Assembly (NCBI RefSeq): GCF_024464185.1 | Contig: NZ_JANHAU010000009.1 | Location: 1 to 49,462, forward strand | Reading direction: 5' to 3' | From: Haloarchaeobius salinus | GTDB lineage: Archaea > Halobacteriota > Halobacteria > Halobacteriales > Natrialbaceae | DNA length: 49,462 nucleotides | Shown here: piece by piece, positions 1-49,462 of the stretch | Position numbering within the stretch: position 1 is the stretch's first letter | How the letters are laid out: every line of letters begins with the position of its first letter | Translations under genes and position numbers: made by a program | The notes under the pieces: generated by a model | Seen by the model: the letters and a program-made list of their open reading frames with translations, nothing else | Told to the model about the DNA's origin: nothing | The model's database searches: none

Positions 1-446
1 AAGGTGACATAGACGTCCTCGCCGACCTCGTGGCCCGCGTCCTCGAGCCGGTCGCAGACGATGTTCGTCGTCCCGGGGTAGATGGTCGAACGGAACACGA
101 GCAGCGTGTCCTCCTCGATGTGGTCGACGACCTCGTCGACGACTCCCAGGAGCACGTCCATCTGCGGGTTGTGGTGCTCGTCGATGGGCGTCCCGATGAC
201 GATGAAGACGACGTCGCAGTCCGCCGTCACGGCTGCGTCGGTCGTCGTATCGAGCCGTCCAGCGTTGAGGGCCGATTCGAGGAGCGACTCGCCGCCAGGC
301 TCGCTGAACGGCATCTCGCCGTTCTCGACGGTCCGCAGTCGTTCCTCGTCCGTGTCGATGAGTGTGACCGAAAAGCCCGCGTCGGCCAACACGAGGCCCA
401 TGGGGAGCCCTACGTGACCTGCGCCGCCGATGATGCCGATTCTCAT
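1..446 (-). CDS. Nucleotide-sugar dehydrogenase, N-terminal part (runs off the window)
   Basis: Reading the minus strand from the ATG at 444-446 gives a protein that starts MRIGIIGGAGHVGLPMG, a Rossmann NAD-binding motif. Later segments are VFIVIGTPID and FRSTIYPGTT. This is the N-terminal domain of the UDP-glucose / UDP-N-acetylmannosamine 6-dehydrogenase family, which oxidises UDP-sugars to uronic acids for surface glycans. About 148 residues are inside the window; the catalytic cysteine and the C-terminal UDP-binding domain lie to the left of base 1. Substrate cannot be assigned from this part. It is transcribed out of the window, and its promoter must lie in the AT-richer stretch to its right. 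It fits the polysaccharide island that follows. Confidence 0.88.
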   Translation of the reverse strand, partial: MRIGIIGGAGHVGLPMGLVLADAGFSVTLIDTDEERLRTVENGEMPFSEPGGESLLESALNAGRLDTTTDAAVTADCDVVFIVIGTPIDEHHNPQMDVLLGVVDEVVDHIEEDTLLVFRSTIYPGTTNIVCDRLEDAGHEVGEDVYVT

Positions 447-1095
447 AGCGGACGTGTCCCGCGTACGGGTATCAAGCTTTCTTTTGAGTCTATGTCTGGG
501 TTAGGGTCGCCTATAGCGATGTTTAAGAGCAGCTTTTGCCCCTCGAATAGTAAGCTGATCGAGAGTAGTATAAATCCCGGCTGGTAGCTTGTCGAACGAG
601 TCAAGGAAGTAGTTGCAGAGAACCGCTTGGATTTTCCGCTATGACTAGCCGAAGAAATCTAACTACGCTGAACAGGATAATAACGTTACAAAGACGAATT
701 TGATACAAATAATCAGGTCAGTGGCGAGTGATGTTTAGAAGTGCGATGTTAGAGTAAATGAAATCAGCTGGGTTTCTATTTTTTGTATAATCTTGGAACC
801 TTTTATATTCTCCATAAGATGTGGTCGAATTTATAATGAGTCACATCGAGGACTACTGCCACATTTCCAAGCCGAAGTGCCACCCAAAGAACATACCTCA
901 ATTCCAGATGTTCAAACTCCTCTTTTCGACGAGAAAGAAACCGGCATCGAACAAAACAGAGGATAGTTATTGTCGACTATATAATAAAACAGCTGTGATT
1001 GCGAACTCTGAGGGCCCCTGGGACCGTTCTTCCATGTCAACGAGGTTCACCCATAACAGGAATCCAGATATTTTCGTCGCAGTAAAGCACTCTGT
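447..1095. other. AT-rich intergenic stretch, no convincing gene
   Basis: About 650 bases with lower GC than the flanks. An open frame on the plus strand (821-1150) encodes a cysteine- and lysine-rich protein without the acidic composition of haloarchaeal proteins, and it runs into the DUF433 remnant, so it was not called. The promoter of the dehydrogenase should lie at its left end. Confidence 0.5.
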
Positions 1096-1327
1096 TCATA
1101 CTGCAGATGGCTCAAAAGAAGATGATCGGAAGTCCTCGATGTGGTCGTAGTAGTACGCCAACGCCCGGTGGACGTCGCCGAGATCGAGGTCTGGATACAG
1201 CTGTATGATTTCGTCCGGGTCGTTTGCCGCTGTGCTCGTACGCCGAAGCGACGTCCTCCACACGGATACCCGTCCCTTCCATCGTCGGCGCACCGTCGCT
1301 GTGTGCTGGATCCAGGACGATTGCCAT
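1096..1327 (-). pseudogene. DUF433 (antitoxin-like) gene broken by a 1-base frameshift
   Basis: From the ATG at 1325-1327 the first frame reads MAIVLDPAHSDGAPTMEGTG and continues IRVEDVASAYEHSG. The second half of the domain, NDPDEIIQLYPDLDLGDVH then RALAYYYDH, is in the next frame. Both halves match the DUF433 pattern (a GTR-like strand, then EIIxxYPDLxLxDV and an ALAYY helix). The switch falls at an AAA run near 1228-1232, where removing one A restores one continuous frame. DUF433 proteins usually act as antitoxins beside a DUF5615 PIN-like nuclease, but no such partner is visible here. Either the gene is decayed or the extra A is a sequencing error. Confidence 0.6.
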
Positions 1328-1402
1328 ACTACCAGTCGAGCCTTGAAAGTCTTGAATTATCTGGGTCTGTCGACGGGGCGTACTCACCCACAGACGTCGA
1401 CC

Positions 1403-1831
1403 TCAACCGTTCCCAATCCCACTTTCGACGAGTCGACGTGCCCTGACGTACCTGATTCTGCGTTCCACGACGAACCATAAGCTCACGAGCAGCGCGCCGA
1501 GCGTGTTCGCGAGCAGGTCGCCCCAGCCGAAGGTGCGGTAAGACAGGGTCCCCTGCGCGAGTTCGATGAGCACGCCGAAACCGACCGCACCGCCAATGAC
1601 GAGGGCTGCTCTGCGGTACGGCTGGTCTCGTCGTCTGGCTGTCGCGTAGGCGAGCGCGAGTGCGAGGCCGGCGTAGGCGACGAAGTGCAGGTGTTTGTCC
1701 CAGAACGGTGTTGTTCCGGCTGGTTTCGGCGGAACGGTGACGATCGAGAAGTAGACGATGACGAGAAGGACACCGACGACACCGAGCCAGCGAAGCGGTT
1801 TCGGGAGCAGGGGGAAACGAAGTCGTGCCAT
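1403..1831 (-). CDS. VanZ-like family membrane protein
   Basis: A 142-residue integral membrane protein with four hydrophobic segments at about residues 12-32, 46-64, 75-92 and 105-122. The pattern DKHLHFVAYAGLALALA followed by ELAQGTLSYRTFGWGDLLAN is the VanZ-like signature: a conserved H in a DKxxHF motif, then an E..Q....R....D...N motif. The family is named after the teicoplanin-resistance protein VanZ; its haloarchaeal members have no known function. The gene stands alone on the minus strand and ends just before the DUF433 remnant. Confidence 0.78.
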   Translation of the reverse strand: MARLRFPLLPKPLRWLGVVGVLLVIVYFSIVTVPPKPAGTTPFWDKHLHFVAYAGLALALAYATARRRDQPYRRAALVIGGAVGFGVLIELAQGTLSYRTFGWGDLLANTLGALLVSLWFVVERRIRYVRARRLVESGIGNG

Positions 1832-1916
1832 CAGGTTCTCGTCCAGTCCTCCCGACGGTCGGTAAAAGTATGTTGTCGTTCGTCCGTTGCCGGGAACCGA
1901 GTGCTGGTGGCCTGGG

Positions 1917-2312
1917 CTACTGCGAGGCTGCGATGGACCCGATGACCGGGAGCTCGAACCGCTCGCCCTCGTAGGCCTTGTACAGGAGGAACGCCCAGAC
2001 GAGGAACGTCACCAGCCCGACGACCGGGTAGAACAGTCCGAAGAGGAACGAGAACAGGTCACCGACGACCGGGAGGAACGACAGGAACAGCGTGACGAAC
2101 GAGAGAACGACGTAGACCGCGACGACGACGACGTTGAACGCGATGCTCTGGATCGCGTGGAAGCGGACGAACTCGTTGTCCCCGTCGATGAGGAGCATCG
2201 CAACGCCTGTGATGAAACCGAACAGGTACGCGACCGCTCCCGCCACGTTCGGTTCGAGCCCCGATTCCGTCGTGGTGGTCGACTTCGTGGTCGTTCCTTC
2301 GTCCATCGCCAC
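1917..2312 (-). CDS. DUF4870 domain membrane protein
   Basis: 131 residues. The N-terminus is a short Thr/Ser-rich polar tail of about 20 residues. Three to four membrane helices follow. The segment NVAGAVAYLFGFITGVAML and the motif FVRFHAIQSIAFNVV (residue about 48 on) are characteristic of DUF4870/Tic20-like small membrane proteins, whose RFHAxQS stretch is the most conserved part. The function is unknown. Start choice lies between two in-frame ATGs two codons apart (2312 or 2306). The gene is separated from the genes on either side and is probably monocistronic. Confidence 0.8.
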   Translation of the reverse strand: MAMDEGTTTKSTTTTESGLEPNVAGAVAYLFGFITGVAMLLIDGDNEFVRFHAIQSIAFNVVVVAVYVVLSFVTLFLSFLPVVGDLFSFLFGLFYPVVGLVTFLVWAFLLYKAYEGERFELPVIGSIAASQ

Positions 2313-2499
2313 AGTCAGTCACCCCCTTCGTGCTGGTGGTCGATTCGGAACGGGTCTGTTGCCGGTCGGTTGGATGCAACCATACACCCCCACTAGGAGG
2401 TGAGACCATGACATTCGGGTCTAGGTGGCTAGCCTGCGGCGGATTTCGCGTGCGGGACTGGTCGCAATCCTCTCGAGAGAAAATTCAATCGGCTACCGG

Positions 2500-2970
2500 T
2501 CAGGTGTCCCGGTTCTCGTCGTCTGCGGGTTCATCCTCGTCGCGGTGCTGTGCTGGTTCCGCATTCTGGTCCGGAGGTTCGGGAGGCGCTAACGCGCTCG
2601 CAACGAGTCCCCCGATTCGGGTATCAGCTGCCCTGTCGATCCCACGGTCGACAGCGACGAGACCCTGTCTCAGTCGCGACCCCTGCCAGTACGGGTCGAG
2701 ACGGTCGATGACGGCATCGAGCAGCTTGATGAACGGGCCGACGGTGTACGTCTCCCGCAGATCGATGACGATGACGTCGGGCTCCGGCTCCTTCGTCAGC
2801 CACCGATAGAGGAACGAGTTCCGTACCGTCGTCCCGAGTTTCTCAGCCCTGTTCGAGAGTACCGAAGCGACTCGTTCGAGCGTTGCGATCGTCCGTGACC
2901 CATCTACGAGCTGGCGAGCCTTCACGGACACCGAGCCACTGTCCTCCCCATCGACCACGTCCTCACCCAT
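2500..2970 (-). CDS. Haloarchaeal protein of unknown function, partner of DUF4330 gene
   Basis: 156 residues, no recognised family. The middle has an alternating hydrophobic pattern, DVIVIDLRETYTVGPFIKLL, followed by helices containing DAVIDRLDPYWQGSRLRQG. There is no signal peptide or clear membrane helix. The C-terminal 35 residues are acidic and Pro-rich (PPEPPDQNAEP...) and probably disordered. It starts 3 bases after the stop of the DUF4330 gene and so is almost certainly co-transcribed with it, which suggests a shared envelope-related task. That function is inferred from position only. Confidence 0.7.
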   Translation of the reverse strand: MGEDVVDGEDSGSVSVKARQLVDGSRTIATLERVASVLSNRAEKLGTTVRNSFLYRWLTKEPEPDVIVIDLRETYTVGPFIKLLDAVIDRLDPYWQGSRLRQGLVAVDRGIDRAADTRIGGLVASALAPPEPPDQNAEPAQHRDEDEPADDENRDT

Positions 2971-2973
2971 CGT

Positions 2974-4377
2974 TCACACGGACACCACGGTCGCGCGGAT
3001 GATGACTGTTCCGAAATCTAACAAGACAGTCTCGCCCTGTCTGAGCGACGTCCCCTTGAACGTGATTCCGCTCGCCGACTCGCGAACTTGGATGTCGGCG
3101 GTGATGGTCACATCCTTGTTCACCGGGTGGTCCCGCAGGAAGACGTTGCCGTCGTCGCTCGTGAGCACGACCTGTGCCGGTTCGACCTCGACGTTCGAGA
3201 CGTCCACGATCGTCTCACCTGCGACCTGTTCGGTCATGCCCGCCTCGACGCTGTTCGCCACGTCGGGTTCGACGTTCTCCAGTTCGAGCGTCACCTCGCG
3301 CGTGGTCTCGGTGCCGCGCTGTTCGAGCGCGTTCTCGCGGACGACACGGCCCTGGAACTCGTACTCGTCGGTCCGGAACGGGAGCTGTGCTCCTTCACGT
3401 ACGCGCTGGCCGGCAAACTGTGGGGTTTCGCGTGGTTGATACGTCTGGTACGTGACGCCGATGTACGCGAGCCGACGGTCGGACGCCCCGGTTCCGTACG
3501 CATCGATGGTCTGGATGGTCGCGACGGTCTGGTCGTTGACCAGGTACTCGTCGCCTGCTTCGAGTTGTGCGAGTGTGTCGCTGTCGAGTTCGGTCCGAAG
3601 GAGCACGTCAGTTTCTGATACAGGGAGTTCGCTGACCCCTGTCCGGAGGAGCGTGCCCTGCAGGTCGAACTCGCCTGTCGTCAGCTGGACGGTCTGGCCG
3701 ACTCGAAGTGGCGTCACGCCGAATCGGAGCGTATCCCCGTCCTGATGAGCGAGCAGGTTCGCGACGACGACGGCGCGACGCTGGTTCGGGTCGTCGGTTT
3801 CGTAGAGACGGAAACTCTCGATCGAGGCTATCGTCCGGTTGTTCCGGGTGATGGTGTCGTCGGTGTCGATCCGGTCCGCCTCGTCAGCCGTGACCGTTGT
3901 TTCGAGGAGTACGCGCGTGTTCTGGAGATCGAGTTCTGGATTCGATTCATCGACTGCAGTGATGCGCCCAGAGGTGCTGTATGTCGACGTCGTGATGGTG
4001 AGCTCACGACCGACGCGTGGGGGCCCCCCTCTGTAGTTGAGGGTTCCTTCGTCCGTGAGTTGCCCATCGATAGCGACCCGGGCCAGTACTCGCCTGTTGC
4101 TCCCATCGTCTGTCACGTACACGTCCGTGACGGTGAGTTCCTGCTGGTCGTTCGGCGTGACGTTGTCACCTTCTTCGACGAGGTTCGCCACGTACGCTGG
4201 CTGGGTGCCGAGGTCGAGGGTGGCGTAGCGGGTTTCAGTGGACGGTCCAGAAGGTGGGTCCCCACCCTGGATAAGTGCGAATCCAGCCACGACGACTGAG
4301 AGAACGAGCAAAACCACGAGCACATCGACTACGTTGACAGTTCCGAATAAGTTGCCATCGTCATCAATGAGACGCAT
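2974..4377 (-). CDS. DUF4330 family membrane-anchored protein
   Basis: 467 residues from the ATG at 4375-4377. That start is preferred over an upstream in-frame ATG (4467) because a Shine-Dalgarno-like AGAGGTGA lies 5 bases before it and the protein then begins MRLIDDDGNLFGTVNVVDVL, the usual start of DUF4330 proteins. One membrane helix (about residues 14-36) anchors a long extracytoplasmic part. That part is built from three or four similar beta-rich repeats, each ending in a phrase such as RRVLARVAIDGQL, RRAVVVANLLAHQDG or RRLAYIGVTYQ. The function is unknown. Related genes often sit near polysaccharide export loci, which fits here. Confidence 0.78.
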   Translation of the reverse strand: MRLIDDDGNLFGTVNVVDVLVVLLVLSVVVAGFALIQGGDPPSGPSTETRYATLDLGTQPAYVANLVEEGDNVTPNDQQELTVTDVYVTDDGSNRRVLARVAIDGQLTDEGTLNYRGGPPRVGRELTITTSTYSTSGRITAVDESNPELDLQNTRVLLETTVTADEADRIDTDDTITRNNRTIASIESFRLYETDDPNQRRAVVVANLLAHQDGDTLRFGVTPLRVGQTVQLTTGEFDLQGTLLRTGVSELPVSETDVLLRTELDSDTLAQLEAGDEYLVNDQTVATIQTIDAYGTGASDRRLAYIGVTYQTYQPRETPQFAGQRVREGAQLPFRTDEYEFQGRVVRENALEQRGTETTREVTLELENVEPDVANSVEAGMTEQVAGETIVDVSNVEVEPAQVVLTSDDGNVFLRDHPVNKDVTITADIQVRESASGITFKGTSLRQGETVLLDFGTVIIRATVVSV

Positions 4378-4930
4378 AGATTTCACCTCTGTTATCCATG
4401 TCACCAAACGATGTTCGACAATGGGACAAAACCATTCCGGAATATCGTCTCCTACATTCCAGGGCAAACCGTATATGTATAACAGTATTTGAGTGTGATA
4501 ACTCAGGAGGGGGCCAACCGACGCAGGCCCAACTAGTGACTTCAGAGCGATTTTTTATTTATTTCGTATCAGCGAACGCAGCTCCCTCAGTAGATTAGGA
4601 AGGAACCATCCTGAATCGACCCAGCAGGAGTCGCCCAGTCACAGATACAATAGTGCAGAATTTAGTCGTCTTCGGACCGATTTTCGCTCAGTCGCTCCCA
4701 GATCTCCGTACAGCCAGCACCGTCTTCGAGGTCATCAAGATGATCCCACTCTCGTTCGTCTTGCTCTGGGTTACTCATTTACTGAGTAACCCAAAGCAGA
4801 CAACGTATTTATACATTTTGGAAGGTCGAGAACGGTCGCACAGACCCAAACAGCTGGGACCCCGAACACTGGAGTCCACAATCGTTCAACAGACGGGTTA
4901 CTTAATCGAGCCGGCCTCTAATCGCCAGGT
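4378..4930. other. Intergenic region holding the TrmB-family promoter
   Basis: 550 bases between divergent genes. The left part should hold the DUF4330 promoter. The right part holds a palindromic operator (4768-4792) and a TATA-like TTTATACAT at 4808-4816, upstream of the regulator start at 4931. An open frame at 4653-4934 on the plus strand crosses these sites, has no family resemblance and was not called. Confidence 0.5.
4768..4792. promoter_or_regulatory. Palindromic operator of TrmB type, upstream of its regulator gene
   Basis: Perfect inverted repeat GGGTTACTCA - TTTAC - TGAGTAACCC with 10-base arms. It contains TACT-N8-GAGTA, close to the TACT-N7/8-GAGTA motif reported for TrmB of Halobacterium. 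It lies about 30 bases upstream of the TATA-like TTTATACAT at 4808-4816, a place where a bound regulator would be expected to activate. The same arms recur at 8930-8952. Confidence 0.7.
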
Positions 4931-5785
4931 ATGAGTACAGACAGCAATCCGGACGAACTCCTCGACAAACTCGAACTCACAGAGTACGAACGTACCGCAC
5001 TCAGACATCTCATCGAGCTTGGTCGAAGCTCTGCACCGGATATCTCAGAAGCGACGGGGATTCCAAAGGCTCGAATCTACGGCGTGCTCGAAGCGCTCGC
5101 TGATGCAGGATATGTTAAAATCATACCCGGACGGCCAAAGGAGTACGAGTCGAAATCACCCGGTCAGATCCTCGACAGGGCCATCGAGAACCAGAGACAG
5201 GAATTCGATACGTATCGACAGTCAATCGAGTCGATTCGGCCGGAGTTTCTTCAGACGTTCGAAGAGCTTGCTGCCGACGCAGATGACGAGCGCTCACCGA
5301 CTGAAGAGTTATTTCACGTCGTCAGCGTTGGCACGCCCAGTGAACGCGAGACACGCGCTCTCTACAACGACGCCGAGGAGCAGGTCTGTGTCATCACGAA
5401 GAGCTTCGAGTACTTCGAAAGCGTGCGACCGAGTATCGAGTCCGCGCTCGACCGCGACATCGCCGTCAGTATCCTCTTCTTATATCCAGAACATCTCGAC
5501 AGTTCGAACCGAGACGTTCAAAAGGAGATATTCGACGAAATTACGGGCTCGTATCCAGCAATCGAGACGCGGTTCAGCAAGGAACGACTTCCCTGGCGTG
5601 GGACGATTGCCGACCCCAGTATGGAGTACGACTCGGGACGAGCGGTTCTCCTCGTCGAAGAAGAGGACATTCCGCTGTACAAACGGCAGGCAGCAGTCAC
5701 CGAGAACGCATCGTTCGTCGCTGGAATGAAGCGGTACTTCGACCTCGTCTGGCAGTACGACACCGTGATCGAGTACCCGGACTGA
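4931..5785 (+). CDS. TrmB-family transcriptional regulator
   Basis: 284 residues. The N-terminus (about 12-78) is a winged helix: LTEYERTALRHLIELG, then the recognition region ISEATGIPKARIYGVLEAL and the wing GRPKEYES. A helical linker, probably a dimerising coiled coil (about 80-118), follows. The C-terminal part (about 130-280) resembles the TrmB/PLD-like effector domain that in characterised members binds sugars or sugar phosphates. The stop is 26 bases from the end of the convergent epimerase operon. An identical-arm palindrome lies in its own promoter region and directly over the start of that operon, so it probably controls both. Ligand unknown; a nucleotide sugar or its precursor is a reasonable guess. 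Confidence 0.85.
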   Translation: MSTDSNPDELLDKLELTEYERTALRHLIELGRSSAPDISEATGIPKARIYGVLEALADAGYVKIIPGRPKEYESKSPGQILDRAIENQRQEFDTYRQSIESIRPEFLQTFEELAADADDERSPTEELFHVVSVGTPSERETRALYNDAEEQVCVITKSFEYFESVRPSIESALDRDIAVSILFLYPEHLDSSNRDVQKEIFDEITGSYPAIETRFSKERLPWRGTIADPSMEYDSGRAVLLVEEEDIPLYKRQAAVTENASFVAGMKRYFDLVWQYDTVIEYPD

Positions 5786-5810
5786 ACTCGTCCCCAGATG
5801 AGAAGTGGTG

Positions 5811-6794
5811 TTACTCCGACTTCTTCCGAATGAGACGGCGAATCGACTCCTCGACACCGTGCCTCGGCTCCCAACCCAGTTCCTCCCGCGTCCGCGAAAT
5901 GTCGACCTCGAAGTCCGAAACCAGGGTCTCGTTCCCGCGGGGGTTCTCGACGAGCGAGACGGCCGTATCGATCCCAGCCTCGGAAGCTGCGATCTCCTGT
6001 ACGAGTTCCGCGAGTGCCATTACGCTCGGGTCCTCGTTCGATGCGAGTTCGTACTTCTCGACGCCAGTCTCACCCGCATCGAGCGCATCGAGGAGTTGCT
6101 CGGTGCTCAGCACGTACGCACGAGCGATGTCGACGACGTGGACGTAGTTCCGTGCCTGGGTCCCTGGTTCATACACGGTGAGTGGTTCCTCGGAGAACGC
6201 ACGGTTCACGAAGAAGTTCAGGACAGTGCCTTTGGAGACCGTCTGCCCATTAATTTCGTGTTCACCGTACAGGTTCGACTTGAGGTACATGTGTGCAGGG
6301 AACGAGTCCTCGGCGAACGTTTCGATTGACCGCTCACTGAGAAGCTTCGTATGGCCGTACCAGTTCATCGGGTCGCGGTCATCTTCGACCGCGATCGGGA
6401 ACGAGTCCGGGTCACCAAGGACTGCCATGCTGAACGGGAAGACAAGCGCGGCACCAGTCTTTCGGCAGAACCAGGCGACGTTGTTCGTCCCAGTGACGTT
6501 CACGTCGTAAGCACGGTCCTTGTTGTTCTCACAGTCGTCGACACCGCTGATCGCCGCAAGGTGGAGGATGACATCCGCACCTTCGAGTGTCGACTCGAGT
6601 TCGTTCCGATTCCGGATGTCGACGTGCTGTACAGTGGTCTCACCGATCTGCCGCACATTGCCAAGGTAGAAGTTATCTAACGCGACCACGTCCCACTCGG
6701 GGTGATGTTCGTGGAGGAGGGCAACGACTCGGCTACCGATGAATCCGGCAGCGCCTGTAACGGCGATAGTGGGAGGATCATTTCGCTCGGTCAT
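5811..6794 (-). CDS. NAD-dependent epimerase/dehydratase (extended SDR), third gene of operon
   Basis: 327 residues. Rossmann motif GAAGFIGS at 14-21, catalytic S122 and the pair Y146/K150 in WYGHTK mark an active extended short-chain dehydrogenase. Such enzymes act on UDP-, dTDP- or GDP-sugars (4-epimerases, 4,6-dehydratases, reductases). The substrate cannot be read from the sequence. The ATG overlaps the stop of the preceding epimerase gene by 4 bases, so translation is probably coupled. The three SDR genes in a row suggest successive changes on one nucleotide sugar. Confidence 0.85.
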   Translation of the reverse strand: MTERNDPPTIAVTGAAGFIGSRVVALLHEHHPEWDVVALDNFYLGNVRQIGETTVQHVDIRNRNELESTLEGADVILHLAAISGVDDCENNKDRAYDVNVTGTNNVAWFCRKTGAALVFPFSMAVLGDPDSFPIAVEDDRDPMNWYGHTKLLSERSIETFAEDSFPAHMYLKSNLYGEHEINGQTVSKGTVLNFFVNRAFSEEPLTVYEPGTQARNYVHVVDIARAYVLSTEQLLDALDAGETGVEKYELASNEDPSVMALAELVQEIAASEAGIDTAVSLVENPRGNETLVSDFEVDISRTREELGWEPRHGVEESIRRLIRKKSE

Positions 6795-7750
6795 ACGTTC
6801 GCACCGAGTTCGTTCTCCTTGAACTGTCTTGCGAGTTCCCGAACCCCGTCGCGGACGGTGTGGTTCGTCTCGAACCCGATTTCTTCGACTCGGTCGAAAT
6901 TTACGTGATACGAGGGGCCCGGGTGCTGGTCTTCGAGGTACGTCACATCCAAGCCCTTGTCGAGTTCATCTCGAACGATTTTCGCGATCTCTGCTATCTG
7001 GAAGTTCTGGTCGTTCGCTCCGACGTTGTAGACGAACTCCGACCAGACGTTCGGCTCCAATGCTGCACTCTGATATGCACGAGCGGCGTCTTCGACGTGG
7101 ATGAACGGTCGCCAGTTCGTTCCGTCGCCGTACACCGTGAGTGGCCGGCCAGTCAATGCGCGGAATACGAAGTGGTTCACGACGAGATTGAAACGCACGC
7201 CCGGTGAGTAGCCGTAGTTCGTGCTCATCCGGAGTGCAGTCCCCGCGTAGCCGTACTCGTCGATTGCATCCTCGAGCGCTGCTTCACCCGCGTACTTGGC
7301 TTCCGCGTACGGGTTCAATGGGTCGGGCTCGGTCATCTCATCGATGTCCGTACTCGCAGCGCGACCGTAGCAGTTACACGACGACGCGAACACGACGTTC
7401 GAGATGTCGAACTTCCCTGCTGCAGTCAGGACGTTCTGCGTCCCGTCCAGATTGACCGCGAACGTCTCATCCCGACGGTCGTGCGTGCTCGCTGCCCCCG
7501 TAATCGCTGCAAGATGGACGACGGTATCGATGTCGTGCATCACGTTTTCGACATCGCCGTACTCACGGATATCGCCACGACGGAATCGGAGATCGTCGCT
7601 CGCTCCCAGACCGGTGCCGAACAGAGCACGGGGGGAACCGGAGTCGAAACTATCCAGAACCGTCACTGAATCCACGCGCTCGTCGGCCAGCAATCGCGGG
7701 ACGAGTACGCTCCCGATGTAGCCACAGCCGCCGGTCACGAGAACCCGCAT
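6791..7750 (-). CDS. NAD-dependent epimerase/dehydratase (extended SDR), second gene of operon
   Basis: 319 residues. Rossmann motif GGCGYIGS at 7-14, the serine pair in FASSCNCYGR (S123/S124) and Y148/K152 in NPYAEAKYAG are the full SDR catalytic set. The sequence is nearest in style to UDP-glucose 4-epimerase / sugar-nucleotide epimerases of archaeal glycosylation loci. Neighbours: 6 bases downstream of the sulfoquinovose-synthase-like gene and overlapping the next gene by 4 bases. Its exact substrate is open. Confidence 0.85.
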   Translation of the reverse strand: MRVLVTGGCGYIGSVLVPRLLADERVDSVTVLDSFDSGSPRALFGTGLGASDDLRFRRGDIREYGDVENVMHDIDTVVHLAAITGAASTHDRRDETFAVNLDGTQNVLTAAGKFDISNVVFASSCNCYGRAASTDIDEMTEPDPLNPYAEAKYAGEAALEDAIDEYGYAGTALRMSTNYGYSPGVRFNLVVNHFVFRALTGRPLTVYGDGTNWRPFIHVEDAARAYQSAALEPNVWSEFVYNVGANDQNFQIAEIAKIVRDELDKGLDVTYLEDQHPGPSYHVNFDRVEEIGFETNHTVRDGVRELARQFKENELGANV

Positions 7751-7756
7751 TCGTGG

Positions 7757-8929
7757 CTATTCCTCGAGAACGCCCGGCAGGAACCGGTCCTCGTGGGCTT
7801 CGATGGTGTCCTCGTATTCGACGAGCGTACCGAGGATATCACGCACTCCGGACTGGAACGTCTGAGCCTGTCCACCGATTACGTTCATGTAACGCTCGTT
7901 CTCGATCTCCATCTCGTGTTCCTCGTCCTCGTCGCGGGGGTTCTCGAAGTGTTCGACTGCCACATCGAGGTCGAACTCCTGGCCGACGCCAGCGATTGTC
8001 TCGGCAATCTCGACGATACTGATTGCGCGCGTAACCTGGTTATAGACGACGAGCCCATCGTCGTCGCGTTCCTCGGGGGCGGTGAGCGCGAGTTCGGCCA
8101 GGCCTTCGACGGCGTCCTCAAGACTGATGAACGGCTTTCGCTGCTCGCCCTTCCCGTACACCGTGACAGGATAGCCGGCGACGGCCTGCGCGCAGAACCG
8201 GTGCCCAACGGTCCCGAAGTAGTAGTCGAAGTCGAAACGGGTCTTCAGACGCTCGTCGTCACGCGTCTCCTCAGTCTCGGTCCCGTACGTGATTGCAGTG
8301 CGAACGTCGCTGATCGGGATATCGAACTGCGAGTGGGCGAGGCGCATGTTCGCCGCATCGTGACTCTTCGTGAGGTGGTACCAGGAACCTGCCATCGCGG
8401 GGAACGGAACGTCATCGCTCTCGCCCTGGTTTTCCATGACTGCACCGCCTTCGGGAATCGGGAACTCCGGCGCGCCGTACACACCGGTGGTGGTGGTCTC
8501 GATGAAGTGCGTGTCGGTGAGGTCATGCTCCTCGAGTCCCCACAGCAGGTTCCGCGTCGCCTGCATGTTGTTGTGCTGGGTGTAGTTCGCCCGTTCACCG
8601 TTGATCTGCGAGTACGGTGCCGAGGGCTGCGCTGCCGCGTGGACGATCGTCTCCGGTTCGTGGACTGCGAGGAGCTCGTCAACGAAGGACTTCTCCGTCA
8701 GGTCACCTTCGACGAAGGAGAGGTTTCGAAGACCGTGTGTCTCTTCAGCGGCTTGGAGTCGCGTCTCAATGCCCGCAACCGGCGTTGCGCTTACGCTCCC
8801 GATTTCGTCGACCCAACGGCGACGTGCGAAGTTATCGACCAGAATCACGCGGTCGTCAGTTCGGTTTGCGATACGGAGCGCAGTCGGCCAGCCGAGGTAG
8901 CCGTCGGCACCAGTAACGAGAATCGACAT
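7757..8929 (-). CDS. UDP-sulfoquinovose synthase-like SDR, first gene of operon
   Basis: 390 residues. Rossmann motif GADGYLGWP (7-15). The catalytic region TTTTGVYGAPEFPIPEGG and SWYHLTKSHDAANM align closely with plant SQD1 (GTMGEYGTPNIDIEEG and SFYHLSKVHDSHNI), giving T147, Y184 and K188 as catalytic residues. Other SQD1-like stretches are FDYYFGTVGHRFCAQAVAG, PVTVYGKGEQRK and VYNQVT. SQD1/Agl3 makes UDP-sulfoquinovose from UDP-glucose and sulfite; in archaea the product feeds N-glycans or glycolipids. The 23-base palindrome 8930-8952 touches the start codon, and an AT-rich TATA-like sequence lies just beyond it, so the gene looks leaderless and repressible. That it really makes the sulfonated sugar is inferred from motif similarity. 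Confidence 0.83.
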   Translation of the reverse strand: MSILVTGADGYLGWPTALRIANRTDDRVILVDNFARRRWVDEIGSVSATPVAGIETRLQAAEETHGLRNLSFVEGDLTEKSFVDELLAVHEPETIVHAAAQPSAPYSQINGERANYTQHNNMQATRNLLWGLEEHDLTDTHFIETTTTGVYGAPEFPIPEGGAVMENQGESDDVPFPAMAGSWYHLTKSHDAANMRLAHSQFDIPISDVRTAITYGTETEETRDDERLKTRFDFDYYFGTVGHRFCAQAVAGYPVTVYGKGEQRKPFISLEDAVEGLAELALTAPEERDDDGLVVYNQVTRAISIVEIAETIAGVGQEFDLDVAVEHFENPRDEDEEHEMEIENERYMNVIGGQAQTFQSGVRDILGTLVEYEDTIEAHEDRFLPGVLEE

Positions 8930-8952
8930 GGTTACTCAGAGTCTGAGTAACC
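8930..8952. promoter_or_regulatory. Palindromic operator of TrmB type over the start of the epimerase operon
   Basis: Perfect palindrome with 11-base arms, GGTTACTCAGA - G - TCTGAGTAACC, immediately before the ATG at 8929. It shares GGTTACTCA-N5-TGAGTAACC with the site at 4768-4792. On the minus strand a TATA-like AAATATTTAT lies about 15 bases upstream of it, so the operator covers the expected transcription start, a repressing position. Confidence 0.75.
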
Positions 8953-9204
8953 AGCGATAAATATTTGTTGATTGTCACAGGTGCAATCCGACCGATGGAT
9001 CTCCGGGAAGATATCTACCGTATCGCCCCCCGGATTACATCGGAGAGAAATCCGAGATGCAGGCCCGTTCCGATTCTTCCAGACTGTAGTGCCTCCAGAG
9101 AACCTCTCGCTGCTACCACTATCTTTGTAGCTGAACACGAGCTGCGGAGATGAACAGGGTGTTTTCGACCGGTTGTCAAACCCTGCGCCGAGCGAGTTTC
9201 CGAT

Positions 9205-10443
9205 TCAGTCTACCGAGCTATACGCGTAGACTCGCTCCCCACGGAGGTATCGAAGTACTCCAACCGCAACCCCGAGGTTCGCCCAGCAGTAACTGAACGC
9301 GAACGAGACGCCCGGTAGTTCCGTGTTCTTCTTATCTGCAACGTAACCGACAGCCGCTAAGGTGTAGAAGCCAAGCTGTGCAACCAGAAACCCGAACGCA
9401 GCCGTCGATGTCATCGCCAGTGCGACCGTCGAGACCAGAACGAGAAGGAGGAAGAACGGTACGAGGTATCGAAGCAGCCAGTACGAAAACGTCGTCATCG
9501 CCAGCAGCGGTCTGCGGGGGTCAAAAGCCGCTCGGAACCGCCACAGTGCAGTCAGTGCCCGGATCGTCAATCGCTGCCGGGTCGAGAACTCCCCCGACGG
9601 CGACACCGGGAACCACTCACGCGCAACCGCGCCGGGGGCAAACTCCGACCGCCATCCTCCCAGCAGCGCGGTGAAGGCGGCACTCTGGTCGATGTCGACA
9701 TCCTCCGGCACGGGTTCGAATGCCCCTCGTCGCATGCTCATATTTGCGCCGGACATCTTCACGAGATGGCCCAGATCCCCCTGCCACCGACGGAGGAACT
9801 GTTCCCACTGCCAGTAGATCCCCATCCCCTGCCCAATCGCTCCGTCGTCGAAACTCTCCGAGCGTAAGGTCCCACAGACCGCTCCAACTTCCGGATCTGC
9901 GTAGCGATCGACGATGCGTCGTACGCAGTCCGATTCGTACCGCGTGTCTGCATCGGTGAAGAGGATAATCTCGCCGGAGGCCCTTTCCACGGCCATATTT
10001 CTGGTCTTAGATTTATTATGCGGTGTGTTGTTGAATGCGATAGCTCCGGCGGCACGTGCCAGTTCAACGGTACCGTCTGTGGATGCGTCGGACGCAACGA
10101 TTATTTCGACTTTCTCCGAGGGATAGTCGACTGATTCAATATTCCGAATGCGTTCCTCGATGACGTCACCCTCGTTGTGAGCAATTACGATGACGGAGAT
10201 ATCCGGAAGAGAGCCATCGTCGAACGAGGAGGGACCATCCCACCCACCGACCCGTGAAATCGTCGCGAGGACTCCCGGATACAGGATGTAATGCCACGTC
10301 AGGAACCCAGCGGCGACGAAGAACACAATCAGCCACAACATTACCTGAGTCCTGTCCCAGAAGCCGATTAAGCGCACCGGTTCACCGCCGTCGATCCCGA
10401 GTGACAAACGGACTGCGAAATCGTTCGTACCTCTGTTGCCCAA
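9205..10443 (-). CDS. Membrane-bound family 2 glycosyltransferase
   Basis: 412 residues. A membrane helix (about 34-62) precedes a GT-A domain beginning ISVIVIAHNEG. SDASTDGT (118-125) and the DxD motif TDADTRY (D164, D166) bind the nucleotide sugar and metal. The acceptor-side motif DVDIDQSAAF and the GGWRSEF segment (in place of QxxRW) follow. Three or more C-terminal helices (from about residue 310) place it in the membrane, as in processive or lipid-linked GT2 enzymes. The start may be the ATG at 10443 or the internal ATG at 10341, just at the first helix. It probably extends a lipid-linked glycan in the cytoplasm; donor and acceptor are unknown. Confidence 0.85.
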   Translation of the reverse strand: MGNRGTNDFAVRLSLGIDGGEPVRLIGFWDRTQVMLWLIVFFVAAGFLTWHYILYPGVLATISRVGGWDGPSSFDDGSLPDISVIVIAHNEGDVIEERIRNIESVDYPSEKVEIIVASDASTDGTVELARAAGAIAFNNTPHNKSKTRNMAVERASGEIILFTDADTRYESDCVRRIVDRYADPEVGAVCGTLRSESFDDGAIGQGMGIYWQWEQFLRRWQGDLGHLVKMSGANMSMRRGAFEPVPEDVDIDQSAAFTALLGGWRSEFAPGAVAREWFPVSPSGEFSTRQRLTIRALTALWRFRAAFDPRRPLLAMTTFSYWLLRYLVPFFLLLVLVSTVALAMTSTAAFGFLVAQLGFYTLAAVGYVADKKNTELPGVSFAFSYCWANLGVAVGVLRYLRGERVYAYSSVD

Positions 10444-10764
10444 TCAGCCGCTTCACCGTCTTCAACGCGTACCATCGGCCCTGGACCTGAAGTCGATGAC
10501 CGATCCGACAATCGAGGATGCAGCTTCAGGAGCACGATCCAACCAATCAATCGCCAGCCGAGGGACCACCCTCTGTCGTCTCGGTTCGGGAATCGTGTCG
10601 AAGAACCCTTGGCAGCCTGATTGAAACAGATATACAACGTCCATTTCTCGTTCAAATCCAGTATTGCAATCAACGAACTCCGGGATCTGTGCGACCCCGC
10701 CAAGCAGTGTGTCTTACTCATCGAGACGAACAATTCAAGTACTCCGTCGAAGCAATTGCCCTAT
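10444..10764. other. Intergenic region between divergent genes, no gene seen
   Basis: 320 bases between the GT2 gene (minus) and the sulfatase-like gene (plus). It must hold both promoters, but no clear palindrome or strong TATA box was found. The frame of the sulfatase is open upstream to 10621, but that extension lacks similarity to the family start and was not used. Confidence 0.45.
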
Positions 10765-12102
10765 ATGGACGTTGTTCTCGTCACAGTAGACTCCTTGCGG
10801 GCGGATCATGTCGGGTTTATGGATTCCGATACTGCTCCCGATACACCGGCGATCGATTCAATTGCCGATGATGCTCTAATCTTCGAAAACGCGTATGCGA
10901 ATGCACCATACACTCGTGCATCTTTCCCTGCCATCCTGACCGGGACCTACCCAGAGATGTACGGCGGTTATCGAAACCTGTCTGAGAAGCGCCCATATAT
11001 GCCCGAGCGGTTCGCTGAGGAGGGGTATTCGACGGGTGGGTTTCATTCGAACCCGTACCTGAGTCCGCGATTTAATTATGGTCGTGGGTTCGATCGGATA
11101 TTCAGTGGCGAGGATAACCAGACACCGGTTGCCAAACTCCGTAGGTTCCTTGCACACAACCTCTCCAGAGACTCGACTCTCTTCTCCATTCTCCAATCAG
11201 TTCGGACCCGAGTCGAGGGCGCGTTTGGGTCGGAGTTAGGAACCCCATATGTACCTGCCGACAACCTGAACGAGCAGGCCATCAACTGGCTCGACGACAC
11301 TGATGGGCCAGTGTTCCTCTGGGTCCACTACATGGACGTTCATCATCCGTATGTTCCTCATGAGGGGACCGATAGCGAAGGAATAGACCGCGACCGTGCA
11401 ATCAAAGTCCGAGAGAAGATGATATCACAGTCGAGTTCGCTCAGTGACTCCGAGGCAGCCGAACTGCGAAGGCTCTATCGGGGTGAAATCGAGTTCGTCG
11501 ATCAGTGTCTCGCCGATCTGCTAGAGGCAGTAGAGCGAAACTGTGGGATGGAAGAGACAGTTGTCGGCTTCCTCGCCGACCATGGGGAAGCATTCGGCGA
11601 ACACGACTACTGGGGGCACCCGGACGAACTTCACGATGAACTCGTTCGAATCCCGTTTGCGTTGGATATACCGACAAAAGACGGCGACCGCATCTCCACA
11701 CCTGTTTCGACAGTTGACCTCTTGCCGACACTGATGGACGTTCACGACTGGGAGATACCCGACCGATGTGTCGGCGAGTCAGTGCTGGACTACGCCGAGA
11801 GAAATAAACCGAAAGAACGCCTGGTGTTCTCCCAAGCATCTGGAACGAAGGCGATGGTTGCCGACCATCGGTACAAATTACTCCGATACCTGGATGCCGA
11901 CGAGGACATACTGTTTGACCGGCAAACGGACCCAAGTGAACACAGAGACGTCTCCGAAACCGAGAGCACTGTCCATAATGAACTTTCCGGTGTAATCGAG
12001 GATAGACTCGCGCAAATCGAAGCGAGTCAGGGTGTCGAAGTTGCGGAGGTTGAGATGACAGACGAGGTTGAGCAACGGCTCGAAGATCTTGGCTATAAAT
12101 AA
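10765..12102 (+). CDS. Sulfatase / alkaline phosphatase superfamily enzyme with a threonine at the nucleophile site
   Basis: 445 residues from the ATG at 10765, chosen because the product then begins MDVVLVTVDSLRADHVGF, the usual family start (metal-binding D9). The nucleophile motif reads ANAPYTRASFPAILTG. When aligned on the LTG end, the Cys/Ser that becomes formylglycine in true sulfatases (C-x-P-x-R) is T50, and the CxPxR Arg is also missing. C-terminal metal ligands are in FLADHGEAFGEH. A Thr nucleophile occurs in phosphotransferases of this superfamily. Phosphate, phosphoglycol or sulfate transfer on the surface glycan is therefore as likely as sulfate hydrolysis. It ends directly at the stop of the convergent ligase-like gene. 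Confidence 0.82.
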   Translation: MDVVLVTVDSLRADHVGFMDSDTAPDTPAIDSIADDALIFENAYANAPYTRASFPAILTGTYPEMYGGYRNLSEKRPYMPERFAEEGYSTGGFHSNPYLSPRFNYGRGFDRIFSGEDNQTPVAKLRRFLAHNLSRDSTLFSILQSVRTRVEGAFGSELGTPYVPADNLNEQAINWLDDTDGPVFLWVHYMDVHHPYVPHEGTDSEGIDRDRAIKVREKMISQSSSLSDSEAAELRRLYRGEIEFVDQCLADLLEAVERNCGMEETVVGFLADHGEAFGEHDYWGHPDELHDELVRIPFALDIPTKDGDRISTPVSTVDLLPTLMDVHDWEIPDRCVGESVLDYAERNKPKERLVFSQASGTKAMVADHRYKLLRYLDADEDILFDRQTDPSEHRDVSETESTVHNELSGVIEDRLAQIEASQGVEVAEVEMTDEVEQRLEDLGYK

Positions 12103-13419
12103 CTACTCCGAAATTTGAACAGCCGCGCCGAGTGCACCGATTAAGAGCCAGTAGGATTCAGCGAGTTTTACGTTGATGAACGCGTCCTGAAACAACGCTG
12201 CCGTAGAGACACTGACTGTGGCACAAACCGCTGCCAAGCCTACCGCTGAGACTACCGGATCTTTGCTTCCTCGATACAACGTGTAGCCAGCTCTGGCAAT
12301 CATCAGTAACGATAGGACGAACAACAGAACGCCGACCGCACCGGCCTCCACAAATACGCGTAAGAAGAAATTGTGGGCTTCCTCGACACCAGCGACGGGG
12401 ATGAGGCTTCCTTTACCAGCACCTAAGAACGAAGTGCTGTCTAAACTAGCAATGATTGGATCCCACTTTTCGAATCGAGTAAAGATACTCTGAAGGACGT
12501 AGCTCGGTCGAAACCGGGCAACGGGGACAAACGGAGAGACTGCTACTAAGGCGACAAATCCAGTAACAGGTATAGTCACAAGCCAATAAGTCGGTAGCCT
12601 ATCGACGACCAACGTCAAGCAAACGAGCGCAACAACCGCCGAGAATATCGAGGCTCTCGACAGGGAAGCAACCATCGCGATACCGATGCAGAGACCACCT
12701 ATTCCCCACCACAGGGAACGGCTACGTTCCCGCCCAACGAGAAGCCATCCACAAGCCAAAAACAGCGGCGCTAGATAGTAGCCGCCGCTCGAGAGACGCG
12801 ATGGTTCTCCAATCAAAGCGGTTCCAGATGCACCAACTGGCCGTCCGTAGTACCCGCTTTGTTTGATTGTTTGAAATAGTGGTCCGGTGGAGTCCATCAG
12901 AAGTTGGTAGCCCGCCCAACCCGCATTGACCAAGGCACAGCCAACGAAGACGACAGTTAACACGTATAGTTGCCTCCGAGTACGTATAATGTTTGAAACG
13001 GCAACTGCTATGAGGATGAATTCGACCTCCTTCAAGAAATAAAACACCCCACGGAATAGCGGCAGTTCAAGGAGGGTTATCCCGACGACAGTAGTAAGTC
13101 CTGCAACGGCAAGGTACGCGAAGAGCGCAGTGAAAAATCTCGTCAGGCGAATTCGACTGTGTACTGCAGCTCTATCGAACACGAGTGACAGCAGAACAAT
13201 AACGAGCAGGAGATCCTCTATCCGGATGTCAAGCCGTCGGCTCCCGAGTAGGCCAAAGTCTAAGGGAATTCGGGGAGAAAAGCTCACTGCAGCTACAAGC
13301 AGAACCACGAGCAGGAACTGCACTGTAAAATATCTGTCCTCACCGACAGTCGTAGCTCCGAACGCACTAGCGGTGCCGGTCAGTGTAGCAATCACAGCGA
13401 TACTGGAGACTATAAGCAT
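12103..13419 (-). CDS. O-antigen ligase / polymerase-like membrane protein
   Basis: 438 residues with about ten to twelve membrane helices and one larger outside loop (about residues 190-330) carrying RPSYVLQSIFTRFEKWDPII and AHNFFLRVFVEAGAVGVLL. The loop followed by the conserved H-N-x-F/Y-L stretch is typical of the Wzy/WaaL (O-antigen ligase) superfamily, which joins lipid-linked sugar units on the outer side of the membrane. The start codon overlaps the stop of the GT4 gene (TAATG), so the two are coupled. Whether it polymerises or ligates is not visible. Confidence 0.8.
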   Translation of the reverse strand: MLIVSSIAVIATLTGTASAFGATTVGEDRYFTVQFLLVVLLVAAVSFSPRIPLDFGLLGSRRLDIRIEDLLLVIVLLSLVFDRAAVHSRIRLTRFFTALFAYLAVAGLTTVVGITLLELPLFRGVFYFLKEVEFILIAVAVSNIIRTRRQLYVLTVVFVGCALVNAGWAGYQLLMDSTGPLFQTIKQSGYYGRPVGASGTALIGEPSRLSSGGYYLAPLFLACGWLLVGRERSRSLWWGIGGLCIGIAMVASLSRASIFSAVVALVCLTLVVDRLPTYWLVTIPVTGFVALVAVSPFVPVARFRPSYVLQSIFTRFEKWDPIIASLDSTSFLGAGKGSLIPVAGVEEAHNFFLRVFVEAGAVGVLLFVLSLLMIARAGYTLYRGSKDPVVSAVGLAAVCATVSVSTAALFQDAFINVKLAESYWLLIGALGAAVQISE

Positions 13420-14615
13420 TATTTAGCCATCGCTCTCTCGATAACGTTACCGAACTGTTCGCCCGCATACTCGTGTGTGCAATGCGTCGTGACCCAAGCC
13501 CGTGCACGCTCTCCGACGTCCAAATTTCCGGTTTTACAGCGGTCAATCGTCGAATCAAGCGAGGATGTGATATCCTGCTCTGTCCTGCCCCCAATGATGA
13601 GTTCGTCCGAGAGTTCGGACCTGAGGTCGCTCATATCGGTGGAGACGATTATACTACCTGCAGACATAAAGTCGAGGAGCTTCGACGGGAACGTGTACGT
13701 ACTTATGGGCATCTCTGGTGACTGGAAGTTGACGAGCACGTCGGCACTGACGACGCGTGTCCGGTACTCCTCCCATGGCAGTGTCCCGAAGTACGTTATC
13801 CGGTTGTCGTTGATTCGGTTGACCCGATTACGTATACGCTCTTTTTCCTCGTCCCGGCCGGTGCCAGATATCCAGAACTCGACGTTTTCGTTGTCGATCT
13901 GTGGAACGACATCCAAGAACAGATCGATTCCACGCACCGTATCGAAGTGACCGGCAAACATAACGACAGTCCTGTCTGGTTCCTCGTATTCGGGGTTCGG
14001 GAGTGTATCGGGCATTCCTATCGAGGGGAAGCCTCTGACGATAGCGGTGTTTTCAGTGTCCAATACCGCGGCAAGATTCGTGTTCGTACAGATACCGCCA
14101 TCAAGACTCCCGTTGCAGAGTCTCTTGGTGAGTTTTGCGGTGATTCGGCGGAGAGCTGACCGGTGTACGAAGAGCCCGTCCTCATACTGAATCACATAGG
14201 GGAATCCGAACCCGTGCTTGCCTATCAGCCCCGGAAGCGCGTTCTCCGGCCTGAAATTATACGATACAGATGTGCCGCCCTCATATTTTTGGTAGATGGT
14301 TATCGAGTACAGGAGCGTCAGAATGATTGTAATCACATGGTTCACTACAGTAATTCCGAATACGTTTGCAGTCGGTGGGACGAGGACCTCGACGTCGTGC
14401 TCGTCGTCATGGAAGACCTGAGAGGAGTATGTATCCAGGCCCGTTCCACCGGGGACGACAGGCGAAACGACGGTCACTTCCAATCCTTCAGTCTGGATAG
14501 AGGAGATCGCACTCCGTTTCTTGCTCAAGCCCGCACGTGAATACCAGTCCCGATTATAGTGTTCCCTGATAGAAGATTCGAGATAAGAACAAAAATAGAG
14601 CACATGCGAAGCCAT
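13419..14615 (-). CDS. Family 4 (GT-B) glycosyltransferase
   Basis: 398 residues. The C-terminal half (about 215-380) carries the GT4 pattern: VVMFAGHFDTVRGIDLF, the strand WISGTGRDEEKERI and the donor-binding FPSKLLDFMSAGSIIVST, which corresponds to the E-x7-E region. In the middle a hydrophobic stretch (about 84-105, VVNHVITIILTLLYSITIY) may dock the enzyme on the membrane. It transfers a sugar from a nucleotide donor to a lipid-linked acceptor in the cytoplasm; the sugar is unknown. It is the first gene of a two-gene unit with the O-antigen-ligase-like gene. Confidence 0.82.
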   Translation of the reverse strand: MASHVLYFCSYLESSIREHYNRDWYSRAGLSKKRSAISSIQTEGLEVTVVSPVVPGGTGLDTYSSQVFHDDEHDVEVLVPPTANVFGITVVNHVITIILTLLYSITIYQKYEGGTSVSYNFRPENALPGLIGKHGFGFPYVIQYEDGLFVHRSALRRITAKLTKRLCNGSLDGGICTNTNLAAVLDTENTAIVRGFPSIGMPDTLPNPEYEEPDRTVVMFAGHFDTVRGIDLFLDVVPQIDNENVEFWISGTGRDEEKERIRNRVNRINDNRITYFGTLPWEEYRTRVVSADVLVNFQSPEMPISTYTFPSKLLDFMSAGSIIVSTDMSDLRSELSDELIIGGRTEQDITSSLDSTIDRCKTGNLDVGERARAWVTTHCTHEYAGEQFGNVIERAMAK

Positions 14616-14937
14616 GGTTGTGCCAACCCCTCTATCAAGAGGTTACATATACCATTCGAAATGCCGTAGAGATTCGACTTAGACCGAACAGCCAGTAACC
14701 ACAGCCAGAACCGGGACTCGCCTCGATGTTCGTGTTTGCGGCAATAGCAACTGACCGGACAATTAGGAACCCACGGACAAACGAAGCGAAAACCTACAGC
14801 AACCGCACACCACGTTAACTACTTCATCGAAGATTGCCACCTTGGGAGGTGATGATTTTAGACAACGCTTCAAACGGCGATGGATAATCGATATAACAGA
14901 CGGTGGCCAACAGGCTTCATAGAGGATAGCTCCTAGA
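14616..14937. other. Intergenic region between divergent genes
   Basis: 320 bases that separate the GT4 gene (minus) from the formyltransferase (plus). No gene, palindrome or repeat was recognised. The two promoters must lie here. Confidence 0.4.
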
Positions 14938-15771
14938 ATGTCGACAGAGAAAACCGGTGACCTCCCAAAAACTGTTTTGCTACGGCACCAAGGCAGTGAA
15001 TTCGACAAAGACGTCATCAGCCGTTGGCTGGCCGATGGAACAGATATGGTGGCGGAGCTGGTGATTGAGCCAGACTACCGACGAAAACTTGGGACCCTCA
15101 GACATGAGTATCAGCGAAACGGTCCCGTCGGTCTGCTTGACGCACTCACATTCCACTTATACTACAGGTACCGCCTCTCTGGATCTGAGCATGAGAAAAT
15201 TCGCTCACTGACCGACGACATAGGAGGTCGCTATCCAGACCATCAAGTTGAGACATACTCGATAAAGGACCCCAACAGTAAACGAACGGTATCGCTGCTT
15301 CACAAGCTCGACCCTGACCTTATGCTTGCTCGATGTCGAATCTTGCTTGATGAACGAGTGTTCTCAACACCGGAGCACGGGACATTCGTTCTTCATCCAG
15401 GGATCTGTCCGGAGTATCGAAATCAGCATGGTTGTTTCTGGGCACTCGCTAATGGGGACGATACCAAGGTCGGCTACTCTTTACTCCGAATCGACGAGGG
15501 TATTGACACGGGCGAGATATACGCACAAAATGGGACGGCGTTTAATCCAAAAGAGGACGAACATATTTATATACAATTGAAAACTGTCGCGGAAAATCTC
15601 GGAGAGGTTGGTGACGTACTGCGTTCAGTCCACCGTGGAACGGCAGCACCAGTGGACACGACGGGTCGTAAAAGCGCTGTCTGGGGAATGCCGAAACTGA
15701 GTGCGTGGGCGACCTGGAAACGGCGAGTACATAAATTTGATATCGACCATGTCAACTCATCCGTTAACTGA
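14938..15771 (+). CDS. Formyltransferase-family protein
   Basis: 277 residues. The core HPGICPEYRNQHGCFWALANG followed by GYSLLRIDEGIDTGEIYAQ is the formyltransferase signature seen in methionyl-tRNA, GAR and sugar N-formyltransferases: the catalytic His in LHPGI and the Asp of IDEGIDTG. The usual catalytic Asn two residues before that His is absent in the visible LHPG stretch. In glycan clusters such enzymes N-formylate amino sugars (for example 4-amino-4,6-dideoxy sugars) using formyl-tetrahydrofolate; this role is inferred from the neighbours. The gene overlaps the following deacetylase by 23 bases, so they belong to one transcript. Confidence 0.75.
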   Translation: MSTEKTGDLPKTVLLRHQGSEFDKDVISRWLADGTDMVAELVIEPDYRRKLGTLRHEYQRNGPVGLLDALTFHLYYRYRLSGSEHEKIRSLTDDIGGRYPDHQVETYSIKDPNSKRTVSLLHKLDPDLMLARCRILLDERVFSTPEHGTFVLHPGICPEYRNQHGCFWALANGDDTKVGYSLLRIDEGIDTGEIYAQNGTAFNPKEDEHIYIQLKTVAENLGEVGDVLRSVHRGTAAPVDTTGRKSAVWGMPKLSAWATWKRRVHKFDIDHVNSSVN

Positions 15772-16540
15772 TCTGTTGGGTGTGCCCGATTCGAGCGTAG
15801 CGCTCCTGTATCACGACATCGTTTCTCCGGAGAACGCTGCATCATCGGGCGTCGTCACGGATGGTTCGTGGCGATACAAACTCGACCCGGAACGTTTTCG
15901 AACACATCTTGAGACGATCGATGACTCGCCGTTCACCCCATCAACACTGACGGAAACCCAGACCAAGCAAGCAGTCTATCTCACATTCGATGACGGTGGT
16001 AGAACGGCAATGCGCGCGGCCGAGCTTCTAGAAGAGTACGGCTTCCGGGGGAATTTTTTTATAATCACGGACAGAGTGAACGAGAGCGGGTATCTCACGT
16101 GGGACGAAATCAAGCAGCTGAACGCTGCAGGTCACCTCATCGGGAGCCACACGTGTACGCACGCGAATCTCCTCACGTCAGACGATGTCGACAAGGAGCT
16201 TCGTGTGTCGAAGCAAGCAATCATCGACCGAATAGGTACATGCGAGGCGCTCTCCATTCCGAAGGGTGCATACGACCGTTCGGTATTCAAATCCGCCTGG
16301 GATGCGGGGTATACGTACTTACTTACATCCGAGCCTCAACGAATAACTGAAATCCGACCCAAACGGCCCATCGGCCGTTGGAACGTATGGAATGATACCG
16401 AGGAGTTGGAGATAGAACGGATTCTGCAATCATCTCCAGGATATTATCTGCGAACCGTTGGACGGTGGAAAACGTTGAAAGCAGTCAAAGGTCTGATTGG
16501 TAGGGAGCGGTTCGTCAGAATCAGAGATCGGTTATTGTAG
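15749..16540 (+). CDS. Polysaccharide deacetylase (NodB-like, CE4)
   Basis: 263 residues from the ATG at 15749 (MSTHPLTDLLG), chosen over an upstream ATG at 15701 that would extend it further into the preceding gene. The NodB domain shows TFDDGG (catalytic and metal-binding Asp) and SHTCTH (the HxxxH zinc site), then SIPKGAYDRS. Such enzymes remove N-acetyl groups from amino sugars. With the formyltransferase directly upstream the pair could replace an acetyl by a formyl group on the same sugar; that is inference from the operon. There is no signal peptide, so it probably works in the cytoplasm on a lipid-linked or soluble intermediate. Confidence 0.85.
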   Translation: MSTHPLTDLLGVPDSSVALLYHDIVSPENAASSGVVTDGSWRYKLDPERFRTHLETIDDSPFTPSTLTETQTKQAVYLTFDDGGRTAMRAAELLEEYGFRGNFFIITDRVNESGYLTWDEIKQLNAAGHLIGSHTCTHANLLTSDDVDKELRVSKQAIIDRIGTCEALSIPKGAYDRSVFKSAWDAGYTYLLTSEPQRITEIRPKRPIGRWNVWNDTEELEIERILQSSPGYYLRTVGRWKTLKAVKGLIGRERFVRIRDRLL

Positions 16541-16667
16541 TCAGTAGTCTCTAATGAACTAAATCTGTCTGCCCCAAGATACATATCTGTAGTGATTCAA
16601 TAAGGATGCACAGACCTCGCAATTTGAGACGCCCCAGATAGGGACACAGTAGAATTCGCTTAGACAG

Positions 16668-18176
16668 CTACAACCGAACAGGGCTTACGCTGTTGAAGAG
16701 AACACGATCATCGTCTTCCAAACCCAGAAGCACAAGCACGACAAGGAACGTAAGACAGCCTATGATAGCACCTCCAACAAGGAGTGGGATACCGGATAAA
16801 ATCAATTTCGAGAGCCATACCGATACTCCGGTTGCAGTGCCAGCGATTAACGGCTTAATGAATGTCGAGGAGTACGGGTTAATCCCGAGGAGCCATCGAA
16901 TCTGGGCCATTCGAGCACTTTCGTTAAGAACGGTGATTATCGAAGTTGCCAACGCGGCACCGATGATCCCATACTCTAGCAAGAATAAATAATTGAGAAC
17001 CACGTTGAGGATCCCAAAGAAAACGAGGTTTATCATCTCCAATCTCTGGTGGTTGGCCATCATCAGGAGCTGGTCAGTTGGTCCAACTGAACTAGACACC
17101 ATTCTAGCTAGACAGAAGAGAAGAACTACACCTCCTCCGGTTACGAAGTCGGATCCAAATAAATCAAGCACCTCCTGTCGGTACCCGACGAGACCAATAG
17201 CAAGTAACAGGGTAAGGGAGAAACACCAACGAGTCACCGTGGAATATACTGAGCTTAACGCTTCCATATCCCCAGATTCATATAACCGCGATGCAATCGG
17301 GGCGAAAAGTTGGTTTACACCTTGAAGTGGAAGAAGGAGGAACAATGTAAGATATAATGCTACTTTGTAGACGCCGACTGCAGACGAATTCGCTAGCACG
17401 AACCCGACCATTAGCGTATCAGCATTCCGCATCAGGAGATACGCACCGTCCCGAACGATCATCGGAGCGGAGAAAGATAAATACTCTGAGATTAATTCGC
17501 GAGATCTTGGAACTTTTGGGAATACCCTGAATTTCGCTAATAGAATCGTGACAGATAAGGCCGTTGCAAGAACGAATCCAAGGAATGTCGCTACAGCCAC
17601 ACCGATTAATGAATACCCAAGCAACAGAGCAGAGGAGACCAAGATGAGTTGAATCAGTGGTCGAGAAATGAAATTTACGAGAACGTTGTACTCCATCTCA
17701 TCACGCGCCCTGAAGTAGTGTGTTACTGTCTTTAGCACAGCTCGAACGATGATACTGAGGGAGAGAATTCGAAGTACGAGAACAAAACTATCAGATTTGA
17801 GTGTATAATAAGATATTGGTCCAGCTGCTGAAAACAAAGCAACGCTCACGAGGAAGCTAAATGAGACAGACACTCCAAGTGCGATCCCGAGCAGCTCACC
17901 CTGTTTCGCCTCCTTATCGTACAGTGGGACGAACTTGCTCAGTGATTGTCCAACACCTGCTCGCGAGATGAACAGTGTCGTCGTAACTATCGTCACCGCA
18001 AATCCGTACACGCCATAACCGTCAGCTCCGAGCGACCGCGTGATAACGATGATAAGAAAAAAGGTGGAAAGCTGAGAAAATATTCGACCGATCCCCCAGA
18101 TTGATGCACTCTGACTGATTGAACCAAGCGAATCGGAGATTAGGCCGCCGTTCTCTTCAGCCATATTATTTTTCAA
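16668..18176 (-). CDS. Wzx-type polysaccharide / oligosaccharide flippase
   Basis: 502 residues with 13-14 predicted membrane helices and the N-terminal pattern GRIFSQLSTFFLIIVITRSL followed by GADGYGVYGFA, typical of the MATE/Wzx (RfbX) exporter family. It would move lipid-linked oligosaccharide across the membrane, linking cytoplasmic glycosyltransferases with the outside polymerase or oligosaccharyltransferase. The gene has lower GC than its right-hand neighbours, and in the extracellular loops it has more Lys and Ser than usual for a haloarchaeon, which fits transfer of this part of the island. The ATG at 18176 is preceded by an AT-rich region. Confidence 0.85.
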   Translation of the reverse strand: MKNNMAEENGGLISDSLGSISQSASIWGIGRIFSQLSTFFLIIVITRSLGADGYGVYGFAVTIVTTTLFISRAGVGQSLSKFVPLYDKEAKQGELLGIALGVSVSFSFLVSVALFSAAGPISYYTLKSDSFVLVLRILSLSIIVRAVLKTVTHYFRARDEMEYNVLVNFISRPLIQLILVSSALLLGYSLIGVAVATFLGFVLATALSVTILLAKFRVFPKVPRSRELISEYLSFSAPMIVRDGAYLLMRNADTLMVGFVLANSSAVGVYKVALYLTLFLLLPLQGVNQLFAPIASRLYESGDMEALSSVYSTVTRWCFSLTLLLAIGLVGYRQEVLDLFGSDFVTGGGVVLLFCLARMVSSSVGPTDQLLMMANHQRLEMINLVFFGILNVVLNYLFLLEYGIIGAALATSIITVLNESARMAQIRWLLGINPYSSTFIKPLIAGTATGVSVWLSKLILSGIPLLVGGAIIGCLTFLVVLVLLGLEDDDRVLFNSVSPVRL

Positions 18177-18899
18177 TACTCCAATTTATATTACCAATTA
18201 TTGACTCTGTGTTTAGATCCATGATGCAAGAGGAAGGTCGAAACCTACTAAGGAGGATTTGAATTGAATTCATCGATGTAAGTTTTCAATAAATTACTGA
18301 GCTACTGCAGTGTACACGTCTATCTCATTTCGCTCGCACATATCTCGGTGCGTATATATTCCCCAAACATTGGTAGTGGTTATTTTGTAATTTCGGTGTG
18401 AAAATTTCTCAGAGATTTCCTGCCGATTACCATGGGTCTCGACGTACTTATCAGCTGTGCAGTACGGCTGGACGCGAACACCATTATATTGAATCTCTAT
18501 CTCCGACTTTGAAGAGAGACGCCTCAAATATGTGGCGGACATCGCCTCTGGTCGGGTCCGAACATGTGTAACTACGGCTCTACACACGGTCATAAATCCA
18601 TCCTCCCGGTATATCCCCCAAAATTATTGAATTTTGTCATTTTGGTCTGAATCTTCGACGTTAGGTTCCAACCACTGTCTCACTGAGCCGGGGATCACCA
18701 TGCCATCTACGACACCGGATTGCTGGGGAAAGCTCGATTTTGCCAGCATGTACTGTCGTTTTACGTTGATATAACCGGGAGATTTGATTTGGAGTTCCAG
18801 TCCAAGTTTCGATTGATTTCCACCATATAAGGTTCTGGAATTTCTGGTTCGGTATCGTATATTGGAACATGGTTGAAATAATTATTCGGAGTCGATACT
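18177..18899. other. Low-GC stretch with short decayed frames, no intact gene
   Basis: Two minus-strand frames look like gene remains. One is 18294-18593 (99 residues). The other ends at about 18655 and includes LGLELQIKSPGYINVKRQY and SGVVDGMVIPGSVRQWLEP without a start codon. Neither could be assigned to a family. The segment is AT-rich like the flippase gene and is probably a decayed part of the polysaccharide locus. Confidence 0.4.
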
Positions 18900-18934
18900 G
18901 ATCGGGCAACATCGAAAGCGCATGGGCCAACACG

Positions 18935-19185
18935 CAATCTCATTCATATTCACTGCTCAGGGGAAACCAAGGTTTCTACCCCGCCAGACGAACTGGACGC
19001 GAAAAGAGGTTTCGTATTCGTAACGCGGTTTTTAATACTGGTATCCCTGTTTCTATTCGTACTCCTTGGGGTATTAATTGTGTTGAGATCATCCGCGCTC
19101 AGGAGACATTGTGGGTTCACCAGAAACACTATTGTAGCACCCAGCCGGGGGTTTAACCAGAATATGCTCAATTGGCTCTAGTGAA
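18935..19185 (+). pseudogene. Possible membrane-protein remnant whose 3' end took the IS insertion
   Basis: The plus-strand frame reads GETKVSTPPDELDAKRGFVF followed by a hydrophobic helix (VTRFLILVSLFLFVLLGVL) and then RSSALRRHCGFTRNTIVAPS. No start codon or family was recognised. Without the IS, the frame would end MLN-stop at the target site (ATGCTCAATTGA after removing the IS and one target copy). The IS therefore landed at its last codons and only changes the tail. It is weak evidence for a real gene. Confidence 0.25.
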
Positions 19186-19284
19186 TCGCTATACGGCGCT
19201 TGATTTCACTGTCTCACGGCTCGCTTGATATTGTGAACGACACACTTCAGCACGAGTTCACGAAATTCTCGGTACCAGGCTCGA

Positions 19285-19309
19285 GCACGCACGGCATCGC
19301 CGTGCGTGC
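19285..19309. repeat. Perfect hairpin in the IS
   Basis: GCACGCACGGC - ATC - GCCGTGCGTGC, 11-base arms and a 3-base loop. It lies inside the transposase frame (codons for RTHGDAVRA). Confidence 0.85.
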
Positions 19310-19479
19310 GCTTAATCGCCGAGAAGATGGTCCCACACATCGATCTCTGGCGGTAGCGAGGCCCATCAACTCGCACGTGGTTGATGGACCGGAAGATGTG
19401 GTGCTTGATCAGCGGTCTCACGCCTTCTTCTCTGAGTTTCTCACGTAAGTGCATCCAGTCGTACCTTTGTCAGCGGCGA

Positions 19480-19523
19480 GGCTGGTCAGGTCACCCGCCG
19501 CAACGCGGGCGACCTGACCAGCC
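19480..19523. repeat. Long hairpin in the IS
   Basis: 19-base arms (19480-19498 and 19505-19523) with a single mismatch around a 6-base loop CGCAAC. Arms begin GGCTGGTCAGGTC. It encodes the region just before the LAADKG motif of the transposase. Confidence 0.85.
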
Positions 19524-19706
19524 GAGCTGGGTGTCATGACGCTTGCCGGTCGTACAGTGAACGTCAAGAATGGCTAGTGTTTCTGTATCGACAAAAGTTG
19601 TTGCTTTCAGTGATTAAACGCGGTAATTTGATCGTCGATAGTAGTGCTTGCTGGCAGTTTCATGGTCGAAGACCGTGGCATCGATGGCGGCGTGATCGCT
19701 CGGGTC

Positions 19707-19736
19707 GTGCAGCTCCGACGAGAGTCGGAGCAGCAC
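19707..19736. repeat. Hairpin in the IS
   Basis: GTGCAGCTCCGAC - GAGA - GTCGGAGCAGCAC, 13-base arms, one mismatch. Confidence 0.8.
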
Positions 19737-19791
19737 TCGCCAGATCTTCATCTGTAATCTATCAAACCCCTTGACTAACGTGGAGTGATGT

Positions 19792-19822
19792 GGGAGATCG
19801 GCCTCGTTGAGGCCGATCTCCC
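19792..19822. repeat. Perfect 14-bp-arm hairpin in the IS
   Basis: GGGAGATCGGCCTC - GTT - GAGGCCGATCTCCC, perfect arms and a 3-base loop, in the N-terminal part of the transposase where the reading frame is lost. Confidence 0.85.
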
Positions 19823-19918
19823 GAGGATTTGTGGCATTTCGCTCAGCAAATCAAGAGCGTCTCGGTAGGATGTGTCGAGGTAAACCCGTAGACAGTGCAG
19901 GGACACAACCGCGTAGTC

Positions 19919-19955
19919 GGCGAAGCCGCCACCCCCTTCGGGCGGCGACTTCGCC
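19919..19955. repeat. Hairpin in the IS next to a frame loss
   Basis: 15-base arms GGCGAAGCCGCCACC and GGCGGCGACTTCGCC with two mismatches, 7-base loop. It sits between the NAVGG and GGGGFADY parts of the transposase, where the frame changes. Confidence 0.75.
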
Positions 19956-20145
19956 TCGGCCACCGACAGCATTTTTAGCTAACCGGACCGCCTTGCTCGT
20001 GAGGCGGGAGATCTTCGACATAGGCATCGACGATTTCCCGCTTCATTTCCCTAGTTCTAACGGTCGAAGTCGACGCCATCTAGTGATTCACCAGAGCCGC
20101 TCAATTGAAAGGAGTGTTCTATGAGTCAATTGATTGGTTTCGTAG

Positions 20146-21579
20146 CTATCTACGCCCGATAATCGAGTCACCAGCATCTTTACCAACTTTCCATAGCTGC
20201 CTAACGACGATCTTCACGTCAAACCAGAATGACTGGCGACGAATATACTCAATATCGTACCGAAGTTTCCGTTTGGGCTGATAACCAGTCGCGTCGTTGA
20301 TTTGCGCCAAGCCCGTCAGTCCGGGCTTGACGAACCACCGTCGACGCCAGTTACCAACGCCACGTTGAATATCTGCGTCTAGTTCCGGACGTTCTGGACG
20401 AGGGCCAACAACGCTCATATCTCCAGTCAGTATCGACCAAAGTTGGGGGATTTCGTCGAGATGTGTCTCACGTAACGCTCGTCCGACACAGGTTATACGC
20501 TGATCGACGCCGCCAGCGTCCTCCTCACTCAGTTTCGCTCCGGTTTCCGATTCAGCATCCGGAACCATACTACGGAACTTGGCAATAGTAAATGTATCCC
20601 CGAACGTTGCTGTCCTCTCCTGCCGGTACAGCAATGGTCCACCATCGTCGATTTTAATCGCTAACGCAATCACAAAAATCACAGGAGATAAAGCCACTAA
20701 CGCGGCTCCTGCGAAGGCAACGTCGAACACCCGTTTCACCACGTAATCCTGCCAGTCCCAAGGCTCCAGATCGACCTCAAGTAGATCATCGCCAGAAAAG
20801 TCGTCAGTCAGCACGTGTTCAGCGTGGTCTCGGTGTACCAGCACGTTGATTCCCTTGTCGTAACAGGACTCCAGCGTCCCAAAGAAATCCTCGCGATCGG
20901 TGGTGGAGAAGGCGAGCAATACTGTATCCACGTCATGCTCCAAAAGAACGGTCTCAAGCCTCGCGAACCCCCCAAGACACGGCAGAGAATCGAGTTTATT
21001 CTCGACGTTTCCACCGTCTGCGACCTCAACTGTGTGGCCGTCGAATCCTTCCGGAGCGTACACTGACGGTGGCGATACGTACCCAATCACCTGAAGATTA
21101 GTCGCAGCAAGCAGTGAGTCCATGGCTTCAGGGTCATCCCCAATAATGACTGCCCGGGAGCTCGAACGTGGTCGGCGACGAATCGTAACGACAAAAACAG
21201 GCAGTGCTACAAATAGCACGACAGTCGTCAGCATGAGAGTCGTTCTAGGCAGTCGGTAAGAGTATTTGAAGTAGCCGATCGCCGCGAGAAGGACCATAGC
21301 CAGAAACACACGCTTCTGGGTCAGCAGAATCGCGTCCAGAATCCGCCGGGGCTGTGGCTTGAACAGCGGCCACATCGCCGCAAGCACGACGAGGAGCGTT
21401 GTCATTGCCGTGAATCGCAACTCCCCACCCGGTAATACCTCAGGTGCAGGATTACCAAAGAACGGAATCATGGCGAACGTCTCGTGGACAGTCTGCAGAT
21501 TCGTCAGGAAAACAGCCGCCACCGTCAGTAACGCGGTCCCTGCCACGCTCACTAACCTATACCGCAACCCCGAGTCCAT
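20146..21579 (-). CDS. Polyprenyl glycosylphosphotransferase (WbaP/WcaJ-type sugar transferase)
   Basis: 477 residues. Four N-terminal membrane helices (about residues 8-120), a CoA-binding-like Rossmann middle domain (RAVIIGDDPEAMDSLL) and a C-terminal catalytic domain starting KRVFDVAFAGAALVALSPVI. Diagnostic motifs are LLYRQERTATFGDTFTIAKF, THLDEIPQLW, MSVVGPRPERPE and WFVKPGLTGLAQIN. Such enzymes transfer a sugar-1-phosphate from UDP-sugar to a polyprenyl (here probably dolichyl) phosphate and so start the glycan. It is the likely initiating enzyme of this island. It lies just after the IS and reads toward it; the IS starts 48 bases beyond its stop and leaves it intact. Confidence 0.88.
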   Translation of the reverse strand: MDSGLRYRLVSVAGTALLTVAAVFLTNLQTVHETFAMIPFFGNPAPEVLPGGELRFTAMTTLLVVLAAMWPLFKPQPRRILDAILLTQKRVFLAMVLLAAIGYFKYSYRLPRTTLMLTTVVLFVALPVFVVTIRRRPRSSSRAVIIGDDPEAMDSLLAATNLQVIGYVSPPSVYAPEGFDGHTVEVADGGNVENKLDSLPCLGGFARLETVLLEHDVDTVLLAFSTTDREDFFGTLESCYDKGINVLVHRDHAEHVLTDDFSGDDLLEVDLEPWDWQDYVVKRVFDVAFAGAALVALSPVIFVIALAIKIDDGGPLLYRQERTATFGDTFTIAKFRSMVPDAESETGAKLSEEDAGGVDQRITCVGRALRETHLDEIPQLWSILTGDMSVVGPRPERPELDADIQRGVGNWRRRWFVKPGLTGLAQINDATGYQPKRKLRYDIEYIRRQSFWFDVKIVVRQLWKVGKDAGDSIIGRR

Positions 21580-21647
21580 CGTATACCGTTATCTACAATA
21601 TTGATATAAATGCTTTGAAACCACAGACAGACCGCCGTTTTCTCCTG

Positions 21648-24116
21648 TCACGAGGGACTATAAAATTGCATCGTCAATTCAAAGAAATTCGAGATGATGG
21701 TCTCCCATTCGGCCGGATCGGAGTCCAGACCAACAGAGTTACCCCTACTCTCGGTTGAATTAAAACTCACCGTACTCCCGTTCTGAACTGCTGCCGGCGA
21801 AACCACGACAATCCCCTGTTCCGCCGAATATTCGCCTGGATACGCGACTCGAACCCGATACGCACCATTCTCGTTTGCGGTCACAGTCCGTTCGTATGTG
21901 AACTCGTGCCCGTTCACCGAAACCGTCTTCGAGACGGTTACCTCCTGCCCCGGCGCTACGTTCCCCTCGATAACCGCACCAGGTACAACCTGGAACGCTT
22001 TGAGTGAACCGTCAGTGTTCGCGTACACTGCCTGATACCGTCCCAAACCAGCCGTATTGCTCGTCTCACTTCCCCAGTGTTCGTGCAGTCGAACACCAAC
22101 CGTCGAGTCGTTCATGCCATCTGAAATCAATCGTGACTCAGTTATTACGTAACCTACTCTATTGATTCGGCCATATGCATTCGACGGATCAGTTGCAGAG
22201 AGAAACGGAGGGTATCTGTTGCGTGCGAACCTGTACGAACGCGACTCGCCGCTCACAATGTAGTTATACATCCGGTTTCGACTCCACTCGCTGAGAACGT
22301 AGCTCTCTGGATATTGCAACCGCTGCTCATCCACGGACTCACTGATAGCCGTAGCTGCCTCGTACTGATCGTTCTCAATTGTGGTTAAATCTACTTTCAA
22401 AGGGGCGATGATCATGCCTACGCTGGCCACAAGAAGAAACATAACAAGAGCATAACGTAGCGCCGTTCGATCTGGAATCGAAATATCGGAACTTCTACGG
22501 TCCCCTGCAGGGGAAGAGTCGCCCTGAGATGTCAGAATTTCAGGCACCGTGTCAGTCACGTCTACAACTGAAAGAAGATGGAAAAACCCAATTCCAGCGA
22601 ACAGTGCGACGAACGCACTTGCCTCACCACTAAAGCGGACCTGTACCACCGCGAGCAATAGGAAGAACCACGCGTACGTGCTGGGAACGAGCCAGGTGAG
22701 ATGAGGTCGTCGGACTGCATTTACTGTAATCCACACCAGATACGGGGCAGCGAGGAAGAGAGCAAGCCCAAACCAGAAAATAGGAGAAACAAACAGCCCA
22801 AGATCTCCCTGAACGAGTGATCCCGTCTCCGCAATCGCCCGTGCTTCAAGCAGAGAGTTGACACGGTTTGAGAGAGTCTGGGCGAAATCAGAGAACAGAG
22901 TAAACACAACACCGGCAACGGTCACACCGCCGAGTACCTGTACGATTATATACGACCGCACAGAGAACCCGGCCCAAACGAATGTCTCGGCCAATACTGT
23001 TAGGGTAAGGACACCAACGAACAGCAGGGCTGGCGTAGATGCCGCTAAGTCGGTGTGCCAGTTGAGCACAGAATGAACTATCCAAACGAGTCCAGCAGCT
23101 AAACCTGTTCCAACCAGTATCGGCGTGTGTGACCGAATCGGATTGCCCTCCGTAGCGACTAACATGAGTGTGGAACCCACAGTAAAGATTCCGATAGGGA
23201 GAATGAGAAGCGGGCCGGCCCCCCAGGCAAGGACCTGTCCCGTGATGCCGAAGGTGAGACAACCTACAGCAAGCGCTTGGTTCCCCCCATCCACGTCGGG
23301 CCACTCAACCGCGCGTACGAGCCCGAATGCGGTGAGGACGAGCCATGGGTAGTCGAATGCGTGGTGATCCGCGAACCCGATCGAGGTACGAAGCACATGG
23401 TCTGGAAGCACGGCGAGCATCAGGACCGCCGCGACACCGACGCGACTATCGCCGGTTAACTGCACGGTGAACAAGTAGAGTAGCACTCCGACGGCGATTG
23501 CGGCAAAAACTGGATACAGCGCGAGCACCACCCCTGACATGTGTTGTCCGCCACCGAGCAGCGCTGAAACGAACCAAAGAACCGCCACCAGCAGAGGCTC
23601 ACCCTTGGCCGCCGCAAACTGTGAACCAGAAATCACATCGAAATCGAATGGATTGCTCGATTTTGCGAGCAGTTGTTCAACGAGGTATCGATAGTAGTAC
23701 GGGTCGTTCGAGGAGAGCACGATCGCGTCGCCACGGAACACCGACGGAACCGAGAAAGAGCGCATCACAACGACGAGCGCCAGCGCACTAGTCAATGCAA
23801 GCGCTGCGTTCCGGTCAATAGTCGGAAACGAGAAATCCGGAAGCGAAACCCCTGCCCCCTCGTCCTCTACCACAACCTCGTCGCCGTCGAGTGCGGCACG
23901 GACGGCCGTGCGGTCGGCGACACGGTAGTCGCCCTCGTCATCCTTCGTGACGACGCCCCGGGAGACGAGTTCACCGAACGTCCCCGAGTCCAGCGGCACG
24001 TCGTCGAACGTCCAGCCGTCGGCGTCGGCATCCACGGAGAGGACCGCTTCTAGGTCCTCCTCCAGCGAAGGCTTGTCCGAGAGCAGGGACCTAGTCGCGG
24101 ACCGAACGTCGTCCAT
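21648..24116 (-). CDS. STT3/AglB-like oligosaccharyltransferase family protein
   Basis: 822 residues. Residues 1-90 form a small cytoplasmic winged-helix-like domain (SGTFGELVSRGVVTKDDEGD). About 11-13 membrane helices follow (about 105-570), then an outside C-terminal domain with beta-rich repeats (EVTVSKTVSVNGHEFTYERT). STT3 hallmarks are SSNDPYYYRYLVEQLL (the first acidic DxD-like motif) and GFADHHAFDYPW. Where classical STT3/AglB has WWDYG, this protein reads LSEWSRNRMYNYIVSGES. This variant is typical, as far as known to me, of the STT3 subfamily annotated with archaeosortase systems. It should transfer a lipid-linked glycan to protein or another acceptor; the altered motif leaves the reaction open. 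Confidence 0.83.
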   Translation of the reverse strand: MDDVRSATRSLLSDKPSLEEDLEAVLSVDADADGWTFDDVPLDSGTFGELVSRGVVTKDDEGDYRVADRTAVRAALDGDEVVVEDEGAGVSLPDFSFPTIDRNAALALTSALALVVVMRSFSVPSVFRGDAIVLSSNDPYYYRYLVEQLLAKSSNPFDFDVISGSQFAAAKGEPLLVAVLWFVSALLGGGQHMSGVVLALYPVFAAIAVGVLLYLFTVQLTGDSRVGVAAVLMLAVLPDHVLRTSIGFADHHAFDYPWLVLTAFGLVRAVEWPDVDGGNQALAVGCLTFGITGQVLAWGAGPLLILPIGIFTVGSTLMLVATEGNPIRSHTPILVGTGLAAGLVWIVHSVLNWHTDLAASTPALLFVGVLTLTVLAETFVWAGFSVRSYIIVQVLGGVTVAGVVFTLFSDFAQTLSNRVNSLLEARAIAETGSLVQGDLGLFVSPIFWFGLALFLAAPYLVWITVNAVRRPHLTWLVPSTYAWFFLLLAVVQVRFSGEASAFVALFAGIGFFHLLSVVDVTDTVPEILTSQGDSSPAGDRRSSDISIPDRTALRYALVMFLLVASVGMIIAPLKVDLTTIENDQYEAATAISESVDEQRLQYPESYVLSEWSRNRMYNYIVSGESRSYRFARNRYPPFLSATDPSNAYGRINRVGYVITESRLISDGMNDSTVGVRLHEHWGSETSNTAGLGRYQAVYANTDGSLKAFQVVPGAVIEGNVAPGQEVTVSKTVSVNGHEFTYERTVTANENGAYRVRVAYPGEYSAEQGIVVVSPAAVQNGSTVSFNSTESRGNSVGLDSDPAEWETIISNFFELTMQFYSPS

Positions 24117-24339
24117 ACTGCGTTACTCTGCAATGAGTGGAATAAAACCATCGCGATTGTCGCAGGTGTCGAGGGAGCGATGACGGAGCACATCAGCGTG
24201 TCGTTCAGCCTATGTATCGAAGGGGAAACATTCATTCTCGAACTCGCAGAGGAGATTCAGACACACCCCGTTACGCGGCTATGGGTCTTCCGCAAGGACC
24301 CGTTCGAAGGCGGCATTGAGCGGAGCTGGGCGGACCCCA

Positions 24340-25684
24340 CGAAGGGAGTTCGGGCCTATAGAAGTGGGTAATATCACGGACGGCCGCACTACCGTGTACG
24401 ATGTGAACAATAAGGAGATTGGAGATAGAACGACGAGTGCAAATCACAAGTCGATATGTGTAGACGAACTAAACAACGCCATCTACGTCTCGAAGTACGG
24501 CAGTGACAGCCAAGCGATTGCTGACGTTGTCGCAGATGCCCCTGCTAGCGGCACAGTCGTCATCGACAAGCCAGACGGCGGGACCATCACGGTCGACGCT
24601 CAAAAGACGTTCACGAAGCGCGTTACGATTCTGTGGCTCTCGGATGCAGCGGTCGCAGATAGCACTATCACCGCAGCAGGTCAGGAAGTTCTTCGCTTCG
24701 AGGGCGACGGAACCCAACTCATCCAACTGGCGGGGAAATCGACGGCAACGGAGCGAACAACGGTGGCGGACTCATCAAGCGCCGGGGCGACGGTTGAGAG
24801 CTTCGAGGACTCCAAATCCGTGACCCGCCAGGAGTTGGCGTGGACCTAGTCAACTGTACGAACCTGACCGCCGTTGACTGTACGGTTGTCGACCCGCACA
24901 AGCACGGGTTCCTTGCGTTCGGTACGACCGGGGGAACTATCTCAAACTGCCGTCCGAGGAATCCAAACGCGCGGTCGAACAATTACATCATCTTCCTGAC
25001 CAACATCCTCACCGGCATGGTCGTTGATGGCTGTACAGTCATCGGTGGGACGAACACCTGCCAGGGCATCACTACGGATACGACGCCAACCGAGATCCGC
25101 GAAACCGAGTGCACAGTGCGAGGGAACTTCACGGAGCGGTCAGTCAACTGGGAGGGTGTGGAGGATAGCGTGCTTGACGTGACAGTCTCGGATAACACGA
25201 TCAGCGAGGGCGTTTTGGCGTCGGATCCGCAGGGCAGTGAGTTTCGCGTAAGTGCGTTCGACATACTCCGATGGGGGTTCCGAATGCAAAACAGCGACGG
25301 AACACGGCGCGTGTGGGTACCATCGCACGATGTGGTAGTACTGCCGATGACGACCAGTCCGCAGCCGGCATTATCCTTGGCGGCACGAACGAAACGTAGG
25401 TGCTTGACGGCCGGATAGAGGACTGCGAGGATACCGGTGCTCGCATCGAGGATTCCGGCGCGAACGCAACACCGACCAACAACGGAGTGCAGGGCCTTCG
25501 GGCGACTGATACTGGCACTGGCGTCCAAGATTACGGTGTGAAGACTACCTCGGACGCGAGTGGGACGCTCGTGATTAACAACGACCTCCGCGGTAACGTG
25601 ACTGGCGCCACGAATCTTAACGGGACAGGAACGATTACTGATCCAGTTGGACAGGCCACCGCTGAGGACTTCAACATCACGTAG
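24340..25684 (+). pseudogene. Right-handed parallel beta-helix protein, broken by frameshifts and a stop
   Basis: Three consecutive frames together form one protein: first GNITDGRTTVYDVNNKEIGD through AIYVSKYGSDSQAIADVVAD (to about 24840), then VDLVNCTNLTAVDCTVVDPH and MVVDGCTVIGGTNTCQGITT (to about 25340), then ADDDQSAAGIILGGTNET-stop-VLDGRIEDCEDTGARIEDSG to 25684. The regular N-C-T / G-T-I spacing is that of pectate-lyase-like beta-helix repeats. At least two frame changes and one in-frame TAG (near 25397) show it is inactive. Intact relatives are secreted surface or polysaccharide-binding proteins. No clear start or signal peptide is visible. Confidence 0.7.
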
Positions 25685-25776
25685 ATTTGGCCAGGGCACT
25701 GATTTTGAGGACGGACGCGGTCAAGTGGGGTGGTGGTTGGAAACGTATTTGTTCTTGTAGGCTGGAGAGCATTCCC

Positions 25777-26457
25777 ATGGGCAGACTTACGTGGGTTGCT
25801 GATAAGTATCGTAATCGGGTGCGGCCTTGGTTGCCTGCTCGGTCGGAGTATTCGAGGCGGAATGGAATCCCCGTCGCGGATGATAAATTACGTCTGTTTG
25901 ATAGGATTGTGCCATTCGGGACGAAGGGCTACCTTCCGAATTTTAAGGAAACGAACAGCAAGCAACTTCGCGAGCATGTCTCTGAGGGCGATGATGTGCT
26001 GGTGATTGGGGCTGGGTTCGGTGTTTCGACGGTCGAGGCAGCAAAAGCTGTAGGGTCGTCAGGCAGTGTGGTTGCCTACGAGGCGAATCAGGAACGGTTC
26101 GAAAAGGCGAGAGAAACCATTTCGATAAACGGCGTGGCCGACAGGGTTGATATTAGGCACGGAGCGGTCGGCCCTCCAAGTGGCGATTTTGACTTCGATG
26201 GCGTCGAACAGGTAGATTTAGACGCCTTGGAAGAGTTCGACGTAATTGAGATGGACTGCGAGGGGGCTGAATTGCAGATCCTTAAGGAAACTGAGGCGCG
26301 ACCGAGGGTGTTCATCGTTGAGACTCACCAGGAAAAGGACTGGACAGAGTACGACTCTGTAGAGACAATAGAGAATCTACTTCGGAGCTCTGGCTATTCG
26401 GTGGAAACTCACCATGGCCAGTGGGTCAATGGGCTGGTCACGGGGACATTGAAGTAG
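25777..26457 (+). CDS. FkbM-family methyltransferase
   Basis: 226 residues from the ATG at 25777 (MGRLTWVADKYRN); an ATG at 25687 would add 30 residues that look non-coding. The SAM-binding motif is VLVIGAGFGVSTVEAAKAVG, followed by VVAYEANQERFEKARETI. Further family motifs are IEMDCEGAELQIL (the FkbM DxEGxE motif) and VFIVETH. These enzymes O-methylate sugars or other small molecules, and in haloarchaea often lie in glycosylation loci, where they may methylate an N-glycan hexuronic acid. It stands alone between a dead beta-helix gene and a dead IS but itself is intact. Confidence 0.82.
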   Translation: MGRLTWVADKYRNRVRPWLPARSEYSRRNGIPVADDKLRLFDRIVPFGTKGYLPNFKETNSKQLREHVSEGDDVLVIGAGFGVSTVEAAKAVGSSGSVVAYEANQERFEKARETISINGVADRVDIRHGAVGPPSGDFDFDGVEQVDLDALEEFDVIEMDCEGAELQILKETEARPRVFIVETHQEKDWTEYDSVETIENLLRSSGYSVETHHGQWVNGLVTGTLK

Positions 26458-26768
26458 CAATGCTGAATCAAGTGGCCCAATTCACACACTCACGGGACAG
26501 TCTCCGATACCATCTCTCAAGAATCATACCAGGAGAGCGAAGCCGAACCCACGTGACGGTTTTTCAAGCCCCGGACGGGAGGCTGCATTGGAGTTTGGTC
26601 TCTGGCGCCAGTAAATCAATATATCAGAGACGGTGGATCAGCCGTGCGAGAAGGTTGTGTGCCCGATCGGGTTGAGTCTGGACGCGAAGAGTATTTCCCA
26701 AGCTCGTTTGCAGCCTCGTTAGATACTGAGCCTGCAGCGGCAGAAAGAATATCGGTGGATTCGAGCGT
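26458..26768. other. Intergenic stretch, nothing recognised
   Basis: About 310 bases between the methyltransferase and the second IS remnant. One short plus-strand frame (26421-26675) overlaps the methyltransferase end and has no recognisable similarity. Confidence 0.4.
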
Positions 26769-27689
26769 GTTTAGACGATAGAAAGAGTGGATAAATGTCT
26801 AACTTGCTAGGAAGTGAAGTGGGAAGACGGGTTTGTATCCAGCAAACTCGCCCGCTTCACTGAACGCGTTGTCTCGATTGCTCAAAAAACCGTCGTCGGC
26901 GAGCCGTCTTTAGCAGTCAATAAAGGGAATGGACGGTACGCAGACTGGGTAATTATCGCAATTCACAGTCTCCAGCAGCACCTAGACCATCCGTATCGGC
27001 GGCTGCTCGATGGCCTCCACGAGATGCCTAGAATCGTCTCTACACCCGGTCTAGAGATGGATGAACTCCCTGATTTCACCACCGTGTGTGCGCGCAAGCA
27101 GGAACTAGAAATGCGTCTCTGGCGTGTTCTGTTGCGGTTATCAGCAGAATTGCACGACCTGACGAATCTCAAGCGATCGACGCAACCGGCATGGATCGTG
27201 TCGCTACGAGCCAAACTACGCAAAACGGACGAAATACACGTTCAAGGCTGTAAAAACGACCGCGCTCATCGACTGTAAGACTAGTGTGATTCTCGACATA
27301 CATTGCTTGATGAAACAACCGCATGATTCCAAGATCGGCTGGCAGATGATCAAACGAAACCTCTACAAACTGAACATTCTCACCGCAGACAAAGGATATG
27401 ACTAGTGGCACCTTCGCCACAGACTCTGTTCAGAAGGCGTCAAGAAAGTAATCAAGCACCGAGAATCCGGGTGGCACGGTAGCGCCAACAGATTCTTTCT
27501 AGATGATGCGGTCCACCATCAACGCTCGAACGTCGAATCGACGTTTTTCGCGCTTCGACGCAAATACGGCGAGATCGTTCGAGCGAGAACCTGGTTTGGT
27601 CAGTTCCGCGAACTTGTCCTGAAATGCGCCGTCAGAAACATCGAACTCAGCATCAACACCTCACAACCGTGAATTCACGCGTCTAAACA
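26769..27689 (+). mobile_element. Second decayed IS5-like IS (about 920 bp)
   Basis: The sequence TGTTTAGACG at 26769-26778 recurs inverted at 27680-27689 and may be the inner part of the terminal repeats. They enclose a degenerate transposase of normal length. No matching target duplication was found, so the exact ends are less certain than for the 19174-20098 element. Confidence 0.6.
26814..27672 (+). pseudogene. IS5-family transposase remnant
   Basis: Frame one carries YADWVIIAIHSLQQHLDHPY, RRLLDGLHEMPRIV and MRLWRVLLRLSAELHD up to about 27170. Then the frame changes and reads KYTFKAVKTTALIDCKTSVI, HDSKIGWQMIKRNLYKLNIL, TADKGYD-stop-WHLRHRLCSE and finally VHHQRSNVESTFFALRRKYG and RTWFGQFRELVLKCAVRNI. 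This is the same transposase type as the 19.2-20.1 kb copy but clearly a different IS. One frameshift and one TAG after TADKGYD (about 27403) inactivate it. Confidence 0.8.
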
Positions 27690-27712
27690 AGGTCCGATAC
27701 TCTGAAGTACGA

Positions 27713-28141
27713 TTATTTGAACGGGTTGTCCGGTGTTTCCAGCCGGGTGATACTTCCGATTGCATCGAAATCGTCGTCGAATGCGTATAGATACTCTATA
27801 TCCTCCCGCCGCATGTATGCGATATTCGTCGCATCGCCGAAAGACAGGCCGTCGTAGGTCTTGAAGAGTTTCACGGCGCTGTTGAAGTCCTTCTGGGCCG
27901 CGTGGAGTACCTCGAACCCGACAGACTGGTTCAACCGCTCGTACGTCTCTTCAGCCTCGCCGTGGCGTTTCCTATTGTGGATCCAGTTGAGAATTTCGAG
28001 AACGATGTAGTTCGTGACCAGACCAGTCGGAAGATTGCCGTGGTCCATCTCCCTGACGATATCCATGGCGACATCGTGGTGCTGGTCGTCGGTGTCCGCC
28101 ATCCCGATGAGAACGCCCGTATCAACGACTGCGACCGCCAT
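27713..28141 (-). CDS. PIN-domain ribonuclease toxin (VapC type)
   Basis: 142 residues. The PIN fold shows the acidic residues in order: D7 (VVDTGVLIGMAD), a Glu in VTNYIVLEILNW, then GLSFGDATNIAYM and AFDDDFDAIG. VapC toxins cleave tRNA or rRNA and are held inactive by a VapB antitoxin encoded just upstream. The start codon overlaps the end of the antitoxin frame (28141), as in an operon. The catalytic set is complete. Because the antitoxin frame is damaged, the toxin may now be unexpressed, tolerated or inactive for reasons not visible here. Confidence 0.8.
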   Translation of the reverse strand: MAVAVVDTGVLIGMADTDDQHHDVAMDIVREMDHGNLPTGLVTNYIVLEILNWIHNRKRHGEAEETYERLNQSVGFEVLHAAQKDFNSAVKLFKTYDGLSFGDATNIAYMRREDIEYLYAFDDDFDAIGSITRLETPDNPFK

Positions 28142-28409
28142 CAGTTGTTCTCCGAGAACGCAGGGTCTTCCTCGAGACCGGCGAGATCGTGCGTTTCAGA
28201 TCCGCCACCACCCATCGAAACCGGTTCGAAGTCGTCGAACGCACCGTAGCGCTGTTTGACCACCTCTACAGAGAGATTCCCGTCGTCGTCGGTGTCCCAG
28301 CGAAGCTTATCGCCGGCCTCGATGTCGAGCCGACGCCGGAGGTCGGCTGGAATCGTGACCATCCCCGTTCGCTAACCTTCGTTTCCTTGGAAGGTTCTTC
28401 AGTTGCCAT
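28141..28409 (-). pseudogene. AbrB/SpoVT-type antitoxin (VapB-like) with a frameshift after residue 16
   Basis: From the ATG at 28407-28409 the frame begins MATEEPSKETKVSERG, the normal start of haloarchaeal AbrB-like antitoxins. The rest, MVTIPADLRRRLDIEAGDKL then RWDTDDDGNLSVEVVKQRYG, is one frame off. A single missing base in the GGGGATGG tract (28360-28365) would join them as ...SERG-MVTIP.... The second part has its own ATG at 28362 and could give a 73-residue protein lacking the first DNA-binding strand. It pairs with the VapC gene, whose start it overlaps. Either a true lesion, a sequencing error, or re-initiation at the inner ATG. Confidence 0.65.
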
Positions 28410-28522
28410 ATTCAACGACAAAGATTCTTGCGTGATACATGTTGCGCCACATGTATCCGATGGATCCCGCACAGATTTACCGGTTATCGAGGCGAGTACC
28501 TCGGAGTTAACCCCGAGCCAGT

Positions 28523-29677
28523 CTACCAGAATACGTCAATCAGACGTTGCAGTGGTGACGATGGTTGGACAGTGACTGACTCCGCTTGTGCGCTGGGTTC
28601 GGTCTCACCCTCACGAAGTTCAGAACGAGACTGTTGGGACTGCCGAAGCTCGGCAACCTCGTCCCGTGTGATTGCAAGTTCTCGTTCGAGGCTGTCGAGA
28701 CGAGACCTGAGTAGGTCGACGCGTTCGCGGAGCAGTGTGGGCTCTTGGTTCGAAGCCGAGACGGAGGAGCCGGTGCCAGCGATGCCCTGATCTCCTGTGT
28801 CTTGCTCGTACGTCTCGTTCGACACCTGCACGGCGTTTGCGATAGTCTGTTCTCCATAGGTCGACCCGTCCGCGTAGTGGACCTCGTCCCACTTCTCCCG
28901 GTAGAGACCGGAGTCACGGAACAGCTGATCCATGCGAGCCTCGTCGTTGCCAGTCCAGAACGCCAGCAGACAACAGAGTGCCATGTCAGCCTCTGACTGG
29001 CTCTCGTATCCTGCCGTACTTCCGTTCCAGAGCCGTTCGAACTTTTCGCCGTTCTTCGCGCTCGTCGCCTTCTCGATGAGTTCGGCGTCGGAGATCGAGG
29101 TCGGCGTGGAACCAGCGTCGCGCTTCTGTGCTCGCTCCTCGGTCGTCGACTCGTCGTCGCCGTACACGTACTGGTCGTACACCGGCGCGAACGTGTCCTG
29201 TCGTTCCTCAATTCGAGTCGGTGTCCCGTCGACGTGGTCGCCGGTCATGGTGAAGAACCGGGCCGAGTCGTAGCATTCGACTGACCCAGACCGGGACTTG
29301 GTGCTCGGAATCATCCCCTCGATGAGCACGTGGACACCCGTACCTGAGGGACTGACCTCGGTGTAGGAATCCAATCTCTCGACGATGTCTTCGGCCCACC
29401 CGGTGAGCTCGCCGTCCTCCCGACAGTCGTCGAGGTCCACACCGACGAAGGGGTCGTCCTCGGTGAACACGTATCCGAGTCCGTCCTCCGATTCCGAAGC
29501 CCCAAGCGCGACTTCGTAAATCGCCCACGTCTCCGGATCAGACACCGACGCGAACGAGCCGGTCTGCGGATCGATGGGGATCTTGGTCATCTTGCCATCG
29601 CGCTCTTTCGCGCGCCAGCAGACCCACTGCGGGTACTCACGAAGCGACGGAGGAATCGCGTCCGCGTCGACCGTCAT
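28523..29677 (-). CDS. Primase-like (NrS-1 polymerase / AEP type) protein of the mobile element
   Basis: 384 residues. The N-terminal domain begins PPSLREYPQWVCWRAKERDG then MTKIPIDPQTG, and carries GLGYVFTEDDPFVGVDLDDC (acidic metal-binding cluster) and TEVSPSGTGVHVLIEG (conserved S-G-T-G-x-H). This is the primase-polymerase-like fold found at the N-terminus of phage and plasmid replication proteins such as NrS-1 polymerase. The middle (about 200-270) is helical. The end is a Gln/Glu-rich coiled coil (LRERVDLLRSRLDSLERE). No helicase domain follows, so it is shorter than full replication proteins. Its ATG overlaps the VirB4 stop by 4 bases: last gene of the conjugation operon. Confidence 0.7.
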   Translation of the reverse strand: MTVDADAIPPSLREYPQWVCWRAKERDGKMTKIPIDPQTGSFASVSDPETWAIYEVALGASESEDGLGYVFTEDDPFVGVDLDDCREDGELTGWAEDIVERLDSYTEVSPSGTGVHVLIEGMIPSTKSRSGSVECYDSARFFTMTGDHVDGTPTRIEERQDTFAPVYDQYVYGDDESTTEERAQKRDAGSTPTSISDAELIEKATSAKNGEKFERLWNGSTAGYESQSEADMALCCLLAFWTGNDEARMDQLFRDSGLYREKWDEVHYADGSTYGEQTIANAVQVSNETYEQDTGDQGIAGTGSSVSASNQEPTLLRERVDLLRSRLDSLERELAITRDEVAELRQSQQSRSELREGETEPSAQAESVTVQPSSPLQRLIDVFW

Positions 29678-31680
29678 CGATGCACCTCGCCACTATCGGG
29701 GCTCAGTCGAACGTTCGAGTGCTGCTTGGAATCAGACCCAGGCTCCCTCTCACTCGTCACCACGCCATCGAGCACCTGTCGCTCGTACGGGCTTGCTCGA
29801 ACTCGGAGTGGGAACCAGCCCTCCTCGTCGATCCCGAGCAACGCCTCGGAGAAGCCGTCCTCGTCGTTGCCTGCTTTCGCGGTACGGACCCAGTTCACCT
29901 CGCGCTCGCTCAGCCCGAACCACTCCGCGAGTTTGTCGGCCTCCTCGTCGACGCGATGAATCAACGTCATCGAACAGAGGCTCGCGATGGTCTTCGCCTC
30001 GGGCGTGAGCGCGAATTCCCCACCGGTCTGCGTGATGAAGTGCAGCGAGAGGTCGTAGTGCCTGCTGTGACGCACTGCCGTCTCAAGGAATCCAAGCGAT
30101 GTCGAATCATGGAGCAGGTAGTGCGCCTCGTCGATGACGAACACGACACGCTTGTCGGTGCCTTTCGCACGCTCGTACACGGCGTTGAACAGTACCTGCA
30201 TCATCAGGCTCGTCTCCGCCTGTCCACGGACTCCCTCCTCCTGGTGCAGGTCGAGGTACACCACGGACGAGTCGAGGTCGAACTCCGTGGGTTGGGCGAG
30301 GTTCGCGAAGTCACCGTCCGGACGGAACGACGGCTGAAGGTCGGTGAGCAGCGCTTCGGCGTCCGCACGAACTCGCTCCTGCACACCTTCGGTCGGGTAG
30401 CCGAACGCCTCCGGTTCGTCGAGCATCGACTCCAGTACGCGCATGAGGTCGGTGATCGTCGGCGACTCCTTGCCGTGGGTGTCTGGGTCCCGCGTGATGC
30501 CCGCCTGCTCGTAGGTCTCCTGCACGGCACGGCGTAGGGTCTGTGTGCGGTCGCCGAGGGGGTTCGACGCGACGTGCGTGAAGAACGTCTTGAAGAACGT
30601 GAGCACCCACGCGACCTGCTCGCCCCACGGGTCGATGTCGGGTGTCGACTCCAGCACCTCGCTGGGCGTCTCCCTGATCTCGAGTGGATTGAACCCACGC
30701 GTCCCGCCGACGGTGACGCGCTCGCCACCGAGTGCGTCGCTCACGCCCGCGAACCCCTCGAGTGGATCGAGCATCACGATGATCGTATCGGGGTCGTACA
30801 TCGCCCGCCGCAGGAGCTGGAGTTTCGTCGAGAACGACTTGCCTGCGCCGAGCTTCCCGATGACCATCGTACAGTACCCGGTTTCGCGTTCGAACCGGTC
30901 GAGGATGAGCGGGCTCTCGTTGAGCGCGTACGTGCCGTACTCGATACCAGGCTCTGCGAACGCACCCGAAACGAACGGGAACATCGCACCAAGCGCACCC
31001 CCGAGCATGGGTGTGGTCGAGTCGAGTGAGTCGTCGAGTCGGTCCACGCCGATGGGACTGCACGAGACGAGGCTGTCGAGCTGCTGCCAGCGCGGCGTCA
31101 CGGGCGTCAGGTTCGCCGGCGCACGTCTCGCCGCCCCGAGCACGCCATCGACGTCGACGCGCTCTGCGTCGGGCTCGTCGGCTCTCGTGGTGAGGTACAT
31201 CGAGACGTCGAACGCCTCCATCGGCGTGTTCCGCAGCACGTCGTAGAGGTCCTGATAGTCCTCCAGGTCCTTCCGGATGCCACGCGCCCCGGCTCGGTGC
31301 CGTTCATTCAGGTACTCGTGGTCGGCTTCGAGCGTCTCGATCTTGTTCTCCAGTTCGTTCAGCGTCCGGTCCGTATCCCGGGGGTCGACGTGAATCGCGA
31401 TATCGGTCTCTCGCGTCTCGCCGGTCGAGTACAGCTGTTCGAACAGCCCGTCCGTGGGCGCGTCCGGATACTCCGCGACCCACTGCGTTCGTGTCAACTG
31501 CTCACCCATCTGGACGCTGTTCGGGAACTCCTCGATGCTGTCCGCGCTCACGAGCGACCGGTGGCTCTCCGCAACCGACCCGAGATTACGGTCCAGTCCC
31601 TCATTCGGAGCTGTCGCGTCCGTCTCCTCTCCGTCGCCCTCCGGGTCGTTGGCGAAGAACGAGCGAAGAATCCGAATCAT
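29674..31680 (-). CDS. virB4: VirB4-type conjugation ATPase
   Basis: 668 residues. Walker A is GKLGAGKSFSTKL (about 275-287) and Walker B with the catalytic Glu is VVFVIDEAHYLLHDS (about 505). Other family stretches are IIVMLDPLEGFAG and HYDLSLHFITQTGGEF. VirB4/TraC ATPases power pilus or DNA-transfer machines of type IV secretion. The first 200 residues hold an acidic tail and a helical region in place of a separate VirB4 N-terminal domain, which may be supplied by the gene upstream. Start and stop overlap the neighbours by 4 bases each. No signal or membrane helix: peripheral at the cytoplasmic face. Confidence 0.85.
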   Translation of the reverse strand: MIRILRSFFANDPEGDGEETDATAPNEGLDRNLGSVAESHRSLVSADSIEEFPNSVQMGEQLTRTQWVAEYPDAPTDGLFEQLYSTGETRETDIAIHVDPRDTDRTLNELENKIETLEADHEYLNERHRAGARGIRKDLEDYQDLYDVLRNTPMEAFDVSMYLTTRADEPDAERVDVDGVLGAARRAPANLTPVTPRWQQLDSLVSCSPIGVDRLDDSLDSTTPMLGGALGAMFPFVSGAFAEPGIEYGTYALNESPLILDRFERETGYCTMVIGKLGAGKSFSTKLQLLRRAMYDPDTIIVMLDPLEGFAGVSDALGGERVTVGGTRGFNPLEIRETPSEVLESTPDIDPWGEQVAWVLTFFKTFFTHVASNPLGDRTQTLRRAVQETYEQAGITRDPDTHGKESPTITDLMRVLESMLDEPEAFGYPTEGVQERVRADAEALLTDLQPSFRPDGDFANLAQPTEFDLDSSVVYLDLHQEEGVRGQAETSLMMQVLFNAVYERAKGTDKRVVFVIDEAHYLLHDSTSLGFLETAVRHSRHYDLSLHFITQTGGEFALTPEAKTIASLCSMTLIHRVDEEADKLAEWFGLSEREVNWVRTAKAGNDEDGFSEALLGIDEEGWFPLRVRASPYERQVLDGVVTSEREPGSDSKQHSNVRLSPDSGEVHR

Positions 31681-32687
31681 TGCACGCCTCCGACGAGCGG
31701 TGTCGTCCGCAGCCGCTGGTCCATCTCGCCCTGTGACGCGTCGGTTCCCGCCCAGAACTCCTCGACGAGTTCCGTCGCCGCTTCGACGGGAACACTGTGG
31801 GCAGTACAGCCGTCGATCTCCCGCAGGCCACCGCTGACCCGTCGCAGGCGCTCGTCGAGTCGCTGCTGCAACACGGCGCGCTGTTTCTCGATCGGTGGCG
31901 CGGCAATCGCGCGGATGAACAGCCCCAATACAGGAAGCCCGGCGAGTTGCTGGGTGATGCTCTCGCGTTCGAACTGGACCTCCTCGGGACGCACCGAGAC
32001 GACGACGTAGTGGTCACGGATGGTCATCTGACGTGAGTCGAGCTCGCGGCCGTACCACTCGATGTACTCCTCGATGAGCGCGGTCAGCTGGGGGTTCTCC
32101 TTGACGTCCGAATCCTGAAGCCGGCGTTCGTAGTGCGAGAGGTACTCTTCCACCGGAAACGACCGGGTCGTCGAATAGAACTGTAGCGGGAACTCGACGG
32201 TCGTGTTGAGAAACCGCTGGAACGCCGCCGTCGTCTGCGTCCACTCCTCGTCGGTCGCCAGCGCGAGCATGGGCGGCGTCACCTGAACGATGCCCACGAA
32301 CGCGCCGTCGGTCCGCTCGATGGCACCGAGCTCTTGATGGACTCGCTCGAGCTGTGTGTACTCCTTCGCGTCCTCGTGGTCGAGCTGCGAGGGTCGGCGC
32401 AAGTATGCGAGCATCGAGGTCACCCAGTCGATGCTCGAGGTGTACGTCGGCGTGAGGTAGACGAACACCGCGCCGACCACCGTTGCGAGTGCAGCGAGCG
32501 GGATGACGATCTGCTGGATCCGATAGCCCGCGATGGTCGTCGTCGCCGGGACCAGGAGCTGTGTCGCGAGCACGACGACAACCCCGGGGAACAGGCCGAC
32601 CATCAGGTCGGTGAGCGTGTAGCTTCCGAACAGTTTTGCGTCTGTACCGATCGACTTCGGGACTCGTTTCGCTGGTTCCGTACTCAT
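31677..32687 (-). CDS. PrgI/VirB3-like membrane protein fused to a VirB4 N-terminal-like domain
   Basis: 336 residues. Residues 1-90 read RVPKSIGTDAKLFGSYTLTD followed by two membrane helices (about 28-47 and 55-78), the PrgI/VirB3 layout. The cytoplasmic remainder resembles the N-terminal half of VirB4/TraC: VHQELGAIERTDGAFVGIVQ, EFPLQFYSTTRSFPVEEYLS and DHYVVVSVRPEEVQFE. The next gene supplies the ATPase part, so the usual VirB3-VirB4 protein appears split after the N-terminal domain. ATGA overlaps on both sides point to coupled translation and a stable complex. Confidence 0.72.
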   Translation of the reverse strand: MSTEPAKRVPKSIGTDAKLFGSYTLTDLMVGLFPGVVVVLATQLLVPATTTIAGYRIQQIVIPLAALATVVGAVFVYLTPTYTSSIDWVTSMLAYLRRPSQLDHEDAKEYTQLERVHQELGAIERTDGAFVGIVQVTPPMLALATDEEWTQTTAAFQRFLNTTVEFPLQFYSTTRSFPVEEYLSHYERRLQDSDVKENPQLTALIEEYIEWYGRELDSRQMTIRDHYVVVSVRPEEVQFERESITQQLAGLPVLGLFIRAIAAPPIEKQRAVLQQRLDERLRRVSGGLREIDGCTAHSVPVEAATELVEEFWAGTDASQGEMDQRLRTTPLVGGVQ

Positions 32688-33907
32688 GTCTGATTGGCGT
32701 CTGTTGCGTCAGTCGTCTGCGCTGTGCGTGCTGGTGGGAGTGCGCTCGGCCGGTCTGGTCGGAGCGCGTCGAAGGACTCGTTTCGTGTGCTGCTGTGAGG
32801 ACCAGCTGAATCGGTGGACGGACCACCTGCACTCTGTCTCGTCGGTGTGGAGAACACGGCACCGAGTGAGTCTCGCGTCCCGCGAACCCGCTGTCCCGCT
32901 GCGTGTGCCCGGGAGTTGCCAGAGCCGAGCACTGTCTGTCCATCCCGCCGAATCGCGCTGTCCCCGCGAAGTCCCCGGGAGAAGTTCCGGCCCCCGTGGG
33001 CTGCGGTCTGGCCTGCTTGCTTGGTAGAGCTCATCTGCTGTCCCAGACGGCCTGTCGAGACCTGGCGACCGATACGCTCGCTCGCGACGAACATCGCGCC
33101 CGCCTGCCAGAACAGGACGAATGGCGCGACGAGTGCGAGAAACGGCGTCACGAGGCCGAGGATCCACGAGATCAGACCGGTGACCGAGAGTCCGAAATTC
33201 TCGCCGAGGATAGCCGAGAGTCGGAACAGGACCACCGCTGGGAACGTCATGAACAGGAAGGGCACGTAGAAACCTGCCAGCCGCTTCATGAACCGCGCGA
33301 CGAGCGCAAACGGGCCCACACTCGGGATCCACATGACGATCAGGAGCGGCATCACCAGAACGAACATGTACAGCGCAATTCGCCTGGCTAGATAGACGAT
33401 CGCGATGGAAGCGAGGAGCGAGTTGTTCACGGACACCGAGATCGCGTAGGCGATCGCACTGAGGGCACTATACGAGATGGTCTCGATCAAATCGACGTCC
33501 GAGAGGTCCGGGAGGATGTACACTCCGAGGTTGTCCACGAACTGCAGCGAGAACGCGGCGATCCACCACCACGAGAGGATAGCGAGCAGTCCTGCGAACG
33601 CACGCCGTTTCAGCCGTGCTCCCTGGTAACCGCTGAAGAGATTGCTCGTCGACTCCAGCAGGATAATCAGACCGATCGACAGCGCCCAGACACCGAGTGC
33701 GAGCGGGACGATCGACTCCCAGTAGTAATCGTAGAGACTGGGCCAGACGCCGTTCGTGGGCCGACTGAAGATCGCGTTCGGCGCATCCGTGCCGATCACG
33801 AACTGGAGAACCTCGTTGCCGTACTCCTCGACGAGGGTTTCGAGAGGCTGGAATAGCTCCTCAACGAAGTCTGTGAGGGCATCGATTATTATCTCTTTTA
33901 GACCCAT
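32684..33907 (-). CDS. VirB6/TrbL-like polytopic membrane protein of the conjugation operon
   Basis: 407 residues. About six to seven membrane helices lie between residues 60 and 285 (for example SIVPLALGVWALSIGLIILL and LVTPFLALVAPFVLFWQAGA). A polar, Ser/Thr/Arg-rich tail of about 120 residues (RQVSTGRLGQQMSSTKQAGQ...) follows, as in VirB6/TrbL channel proteins. The start at 33905-33907 has a strong Shine-Dalgarno, GGAGGAGG, 5 bases upstream. It is now the first intact gene of the operon. The stop overlaps the next ATG by 4 bases. Its role would be the inner-membrane channel for DNA transfer. Confidence 0.75.
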   Translation of the reverse strand: MGLKEIIIDALTDFVEELFQPLETLVEEYGNEVLQFVIGTDAPNAIFSRPTNGVWPSLYDYYWESIVPLALGVWALSIGLIILLESTSNLFSGYQGARLKRRAFAGLLAILSWWWIAAFSLQFVDNLGVYILPDLSDVDLIETISYSALSAIAYAISVSVNNSLLASIAIVYLARRIALYMFVLVMPLLIVMWIPSVGPFALVARFMKRLAGFYVPFLFMTFPAVVLFRLSAILGENFGLSVTGLISWILGLVTPFLALVAPFVLFWQAGAMFVASERIGRQVSTGRLGQQMSSTKQAGQTAAHGGRNFSRGLRGDSAIRRDGQTVLGSGNSRAHAAGQRVRGTRDSLGAVFSTPTRQSAGGPSTDSAGPHSSTRNESFDALRPDRPSALPPARTAQTTDATDANQT

Positions 33908-34019
33908 CAGTCCTCCTCCTGAACGGTTTCGAGTTCGGCGGTCGCTTCGCTACAGATGTGCCGATTCCAGACCCCATGTTTGAGCAACCAACAAATCCAT
34001 ACTTCCCGCTCCGTGACGA
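33906..34019 (-). pseudogene. C-terminal remnant of an upstream conjugation-operon gene
   Basis: The minus frame ending at 33906 reads IVTEREVWICWLLKHGVWNR and HICSEATAELETVQEED-stop. Its TGA overlaps the VirB6-like ATG (TGATG), as expected for a gene of the same operon. To the right it runs straight into the divergent histidine kinase gene, so its 5' part and the operon promoter appear to be lost or replaced. No family recognised. Confidence 0.35.
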
Positions 34020-34025
34020 TTGTGT

Positions 34026-36185
34026 ATGACTGCTGATTCCGGGGGCGACCGCCACCGATTCGTACACCCGGACTCGGGGCCCATCCATCTCCTCCACGTC
34101 GACGACGACCCACAGCTTGCAGCCCTCGTTTCGGCCTTTCTCGAACGGCAGGGCGACCGGTTTCGCGTCCAGACAGAGACGGATCCGGAAGCGGCGCTGT
34201 CGACGATTCGAGACGATGCAACCGACTTCGACTGCATCGTCAGCGACTACGACATGCCCGGGCTGGACGGCCTCGAACTCCTCGAGCAGATCCGAACGGA
34301 CTACCCGAACCTGCCGTTCGTCCTGTTCACCGGCCATGGCTCCGAAGCAATTGCGAGCGAAGCGATCACTGCTGGCGTCACGGAGTACCTGCAAAAGGGC
34401 GGTGGCAGTGAGCAGTACACCGTCCTGGCCAACCGAATCGAACAGGTCGTCGAGCGGTACTGGGCCGAGCGCTACGCCGACCACGCACGACAGGCCATCG
34501 AGACGGCACAGGGAGGCATCAACATCCTCGACGAGGACGGCTACATCCAATATGTCAACGAGGCCTGTGCGGACCTCCTCGGGTACGAGCGTCAAGAACT
34601 ACTCGGCGAGCACTGGGAGGTTCTGTATCGTGACGAAGACATCGACGAGGTCTACGAGGTCCTGTTACCGGAAGCACGACAAGGGCAGTGGCAGGGCCGG
34701 ACCTCTTACAAGCGTAACGATGGCAGTGTCATCGAGACCAACCACACGCTCACCGTCAGCGCCGACGGCTCGCTCATCTGTACGTTCTCACCCATCGACG
34801 ACCCCGCCACGGAACGGGCGCTCTCACTCCGAACGCGCGCGATGGACGAAGCACCCGTCGGAATCGTCTTGATTGACCCCCACGCCGACGGGAACCCGAT
34901 CACGTACGCGAACGATCGATTCACCGAACTCAGCGGCGACGACAGCGCCGATGTCGTGGGACGAGACTGGCTCTTCCTGGAGGGTCCGGACACGAGCGCC
35001 GAGGCCGTTGCCGAGCTCCGCTCTGCCATCCAGGAGCGTGACCGGGCCACCGTGGAGCTGCGAAACCATCGGGCGGACGGGACGGTGTTCTGGGATCGCG
35101 TCCGGGTCGCGCCCGTGTTCGATTCCGACGGCGAGCTGGCACGCTTCGTCAGCTTCCACGACGACGTGACGGACCGAAAGGCCGCCGAAGAGCACCTCCA
35201 GTCCAGCACGGCTCGGCTCGAAGCGCTGTTCGATGGCTCACCCGACATGATCATACTCCACGACGCCGACGGCGTCATCCAGGACGTCAACCGTGAGACC
35301 TGCAGGAAACTCGGGTACACGGAGTCCGAACTCGTCGGGAAGACGGTGTGGGACATCGACGCGACGGCCGACAGGGAGCGAGCGCAGTCGTTCTGGGACG
35401 GCCTGGAAACGAACTGTCCACGACGGTTCGAAGCCGAGCTCCGGCGTTCCAACGGGGAGACGATCCCGGTCGAGGTCCACCTGATCCGGCTGGACCTCGA
35501 CGGGGAGGACCGGTTCGTGGCGATGGATCGCGACATCACAGAGCAGCGAGCGCGCGAGGACGAACTCCTCCGACAGAACGAACGCCTCGACCGCTTCGCG
35601 AGCGTCGTCAGCCACGACCTGCGGAACCCGCTCCAGCTCGCCCAGGGCCGTCTCGAACTCCTCAGCGACGAGTGTGAGAGCGAGCACACAGACGACATCG
35701 AGTTCGCGTTGAACCGGATGGACGACCTCGTCGAGAACCTGCTCACCCTGGCACAACTGGGTGACGAAGCGATGGAATTCCAGCGAGTTGCACTTTCAGA
35801 GCTCGTCCGGAACTGTTGGGAGACGGTCGACACACGAGACGCGACGCTCGTCGTCGAGACCGAGCGCTCCGTGGATGCGGACCCGGACCAACTCCAGCAA
35901 CTGTTCGAGAACCTCATTCGAAACACCGTCGAGCACGGCGGAATGGACGTCACCGTGACCGTCGGTGACACCGATACCGGGTTCTACGTTGCGGACGATG
36001 GCCCGGGAATCCCGGAGTCCGAGCACGAGAAGGTGTTCGAGGCGGGCTACTCGACGGCAGATGCGGGGACTGGCTTCGGCCTGGATATCGTCGAACAGAT
36101 CGTCGCCGCGCACGACTGGACGGTTCAGCTCACCGAGAGCGCCGATGGTGGGGCGCGCTTCGATGTACGGACGGATACCGAATGA
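34026..36185 (+). CDS. Hybrid sensor: receiver - three PAS - histidine kinase
   Basis: 719 residues from the ATG at 34026; a TTG two codons upstream is an alternative. Domains in order are: receiver (about 18-135) with IHLLHVDDDPQ, phosphoacceptor in CIVSDYDMPGLDG and YLQKGGG; PAS 1 (about 150-255, INILDEDGYIQYVNEACADL); PAS 2 (about 270-390, IVLIDPHADGNPITYANDRF); PAS 3 (about 395-510, MIILHDADGVIQDVNRETCR); HisKA with the phosphorylated His in SVVSHDLRNPLQLA; and HATPase with N box LFENLIRNTVEHGG and G boxes DDGPGIPES and GTGFGLDIVEQIV. Fully cytoplasmic. Ligand unknown. It is divergent from the conjugation operon and abuts its broken 5' end. Confidence 0.88.
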   Translation: MTADSGGDRHRFVHPDSGPIHLLHVDDDPQLAALVSAFLERQGDRFRVQTETDPEAALSTIRDDATDFDCIVSDYDMPGLDGLELLEQIRTDYPNLPFVLFTGHGSEAIASEAITAGVTEYLQKGGGSEQYTVLANRIEQVVERYWAERYADHARQAIETAQGGINILDEDGYIQYVNEACADLLGYERQELLGEHWEVLYRDEDIDEVYEVLLPEARQGQWQGRTSYKRNDGSVIETNHTLTVSADGSLICTFSPIDDPATERALSLRTRAMDEAPVGIVLIDPHADGNPITYANDRFTELSGDDSADVVGRDWLFLEGPDTSAEAVAELRSAIQERDRATVELRNHRADGTVFWDRVRVAPVFDSDGELARFVSFHDDVTDRKAAEEHLQSSTARLEALFDGSPDMIILHDADGVIQDVNRETCRKLGYTESELVGKTVWDIDATADRERAQSFWDGLETNCPRRFEAELRRSNGETIPVEVHLIRLDLDGEDRFVAMDRDITEQRAREDELLRQNERLDRFASVVSHDLRNPLQLAQGRLELLSDECESEHTDDIEFALNRMDDLVENLLTLAQLGDEAMEFQRVALSELVRNCWETVDTRDATLVVETERSVDADPDQLQQLFENLIRNTVEHGGMDVTVTVGDTDTGFYVADDGPGIPESEHEKVFEAGYSTADAGTGFGLDIVEQIVAAHDWTVQLTESADGGARFDVRTDTE

Positions 36186-36719
36186 GCAATCGACCGACGA
36201 CTGCGGTCGTCGGCTTCCACCTGGCGTACCTCTGAACTGACCAGTGGAGGGACAGCGCTGCTGGAATGGCGTGGGTGGAGAAACGTCGGGAAAAGACCCT
36301 GTCGTGGGGAGAGAGGGTGACTCTGAACGTGGACAGACCCTGTTCGGCCCATCCACATCATGTTAGTTGTTCACAATGAATAAGCATGTTGGCTGTCATA
36401 CAAAGCCACAACCATCTCACAGAAAGCAGCCACTCAGTAGAACGTCACCTCAACTCGCACGACAGACGACCAGCGCCGTGGAGAGTCCTACGAAGAACAG
36501 CGCAGCGTCGTCGTGCTCACTTCTATGAAAAATCGACAGGGGGAGTTCGAGATTGGGAATGGAAAGTGAATCGGAGACCATAGTGGACAGACCCCCCTCT
36601 GGTCTATCCAGTGAGACGGACGTTGGCCCATTGTATGTTGTTTTTGGCTTCTATGTCAGGGTTCCAATCTGTTTTCAGTCATTGAGGGGGTTGAAGAAGG
36701 TCGACATCGGCCCCCGGTG
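36186..36719. other. Non-coding stretch with two copies of an inverted-repeat motif
   Basis: 530 bases after the kinase. It contains GTGGACAGACCC at 36329-36340 and again at 36583-36594, each followed by GGYCYATCCA. No gene was supported; short plus-strand frames here are Arg/His-rich and unlike haloarchaeal proteins. Confidence 0.45.
36584..36610. repeat. Inverted repeat TGGACAGACC - N7 - GGTCTATCCA
   Basis: 10-base arms with one mismatch around CCCCTCT. A more degenerate copy (TGGACAGACC - N6 - GGCCCATCCA) lies at 36330-36355, in the same orientation and 254 bases away. It could be an operator pair or an origin-type repeat. Confidence 0.6.
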
Positions 36720-36944
36720 CTAACTCGTGCCGTGGCGAATCTCCGCCGCTCGCAACTCCAACAATCGAAGAATCTGCACCCGCTTCCGGTGCGTATTCTC
36801 GTATGCCACGCATGCACGAAGCGTCTCCATATCGTCGATGGTCGCGATTCCGGCGTCGATGAGTCGGACGTTCGGTGGATCCAGTCGCTGTGCAGGCGTT
36901 AATTTCTCCTCGCTCCCTAATTGACTCCCTATTAGAATCCATAC
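36720..36944 (-). pseudogene. Small haloarchaeal protein, start not found
   Basis: The minus frame ending at the TAG (36720-36722) reads SEEKLTPAQRLDPPNVRLID, then AGIATIDDMETLRACVAYEN and RKRVQILRLLELRAAEIRHG. The composition and the helical DDxETLRACVAYENxHRKRVxILRLLE pattern look like a genuine conserved small haloarchaeal protein. However, no ATG, GTG or TTG is seen upstream within the open frame (an in-frame stop lies at about 36957). Probably 5'-truncated. Family not named with certainty. Confidence 0.4.
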
Positions 36945-37023
36945 TATTAGAGTTTAGACTATAATAGTTCAGACCCTAACTTCAGAGCGTATATGTACCT
37001 CCCACGACAACTGAGGGTATAGA

Positions 37024-37092
37024 CCAGTTCGTCAATCGTATCGAAGAACTCGATCGGCTGCAGGCCCTCTATACAGCGGTCACGGCAGAGTA
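37024..37092 (+). pseudogene. N-terminal fragment of a DUF234-type archaeal AAA ATPase
   Basis: The plus frame reads IDQFVNRIEELDRLQALYTA, the typical beginning of archaeal ATPases of the DUF234/PF01637 group (F-x-x-R-x-x-E-L-x-x-L). It breaks off at the left end of the TnpB element before the Walker A motif. The C-terminal part of such a protein lies beyond the element (38541-38880). The start codon position reads ATA, so the original start may be mutated or upstream. Confidence 0.5.
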
Positions 37093-37114
37093 CCACGGGT
37101 CACCTGACCCGTGG
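37093..37114. repeat. Left-end hairpin of TnpB element 1
   Basis: Perfect 10-base arms CCACGGGTCA / TGACCCGTGG with a 2-base spacer (CC). Subterminal hairpins of this sort are recognised by TnpA in the IS200/IS605 superfamily. Confidence 0.85.
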
Positions 37115-37167
37115 GTGAATGCCAACAAACCACTAAATTTAACTCATCTTACGACAAACTATACGTA

Positions 37168-38505
37168 ATGCAAGACTTAGGGCTAACTCAAACCCTCTCG
37201 TTTGGACTCACCGTCCGAGAAGGTGAACCTAAGAACTTGCACGACGCCAACCTCGAAGCCCGACGAATCCGCAACGAAACCAACCGACTCGACAACGAAC
37301 ACTGGGGGTGGAATGACATCCAAGACACAGTGGTCGAGAACGCTAACCTCGTCAAAAACACGACGCAGCTCCTTGTCCAGAAAGCACTCGGAGAAATCGA
37401 GACGTACCACGAGCACAAACACGACGAGTGGGGACGCCCATATCCGTACATCGACGAACCGTACCCACTCCGAATGAACCACGACGAAGGCTACGCCCTC
37501 ACCGTGGACGACGATGAAAACGTCCGGTTCCGCGTGAGTTACAAACCGTACAACTACGTCAAAGGTACGCTTCGGGGGAGTCCCGACCACCTCGAACGAG
37601 TCAAGAACGCGCTCTCATCTGAAACGTGGAGGGTCGGCGTGGCCGAGCTCGTGTACAAACACGACGAGTGGAGACTCCACGTTTCAGTCACGCACAAAAC
37701 ACGCACCGTATCGTCCCCAGACGACGCTGACACCGTGGTTGGAGTCGACATCAATGAAGACTGTGTGGCGCTCGCCGCGATGAATCGAGACACTGGTGAC
37801 GTACTCGACTCAATCATTTTCGAGTACCCGGACATCAAGCGTGTTCGCCACGAGTATTTCACGAAGCGCAAGCGGATGCAGAAAGTCGGGCAAGCAGCGT
37901 TCGAGAACGTGGTTCGCTCGGAGGAACAAGACTTCGTTCACGACCAAATCCACAAAGTATCGCGCGACGTAACTCGATGGGTTTCGCAATTCAACGACCC
38001 GGTAATTGTCTTTGAAGACCTCAAAGACATGCGAGACTCCATCGATTACGGAACGCGGATGAACCGCCGCTTACACAGCCTACCGTTCGCCGCTCTTCGG
38101 ACGATGACTTCGTACAAAGCCGCGTGGGACGGCATCCCGAGCGGTGACGTGGACCCTGAGTACACGAGTCAACGGTGTCCGCGAACGAGTTGTCTGCATA
38201 CGGCGCGGTCGAACCGTCGGCGGAAGCGGTTCAAGTGTACAGAGTGCGGGTTTCAAGACCATGCGGACCGGAAGGCGGCGGTTTGTGTGGCGCAAGAATG
38301 GTTTACTGACCACGATGAGAATGTGCCGTCTCTCGATATGCTTTCGAGCGTTCGGAAGGTGAGACGGACGGCATCGGGCCTGTGTGAAGAGGCCGACGCT
38401 CACGGACCAGTTTTTGGTTCGGGTGTTCACCGACACGGAACGTCGGCGCAAGGCGAGAGCCAAGCGCGAGCGGAATTAAAGACCGTTGCGTCTACGGCGG
38501 ATTAG
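37168..38505 (+). CDS. tnpB: TnpB, RNA-guided RuvC endonuclease of an IS605-type element
   Basis: 445 residues from the ATG at 37168 (MQDLGLTQTLSFGL). The split RuvC nuclease is complete: GVDINEDCVALA (Asp), VFEDLKDMRDS (Glu) and DHADRKAAVCVAQ (Asp). The zinc ribbon between them reads CPRTSCLHTARSNR then FKCTECG, though the first knuckle C-x4-C is wider than the usual CxxC. TnpB proteins cleave DNA guided by an RNA from the element's right end, which favours element retention. The last 80 residues (from ADAHGPVFGSGVHRH) are poorly ordered. It is only distantly related to the TnpB at 42.5-43.7 kb. Confidence 0.85.
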   Translation: MQDLGLTQTLSFGLTVREGEPKNLHDANLEARRIRNETNRLDNEHWGWNDIQDTVVENANLVKNTTQLLVQKALGEIETYHEHKHDEWGRPYPYIDEPYPLRMNHDEGYALTVDDDENVRFRVSYKPYNYVKGTLRGSPDHLERVKNALSSETWRVGVAELVYKHDEWRLHVSVTHKTRTVSSPDDADTVVGVDINEDCVALAAMNRDTGDVLDSIIFEYPDIKRVRHEYFTKRKRMQKVGQAAFENVVRSEEQDFVHDQIHKVSRDVTRWVSQFNDPVIVFEDLKDMRDSIDYGTRMNRRLHSLPFAALRTMTSYKAAWDGIPSGDVDPEYTSQRCPRTSCLHTARSNRRRKRFKCTECGFQDHADRKAAVCVAQEWFTDHDENVPSLDMLSSVRKVRRTASGLCEEADAHGPVFGSGVHRHGTSAQGESQARAELKTVASTAD

Positions 38506-38514
38506 ACACGGACG

Positions 38515-38536
38515 CCCCGCGTCACCTGACGCGGGG
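38515..38536. repeat. Right-end hairpin of TnpB element 1
   Basis: Perfect 10-base arms CCCCGCGTCA / TGACGCGGGG with spacer CC, 10 bases after the tnpB stop. The 3' part of tnpB up to this hairpin is where the guide (omega/re) RNA of such elements normally ends. Confidence 0.85.
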
Positions 38537-38540
38537 TACT

Positions 38541-38880
38541 TCACGCAGACTACCAGCTCACGCAGATGCCGAGCCAGTGGTGGTACAAGGGCCGGGAGGT
38601 AGACGTCGTCGCACCAACTGACGAGTCAACGCTGATTGCCGGCGAGGTGAAATTCACCAGCGACCCCCTCGGCTACGACGTGCTTTCGAATCTGGAAGAC
38701 GACGTGGAACACATCGACTGGACACCCACCACAGGTGGTGAGCCGACGTATGAATTCGCCTTGTTCAGCCGCTCTGGGTTCAAGCGCTCGGTCGAGGAAG
38801 CTGCAGACGAGCGCAGTGACCTCCGTCTCTTCGGCCTCTCCGATGTCGTGGCTGTTCTCGAGAGTGGAACGACCCAGTGA
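38541..38880 (+). pseudogene. C-terminal fragment of the DUF234-type ATPase
   Basis: The frame reads PSQWWYKGREVDVVAPTDES, then LIAGEVKFTSDPLGYDVLSN and TYEFALFSRSGFKRSVEEAA, ending LFGLSDVVAVLESGTTQ. WW(Y)xGxEIDVV followed by xGEVKF is the PD-(D/E)xK-like DUF234 domain that closes archaeal ATPases of this group. An ATG at 38566 could allow expression of about 104 residues, but the ATPase core (roughly 300 residues) is missing on both sides of the TnpB element. A deletion therefore accompanied or preceded the insertion. Confidence 0.65.
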
Positions 38881-39016
38881 CCTCCTCCACGTCCTGAAAG
38901 ACGGTGGAGTCGACCATGGGATTCAGACAATCAGTGACCTTCGGTTCAACCCGAACTCAGAGGGCACCGATGGCACACCGGAGGAACTCTCGTTTGTCTC
39001 CCTCGGGGGGCTGTAG
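38880..39016 (+). pseudogene. Short C-terminal gene fragment
   Basis: After the ATPase fragment, another frame reads SDLLHVLKDGGVDHGIQTIS and DLRFNPNSEGTDGTPEELSF, ending VSLGGL-stop at 39016. The acidic haloarchaeal composition suggests a real but decapitated gene. No family recognised, no start visible. Confidence 0.3.
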
Positions 39017-39025
39017 CCGGGGGAA

Positions 39026-39586
39026 TCAGTCGACGAGGTACTGCTGGCGAAGCTGAGCGACATACCCTGCATCCCAGCTCTTAGTTTCGACGTAGTAGCT
39101 GAGTGCAGCCGCAACGTATTCTGTGGGAAGGATTCGGTGGGTAGCGAGTGTACAGAGAACGTACGGCGTCGTAAAGAGCGTATTCCGGTCGTCGAGGGCA
39201 AGGGCAACGAAGAGGTAGTTCGTCGTGCTGAACTCGTCGGTGATGAACAGGTCCGCCGCCAGTTCGTTGGCCAGCCAGATACCCTCGGATTCGCCACGGT
39301 CGAGCCCGTATCCGAGTGGATCGTCGTGACGCTCGTCGACATCGTGCGTGGTCAGGTGCTGTGTGGCTTGTAAGACGAGATCGGCGGCTGCAGACAGGAG
39401 ATCACCGTTCCCTGTCGCCTCGCCGAGCTCTCCGAGAACGCTCGCAGGTATGTGGACGTCGTACGCGGTGAGAAGTGCTTTGAGCGGGTCTGCTCCGGTA
39501 GGGGCCTTCGGTCGGCCGTCGACGACTGGTGTTGCGAGGTTCAACAGAACGTTGGTGTCGACGACAGCGCGCGCCTTCTCCGACAT
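39026..39586 (-). CDS. PIN-domain toxin
   Basis: 186 residues. AVVDTNVLLNLATPVVDG is the PIN start (D9, N11), then PASVLGELGEATGNG (Glu), GYGLDRGESEGIWLANEL (conserved Asp and Glu with the Gly-E-S-E motif of this PIN group) and LFITDEFSTTNYL (last Asp). It is a probable ribonuclease toxin. It begins 2 bases after the stop of the ribbon-helix-helix-like antitoxin gene and is coupled with it. It is longer than classical VapC (about 130-140 residues), closer to the larger haloarchaeal PIN proteins. Confidence 0.78.
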   Translation of the reverse strand: MSEKARAVVDTNVLLNLATPVVDGRPKAPTGADPLKALLTAYDVHIPASVLGELGEATGNGDLLSAAADLVLQATQHLTTHDVDERHDDPLGYGLDRGESEGIWLANELAADLFITDEFSTTNYLFVALALDDRNTLFTTPYVLCTLATHRILPTEYVAAALSYYVETKSWDAGYVAQLRQQYLVD

Positions 39587-39588
39587 CG

Positions 39589-39963
39589 TCAGGCGTTCGA
39601 CTCCTCATCCCTCCATTCAGGAACGTCACCGTCGTAGAAGGCCTCATCGCTCGGAGGACCGTCACCGAGACGAGGCTCGGCCGGTGTTCGGTCGATTGAG
39701 GACCGGAGAAGCTTCATTCGCATCGCTTCCTCGCGGCCAAGGATTGCTTCGACGGTCTCGTAGTCGACCCGACCCTGATAGTAGGCGTCGCCGAGACGGC
39801 GACGGAACTCTGTGTCGTTCGCGAGTTCCTCGAGTTCGTCTTCGAGGGCATCAATGAGCAGACGTGTCCGTGAGATATCGAGGATTTCGACGACGCTATC
39901 GGCGCGCTCGACGAGCGATTTCGGGGCGTTGAAATCGACTCGTGTTTTCTCTTCGGCCATCAT
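39589..39963 (-). CDS. Antitoxin, ribbon-helix-helix type, partner of the PIN toxin
   Basis: 124 residues. The N-terminus TRVDFNAPKSLVERADSVVE and ISRTRLLIDALEDELEELA is a ribbon-helix-helix DNA-binding domain. The second part (RLGDAYYQGRVDYETVEAIL) is the region that usually binds the toxin and has the same pattern as the orphan antitoxin at 45.7-46.1 kb (DIAAAYYDDEISFDQLKALV). Two ATGs in tandem (39963, 39960) are possible starts. A 21-base palindrome lies just upstream and is a likely self-regulating operator. It forms an operon with the PIN gene. Confidence 0.78.
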   Translation of the reverse strand: MMAEEKTRVDFNAPKSLVERADSVVEILDISRTRLLIDALEDELEELANDTEFRRRLGDAYYQGRVDYETVEAILGREEAMRMKLLRSSIDRTPAEPRLGDGPPSDEAFYDGDVPEWRDEESNA

Positions 39964-39964
39964 C

Positions 39965-39985
39965 TATGTGTAGGACCTACACATA
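39965..39985. promoter_or_regulatory. Palindromic operator of the RHH-PIN toxin-antitoxin operon
   Basis: Perfect palindrome TATGTGTAGG - A - CCTACACATA (10-base arms), one base upstream of the first antitoxin ATG. It must overlap the transcription start of a leaderless message, the expected position for autorepression by an RHH antitoxin. Confidence 0.75.
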
Positions 39986-40002
39986 ATAAACTTCGTGGGT
40001 GG

Positions 40003-40605
40003 TCAGTAGTGCACGTCGGCCGGGACGATCCACAGTTCGCTCGTATCCAGCACGCGCTCCAAGTGGCCGGGGTCACGAATCCCGTCCCCATGTCGGTCGT
40101 AGAGGTACAGTGAGGGGCCCCGGTACGCGCCGAGGTTGTAGCAGGCATGACGGATCAGGTTCCGGTCGCGCATCACGTCCTCGGTGCTGTACTCACAGAT
40201 GGACTCCCGGATCTTCTCGAGGTTACGTTCGAACTCGGCGACGGTCGCGGTCCAGCCGCGTTCGAGGAGCGCTTGGCCCTCGGTCGAATTGACGCGAGCT
40301 GCAACCGGCAGGTCGCCCCATCGGTCTCGACCGGCCGTCGCGTGGCCGTCCATGTCGAACGTGACGTAGTAGTCGAAGACAGCCGCGTCGTGTGGCGTCG
40401 CGCCGACGAGTCGGTCGAACGTCATCCTCGCTTCCGCGAGCGCGCTGTCTTCGGTCGGTGCCTCGACGAGTGCATAGATTAGCTGGTGCATTGTCGAACC
40501 TCGCCAGCACGCCATCGACTCACAGAATCGATCGGTCGCGCTGGCACCCGCTGCCAGCGCCACAAACTGGCTGCGGTCGCTCAGGTCAACCTGTGAGGGG
40601 GACAT
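40003..40605 (-). CDS. Haloarchaeal protein of unknown function
   Basis: 200 residues, no family recognised. It has no signal or membrane segment. Visible features are FDYYVTFDMDGHATAGRDRW (an acidic D-x-D-x-H stretch), SICEYSTEDVMRDRNLIRHA and ACYNLGAYRGPSLYLYDRHG near the end. The gene begins immediately after the stop of the TumE-like toxin gene (next base), so it is the third gene of that operon and may belong to the same function. Its acidic composition and gene-like codon use support coding. Confidence 0.65.
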   Translation of the reverse strand: MSPSQVDLSDRSQFVALAAGASATDRFCESMACWRGSTMHQLIYALVEAPTEDSALAEARMTFDRLVGATPHDAAVFDYYVTFDMDGHATAGRDRWGDLPVAARVNSTEGQALLERGWTATVAEFERNLEKIRESICEYSTEDVMRDRNLIRHACYNLGAYRGPSLYLYDRHGDGIRDPGHLERVLDTSELWIVPADVHY

Positions 40606-41034
40606 TCAGTCCCAGAACGACTTGATTCGTTCATCCAACGACGACAAAACAATCGAGAGCACGTCTCGCCAGTCCCGAGGGAACGCTGTATCCTCACCGG
40701 GCGTCTTCGCATTCGGTGGTGGGTGGAAATGCTCGCGGTCGTTGTGGTCGTTCGGATGCCGGTCCCACCGACACTCCCAGGCCTTGTCCTCGTGGTACTG
40801 CTCTGTGTAGTGGATACTGAAATCGTCTGTCTCGAACCACCGAATACGAAGCGATGCATGCTCGACACCGGCTGGGAAATACCCAGACTCGAAAGTCGCA
40901 ACGACCGCATTCGGTGCATACTCTGGGCGATATTCGACACGAGAGAATCGCTCGCTTCCACGCAACCGTCGACCGATTCGTTCTAGCACAGACGCATCGA
41001 GACCACCGACGCCGGCTGACTCTTCCTCAGGCAT
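40606..41034 (-). CDS. TumE-like (DUF6516) toxin candidate
   Basis: 142 residues. After a helix with LDASVLERIGRRLRGSERF comes a beta-rich core, ASLRIRWFETDDFSIHYTEQ, then YHEDKAWECRWDRHPNDHND, REHFHPPPNA. The succession of strands, a Y-H-x-D segment, RWDxxPxH and FPxHxH-like histidines resembles DUF6516/TumE toxins, which pair with a helix-turn-helix antitoxin (TumA). Here the HTH gene lies directly upstream and overlaps by 8 bases. Assignment rests on the pattern and on the operon; the toxin role is unproven. Confidence 0.55.
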   Translation of the reverse strand: MPEEESAGVGGLDASVLERIGRRLRGSERFSRVEYRPEYAPNAVVATFESGYFPAGVEHASLRIRWFETDDFSIHYTEQYHEDKAWECRWDRHPNDHNDREHFHPPPNAKTPGEDTAFPRDWRDVLSIVLSSLDERIKSFWD

Positions 41035-41593
41035 TCACGCTCCCCGCACGTCCGCTCGGTAGGTCGTCACGGCGAGCAGCATCCAGCAGTGCCGCGCGTT
41101 TCTCGAGCGTCTTCCAGTCAGACACTGCCTCCCAGATTTCCTCGACCGAACTGTCGCGGCTCGCATCAACCAACGACACCTCATCGGGAGAGTCCACATC
41201 GAAGCGATTCCGGTGCGCCTCGACTGCGTCGAGCGTCTCTTTCAGTCGCTCGACGATTTCACTCTCCGAGAGTTCCTGACGAATCTGCTCGACTCTGCGC
41301 CACTCCAGGTACGAATCGTTTCGCTCGTACTGAACTGGCCGCCCCGACAGTTCGCGCACGACTCCCATCTCGGTGAACCACTCCAGGTAATCGCGTGCTG
41401 TCTCCGTGTCACAGTCCGCCCGGTCAGCAATGGCCGACACCTTCGTCGGCTCGCGGACTTGCATCACGACATCGAGCATCCGCTCTCTAATCGACCCGCC
41501 TTTCAGGAGTTCTTCCGGAGGCTCCAACTTGCTGAAGTCAGGCGGTTCTCCGTCCGCTTCGGGCATCTCTTCGGGCGTGTCGGTCAGGTCCAT
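41027..41593 (-). CDS. Helix-turn-helix protein (DUF7342-like), probable antitoxin of the TumE-like gene
   Basis: 188 residues from the ATG at 41593 (MDLTDTPEEMPEADGEPPDF); ATGs at 41599 and 41686 are alternatives. The N-terminus is acidic and disordered. A winged helix follows at about residues 32-90: SIRERMLDVVMQVREPTKVS, AIADRADCDTETARDYLEWF and VVRELSGRPVQYERND. The rest is helical with RRVEQIRQELSESEIVERLK, a possible partner-binding surface. This layout is that of the haloarchaeal DUF7342 family. It overlaps the next gene by 8 bases, as in toxin-antitoxin operons. Confidence 0.7.
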   Translation of the reverse strand: MDLTDTPEEMPEADGEPPDFSKLEPPEELLKGGSIRERMLDVVMQVREPTKVSAIADRADCDTETARDYLEWFTEMGVVRELSGRPVQYERNDSYLEWRRVEQIRQELSESEIVERLKETLDAVEAHRNRFDVDSPDEVSLVDASRDSSVEEIWEAVSDWKTLEKRAALLDAARRDDLPSGRAGSVNA

Positions 41594-41719
41594 ACACATA
41601 TCTACGCGTTTTCCTGTGATATATCTATTGTAAACTGAATTATTTCGGTAATACTGTTCTCTCACGATGGTGGCGTTTCTCGCCACATCCGTTCCGACAA
41701 TTGAATCGGGATCCGTCGT

Positions 41720-42166
41720 TCAGTCGGGCAACGACTCGTTTTCGAACCCCTGCTCCCCGTCGCGGAAGCACGGCCAGCACGGGACACTATCCGGAAGCTC
41801 GCTGCAGTCACAGTCGTCCCCGTCACCGGGCTCAGAATCTGGGTCTTCGACCGGCACCAGACCGCCGTCGGTCGCAACGGCATTCCGCTGTGCAGCACCG
41901 AGAACTGGACCTCGAATCGCGACGGCGACGCGGTGTTTGCACGCGCCGTCGAAGCGCTCGTCTGCTGGGCAGCTACACGAAGCTGGGAGCCCGTCGACGA
42001 CCCGCACCAGGTAGCGATGCTCGCTCGGGTCGGCGTGGCTGCAGTTGGTCACGAGCACGCCCTCCGGGATGAGTGCGAACTCGAAGGCCTCGTACTCGGC
42101 GCGCCGACGCACGCGCTTGCTGAACTCCAGTCTCGTCAGTGGATGCGTTTCGTTGGTGGGAATCAG
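41720..42166 (-). CDS. SWIM zinc-finger protein
   Basis: The core reads RAEYEAFEFALIPEGVLVTN, then RYLVRVVDGLPASCSCPADE and RFDGACKHRVAVAIRGPVLG. The CxCx9CxH pattern (CSCPADERFDGACKH) is the SWIM zinc finger, a DNA- or protein-binding module common on haloarchaeal plasmids. A second cysteine cluster (CDCSELPDSVPCWPC) is near the C-terminus. The family-like N-terminus THPLTRLEFSKRV lies upstream of the only good codon (GTG at 42112). The frame is open to a CTG at 42166, and the TATA module at 42169-42197 would place the transcript start there. So the start is either the GTG, an unusual CTG, or damaged. Confidence 0.72.
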   Translation of the reverse strand: MIPTNETHPLTRLEFSKRVRRRAEYEAFEFALIPEGVLVTNCSHADPSEHRYLVRVVDGLPASCSCPADERFDGACKHRVAVAIRGPVLGAAQRNAVATDGGLVPVEDPDSEPGDGDDCDCSELPDSVPCWPCFRDGEQGFENESLPD

Positions 42167-42168
42167 TA

Positions 42169-42197
42169 CTCACCTCATCCCACAGGTGAGCATAAAC
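42169..42197 (-). promoter_or_regulatory. Shared TATA + inverted-repeat module, upstream of the SWIM gene
   Basis: Minus strand: TATA-like GTTTATG (42191-42197), then CTCACCT - GTGGGATG - AGGTGAG (42190-42169), perfect 7-base arms and 8-base spacer. The same arrangement with similar arms and spacer lies in front of the TFB gene and both ArdC genes. Confidence 0.7.
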
Positions 42198-42215
42198 GAG
42201 TGCGAAACGAGTGTT

Positions 42216-42466
42216 TCAGTCGTCCGCAGTGTACGCCCCACTCCGGTGCTCGATTCGGTGTACTTCCAGAACCTGATCTTGACGATTGAGTACACACGCC
42301 AGGCGGTACTGTCCTACACGCAGTTTATCGAAGGGACCACCCGTGAGTGGTTCGAGATAATCCACGGGTTCGCGCCACTCAGATTCAACTACTTCGTCCA
42401 GTTTCGATACAATGCGATCCTGTATATGAGAATCCTGTCGGTCGAACTGTGCGGCAGCTTGCGGAG

Positions 42467-42469
<3 letters not shown>
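42216..42469 (-). pseudogene. RelE/ParE-type toxin, 5' end cut off by TnpB element 2
   Basis: The remaining frame reads TPQAAAQFDRQDSHIQDRIV, SKLDEVVESEWREPVDYLEP and LTGGPFDKLRVGQYRLACVL, ending VLEVHRIEHRSGAYTADD. This is a RelE-type mRNA interferase with the usual FDKLRVGQYRL and HRIEHRSGAY motifs. Its first codons, ATGGAAGTTC, are found on the far side of the TnpB element at 43867-43876. Joining them gives ATG-GAA-GTT-CTG-ACT-CCG, a perfect MEVLTPQ start. Where it stands, an ATG created at the junction (42468-42470) could still start a toxin lacking only the first strand residues. Confidence 0.75.
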
Positions 42470-43723
<1,254 letters not shown>

Positions 43724-43826
43724 CTGTAACCTCACATACGGGACGTTGTTTTATGAGTTCTACGACTGACGTGGGGGAGTCGGATTGCTATCGCTCGTGG
43801 TTGGTCGCTTGGATTGTCGGATTCCT

Positions 43827-43846
43827 CCCACGGCTAAAGCCGTGGG
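43827..43846. repeat. Left-end hairpin of TnpB element 2
   Basis: CCCACGGCT-AA-AGCCGTGGG, perfect 9-base arms, about 100 bases upstream of the tnpB start on the minus strand. Confidence 0.85.
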
Positions 43847-43866
43847 CTTCCTCCTTGCATCTGTGT

Positions 43867-43876
43867 GAACTTCCAT
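43867..43876 (-). pseudogene. First ten bases of the interrupted relE gene
   Basis: ATGGAAGTTC on the minus strand, 15 bases after the antitoxin stop, then the TnpB element begins. Together with 42216-42469 it restores a complete relE start. Confidence 0.6.
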
Positions 43877-43891
43877 GTCCACGTGTCGCCT

Positions 43892-44188
43892 TCACCTGTC
43901 ATTCGCGTCTTCGTCCATCATCGCCATGATTTCTTCGCGCGAGATCAGCTCGGACTCTCCCGTTCGAAGTCCGTGTTCACTAGTCGCAATCTGTTTCCAG
44001 CCCTCCCTAGAGAAGTCAGGATTCTTTACCGCGTCTCGGGCGATGTGACGAAGGAACTCGCTCCGGGAGTTGAATCCCTGTTCCTTCCACGTTGCATCGA
44101 TATCTTCGAGGAAAGATCGAGTGAGGCGGATGTTAATCTGCACCGTCTCGGGATCGTTGTCCCCCGCGCCAGTGTCAGCGTCGGACAT
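43892..44188 (-). CDS. Ribbon-helix-helix antitoxin of the interrupted relE module
   Basis: 98 residues. After an acidic tail the RHH domain reads ETVQINIRLTRSFLEDIDAT, NSRSEFLRHIARDAV (strand, then two helices). The C-terminal arm (ATSEHGLRTGESELISREEI) is the part that wraps the toxin in such pairs. The stop is 15 bases before the ATG of the interrupted relE, so they were one operon. The gene itself is intact, and the antitoxin can still be made while its toxin is cut by the TnpB element. The start at 44188 is followed by an acidic haloarchaeal N-terminus. Confidence 0.75.
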   Translation of the reverse strand: MSDADTGAGDNDPETVQINIRLTRSFLEDIDATWKEQGFNSRSEFLRHIARDAVKNPDFSREGWKQIATSEHGLRTGESELISREEIMAMMDEDANDR

Positions 44189-44248
44189 GATATACAGATG
44201 CTTTACAGACGTGTATCAATAAGCGCTTCGCACAGGTAGCAGTTTCAT

Positions 44249-44372
44249 TCAATCTTCCGCTGTTCTGTGGTAGCGAGAAGCCTACTACGCAAGTTGTGCG
44301 CTGAATTCTCTCGTGCAGCACCGAGAACCGGGCCAAGAATCGCCACCGCAACATGGTGCTTGCACGCTCAAA
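44249..44372 (-). pseudogene. Fragment of a second SWIM zinc-finger gene
   Basis: The minus frame reads ACKHHVAVAILGPVLGAARE, almost the same as ACKHRVAVAIRGPVLGAAQR in the SWIM gene at 41.7-42.2 kb, then NSAHNLRSRLLATTEQRKIE and a stop. Only the last part of the zinc finger and a short tail remain, directly after the TFB gene. It is the trace of a duplication of the SWIM gene region. Confidence 0.6.
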
Positions 44373-44379
44373 AAAACGC

Positions 44380-45303
44380 TCACTCGGCGAGTGCTCCGAG
44401 CCGCTCACGGTGGTTCCGAACAGTCGCAGTCGACGTACCTGCCGCTGCTGCGACCTCCTGCTGGGTCAGCCACTGCGAGCGTTGGCCAGCCTTGTACAGG
44501 CAGGCTGCAGCGAACCCGGAGGGCTGGACGCCGTTGGTCACACCCGCACGCTCGGCTTCGCGAGCGAGTTCAAGCGCACGCTGGTGGAGCCTGTCGGGGA
44601 CGTCCAGGTCAGATGCGAGTCGGGGAACGAACTCGCTGGGAGTCATGGGTTGCGTCGGGAGACTCAGTTCGACGTTGAGTGTCTTGTACGACCCCTGAAC
44701 CCGATCTTGCTCGACGCGGGCGACACTGGAAACCTCGGCGAGTGTTCGGGGAAGCCCGTTACATCGCGCCACGGCGTAGACACTGGCCGCTGCGACCCCC
44801 TCGATGGACCGACCGCGCAACAGGCTCTCCGACTGTGCGGTGCGGAACAGCGAACACGTCTGGTCACGGATCGAGTCCCCGAGTCCCAGCGCGCCGACGA
44901 TACGACGAATCTCGGTGAAGCCGTGCATGAGATTCCGGTCGGCCTTGGTCTCGTACCGTCCACGCGAGTGCTCACGACGGAGTCGGTGGAGCTGCCGTCG
45001 CTTCCGGTTGGAGAGCCCGTTCCCATTGCTGTCGGTGCCGTACCCGATCGTGGTCGAGAGCCCACGGTCGTGGTGTGCCGCCGTCAGCGGGGCACCCGAC
45101 CGCCGACGCGTGTCCTCGTCGTGTGACCGCCATTCTGGACCCCGGTCGAGCCGCCGTTCCCTGACGATGAGTCCGCAGTCCTCACAGGCAAACTCGTTCG
45201 AATCGGCCGTGATGCGGCCATCGCACTCCGGACAGGTGTTCGCGTGCTGGTCGAGCGGGACGTCTTCGTCGAACGTTCGTGGATAGATGTCGCTAACTGG
45301 CAT
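44380..45303 (-). CDS. tfb: Transcription initiation factor TFB
   Basis: 307 residues. N-terminal zinc ribbon CPECDGRITADSNEFACEDC (C-x2-C...C-x2-C), then the B-finger/linker region RGPEWRSHDEDTRRRSGAPL with AAHHDRGLSTTIG. Two cyclin repeats follow (about 120-205, 215-305): RRIVGALGLGDSIRDQTCSL, SIEGVAAASVYAVARCNGLP, and FAAACLYKAGQRSQWLTQQE with VAAAAGTSTATVRNH. TFB recruits RNA polymerase to TBP-bound promoters. Haloarchaea use several TFBs as global regulators. This one, carried among mobile genes, may serve promoters of the element. Upstream module 45342-45369 has the shared TATA plus inverted repeat. Confidence 0.88.
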   Translation of the reverse strand: MPVSDIYPRTFDEDVPLDQHANTCPECDGRITADSNEFACEDCGLIVRERRLDRGPEWRSHDEDTRRRSGAPLTAAHHDRGLSTTIGYGTDSNGNGLSNRKRRQLHRLRREHSRGRYETKADRNLMHGFTEIRRIVGALGLGDSIRDQTCSLFRTAQSESLLRGRSIEGVAAASVYAVARCNGLPRTLAEVSSVARVEQDRVQGSYKTLNVELSLPTQPMTPSEFVPRLASDLDVPDRLHQRALELAREAERAGVTNGVQPSGFAAACLYKAGQRSQWLTQQEVAAAAGTSTATVRNHRERLGALAE

Positions 45304-45341
45304 TTTCTGTCGTCCTCCGGGAGCGTCGCCGACTCGACGAC

Positions 45342-45369
45342 ACCCCTCACCCGTCAGGGGTCGATAAAC
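45342..45369 (-). promoter_or_regulatory. Shared TATA + inverted-repeat module, upstream of TFB
   Basis: Minus strand: TATA-like GTTTATCG (45362-45369), then ACCCCT - GACGGGTG - AGGGGT (45361-45342), perfect 6-base arms, 8-base spacer. It lies 39-66 bases before the TFB start. Confidence 0.68.
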
Positions 45370-45411
45370 TGCGTTGCGAGTGCGGCCCTGAGAGAGACTG
45401 GGGGAGCCCAG

Positions 45412-45450
45412 AGGTCATTATCGTAGTAATCATTATCTGGATAATGACCT
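45412..45450. repeat. Inverted repeat upstream of the TFB promoter
   Basis: AGGTCATTATC (45412-45422) and GATAATGACCT (45440-45450), perfect 11-base arms with a 17-base AT-rich spacer. It may be an operator site upstream of the TFB TATA box. Confidence 0.65.
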
Positions 45451-45747
45451 TCGTCGGTAGTATTGCAGACAGACTCGACGACAACTAGTCTCTATTCGAT
45501 CTCACAGATATCGACGAACTGCTCTGGATACCGTCGCAGGAGCACTGGTACGACGAACACAGAAACGAAATGCCATCGAGAATCTGCTACAATCTATCGA
45601 GCAACGACAGAGTACGGCCGACGCAGCTGTTTGCCTTCTCCCTTCGTTCGTCGCTACTCTGACCGAGGAGTTCGAGCACGTCTGTCCCTGCGTCAGTGCC
45701 GAGACTGAGACCGAGTAGACCGACGAATTCGCAGTCTACACTGTCAT
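45451..45747. other. Stretch with a possible decayed gene
   Basis: A plus-strand frame ending at the TAG near 45718 reads RTQKRNAIENLLQSIEQRQS, TADAAVCLLPSFVATLTEEF and HVCPCVSAETETE, with a possible earlier part SLFDLTDIDELLWIP in another frame. It could be a frameshifted gene, but no family was recognised and the opposite strand is also open. Confidence 0.3.
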
Positions 45748-46056
45748 TTAGAGGTCTGCTACGTCGTCTACGTATCCCTCGTCAAGCTGCTGTTTCAGCA
45801 CGCGGAAGTTGGCCGTCTCCTCGGCTCCGACGAGCGCTTTGAGCTGGTCGAAGGAGATTTCGTCATCGTAGTATGCAGCTGCAATGTCTTGCGTGAGCGC
45901 ATCATCCTTCGTGGTTTCCTTCAGGTACTCACTGAGCGCAGTTACAAGGATGTCAGTCCGATCCTCACCAAAGGCAGCGGCGAGCGCGTCCGTCCGGTCG
46001 ATCAACCGATTCGGAGCTCGAAACTGGACACGCTTCATATCGGCCTCACTATGCAT
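45748..46056 (-). CDS. Orphan ribbon-helix-helix antitoxin
   Basis: 102 residues from the ATG at 46056 (MHSEADMKRVQFRAPNRL); a longer frame to 46182 overlaps the ArdC gene and is unlikely. RHH domain: MKRVQFRAPNRLIDRTDALA, DILVTALSEYLKETT. The C-terminal arm DIAAAYYDDEISFDQLKALV has the same layout as the antitoxin of the PIN pair at 39.6-40.0 kb. No PIN or other toxin frame was found directly downstream, so it is either solitary (anti-addiction or a repressor) or has lost its partner. Confidence 0.72.
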   Translation of the reverse strand: MHSEADMKRVQFRAPNRLIDRTDALAAAFGEDRTDILVTALSEYLKETTKDDALTQDIAAAYYDDEISFDQLKALVGAEETANFRVLKQQLDEGYVDDVADL

Positions 46057-46132
46057 CACATGGGGGTCAACGAACTTGTTGGTTTCGTGGATACAACGTG
46101 GGCCAGTCCTCGATACCCGAGAGCAGTAGCAG

Positions 46133-47107
46133 TCATGACACAGTTTCGACCGCGCTGATGATCTCTCGAGCCGTCCCAACAATGCGCTCTAATCGCTCCT
46201 GGATCGTCTCCGCCGGCTCACCGTCCCACGCGGCGACGTACAGCGCGCTCCGTGACGCATCGAGGCCGAAGTACTGCGAGACGACGAAGGCCGTGCTCTC
46301 GGCCTCGACCTCGCGCTTCTCGCGCTCGTCGGCGTCGTTGACGTCGAAATGGAGCAACGCGTGTGCGTACTCGTGAGCCAGGACGCTTGCGACCTGCGCG
46401 TCGTTGTCGTCGTCTCGGACTTCGACGAGCAGCGAGCAGTCGTACGTACTCCGCTCGGTACAGACGCCCGCTGCACTCCCATGCGACCACTCCTCGGGAG
46501 ATACGAGGTTCACACGAACGCCGAGTTCGGGTGCGGCGTCAACTAATGCATCCAGAAGTTCACCTTCGCTTCCGTCCCCACGCGCCTCCGTATCGAGTTC
46601 GGGCAGTGGCTCGTCCTCGGTCTGGGAGACGTCGAACACGGGAACTGGCTTGAACCCGACCAGCCCCCTGTCCCATTCGTCGGGCGGCGTCTCGTCGTAC
46701 TCACAGTCGCTCTTCTCGTGGTACGACGGCGAGTTCCCACAGCCCGGGCATCGTTTCGCGATGATGGGTGCCCAGATCCAGATGGCCGACTCGCCCTTCG
46801 AGACGTATCTGTCGAACTCGTTCCGCCACGTGTTGTAGCCCGCAATTTTCGTCGCCTCTGGGCACTGGTGTTTGATCAGCAGGGTGTTCCGGTACGAGTA
46901 ATCGTGGAACCGCGACTGGACGTCCAGCCACTCCTGGAGTTCTGCGCTCGCGCTGGCTTCGTCCGAGAGCTCGGCGAACTGCTCGACCCACGCTTCGAGC
47001 GAGTCGTGCATCTCGTCGCGACGGGTGTCCGAGTCGTCGAACTGCGTTCTGCTCGTCTGGGACTGGTCGGTCTCGGTACAATCGGTCTGGGTTCTCTCGC
47101 AGGACAT
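46133..47107 (-). CDS. ArdC-like antirestriction protein with metallopeptidase domain
   Basis: 324 residues from the ATG at 47107 (MSCERTQTDC), which has GGAG 9 bases upstream; an ATG 12 codons earlier is less likely. The N-terminal ArdC domain (about 30-140) binds single-stranded DNA in known members: WVEQFAELSDEASASAELQE, FHDYSYRNTLLIKHQCPEAT, NTWRNEFDRYVSKGESAIWI. A zinc site CPGCGNSPSYHEKSDC follows. The C-terminal part (about 205-320) is an ImmA/IrrE-like peptidase with VASVLAHEYAHALLHF (HExxH variant HEYAH) and a downstream Glu in REVEAESTAF. ArdC helps incoming plasmids evade restriction, in line with the conjugation genes. Module 47135-47163 lies upstream. Confidence 0.82.
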   Translation of the reverse strand: MSCERTQTDCTETDQSQTSRTQFDDSDTRRDEMHDSLEAWVEQFAELSDEASASAELQEWLDVQSRFHDYSYRNTLLIKHQCPEATKIAGYNTWRNEFDRYVSKGESAIWIWAPIIAKRCPGCGNSPSYHEKSDCEYDETPPDEWDRGLVGFKPVPVFDVSQTEDEPLPELDTEARGDGSEGELLDALVDAAPELGVRVNLVSPEEWSHGSAAGVCTERSTYDCSLLVEVRDDDNDAQVASVLAHEYAHALLHFDVNDADEREKREVEAESTAFVVSQYFGLDASRSALYVAAWDGEPAETIQERLERIVGTAREIISAVETVS

Positions 47108-47134
47108 CGAAACTCTCCGGGGGAGTACTCTGGT

Positions 47135-47163
47135 CTCCCCCACCCGACAGGGGAGTCATAAAC
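47135..47163 (-). promoter_or_regulatory. Shared TATA + inverted-repeat module, upstream of ArdC copy 1
   Basis: Minus strand: GTTTATGA (47156-47163), then CTCCCC - TGTCGGGTG - GGGGAG (47155-47135), perfect 6-base arms. It is 28-56 bases before the ArdC start, so it should cover the region between TATA box and transcription start. Confidence 0.7.
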
Positions 47164-47330
47164 GGGCTCGGTAGCGAAGGGCCCGAATGACAGCAGGTGC
47201 CCGGAGCTATGCGAGGTGGGAGTCCACGAATCCAGTTGTGCTCCGGCCGAGCCGTCTTCGCGAACTATGTCAGTATGACAACTTTTTTGTGGGCGACCTG
47301 AGACCCGATTGTCATGAAAGGTGGTTGGGT

Positions 47331-47930
47331 ATGTCCCTGACCGACGCACACAGACCGACGAATCGACGCGAGCGGTACCGGTTGATGGCGAACGCTGCGA
47401 GCCGACCGTTTGCGGTCGGCGCTGTGGCCGTTCCACTGGTACTCCCCGTTCTGGGGTATCTCTCCGGTGACGTTCGGGTCATGTTCACGGTTCACCTCTT
47501 CCTCGGGGCGTTCTGGTTCGGTACTGCAGTCCTTGGCGCGGTCGTCCTCGGTCCTGTGATGGGGAGTCTCTCCGAGCAGGCGAACGCCGAGTTCGCCGAG
47601 GGGTTCGTCCCGAAGATGAACCTCCTGATGGAGCCAGTCTCGGTCGGCGTGATCGGCTCCGGAATCGGTCTCGCAAGCATGATGGGGCTCTGGGCGTCGC
47701 CGACGCCAACCCTGTGGGCTGCGCTCGCGCTCGCTATCGCGCTGCTCGTCCTCGGGTTCGGGCCACTCCATACGTTCACGGCCGGGATGTTCGACGAGAT
47801 AGCCGCCGCGGAGACCGACCACGAGCGACTCGCCGCCTTGAACAAGAAGTACGGCATGTTGAGTCTGGTCGAACTCGTCCTCATGATCGCCATCGTCGCC
47901 ACGATGTCCGGCCTTCGGTGGGGGTTCTGA
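47331..47930 (+). CDS. Membrane protein of unknown function (four to five helices)
   Basis: 199 residues from the ATG at 47331 (MSLTDAHRPTNRRERYR), with GGTGG 6 bases upstream; the frame is open further up but lacks coding character. Helices lie at about residues 22-44, 48-70, 103-125, 128-148 and 176-196. Family-like features are HLFLGAFWFGTAVLGAVVLG with a conserved His and GFGPLHTFTAGMFDEIAAAE between helices 4 and 5. The layout resembles small DUF2269/copper-resistance-type membrane proteins, but no assignment is firm. It lies divergent from ArdC copy 1, between the two ArdC copies. Confidence 0.65.
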   Translation: MSLTDAHRPTNRRERYRLMANAASRPFAVGAVAVPLVLPVLGYLSGDVRVMFTVHLFLGAFWFGTAVLGAVVLGPVMGSLSEQANAEFAEGFVPKMNLLMEPVSVGVIGSGIGLASMMGLWASPTPTLWAALALAIALLVLGFGPLHTFTAGMFDEIAAAETDHERLAALNKKYGMLSLVELVLMIAIVATMSGLRWGF

Positions 47931-48008
47931 ATCGGGTGACCGTCGTTGAACAGTCGCGGAACCGAGTTGGACACCGTGTCGGATTCGACCTGAACGAACC
48001 AACCTGCG

Positions 48009-48265
48009 ATGACAGAACACGAGACTGCCGAAACCGGTGAACAGCACAGTCCCTCAAACACGGGGTCTTCCCCAGCGCTCTCCCGTCGAGCCGCCCTCAT
48101 GACCGCAGTGTCGGGGATTGTCGGGATGAGCGCTGGTGTGGCTGGCTCTTCTGACCGAGCCGAAGCGTCTGGACCGGGAGAGCCACTCTGGGCCGCTGAC
48201 GTGGGGAGAGCGTTCGAGAGTTCTCCCACGATCGTCGAAGGGACGGTCTACATCGGTGGATTCCA
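48009..48265 (+). pseudogene. Tat-exported PQQ-type beta-propeller protein, truncated after 85 residues
   Basis: The frame starts MTEHETAETGEQHSPSNTGS. A Tat-like signal SRRAALMTAVSGIVGMSAGV follows, then the beginning of a PQQ/Trp-docking propeller: GEPLWAADVGRAFESSPTIV, EGTVYIGG. At about 48258-48272 the gene ends abruptly and the sequence continues as the (opposite-strand) 3' end of ArdC copy 2. Intact relatives have 350-450 residues. The joint shows a deletion or recombination between two genes. Confidence 0.72.
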
Positions 48266-49231
48266 GAATCATTTCGACCGCCTCGATGATCTCCTGTGCG
48301 GTGTCCACGATACGCTGTAAGCGGTTCTGAATCGTCTCGGCTGGATCGCCATCCCAGGCGGCGACGTAGAACGCGCTGTTCGAGGCATCGAGCCCGAAGT
48401 GCTGCGACACCACGTAGGCAGTGCTCTCGGCTTCGACCTCGCGCTTCACCTGTTCATTCGCGTCGTCGACGTCGAAGTGAAGCAGGGCGTGGGCGTACTC
48501 GTGAGCGAGCACACTGGCCACCTGGGCATCGTTCTCGACATCTTCGACCTCGACGAGCAACGAGCAGTCGTACGTGCTGCGCTCGGTGCAGACGCCAGCG
48601 GCGTCGCCATGGGTCCACTCTTCGGGTAGGATGAGGTTCACACGGACTCCCAGCTCCGGTGCAGCCTCGAGGAGCGCTCGAGTATCTCGTCTTCACTGCC
48701 ATCGCCGTGAGCGGCTGTATCGAGCTCCGGAAGCGGCTCGCCCTCGGTCTGAGAGATGTCGAACACGGGCACGGGTTTGAACCCGACCAGTCCCTCGCTC
48801 CATTCTTCGGGTGGGGTGTCATCGTACTCACAGTCGGTCTTCTCGTGGTAGGAGGGAGCGTTGCCGAACTCAGGACACTTCGTGGTGATGATCGGCGCCC
48901 AGATCCAGACGGCCGACTCGCCCTCTGTGACGTGTCTGTCGAACTCGGTTCGCCACGTATTGTAGCCCGCGACCCGTGTCGCTACCGGACACTGGCACTT
49001 GATCAGGAGCGTGTTCCGGTAGGAGTAGTCGTGGAACCTCGACTGGACGTCCAGCCACTCCTGGAGTTCCGTGCTCGCTCTCGCCTCGTCGGAGACTTCG
49101 GCGAACTGTTCGACCCACGCTTCGAGCGACTCGTGCATCTCGTCGCGACGAGTATCCGAGTCGTCGAACTCGATTCTTGATTTTGATTCGTCAGTCTCGG
49201 TGCTATCGGTCTGAGGTGTCTCGCAGGACAT
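48266..49231 (-). pseudogene. ArdC-like gene, copy 2: frameshifted and with a fused 3' end
   Basis: From the ATG at 49231 (MSCETPQTDSTETDE) the frame follows copy 1 nearly throughout: WVEQFAEVSDEARASTELQE, FHDYSYRNTLLIKCQCPVAT, ELDTAAHGDGSEDEILER. One missing base near 48676 (GAGCGCTCCTCG) then shifts it. The other frame resumes MNLILPEEWTHGDAAGVCTE, VASVLAHEYAHALLHFDVDD and continues past the normal end (EAVEMILESTD...) into the PQQ gene remnant. The zinc motif CPGCG of copy 1 is CPEFG here, so a ligand is lost. Separate translation of the peptidase part from 48641 is possible. Confidence 0.8.
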
Positions 49232-49256
49232 CGAGGATCTCCGAGGGATATCTTGC

Positions 49257-49286
49257 TCTCCCTCACCGGATAGGGGAGCCACAAAC
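49257..49286 (-). promoter_or_regulatory. Shared TATA + inverted-repeat module, upstream of ArdC copy 2
   Basis: Minus strand: GTTTGTGG (49279-49286), then CTCCCCT - ATCCGGTG - AGGGAG (49278-49258). The TATA part is weakened (GTTTGT in place of GTTTAT) and one arm position is lost, in step with decay of the gene behind it. Confidence 0.6.
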
Positions 49287-49378
49287 TGGCCCGCCAAAGA
49301 AGGTTCAGGGAGTACGTCGCCACTATTTCGGGCTGAATGTAGGATTGTCGAATGAGCAGGTCCTGGTGAGGAGTGTCC

Positions 49379-49462
49379 ATGCAACTCACTGACCTGCTTG
49401 GAGAATCGTTAGATATAGAGAATCAGGATGTTTTGGATTTGCAGGACAAACGTTCGCAGACT
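49379..49462 (+). CDS. Unidentified gene start, cut by the window end
   Basis: An open frame from the ATG at 49379 reads MQLTDLLGESLDIENQDVLD and continues to the last base. Only 28 residues are visible. The acidic, haloarchaea-like composition supports coding, but no family or function can be given. Confidence 0.35.
   Translation, partial: MQLTDLLGESLDIENQDVLDLQDKRSQT

Follow-up and report, generated by a model that had tools for sequence, protein, structure and literature searches.

What does a primase do at the end of an operon for type IV secretion? The question is raised by a locus of the haloarchaeon Haloarchaeobius salinus, in which genes of a type IV secretion system (T4SS) are followed by a gene for a primase-polymerase. 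The DNA analysed here, referred to as the window, is the whole of contig C9 (49,462 bases) of the 3.85 Mb draft genome of this organism. Among the relatives encountered, Haloarchaeobius iranensis (L029) and Haloarchaeobius sp. FL176 (L037) are the closest.

The T4SS Core Operon of H. salinus

The locus consists of four minus-strand genes, which the sequence-only reading had described as overlapping by 4 bases (ATGA) at each joint, and the ORF coordinates agree with this exactly. The first gene (32684..33907) encodes a VirB6/TrbL-like multi-pass membrane protein of 407 aa (PF19590 TrbL_3, E 1.8e-18; own profile, E 4.6e-191) and overlaps at 32684..32687 the gene (31677..32687) of a 336-aa protein, in which a PrgI/VirB3-like two-TM segment is followed by a VirB4 N-terminal domain. 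The latter overlaps at 31677..31680 the gene of a 668-aa VirB4 ATPase (29674..31680), and this one overlaps at 29674..29677 the gene of a 384-aa NrS-1-type primase-polymerase (28523..29677), composed of a Prim/Pol and a helix-bundle domain (HBD) without a helicase. VirB4 matches the profiles NF045975 and NF045971 at E below 1e-40, yet under their curated bit cut-offs, and its Walker A (GKLGAGKS at 275) and Walker B (VVFVIDEA at 512) motifs are intact. The four identities proposed before are backed by Pfam and NCBIfam, Foldseek and PDB matches, and homology together with gene order in relatives supports a T4SS core with a linked primase. The operon has the VirB4, VirB6 and VirB3/PrgI components of conjugative T4SS, by which its genes are assigned, from sequence, to the T4SS superfamily.

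The presence of PrgI and the VirB4 N-terminal domain on one chain is also supported. The 336-aa protein has N-terminal hydrophobic stretches at 22-50 and 56-82, and its residues 127-240 match the TrsD/TraD family below the cut-off (E 4e-9). The first 14 Foldseek matches of its AlphaFold2 model (mean pLDDT 66.4) were all R388 TrwK/VirB4 complexes, the best with E 2.6e-3, probability 1.00 and TMq 0.30, and none below E 0.001. In support of that, PrgI, the VirB4 N-domain and VirB4 are fused into one protein in L040, L092 and L093. Contrary to what had been supposed, the split of VirB4 is not unusual: the PrgI and VirB4 N-domain protein is separate from VirB4 in 54 of the 57 loci with both and fused to it in 3, and in 11 further loci the two are split in 7 and fused in 4. 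The split is the usual state in haloarchaeal loci and not a local oddity.

The spacing of the genes is conserved to different degrees. An overlap of 4 bases occurs at the PrgI/VirB4 joint in 36 of 54 related loci and at the VirB6/PrgI joint in 10 of 55, and at the VirB4/primase joint in the window copy only, among 15 loci with a primase close downstream, 13 of which have a spacing of at most 50 bases. The locus-order counts (57, 55, 54 and 15 loci, and the 59 used below) left out L094, which lies on the same contig as L029. The same gene order, sought in other haloarchaeal loci, recurs in tens of them, and thus the arrangement is more than chance.

The Complete Operon in Relatives and Its Truncation in the Window

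In relatives, the order is a VirB2-like pilin candidate, a secreted membrane-anchored protein, a lipoprotein, VirB6, PrgI/VirB4N, VirB4, in some loci VirD4, and the primase. The pilin candidate (~140 aa) was assigned by its signal peptide, its two hydrophobic stretches and its place in the operon, and also contains a charged loop; its profile gave no PDB match at E 10 or better. The second protein is secreted, ~570 aa long, and has a hydrophobic stretch at the C-terminus, and the third is a lipoprotein of ~290 aa.

The window operon, previously taken as complete, is truncated at its 5' end. Homology to H. iranensis stops inside the lipoprotein gene at 33982, so that only the last ~22 codons of this gene (C8) are left (33907..33982, minus strand), and the operon is abutted by a gene for a PAS/response-regulator histidine kinase (34020..36185, plus strand), which Pfam and the comparison with relatives place outside the T4SS. 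As the pilin, the secreted protein and most of the lipoprotein are missing, the window operon was rejected as a complete system. The VirB2-like pilin is absent from the window, and a search of the H. salinus genome for close copies of the pilin or the secreted protein found none; the matches were divergent copies on contig C7, the only pilin one being weak (E 2.3e-4), and a C12 match of 74 residues (E 0.0018). Since the pilin, surface protein and lipoprotein are lost and close copies of the first two were not found elsewhere in the genome, the window copy is probably a remnant that is in decay and no longer transfers DNA. None of its four reading frames is interrupted, and their dN/dS versus H. 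iranensis is 0.07-0.19 (Nei-Gojobori, dS 0.39-1.0); most of this purifying signal may predate the truncation. In FL176, the region matching the kinase ends at window position 33985; VirB6, PrgI and the first ~310 VirB4 codons are gone, and the rest of VirB4, interrupted by three in-frame stops and a frameshift, is a pseudogene, which makes its dN/dS uninformative. The primase of FL176 is intact.

By its gene content, contig C7 of the same genome (L040) holds a complete second system. It comprises the secreted protein, the lipoprotein, VirB6, the fused PrgI-VirB4N-VirB4 (1107-aa ORF), a 395-aa protein, a 1023-aa VirD4, a 115-aa protein and a primase 56% identical to that of the window; the weak pilin match lies at C7:36595-36942.

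The Primase-Polymerase and Its Viral Relatives

The window primase matches PF22763 (helix-bundle domain, E 4.7e-30) and, over residues 10-291, the NrS-1 primase structure 7rr3 (E 1.1e-40). All three Prim/Pol motifs (DxD, sxH and the third motif) are present, and the motifs read DLD at 81-83, SPS at 109-111 with H116, YREKWD and STYG. The primase-polymerase of phage NrS-1 (NrSPol; PDB 7rr3, 6k9a, 6a9w) shares with it the Prim/Pol and HBD domains, the SPS loop, DLD and the HBD R/K/Y residues (PMC8718748, in part). The residues reported there to matter, S108/P109/S110, Y146 (Phe tolerated) and HBD R249/K251/Y261, align to S109/P110/S111, F141 and R260/K262/Y274 of the window protein (residue numbers counted by eye); 22 aligned primases show no variation at S109, P110, S111, K262 and Y274 and almost none at R260. 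The same source describes de novo start of DNA synthesis by NrSPol on single-stranded M13 DNA, the kind of activity that making a complementary strand after transfer would require.

Unlike NrSPol, the window-type primase is without a helicase. Pfam and a motif scan found neither a Walker A nor a C-terminal D5-type helicase in it, and its C-terminus is a variable coiled-coil-like region. The T4SS-linked primases in general (297-462 aa) are without Walker A, and in the untruncated ones a coiled-coil-like region is followed at the C-terminus by a short hydrophobic/basic tail. With the near-identical L094, L116, L079 and L105 and proteins of up to 330 aa left out, the tail motif was present in 24 of 34 linked primases versus a mean of 6.5 and a maximum of 14 in 2000 shuffles; the tail of the window primase does not fit the pattern. 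In contrast, a Walker A follows the primase in 74 of 80 relatives from viral contigs, most of them 750-864 aa long, and T4SS genes were found beside none of these (0/80) in the stretch examined, both counts being among the matches listed (80 of 265). Nine viral full-length primase-helicases carried the HBD in 9, D5_N in 6 and Pox_D5 in 5 cases (Pfam).

Primase Genes Recur at the End of Haloarchaeal T4SS Operons

VirB4 of this kind (E up to 1e-40) was present in 185 and the primase (E up to 1e-20) in 135 of 292 haloarchaeal genomes. Among the matches listed, with the VirB4 place on C7 of H. salinus added to the VirB4 list, a primase lay downstream of VirB4 on the same strand and within 10 kb in 54 of 151 VirB4 places, and in any other orientation within 12 kb in none. 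The coupling of a primase to transfer genes, which the sequence-only reading called unusual, is thus no mere curiosity. The distance was within 1 kb in 15 of the 54 linked places listed and 4.4-8.9 kb in 39, a gap that gives the room of a VirD4. Moreover, of 20 seemingly unlinked primase loci, fetched from the 96 other primase places (150 listed, 54 linked), 14 also lie downstream of VirB4 or VirD4 on the same strand; of the remaining six, two have pieces of VirD4 on the opposite strand, one shows no T4SS match, two encode helicase-fused primases and one sits at a contig end.

Other gene types occupy the same position. A PriS-like primase with the NCBIfam primase-associated protein NF038197 closes 42 of 151 T4SS loci, and proteins of a further family, C14, stand there in 7 of 151 VirB4 places, among the matches listed. 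At least one of the three types was found in 102 of the 151 places listed, and two types together in one; in this tally, the NrS-1-type list was the 54 places already linked to VirB4, and partial NF038197 places at the end of the list and some partial C14 places were left out. In NCBI annotation, the PriS-type genes are named 'DNA primase' and 'primase-associated protein', and the gene at the NrS-1-type position in L227 and L229 'hypothetical protein'. C14 is a primase candidate by its place, one PriS-like motif and its long relatives: when profiles were compared, a single motif of 33 columns matched the PriS-like family (probability 10.8), and two of the long relatives have weak matches to a phage DNA-primase family. 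Relatives of C14 were not found in viral contigs, and its predicted structure (mean pLDDT 38.2) had no usable fold. That most haloarchaeal T4SS loci, among the matches listed, keep a primase-type gene in one position argues that a strand must be primed.

Two observations fit the reading that the primase landed behind VirB4 by chance and is spreading neutrally. VirB4 and primase distances correlated weakly (r 0.234, n 31, with the near-identical L094, L116, L079 and L105 and proteins of up to 330 aa left out; 1 of 5000 permutations was as high), so that strict co-inheritance was rejected, and many operons are without a primase; in the close subfamily, 28 of 45 VirB4 places had none of the three types, among the matches listed. 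Operons without the primase or with a full-length VirB4, which had been named beforehand as signs of an accidental arrangement, both exist, but the primase still recurs at the same place and strand. The 54 of 151 same-strand downstream places against none in other orientations, among the matches listed, the dN/dS of the window primase versus H. iranensis (0.19 whole, 0.083 core) and the repeated association of primases with divergent VirB4s (some only ~34-43% identical) all speak against chance. Accidental coupling, already disfavoured, is in our estimate very improbable.

The primase could also be the vegetative replication (Rep) gene of the element, which happens to close the transfer operon. 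NrS-1-type archaeo-eukaryotic primases (AEPs) group with mobile-element replication enzymes (PMC5862659, in part), and the viral relatives are replicative primase-helicases. However, the T4SS-linked primases have lost the helicase, lie 3' of VirB4 or VirD4 on the same strand and are replaced by other gene types at the same place, and one T4SS plasmid has an orc1/cdc6 initiator gene on the opposite side of the operon. Weighing both sides, we regard a Rep function as a minor possibility, though one to be reckoned with.

VirD4 Carries the D5-Type Domain Missing from the Primase

The window has no VirD4-profile match anywhere, as had been noted; in 22 of 59 related loci, VirD4 lies on the same strand. 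The C-terminus of VirD4 matches Pox_D5 over the cut-off in L019 and L227 and under it in L229, L040 and L096, while Pfam found no Pox_D5 in the VirD4 of the PriS-type L228. The presence of this D5-type C-terminal domain on VirD4 tracks the type of primase: where an NrS-1-type primase lies on the same strand, the VirD4 profile extended into the D5-like end in 17 of 18 loci, as it did in 10 of 10 C14 loci, and it fell short of this end in loci with PriS (0/4), mixed types (0/1), the primase on the other strand (0/3) or no primase (0/2). Since the profile was built from near-identical C14-type rows, this co-variation counts related sequences more than once. In the mixed locus, L089, a separate 183-aa ORF near the NrS-1-type primase matches the D5-like end of VirD4. 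Because a D5-type C-terminal domain, which normally follows the helicase, sits on VirD4, the primase and the transfer motor are probably a pair.

On balance we favour, with somewhat more confidence than doubt, the reading that the four window genes form the 3' portion of a module for haloarchaeal conjugation, in which a dedicated primase works with the VirD4 motor and initiates the complementary or replacement strand of the transferred DNA. By homology, VirB6, PrgI/VirB4N and VirB4 would form the membrane channel and its motor. The product of the last gene would be a primase dedicated to transfer, namely a primase-polymerase of the phage NrS-1 type that has been severed from its D5-type helicase. 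Together, the primase and VirD4 would start DNA synthesis either in the recipient, on the strand transferred, or in the donor, on the strand left behind, and the primase itself may pass through the channel.

A bolder form of this reading is that an NrS-1/D5 replicase was split, with the VirD4 pump taking the place of the helicase between the primase-HBD half and the D5-type C-terminal domain. Such a pair would unwind or pump the DNA of the element while copying it, in a replication-coupled, possibly relaxase-free, single-strand conjugation of archaea. We consider this unlikely and offer it as speculation. If true, the repeated joint change of primase type and VirD4 C-terminus would reflect the exchange of a single functional unit, and the short tails at the primase C-termini would act as signals for docking or export.

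Loci without VirD4 and Possible DNA Import

The 37 of 59 loci without a same-strand VirD4 match (counts that include contig ends), 28 of them with a pilin candidate, would fit another function: chromosomal versions without VirD4, including the window copy, could import DNA, with the primase copying incoming single strands. The Ced system of Sulfolobales and the Ted system of Thermoproteales likewise consist of VirB2, VirB6 and VirB4 without VirD4 (PMC9905601, in part). The haloarchaeal set differs from them in having VirB3/PrgI joined to the VirB4 N-domain, surface proteins and the primase. A metallo-beta-lactamase protein, which we take to resemble ComEC, lies 3' of VirB4 in three Halosimplex loci and would fit import. 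Against it, none of the curated Ced models matched VirB4 over the cut-off (CedD, E 3e-4, 19.6 bits versus a cut-off of 600), the locus is patchy and decaying in Haloarchaeobius, and some loci counted as lacking VirD4 stop at contig ends. We hold import to be improbable.

Relaxase and Accessory Genes of the Element

As the earlier reading had stated, no relaxase is seen in the window: none of the 24 window ORFs scanned with Pfam, all outside 1-20 kb, has a relaxase domain. A genome-wide search with PF03432 reached a best E of 0.56, under the cut-off. That no relaxase was found counts against the conjugation reading, as do the close-subfamily VirB4 places without any of the three types and the weak correlation given above. 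Moreover, archaeal conjugation may move double-stranded DNA (PMC6563490, in part), for which no primer is needed, and this also speaks against a transfer primase.

Beyond the kinase gene, probable 5' accessory genes of the element (39026..42112, minus strand) encode PIN, 124-aa, 200-aa, 142-aa, DUF7342 wHTH and SWIM zinc finger proteins, assigned by Pfam and by the same clusters upstream of T4SS genes in some related loci. They are followed on the map by a transcription factor B (TFB) homolog (44380..45303, minus strand; PF00382, E 1.2e-31), with relatives in 20 other of 81 loci scanned, and by a candidate ArdC-like anti-restriction protein (46133..47143, minus strand), which has a weak N-domain match (PF08401, E 8e-4, under the cut-off) and metalloprotease matches and recurs in 1 other of the 81 loci. 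ArdC of IncW protects the transferred strand, according to part of PMC7690428. A scan of 30 related loci found tRNAs in two of them (L080, L084), and thus no common tRNA insertion site was seen.

Relation to Known Transfer Systems

The same VirB6-PrgI/VirB4N-VirB4 order, with overlapping or adjoining genes, is found in T4SS loci of haloarchaeal plasmids, for example pNG600 of Haloarcula marismortui (L096) and those of L227, L228 and L229. These loci also have VirD4 and at least some of the upstream pilin, surface and lipoprotein genes, whereas the window copy has neither. SogL and TraC1 of RP4 are likewise primases dedicated to a transfer system, a likeness of role by analogy; the Sog/TraC fold presumably belongs to an enzyme family other than the NrS-1-type primase. 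SogL is a known protein substrate of a bacterial conjugation system (PMC8406263, in part), and ArdC resembles the transport domain of TraC1, according to the title of a work cited in PMC7690428, a parallel extended by the ArdC-like gene on the window element. Thaumarchaeal integrative-conjugative elements have VirB4, VirB6 and VirB3 homologs, a TFIIB gene and no relaxase found; their transfer genes are not syntenic, and the accessible part of the source mentions no transfer operon ending in a primase (PMC6563490). Excerpts of other papers place archaeal VirB4 in the FATA group and called the haloarchaeal plasmid pNG500 conjugative in 2011 (PMC3158045), report VirB4 and VirD4 genes on fusexin-bearing archaeal elements (PMC9259645), and describe, in a 2025 review, only VirB4 and VirD4 homologs and no relaxase in conjugative plasmids of Sulfolobus and Thermococcus (PMC12857230).

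No description of a conserved primase in an archaeal transfer operon was found by full-text searches of open-licence PMC papers. The genes are partly annotated already, and the system-level pattern appears undescribed within the reach of these searches. The sequence-only reading was right in its observation and partly so in its interpretation, and the significance is a different one: the window holds a beheaded copy, through which a feature conserved in haloarchaea came to light. The parts seen of PMC12857230 and PMC6563490 leave open which form of DNA, single- or double-stranded, is moved in archaeal conjugation, and how the process begins when no relaxase can be recognised. The co-variation of primase and VirD4 points to a directly testable protein pair, and the conserved primase of haloarchaeal transfer operons is relevant to the exchange of DNA among archaea.

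Genes accompanying the T4SS operons

The position behind VirB4 can be occupied by genes other than that of a primase. In three Halosimplex loci (L008, L010 and L038), a gene for a secreted metallo-beta-lactamase/lamin-tail protein takes the place of the primase gene (12014-13797 in L008); the protein is ComEC-like by resemblance. In three further loci (L005, 12554-13861; L011; L034), VirB4 is followed by a Cdc6/Orc1-type gene. In L112 of genome G217 (2694-4318 and 10988-11917), a relative of C14, the primase candidate found at the primase position of some T4SS loci, is split over two frames. Some 7 kb separate it from an NrS-1-type primase gene that is fused to a helicase and lies on the opposite strand.

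Upstream of the T4SS genes, haloarchaeal plasmids carry genes (xseA, xseB) of the single-stranded DNA-specific exonuclease VII: pNG600 of Haloarcula marismortui (L096, 4009-5247) and the plasmid of the PriS-type locus L228 (556-3187). A matching cluster was present in 10 loci.

Surroundings of the window operon

The element in the window also encodes a TFB homolog (44380-45303, minus strand), and relatives of it were found in 21 of the 81 T4SS or primase loci, the window locus included. Thaumarchaeal ICEs likewise carry TFIIB (PMC6563490). An ArdC-like gene lies on the minus strand at 46133-47143, and a second copy of it, 79-82% identical but frame-broken, follows on the same strand at 48054-49384, close to the contig end. 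Two TnpB/IS605-type genes (37111-38505, plus strand; 42467-43735, minus strand) are located within or directly upstream of the stretch that lacks the 5' genes of the operon.

Near the operon lies an aglB/STT3 oligosaccharyltransferase gene (21648-24116, minus strand), as is also the case in L005, L026, L032, L034 and L037, the last from Haloarchaeobius sp. FL176. These operons perhaps have an insertion region in surface-glycan loci in common.
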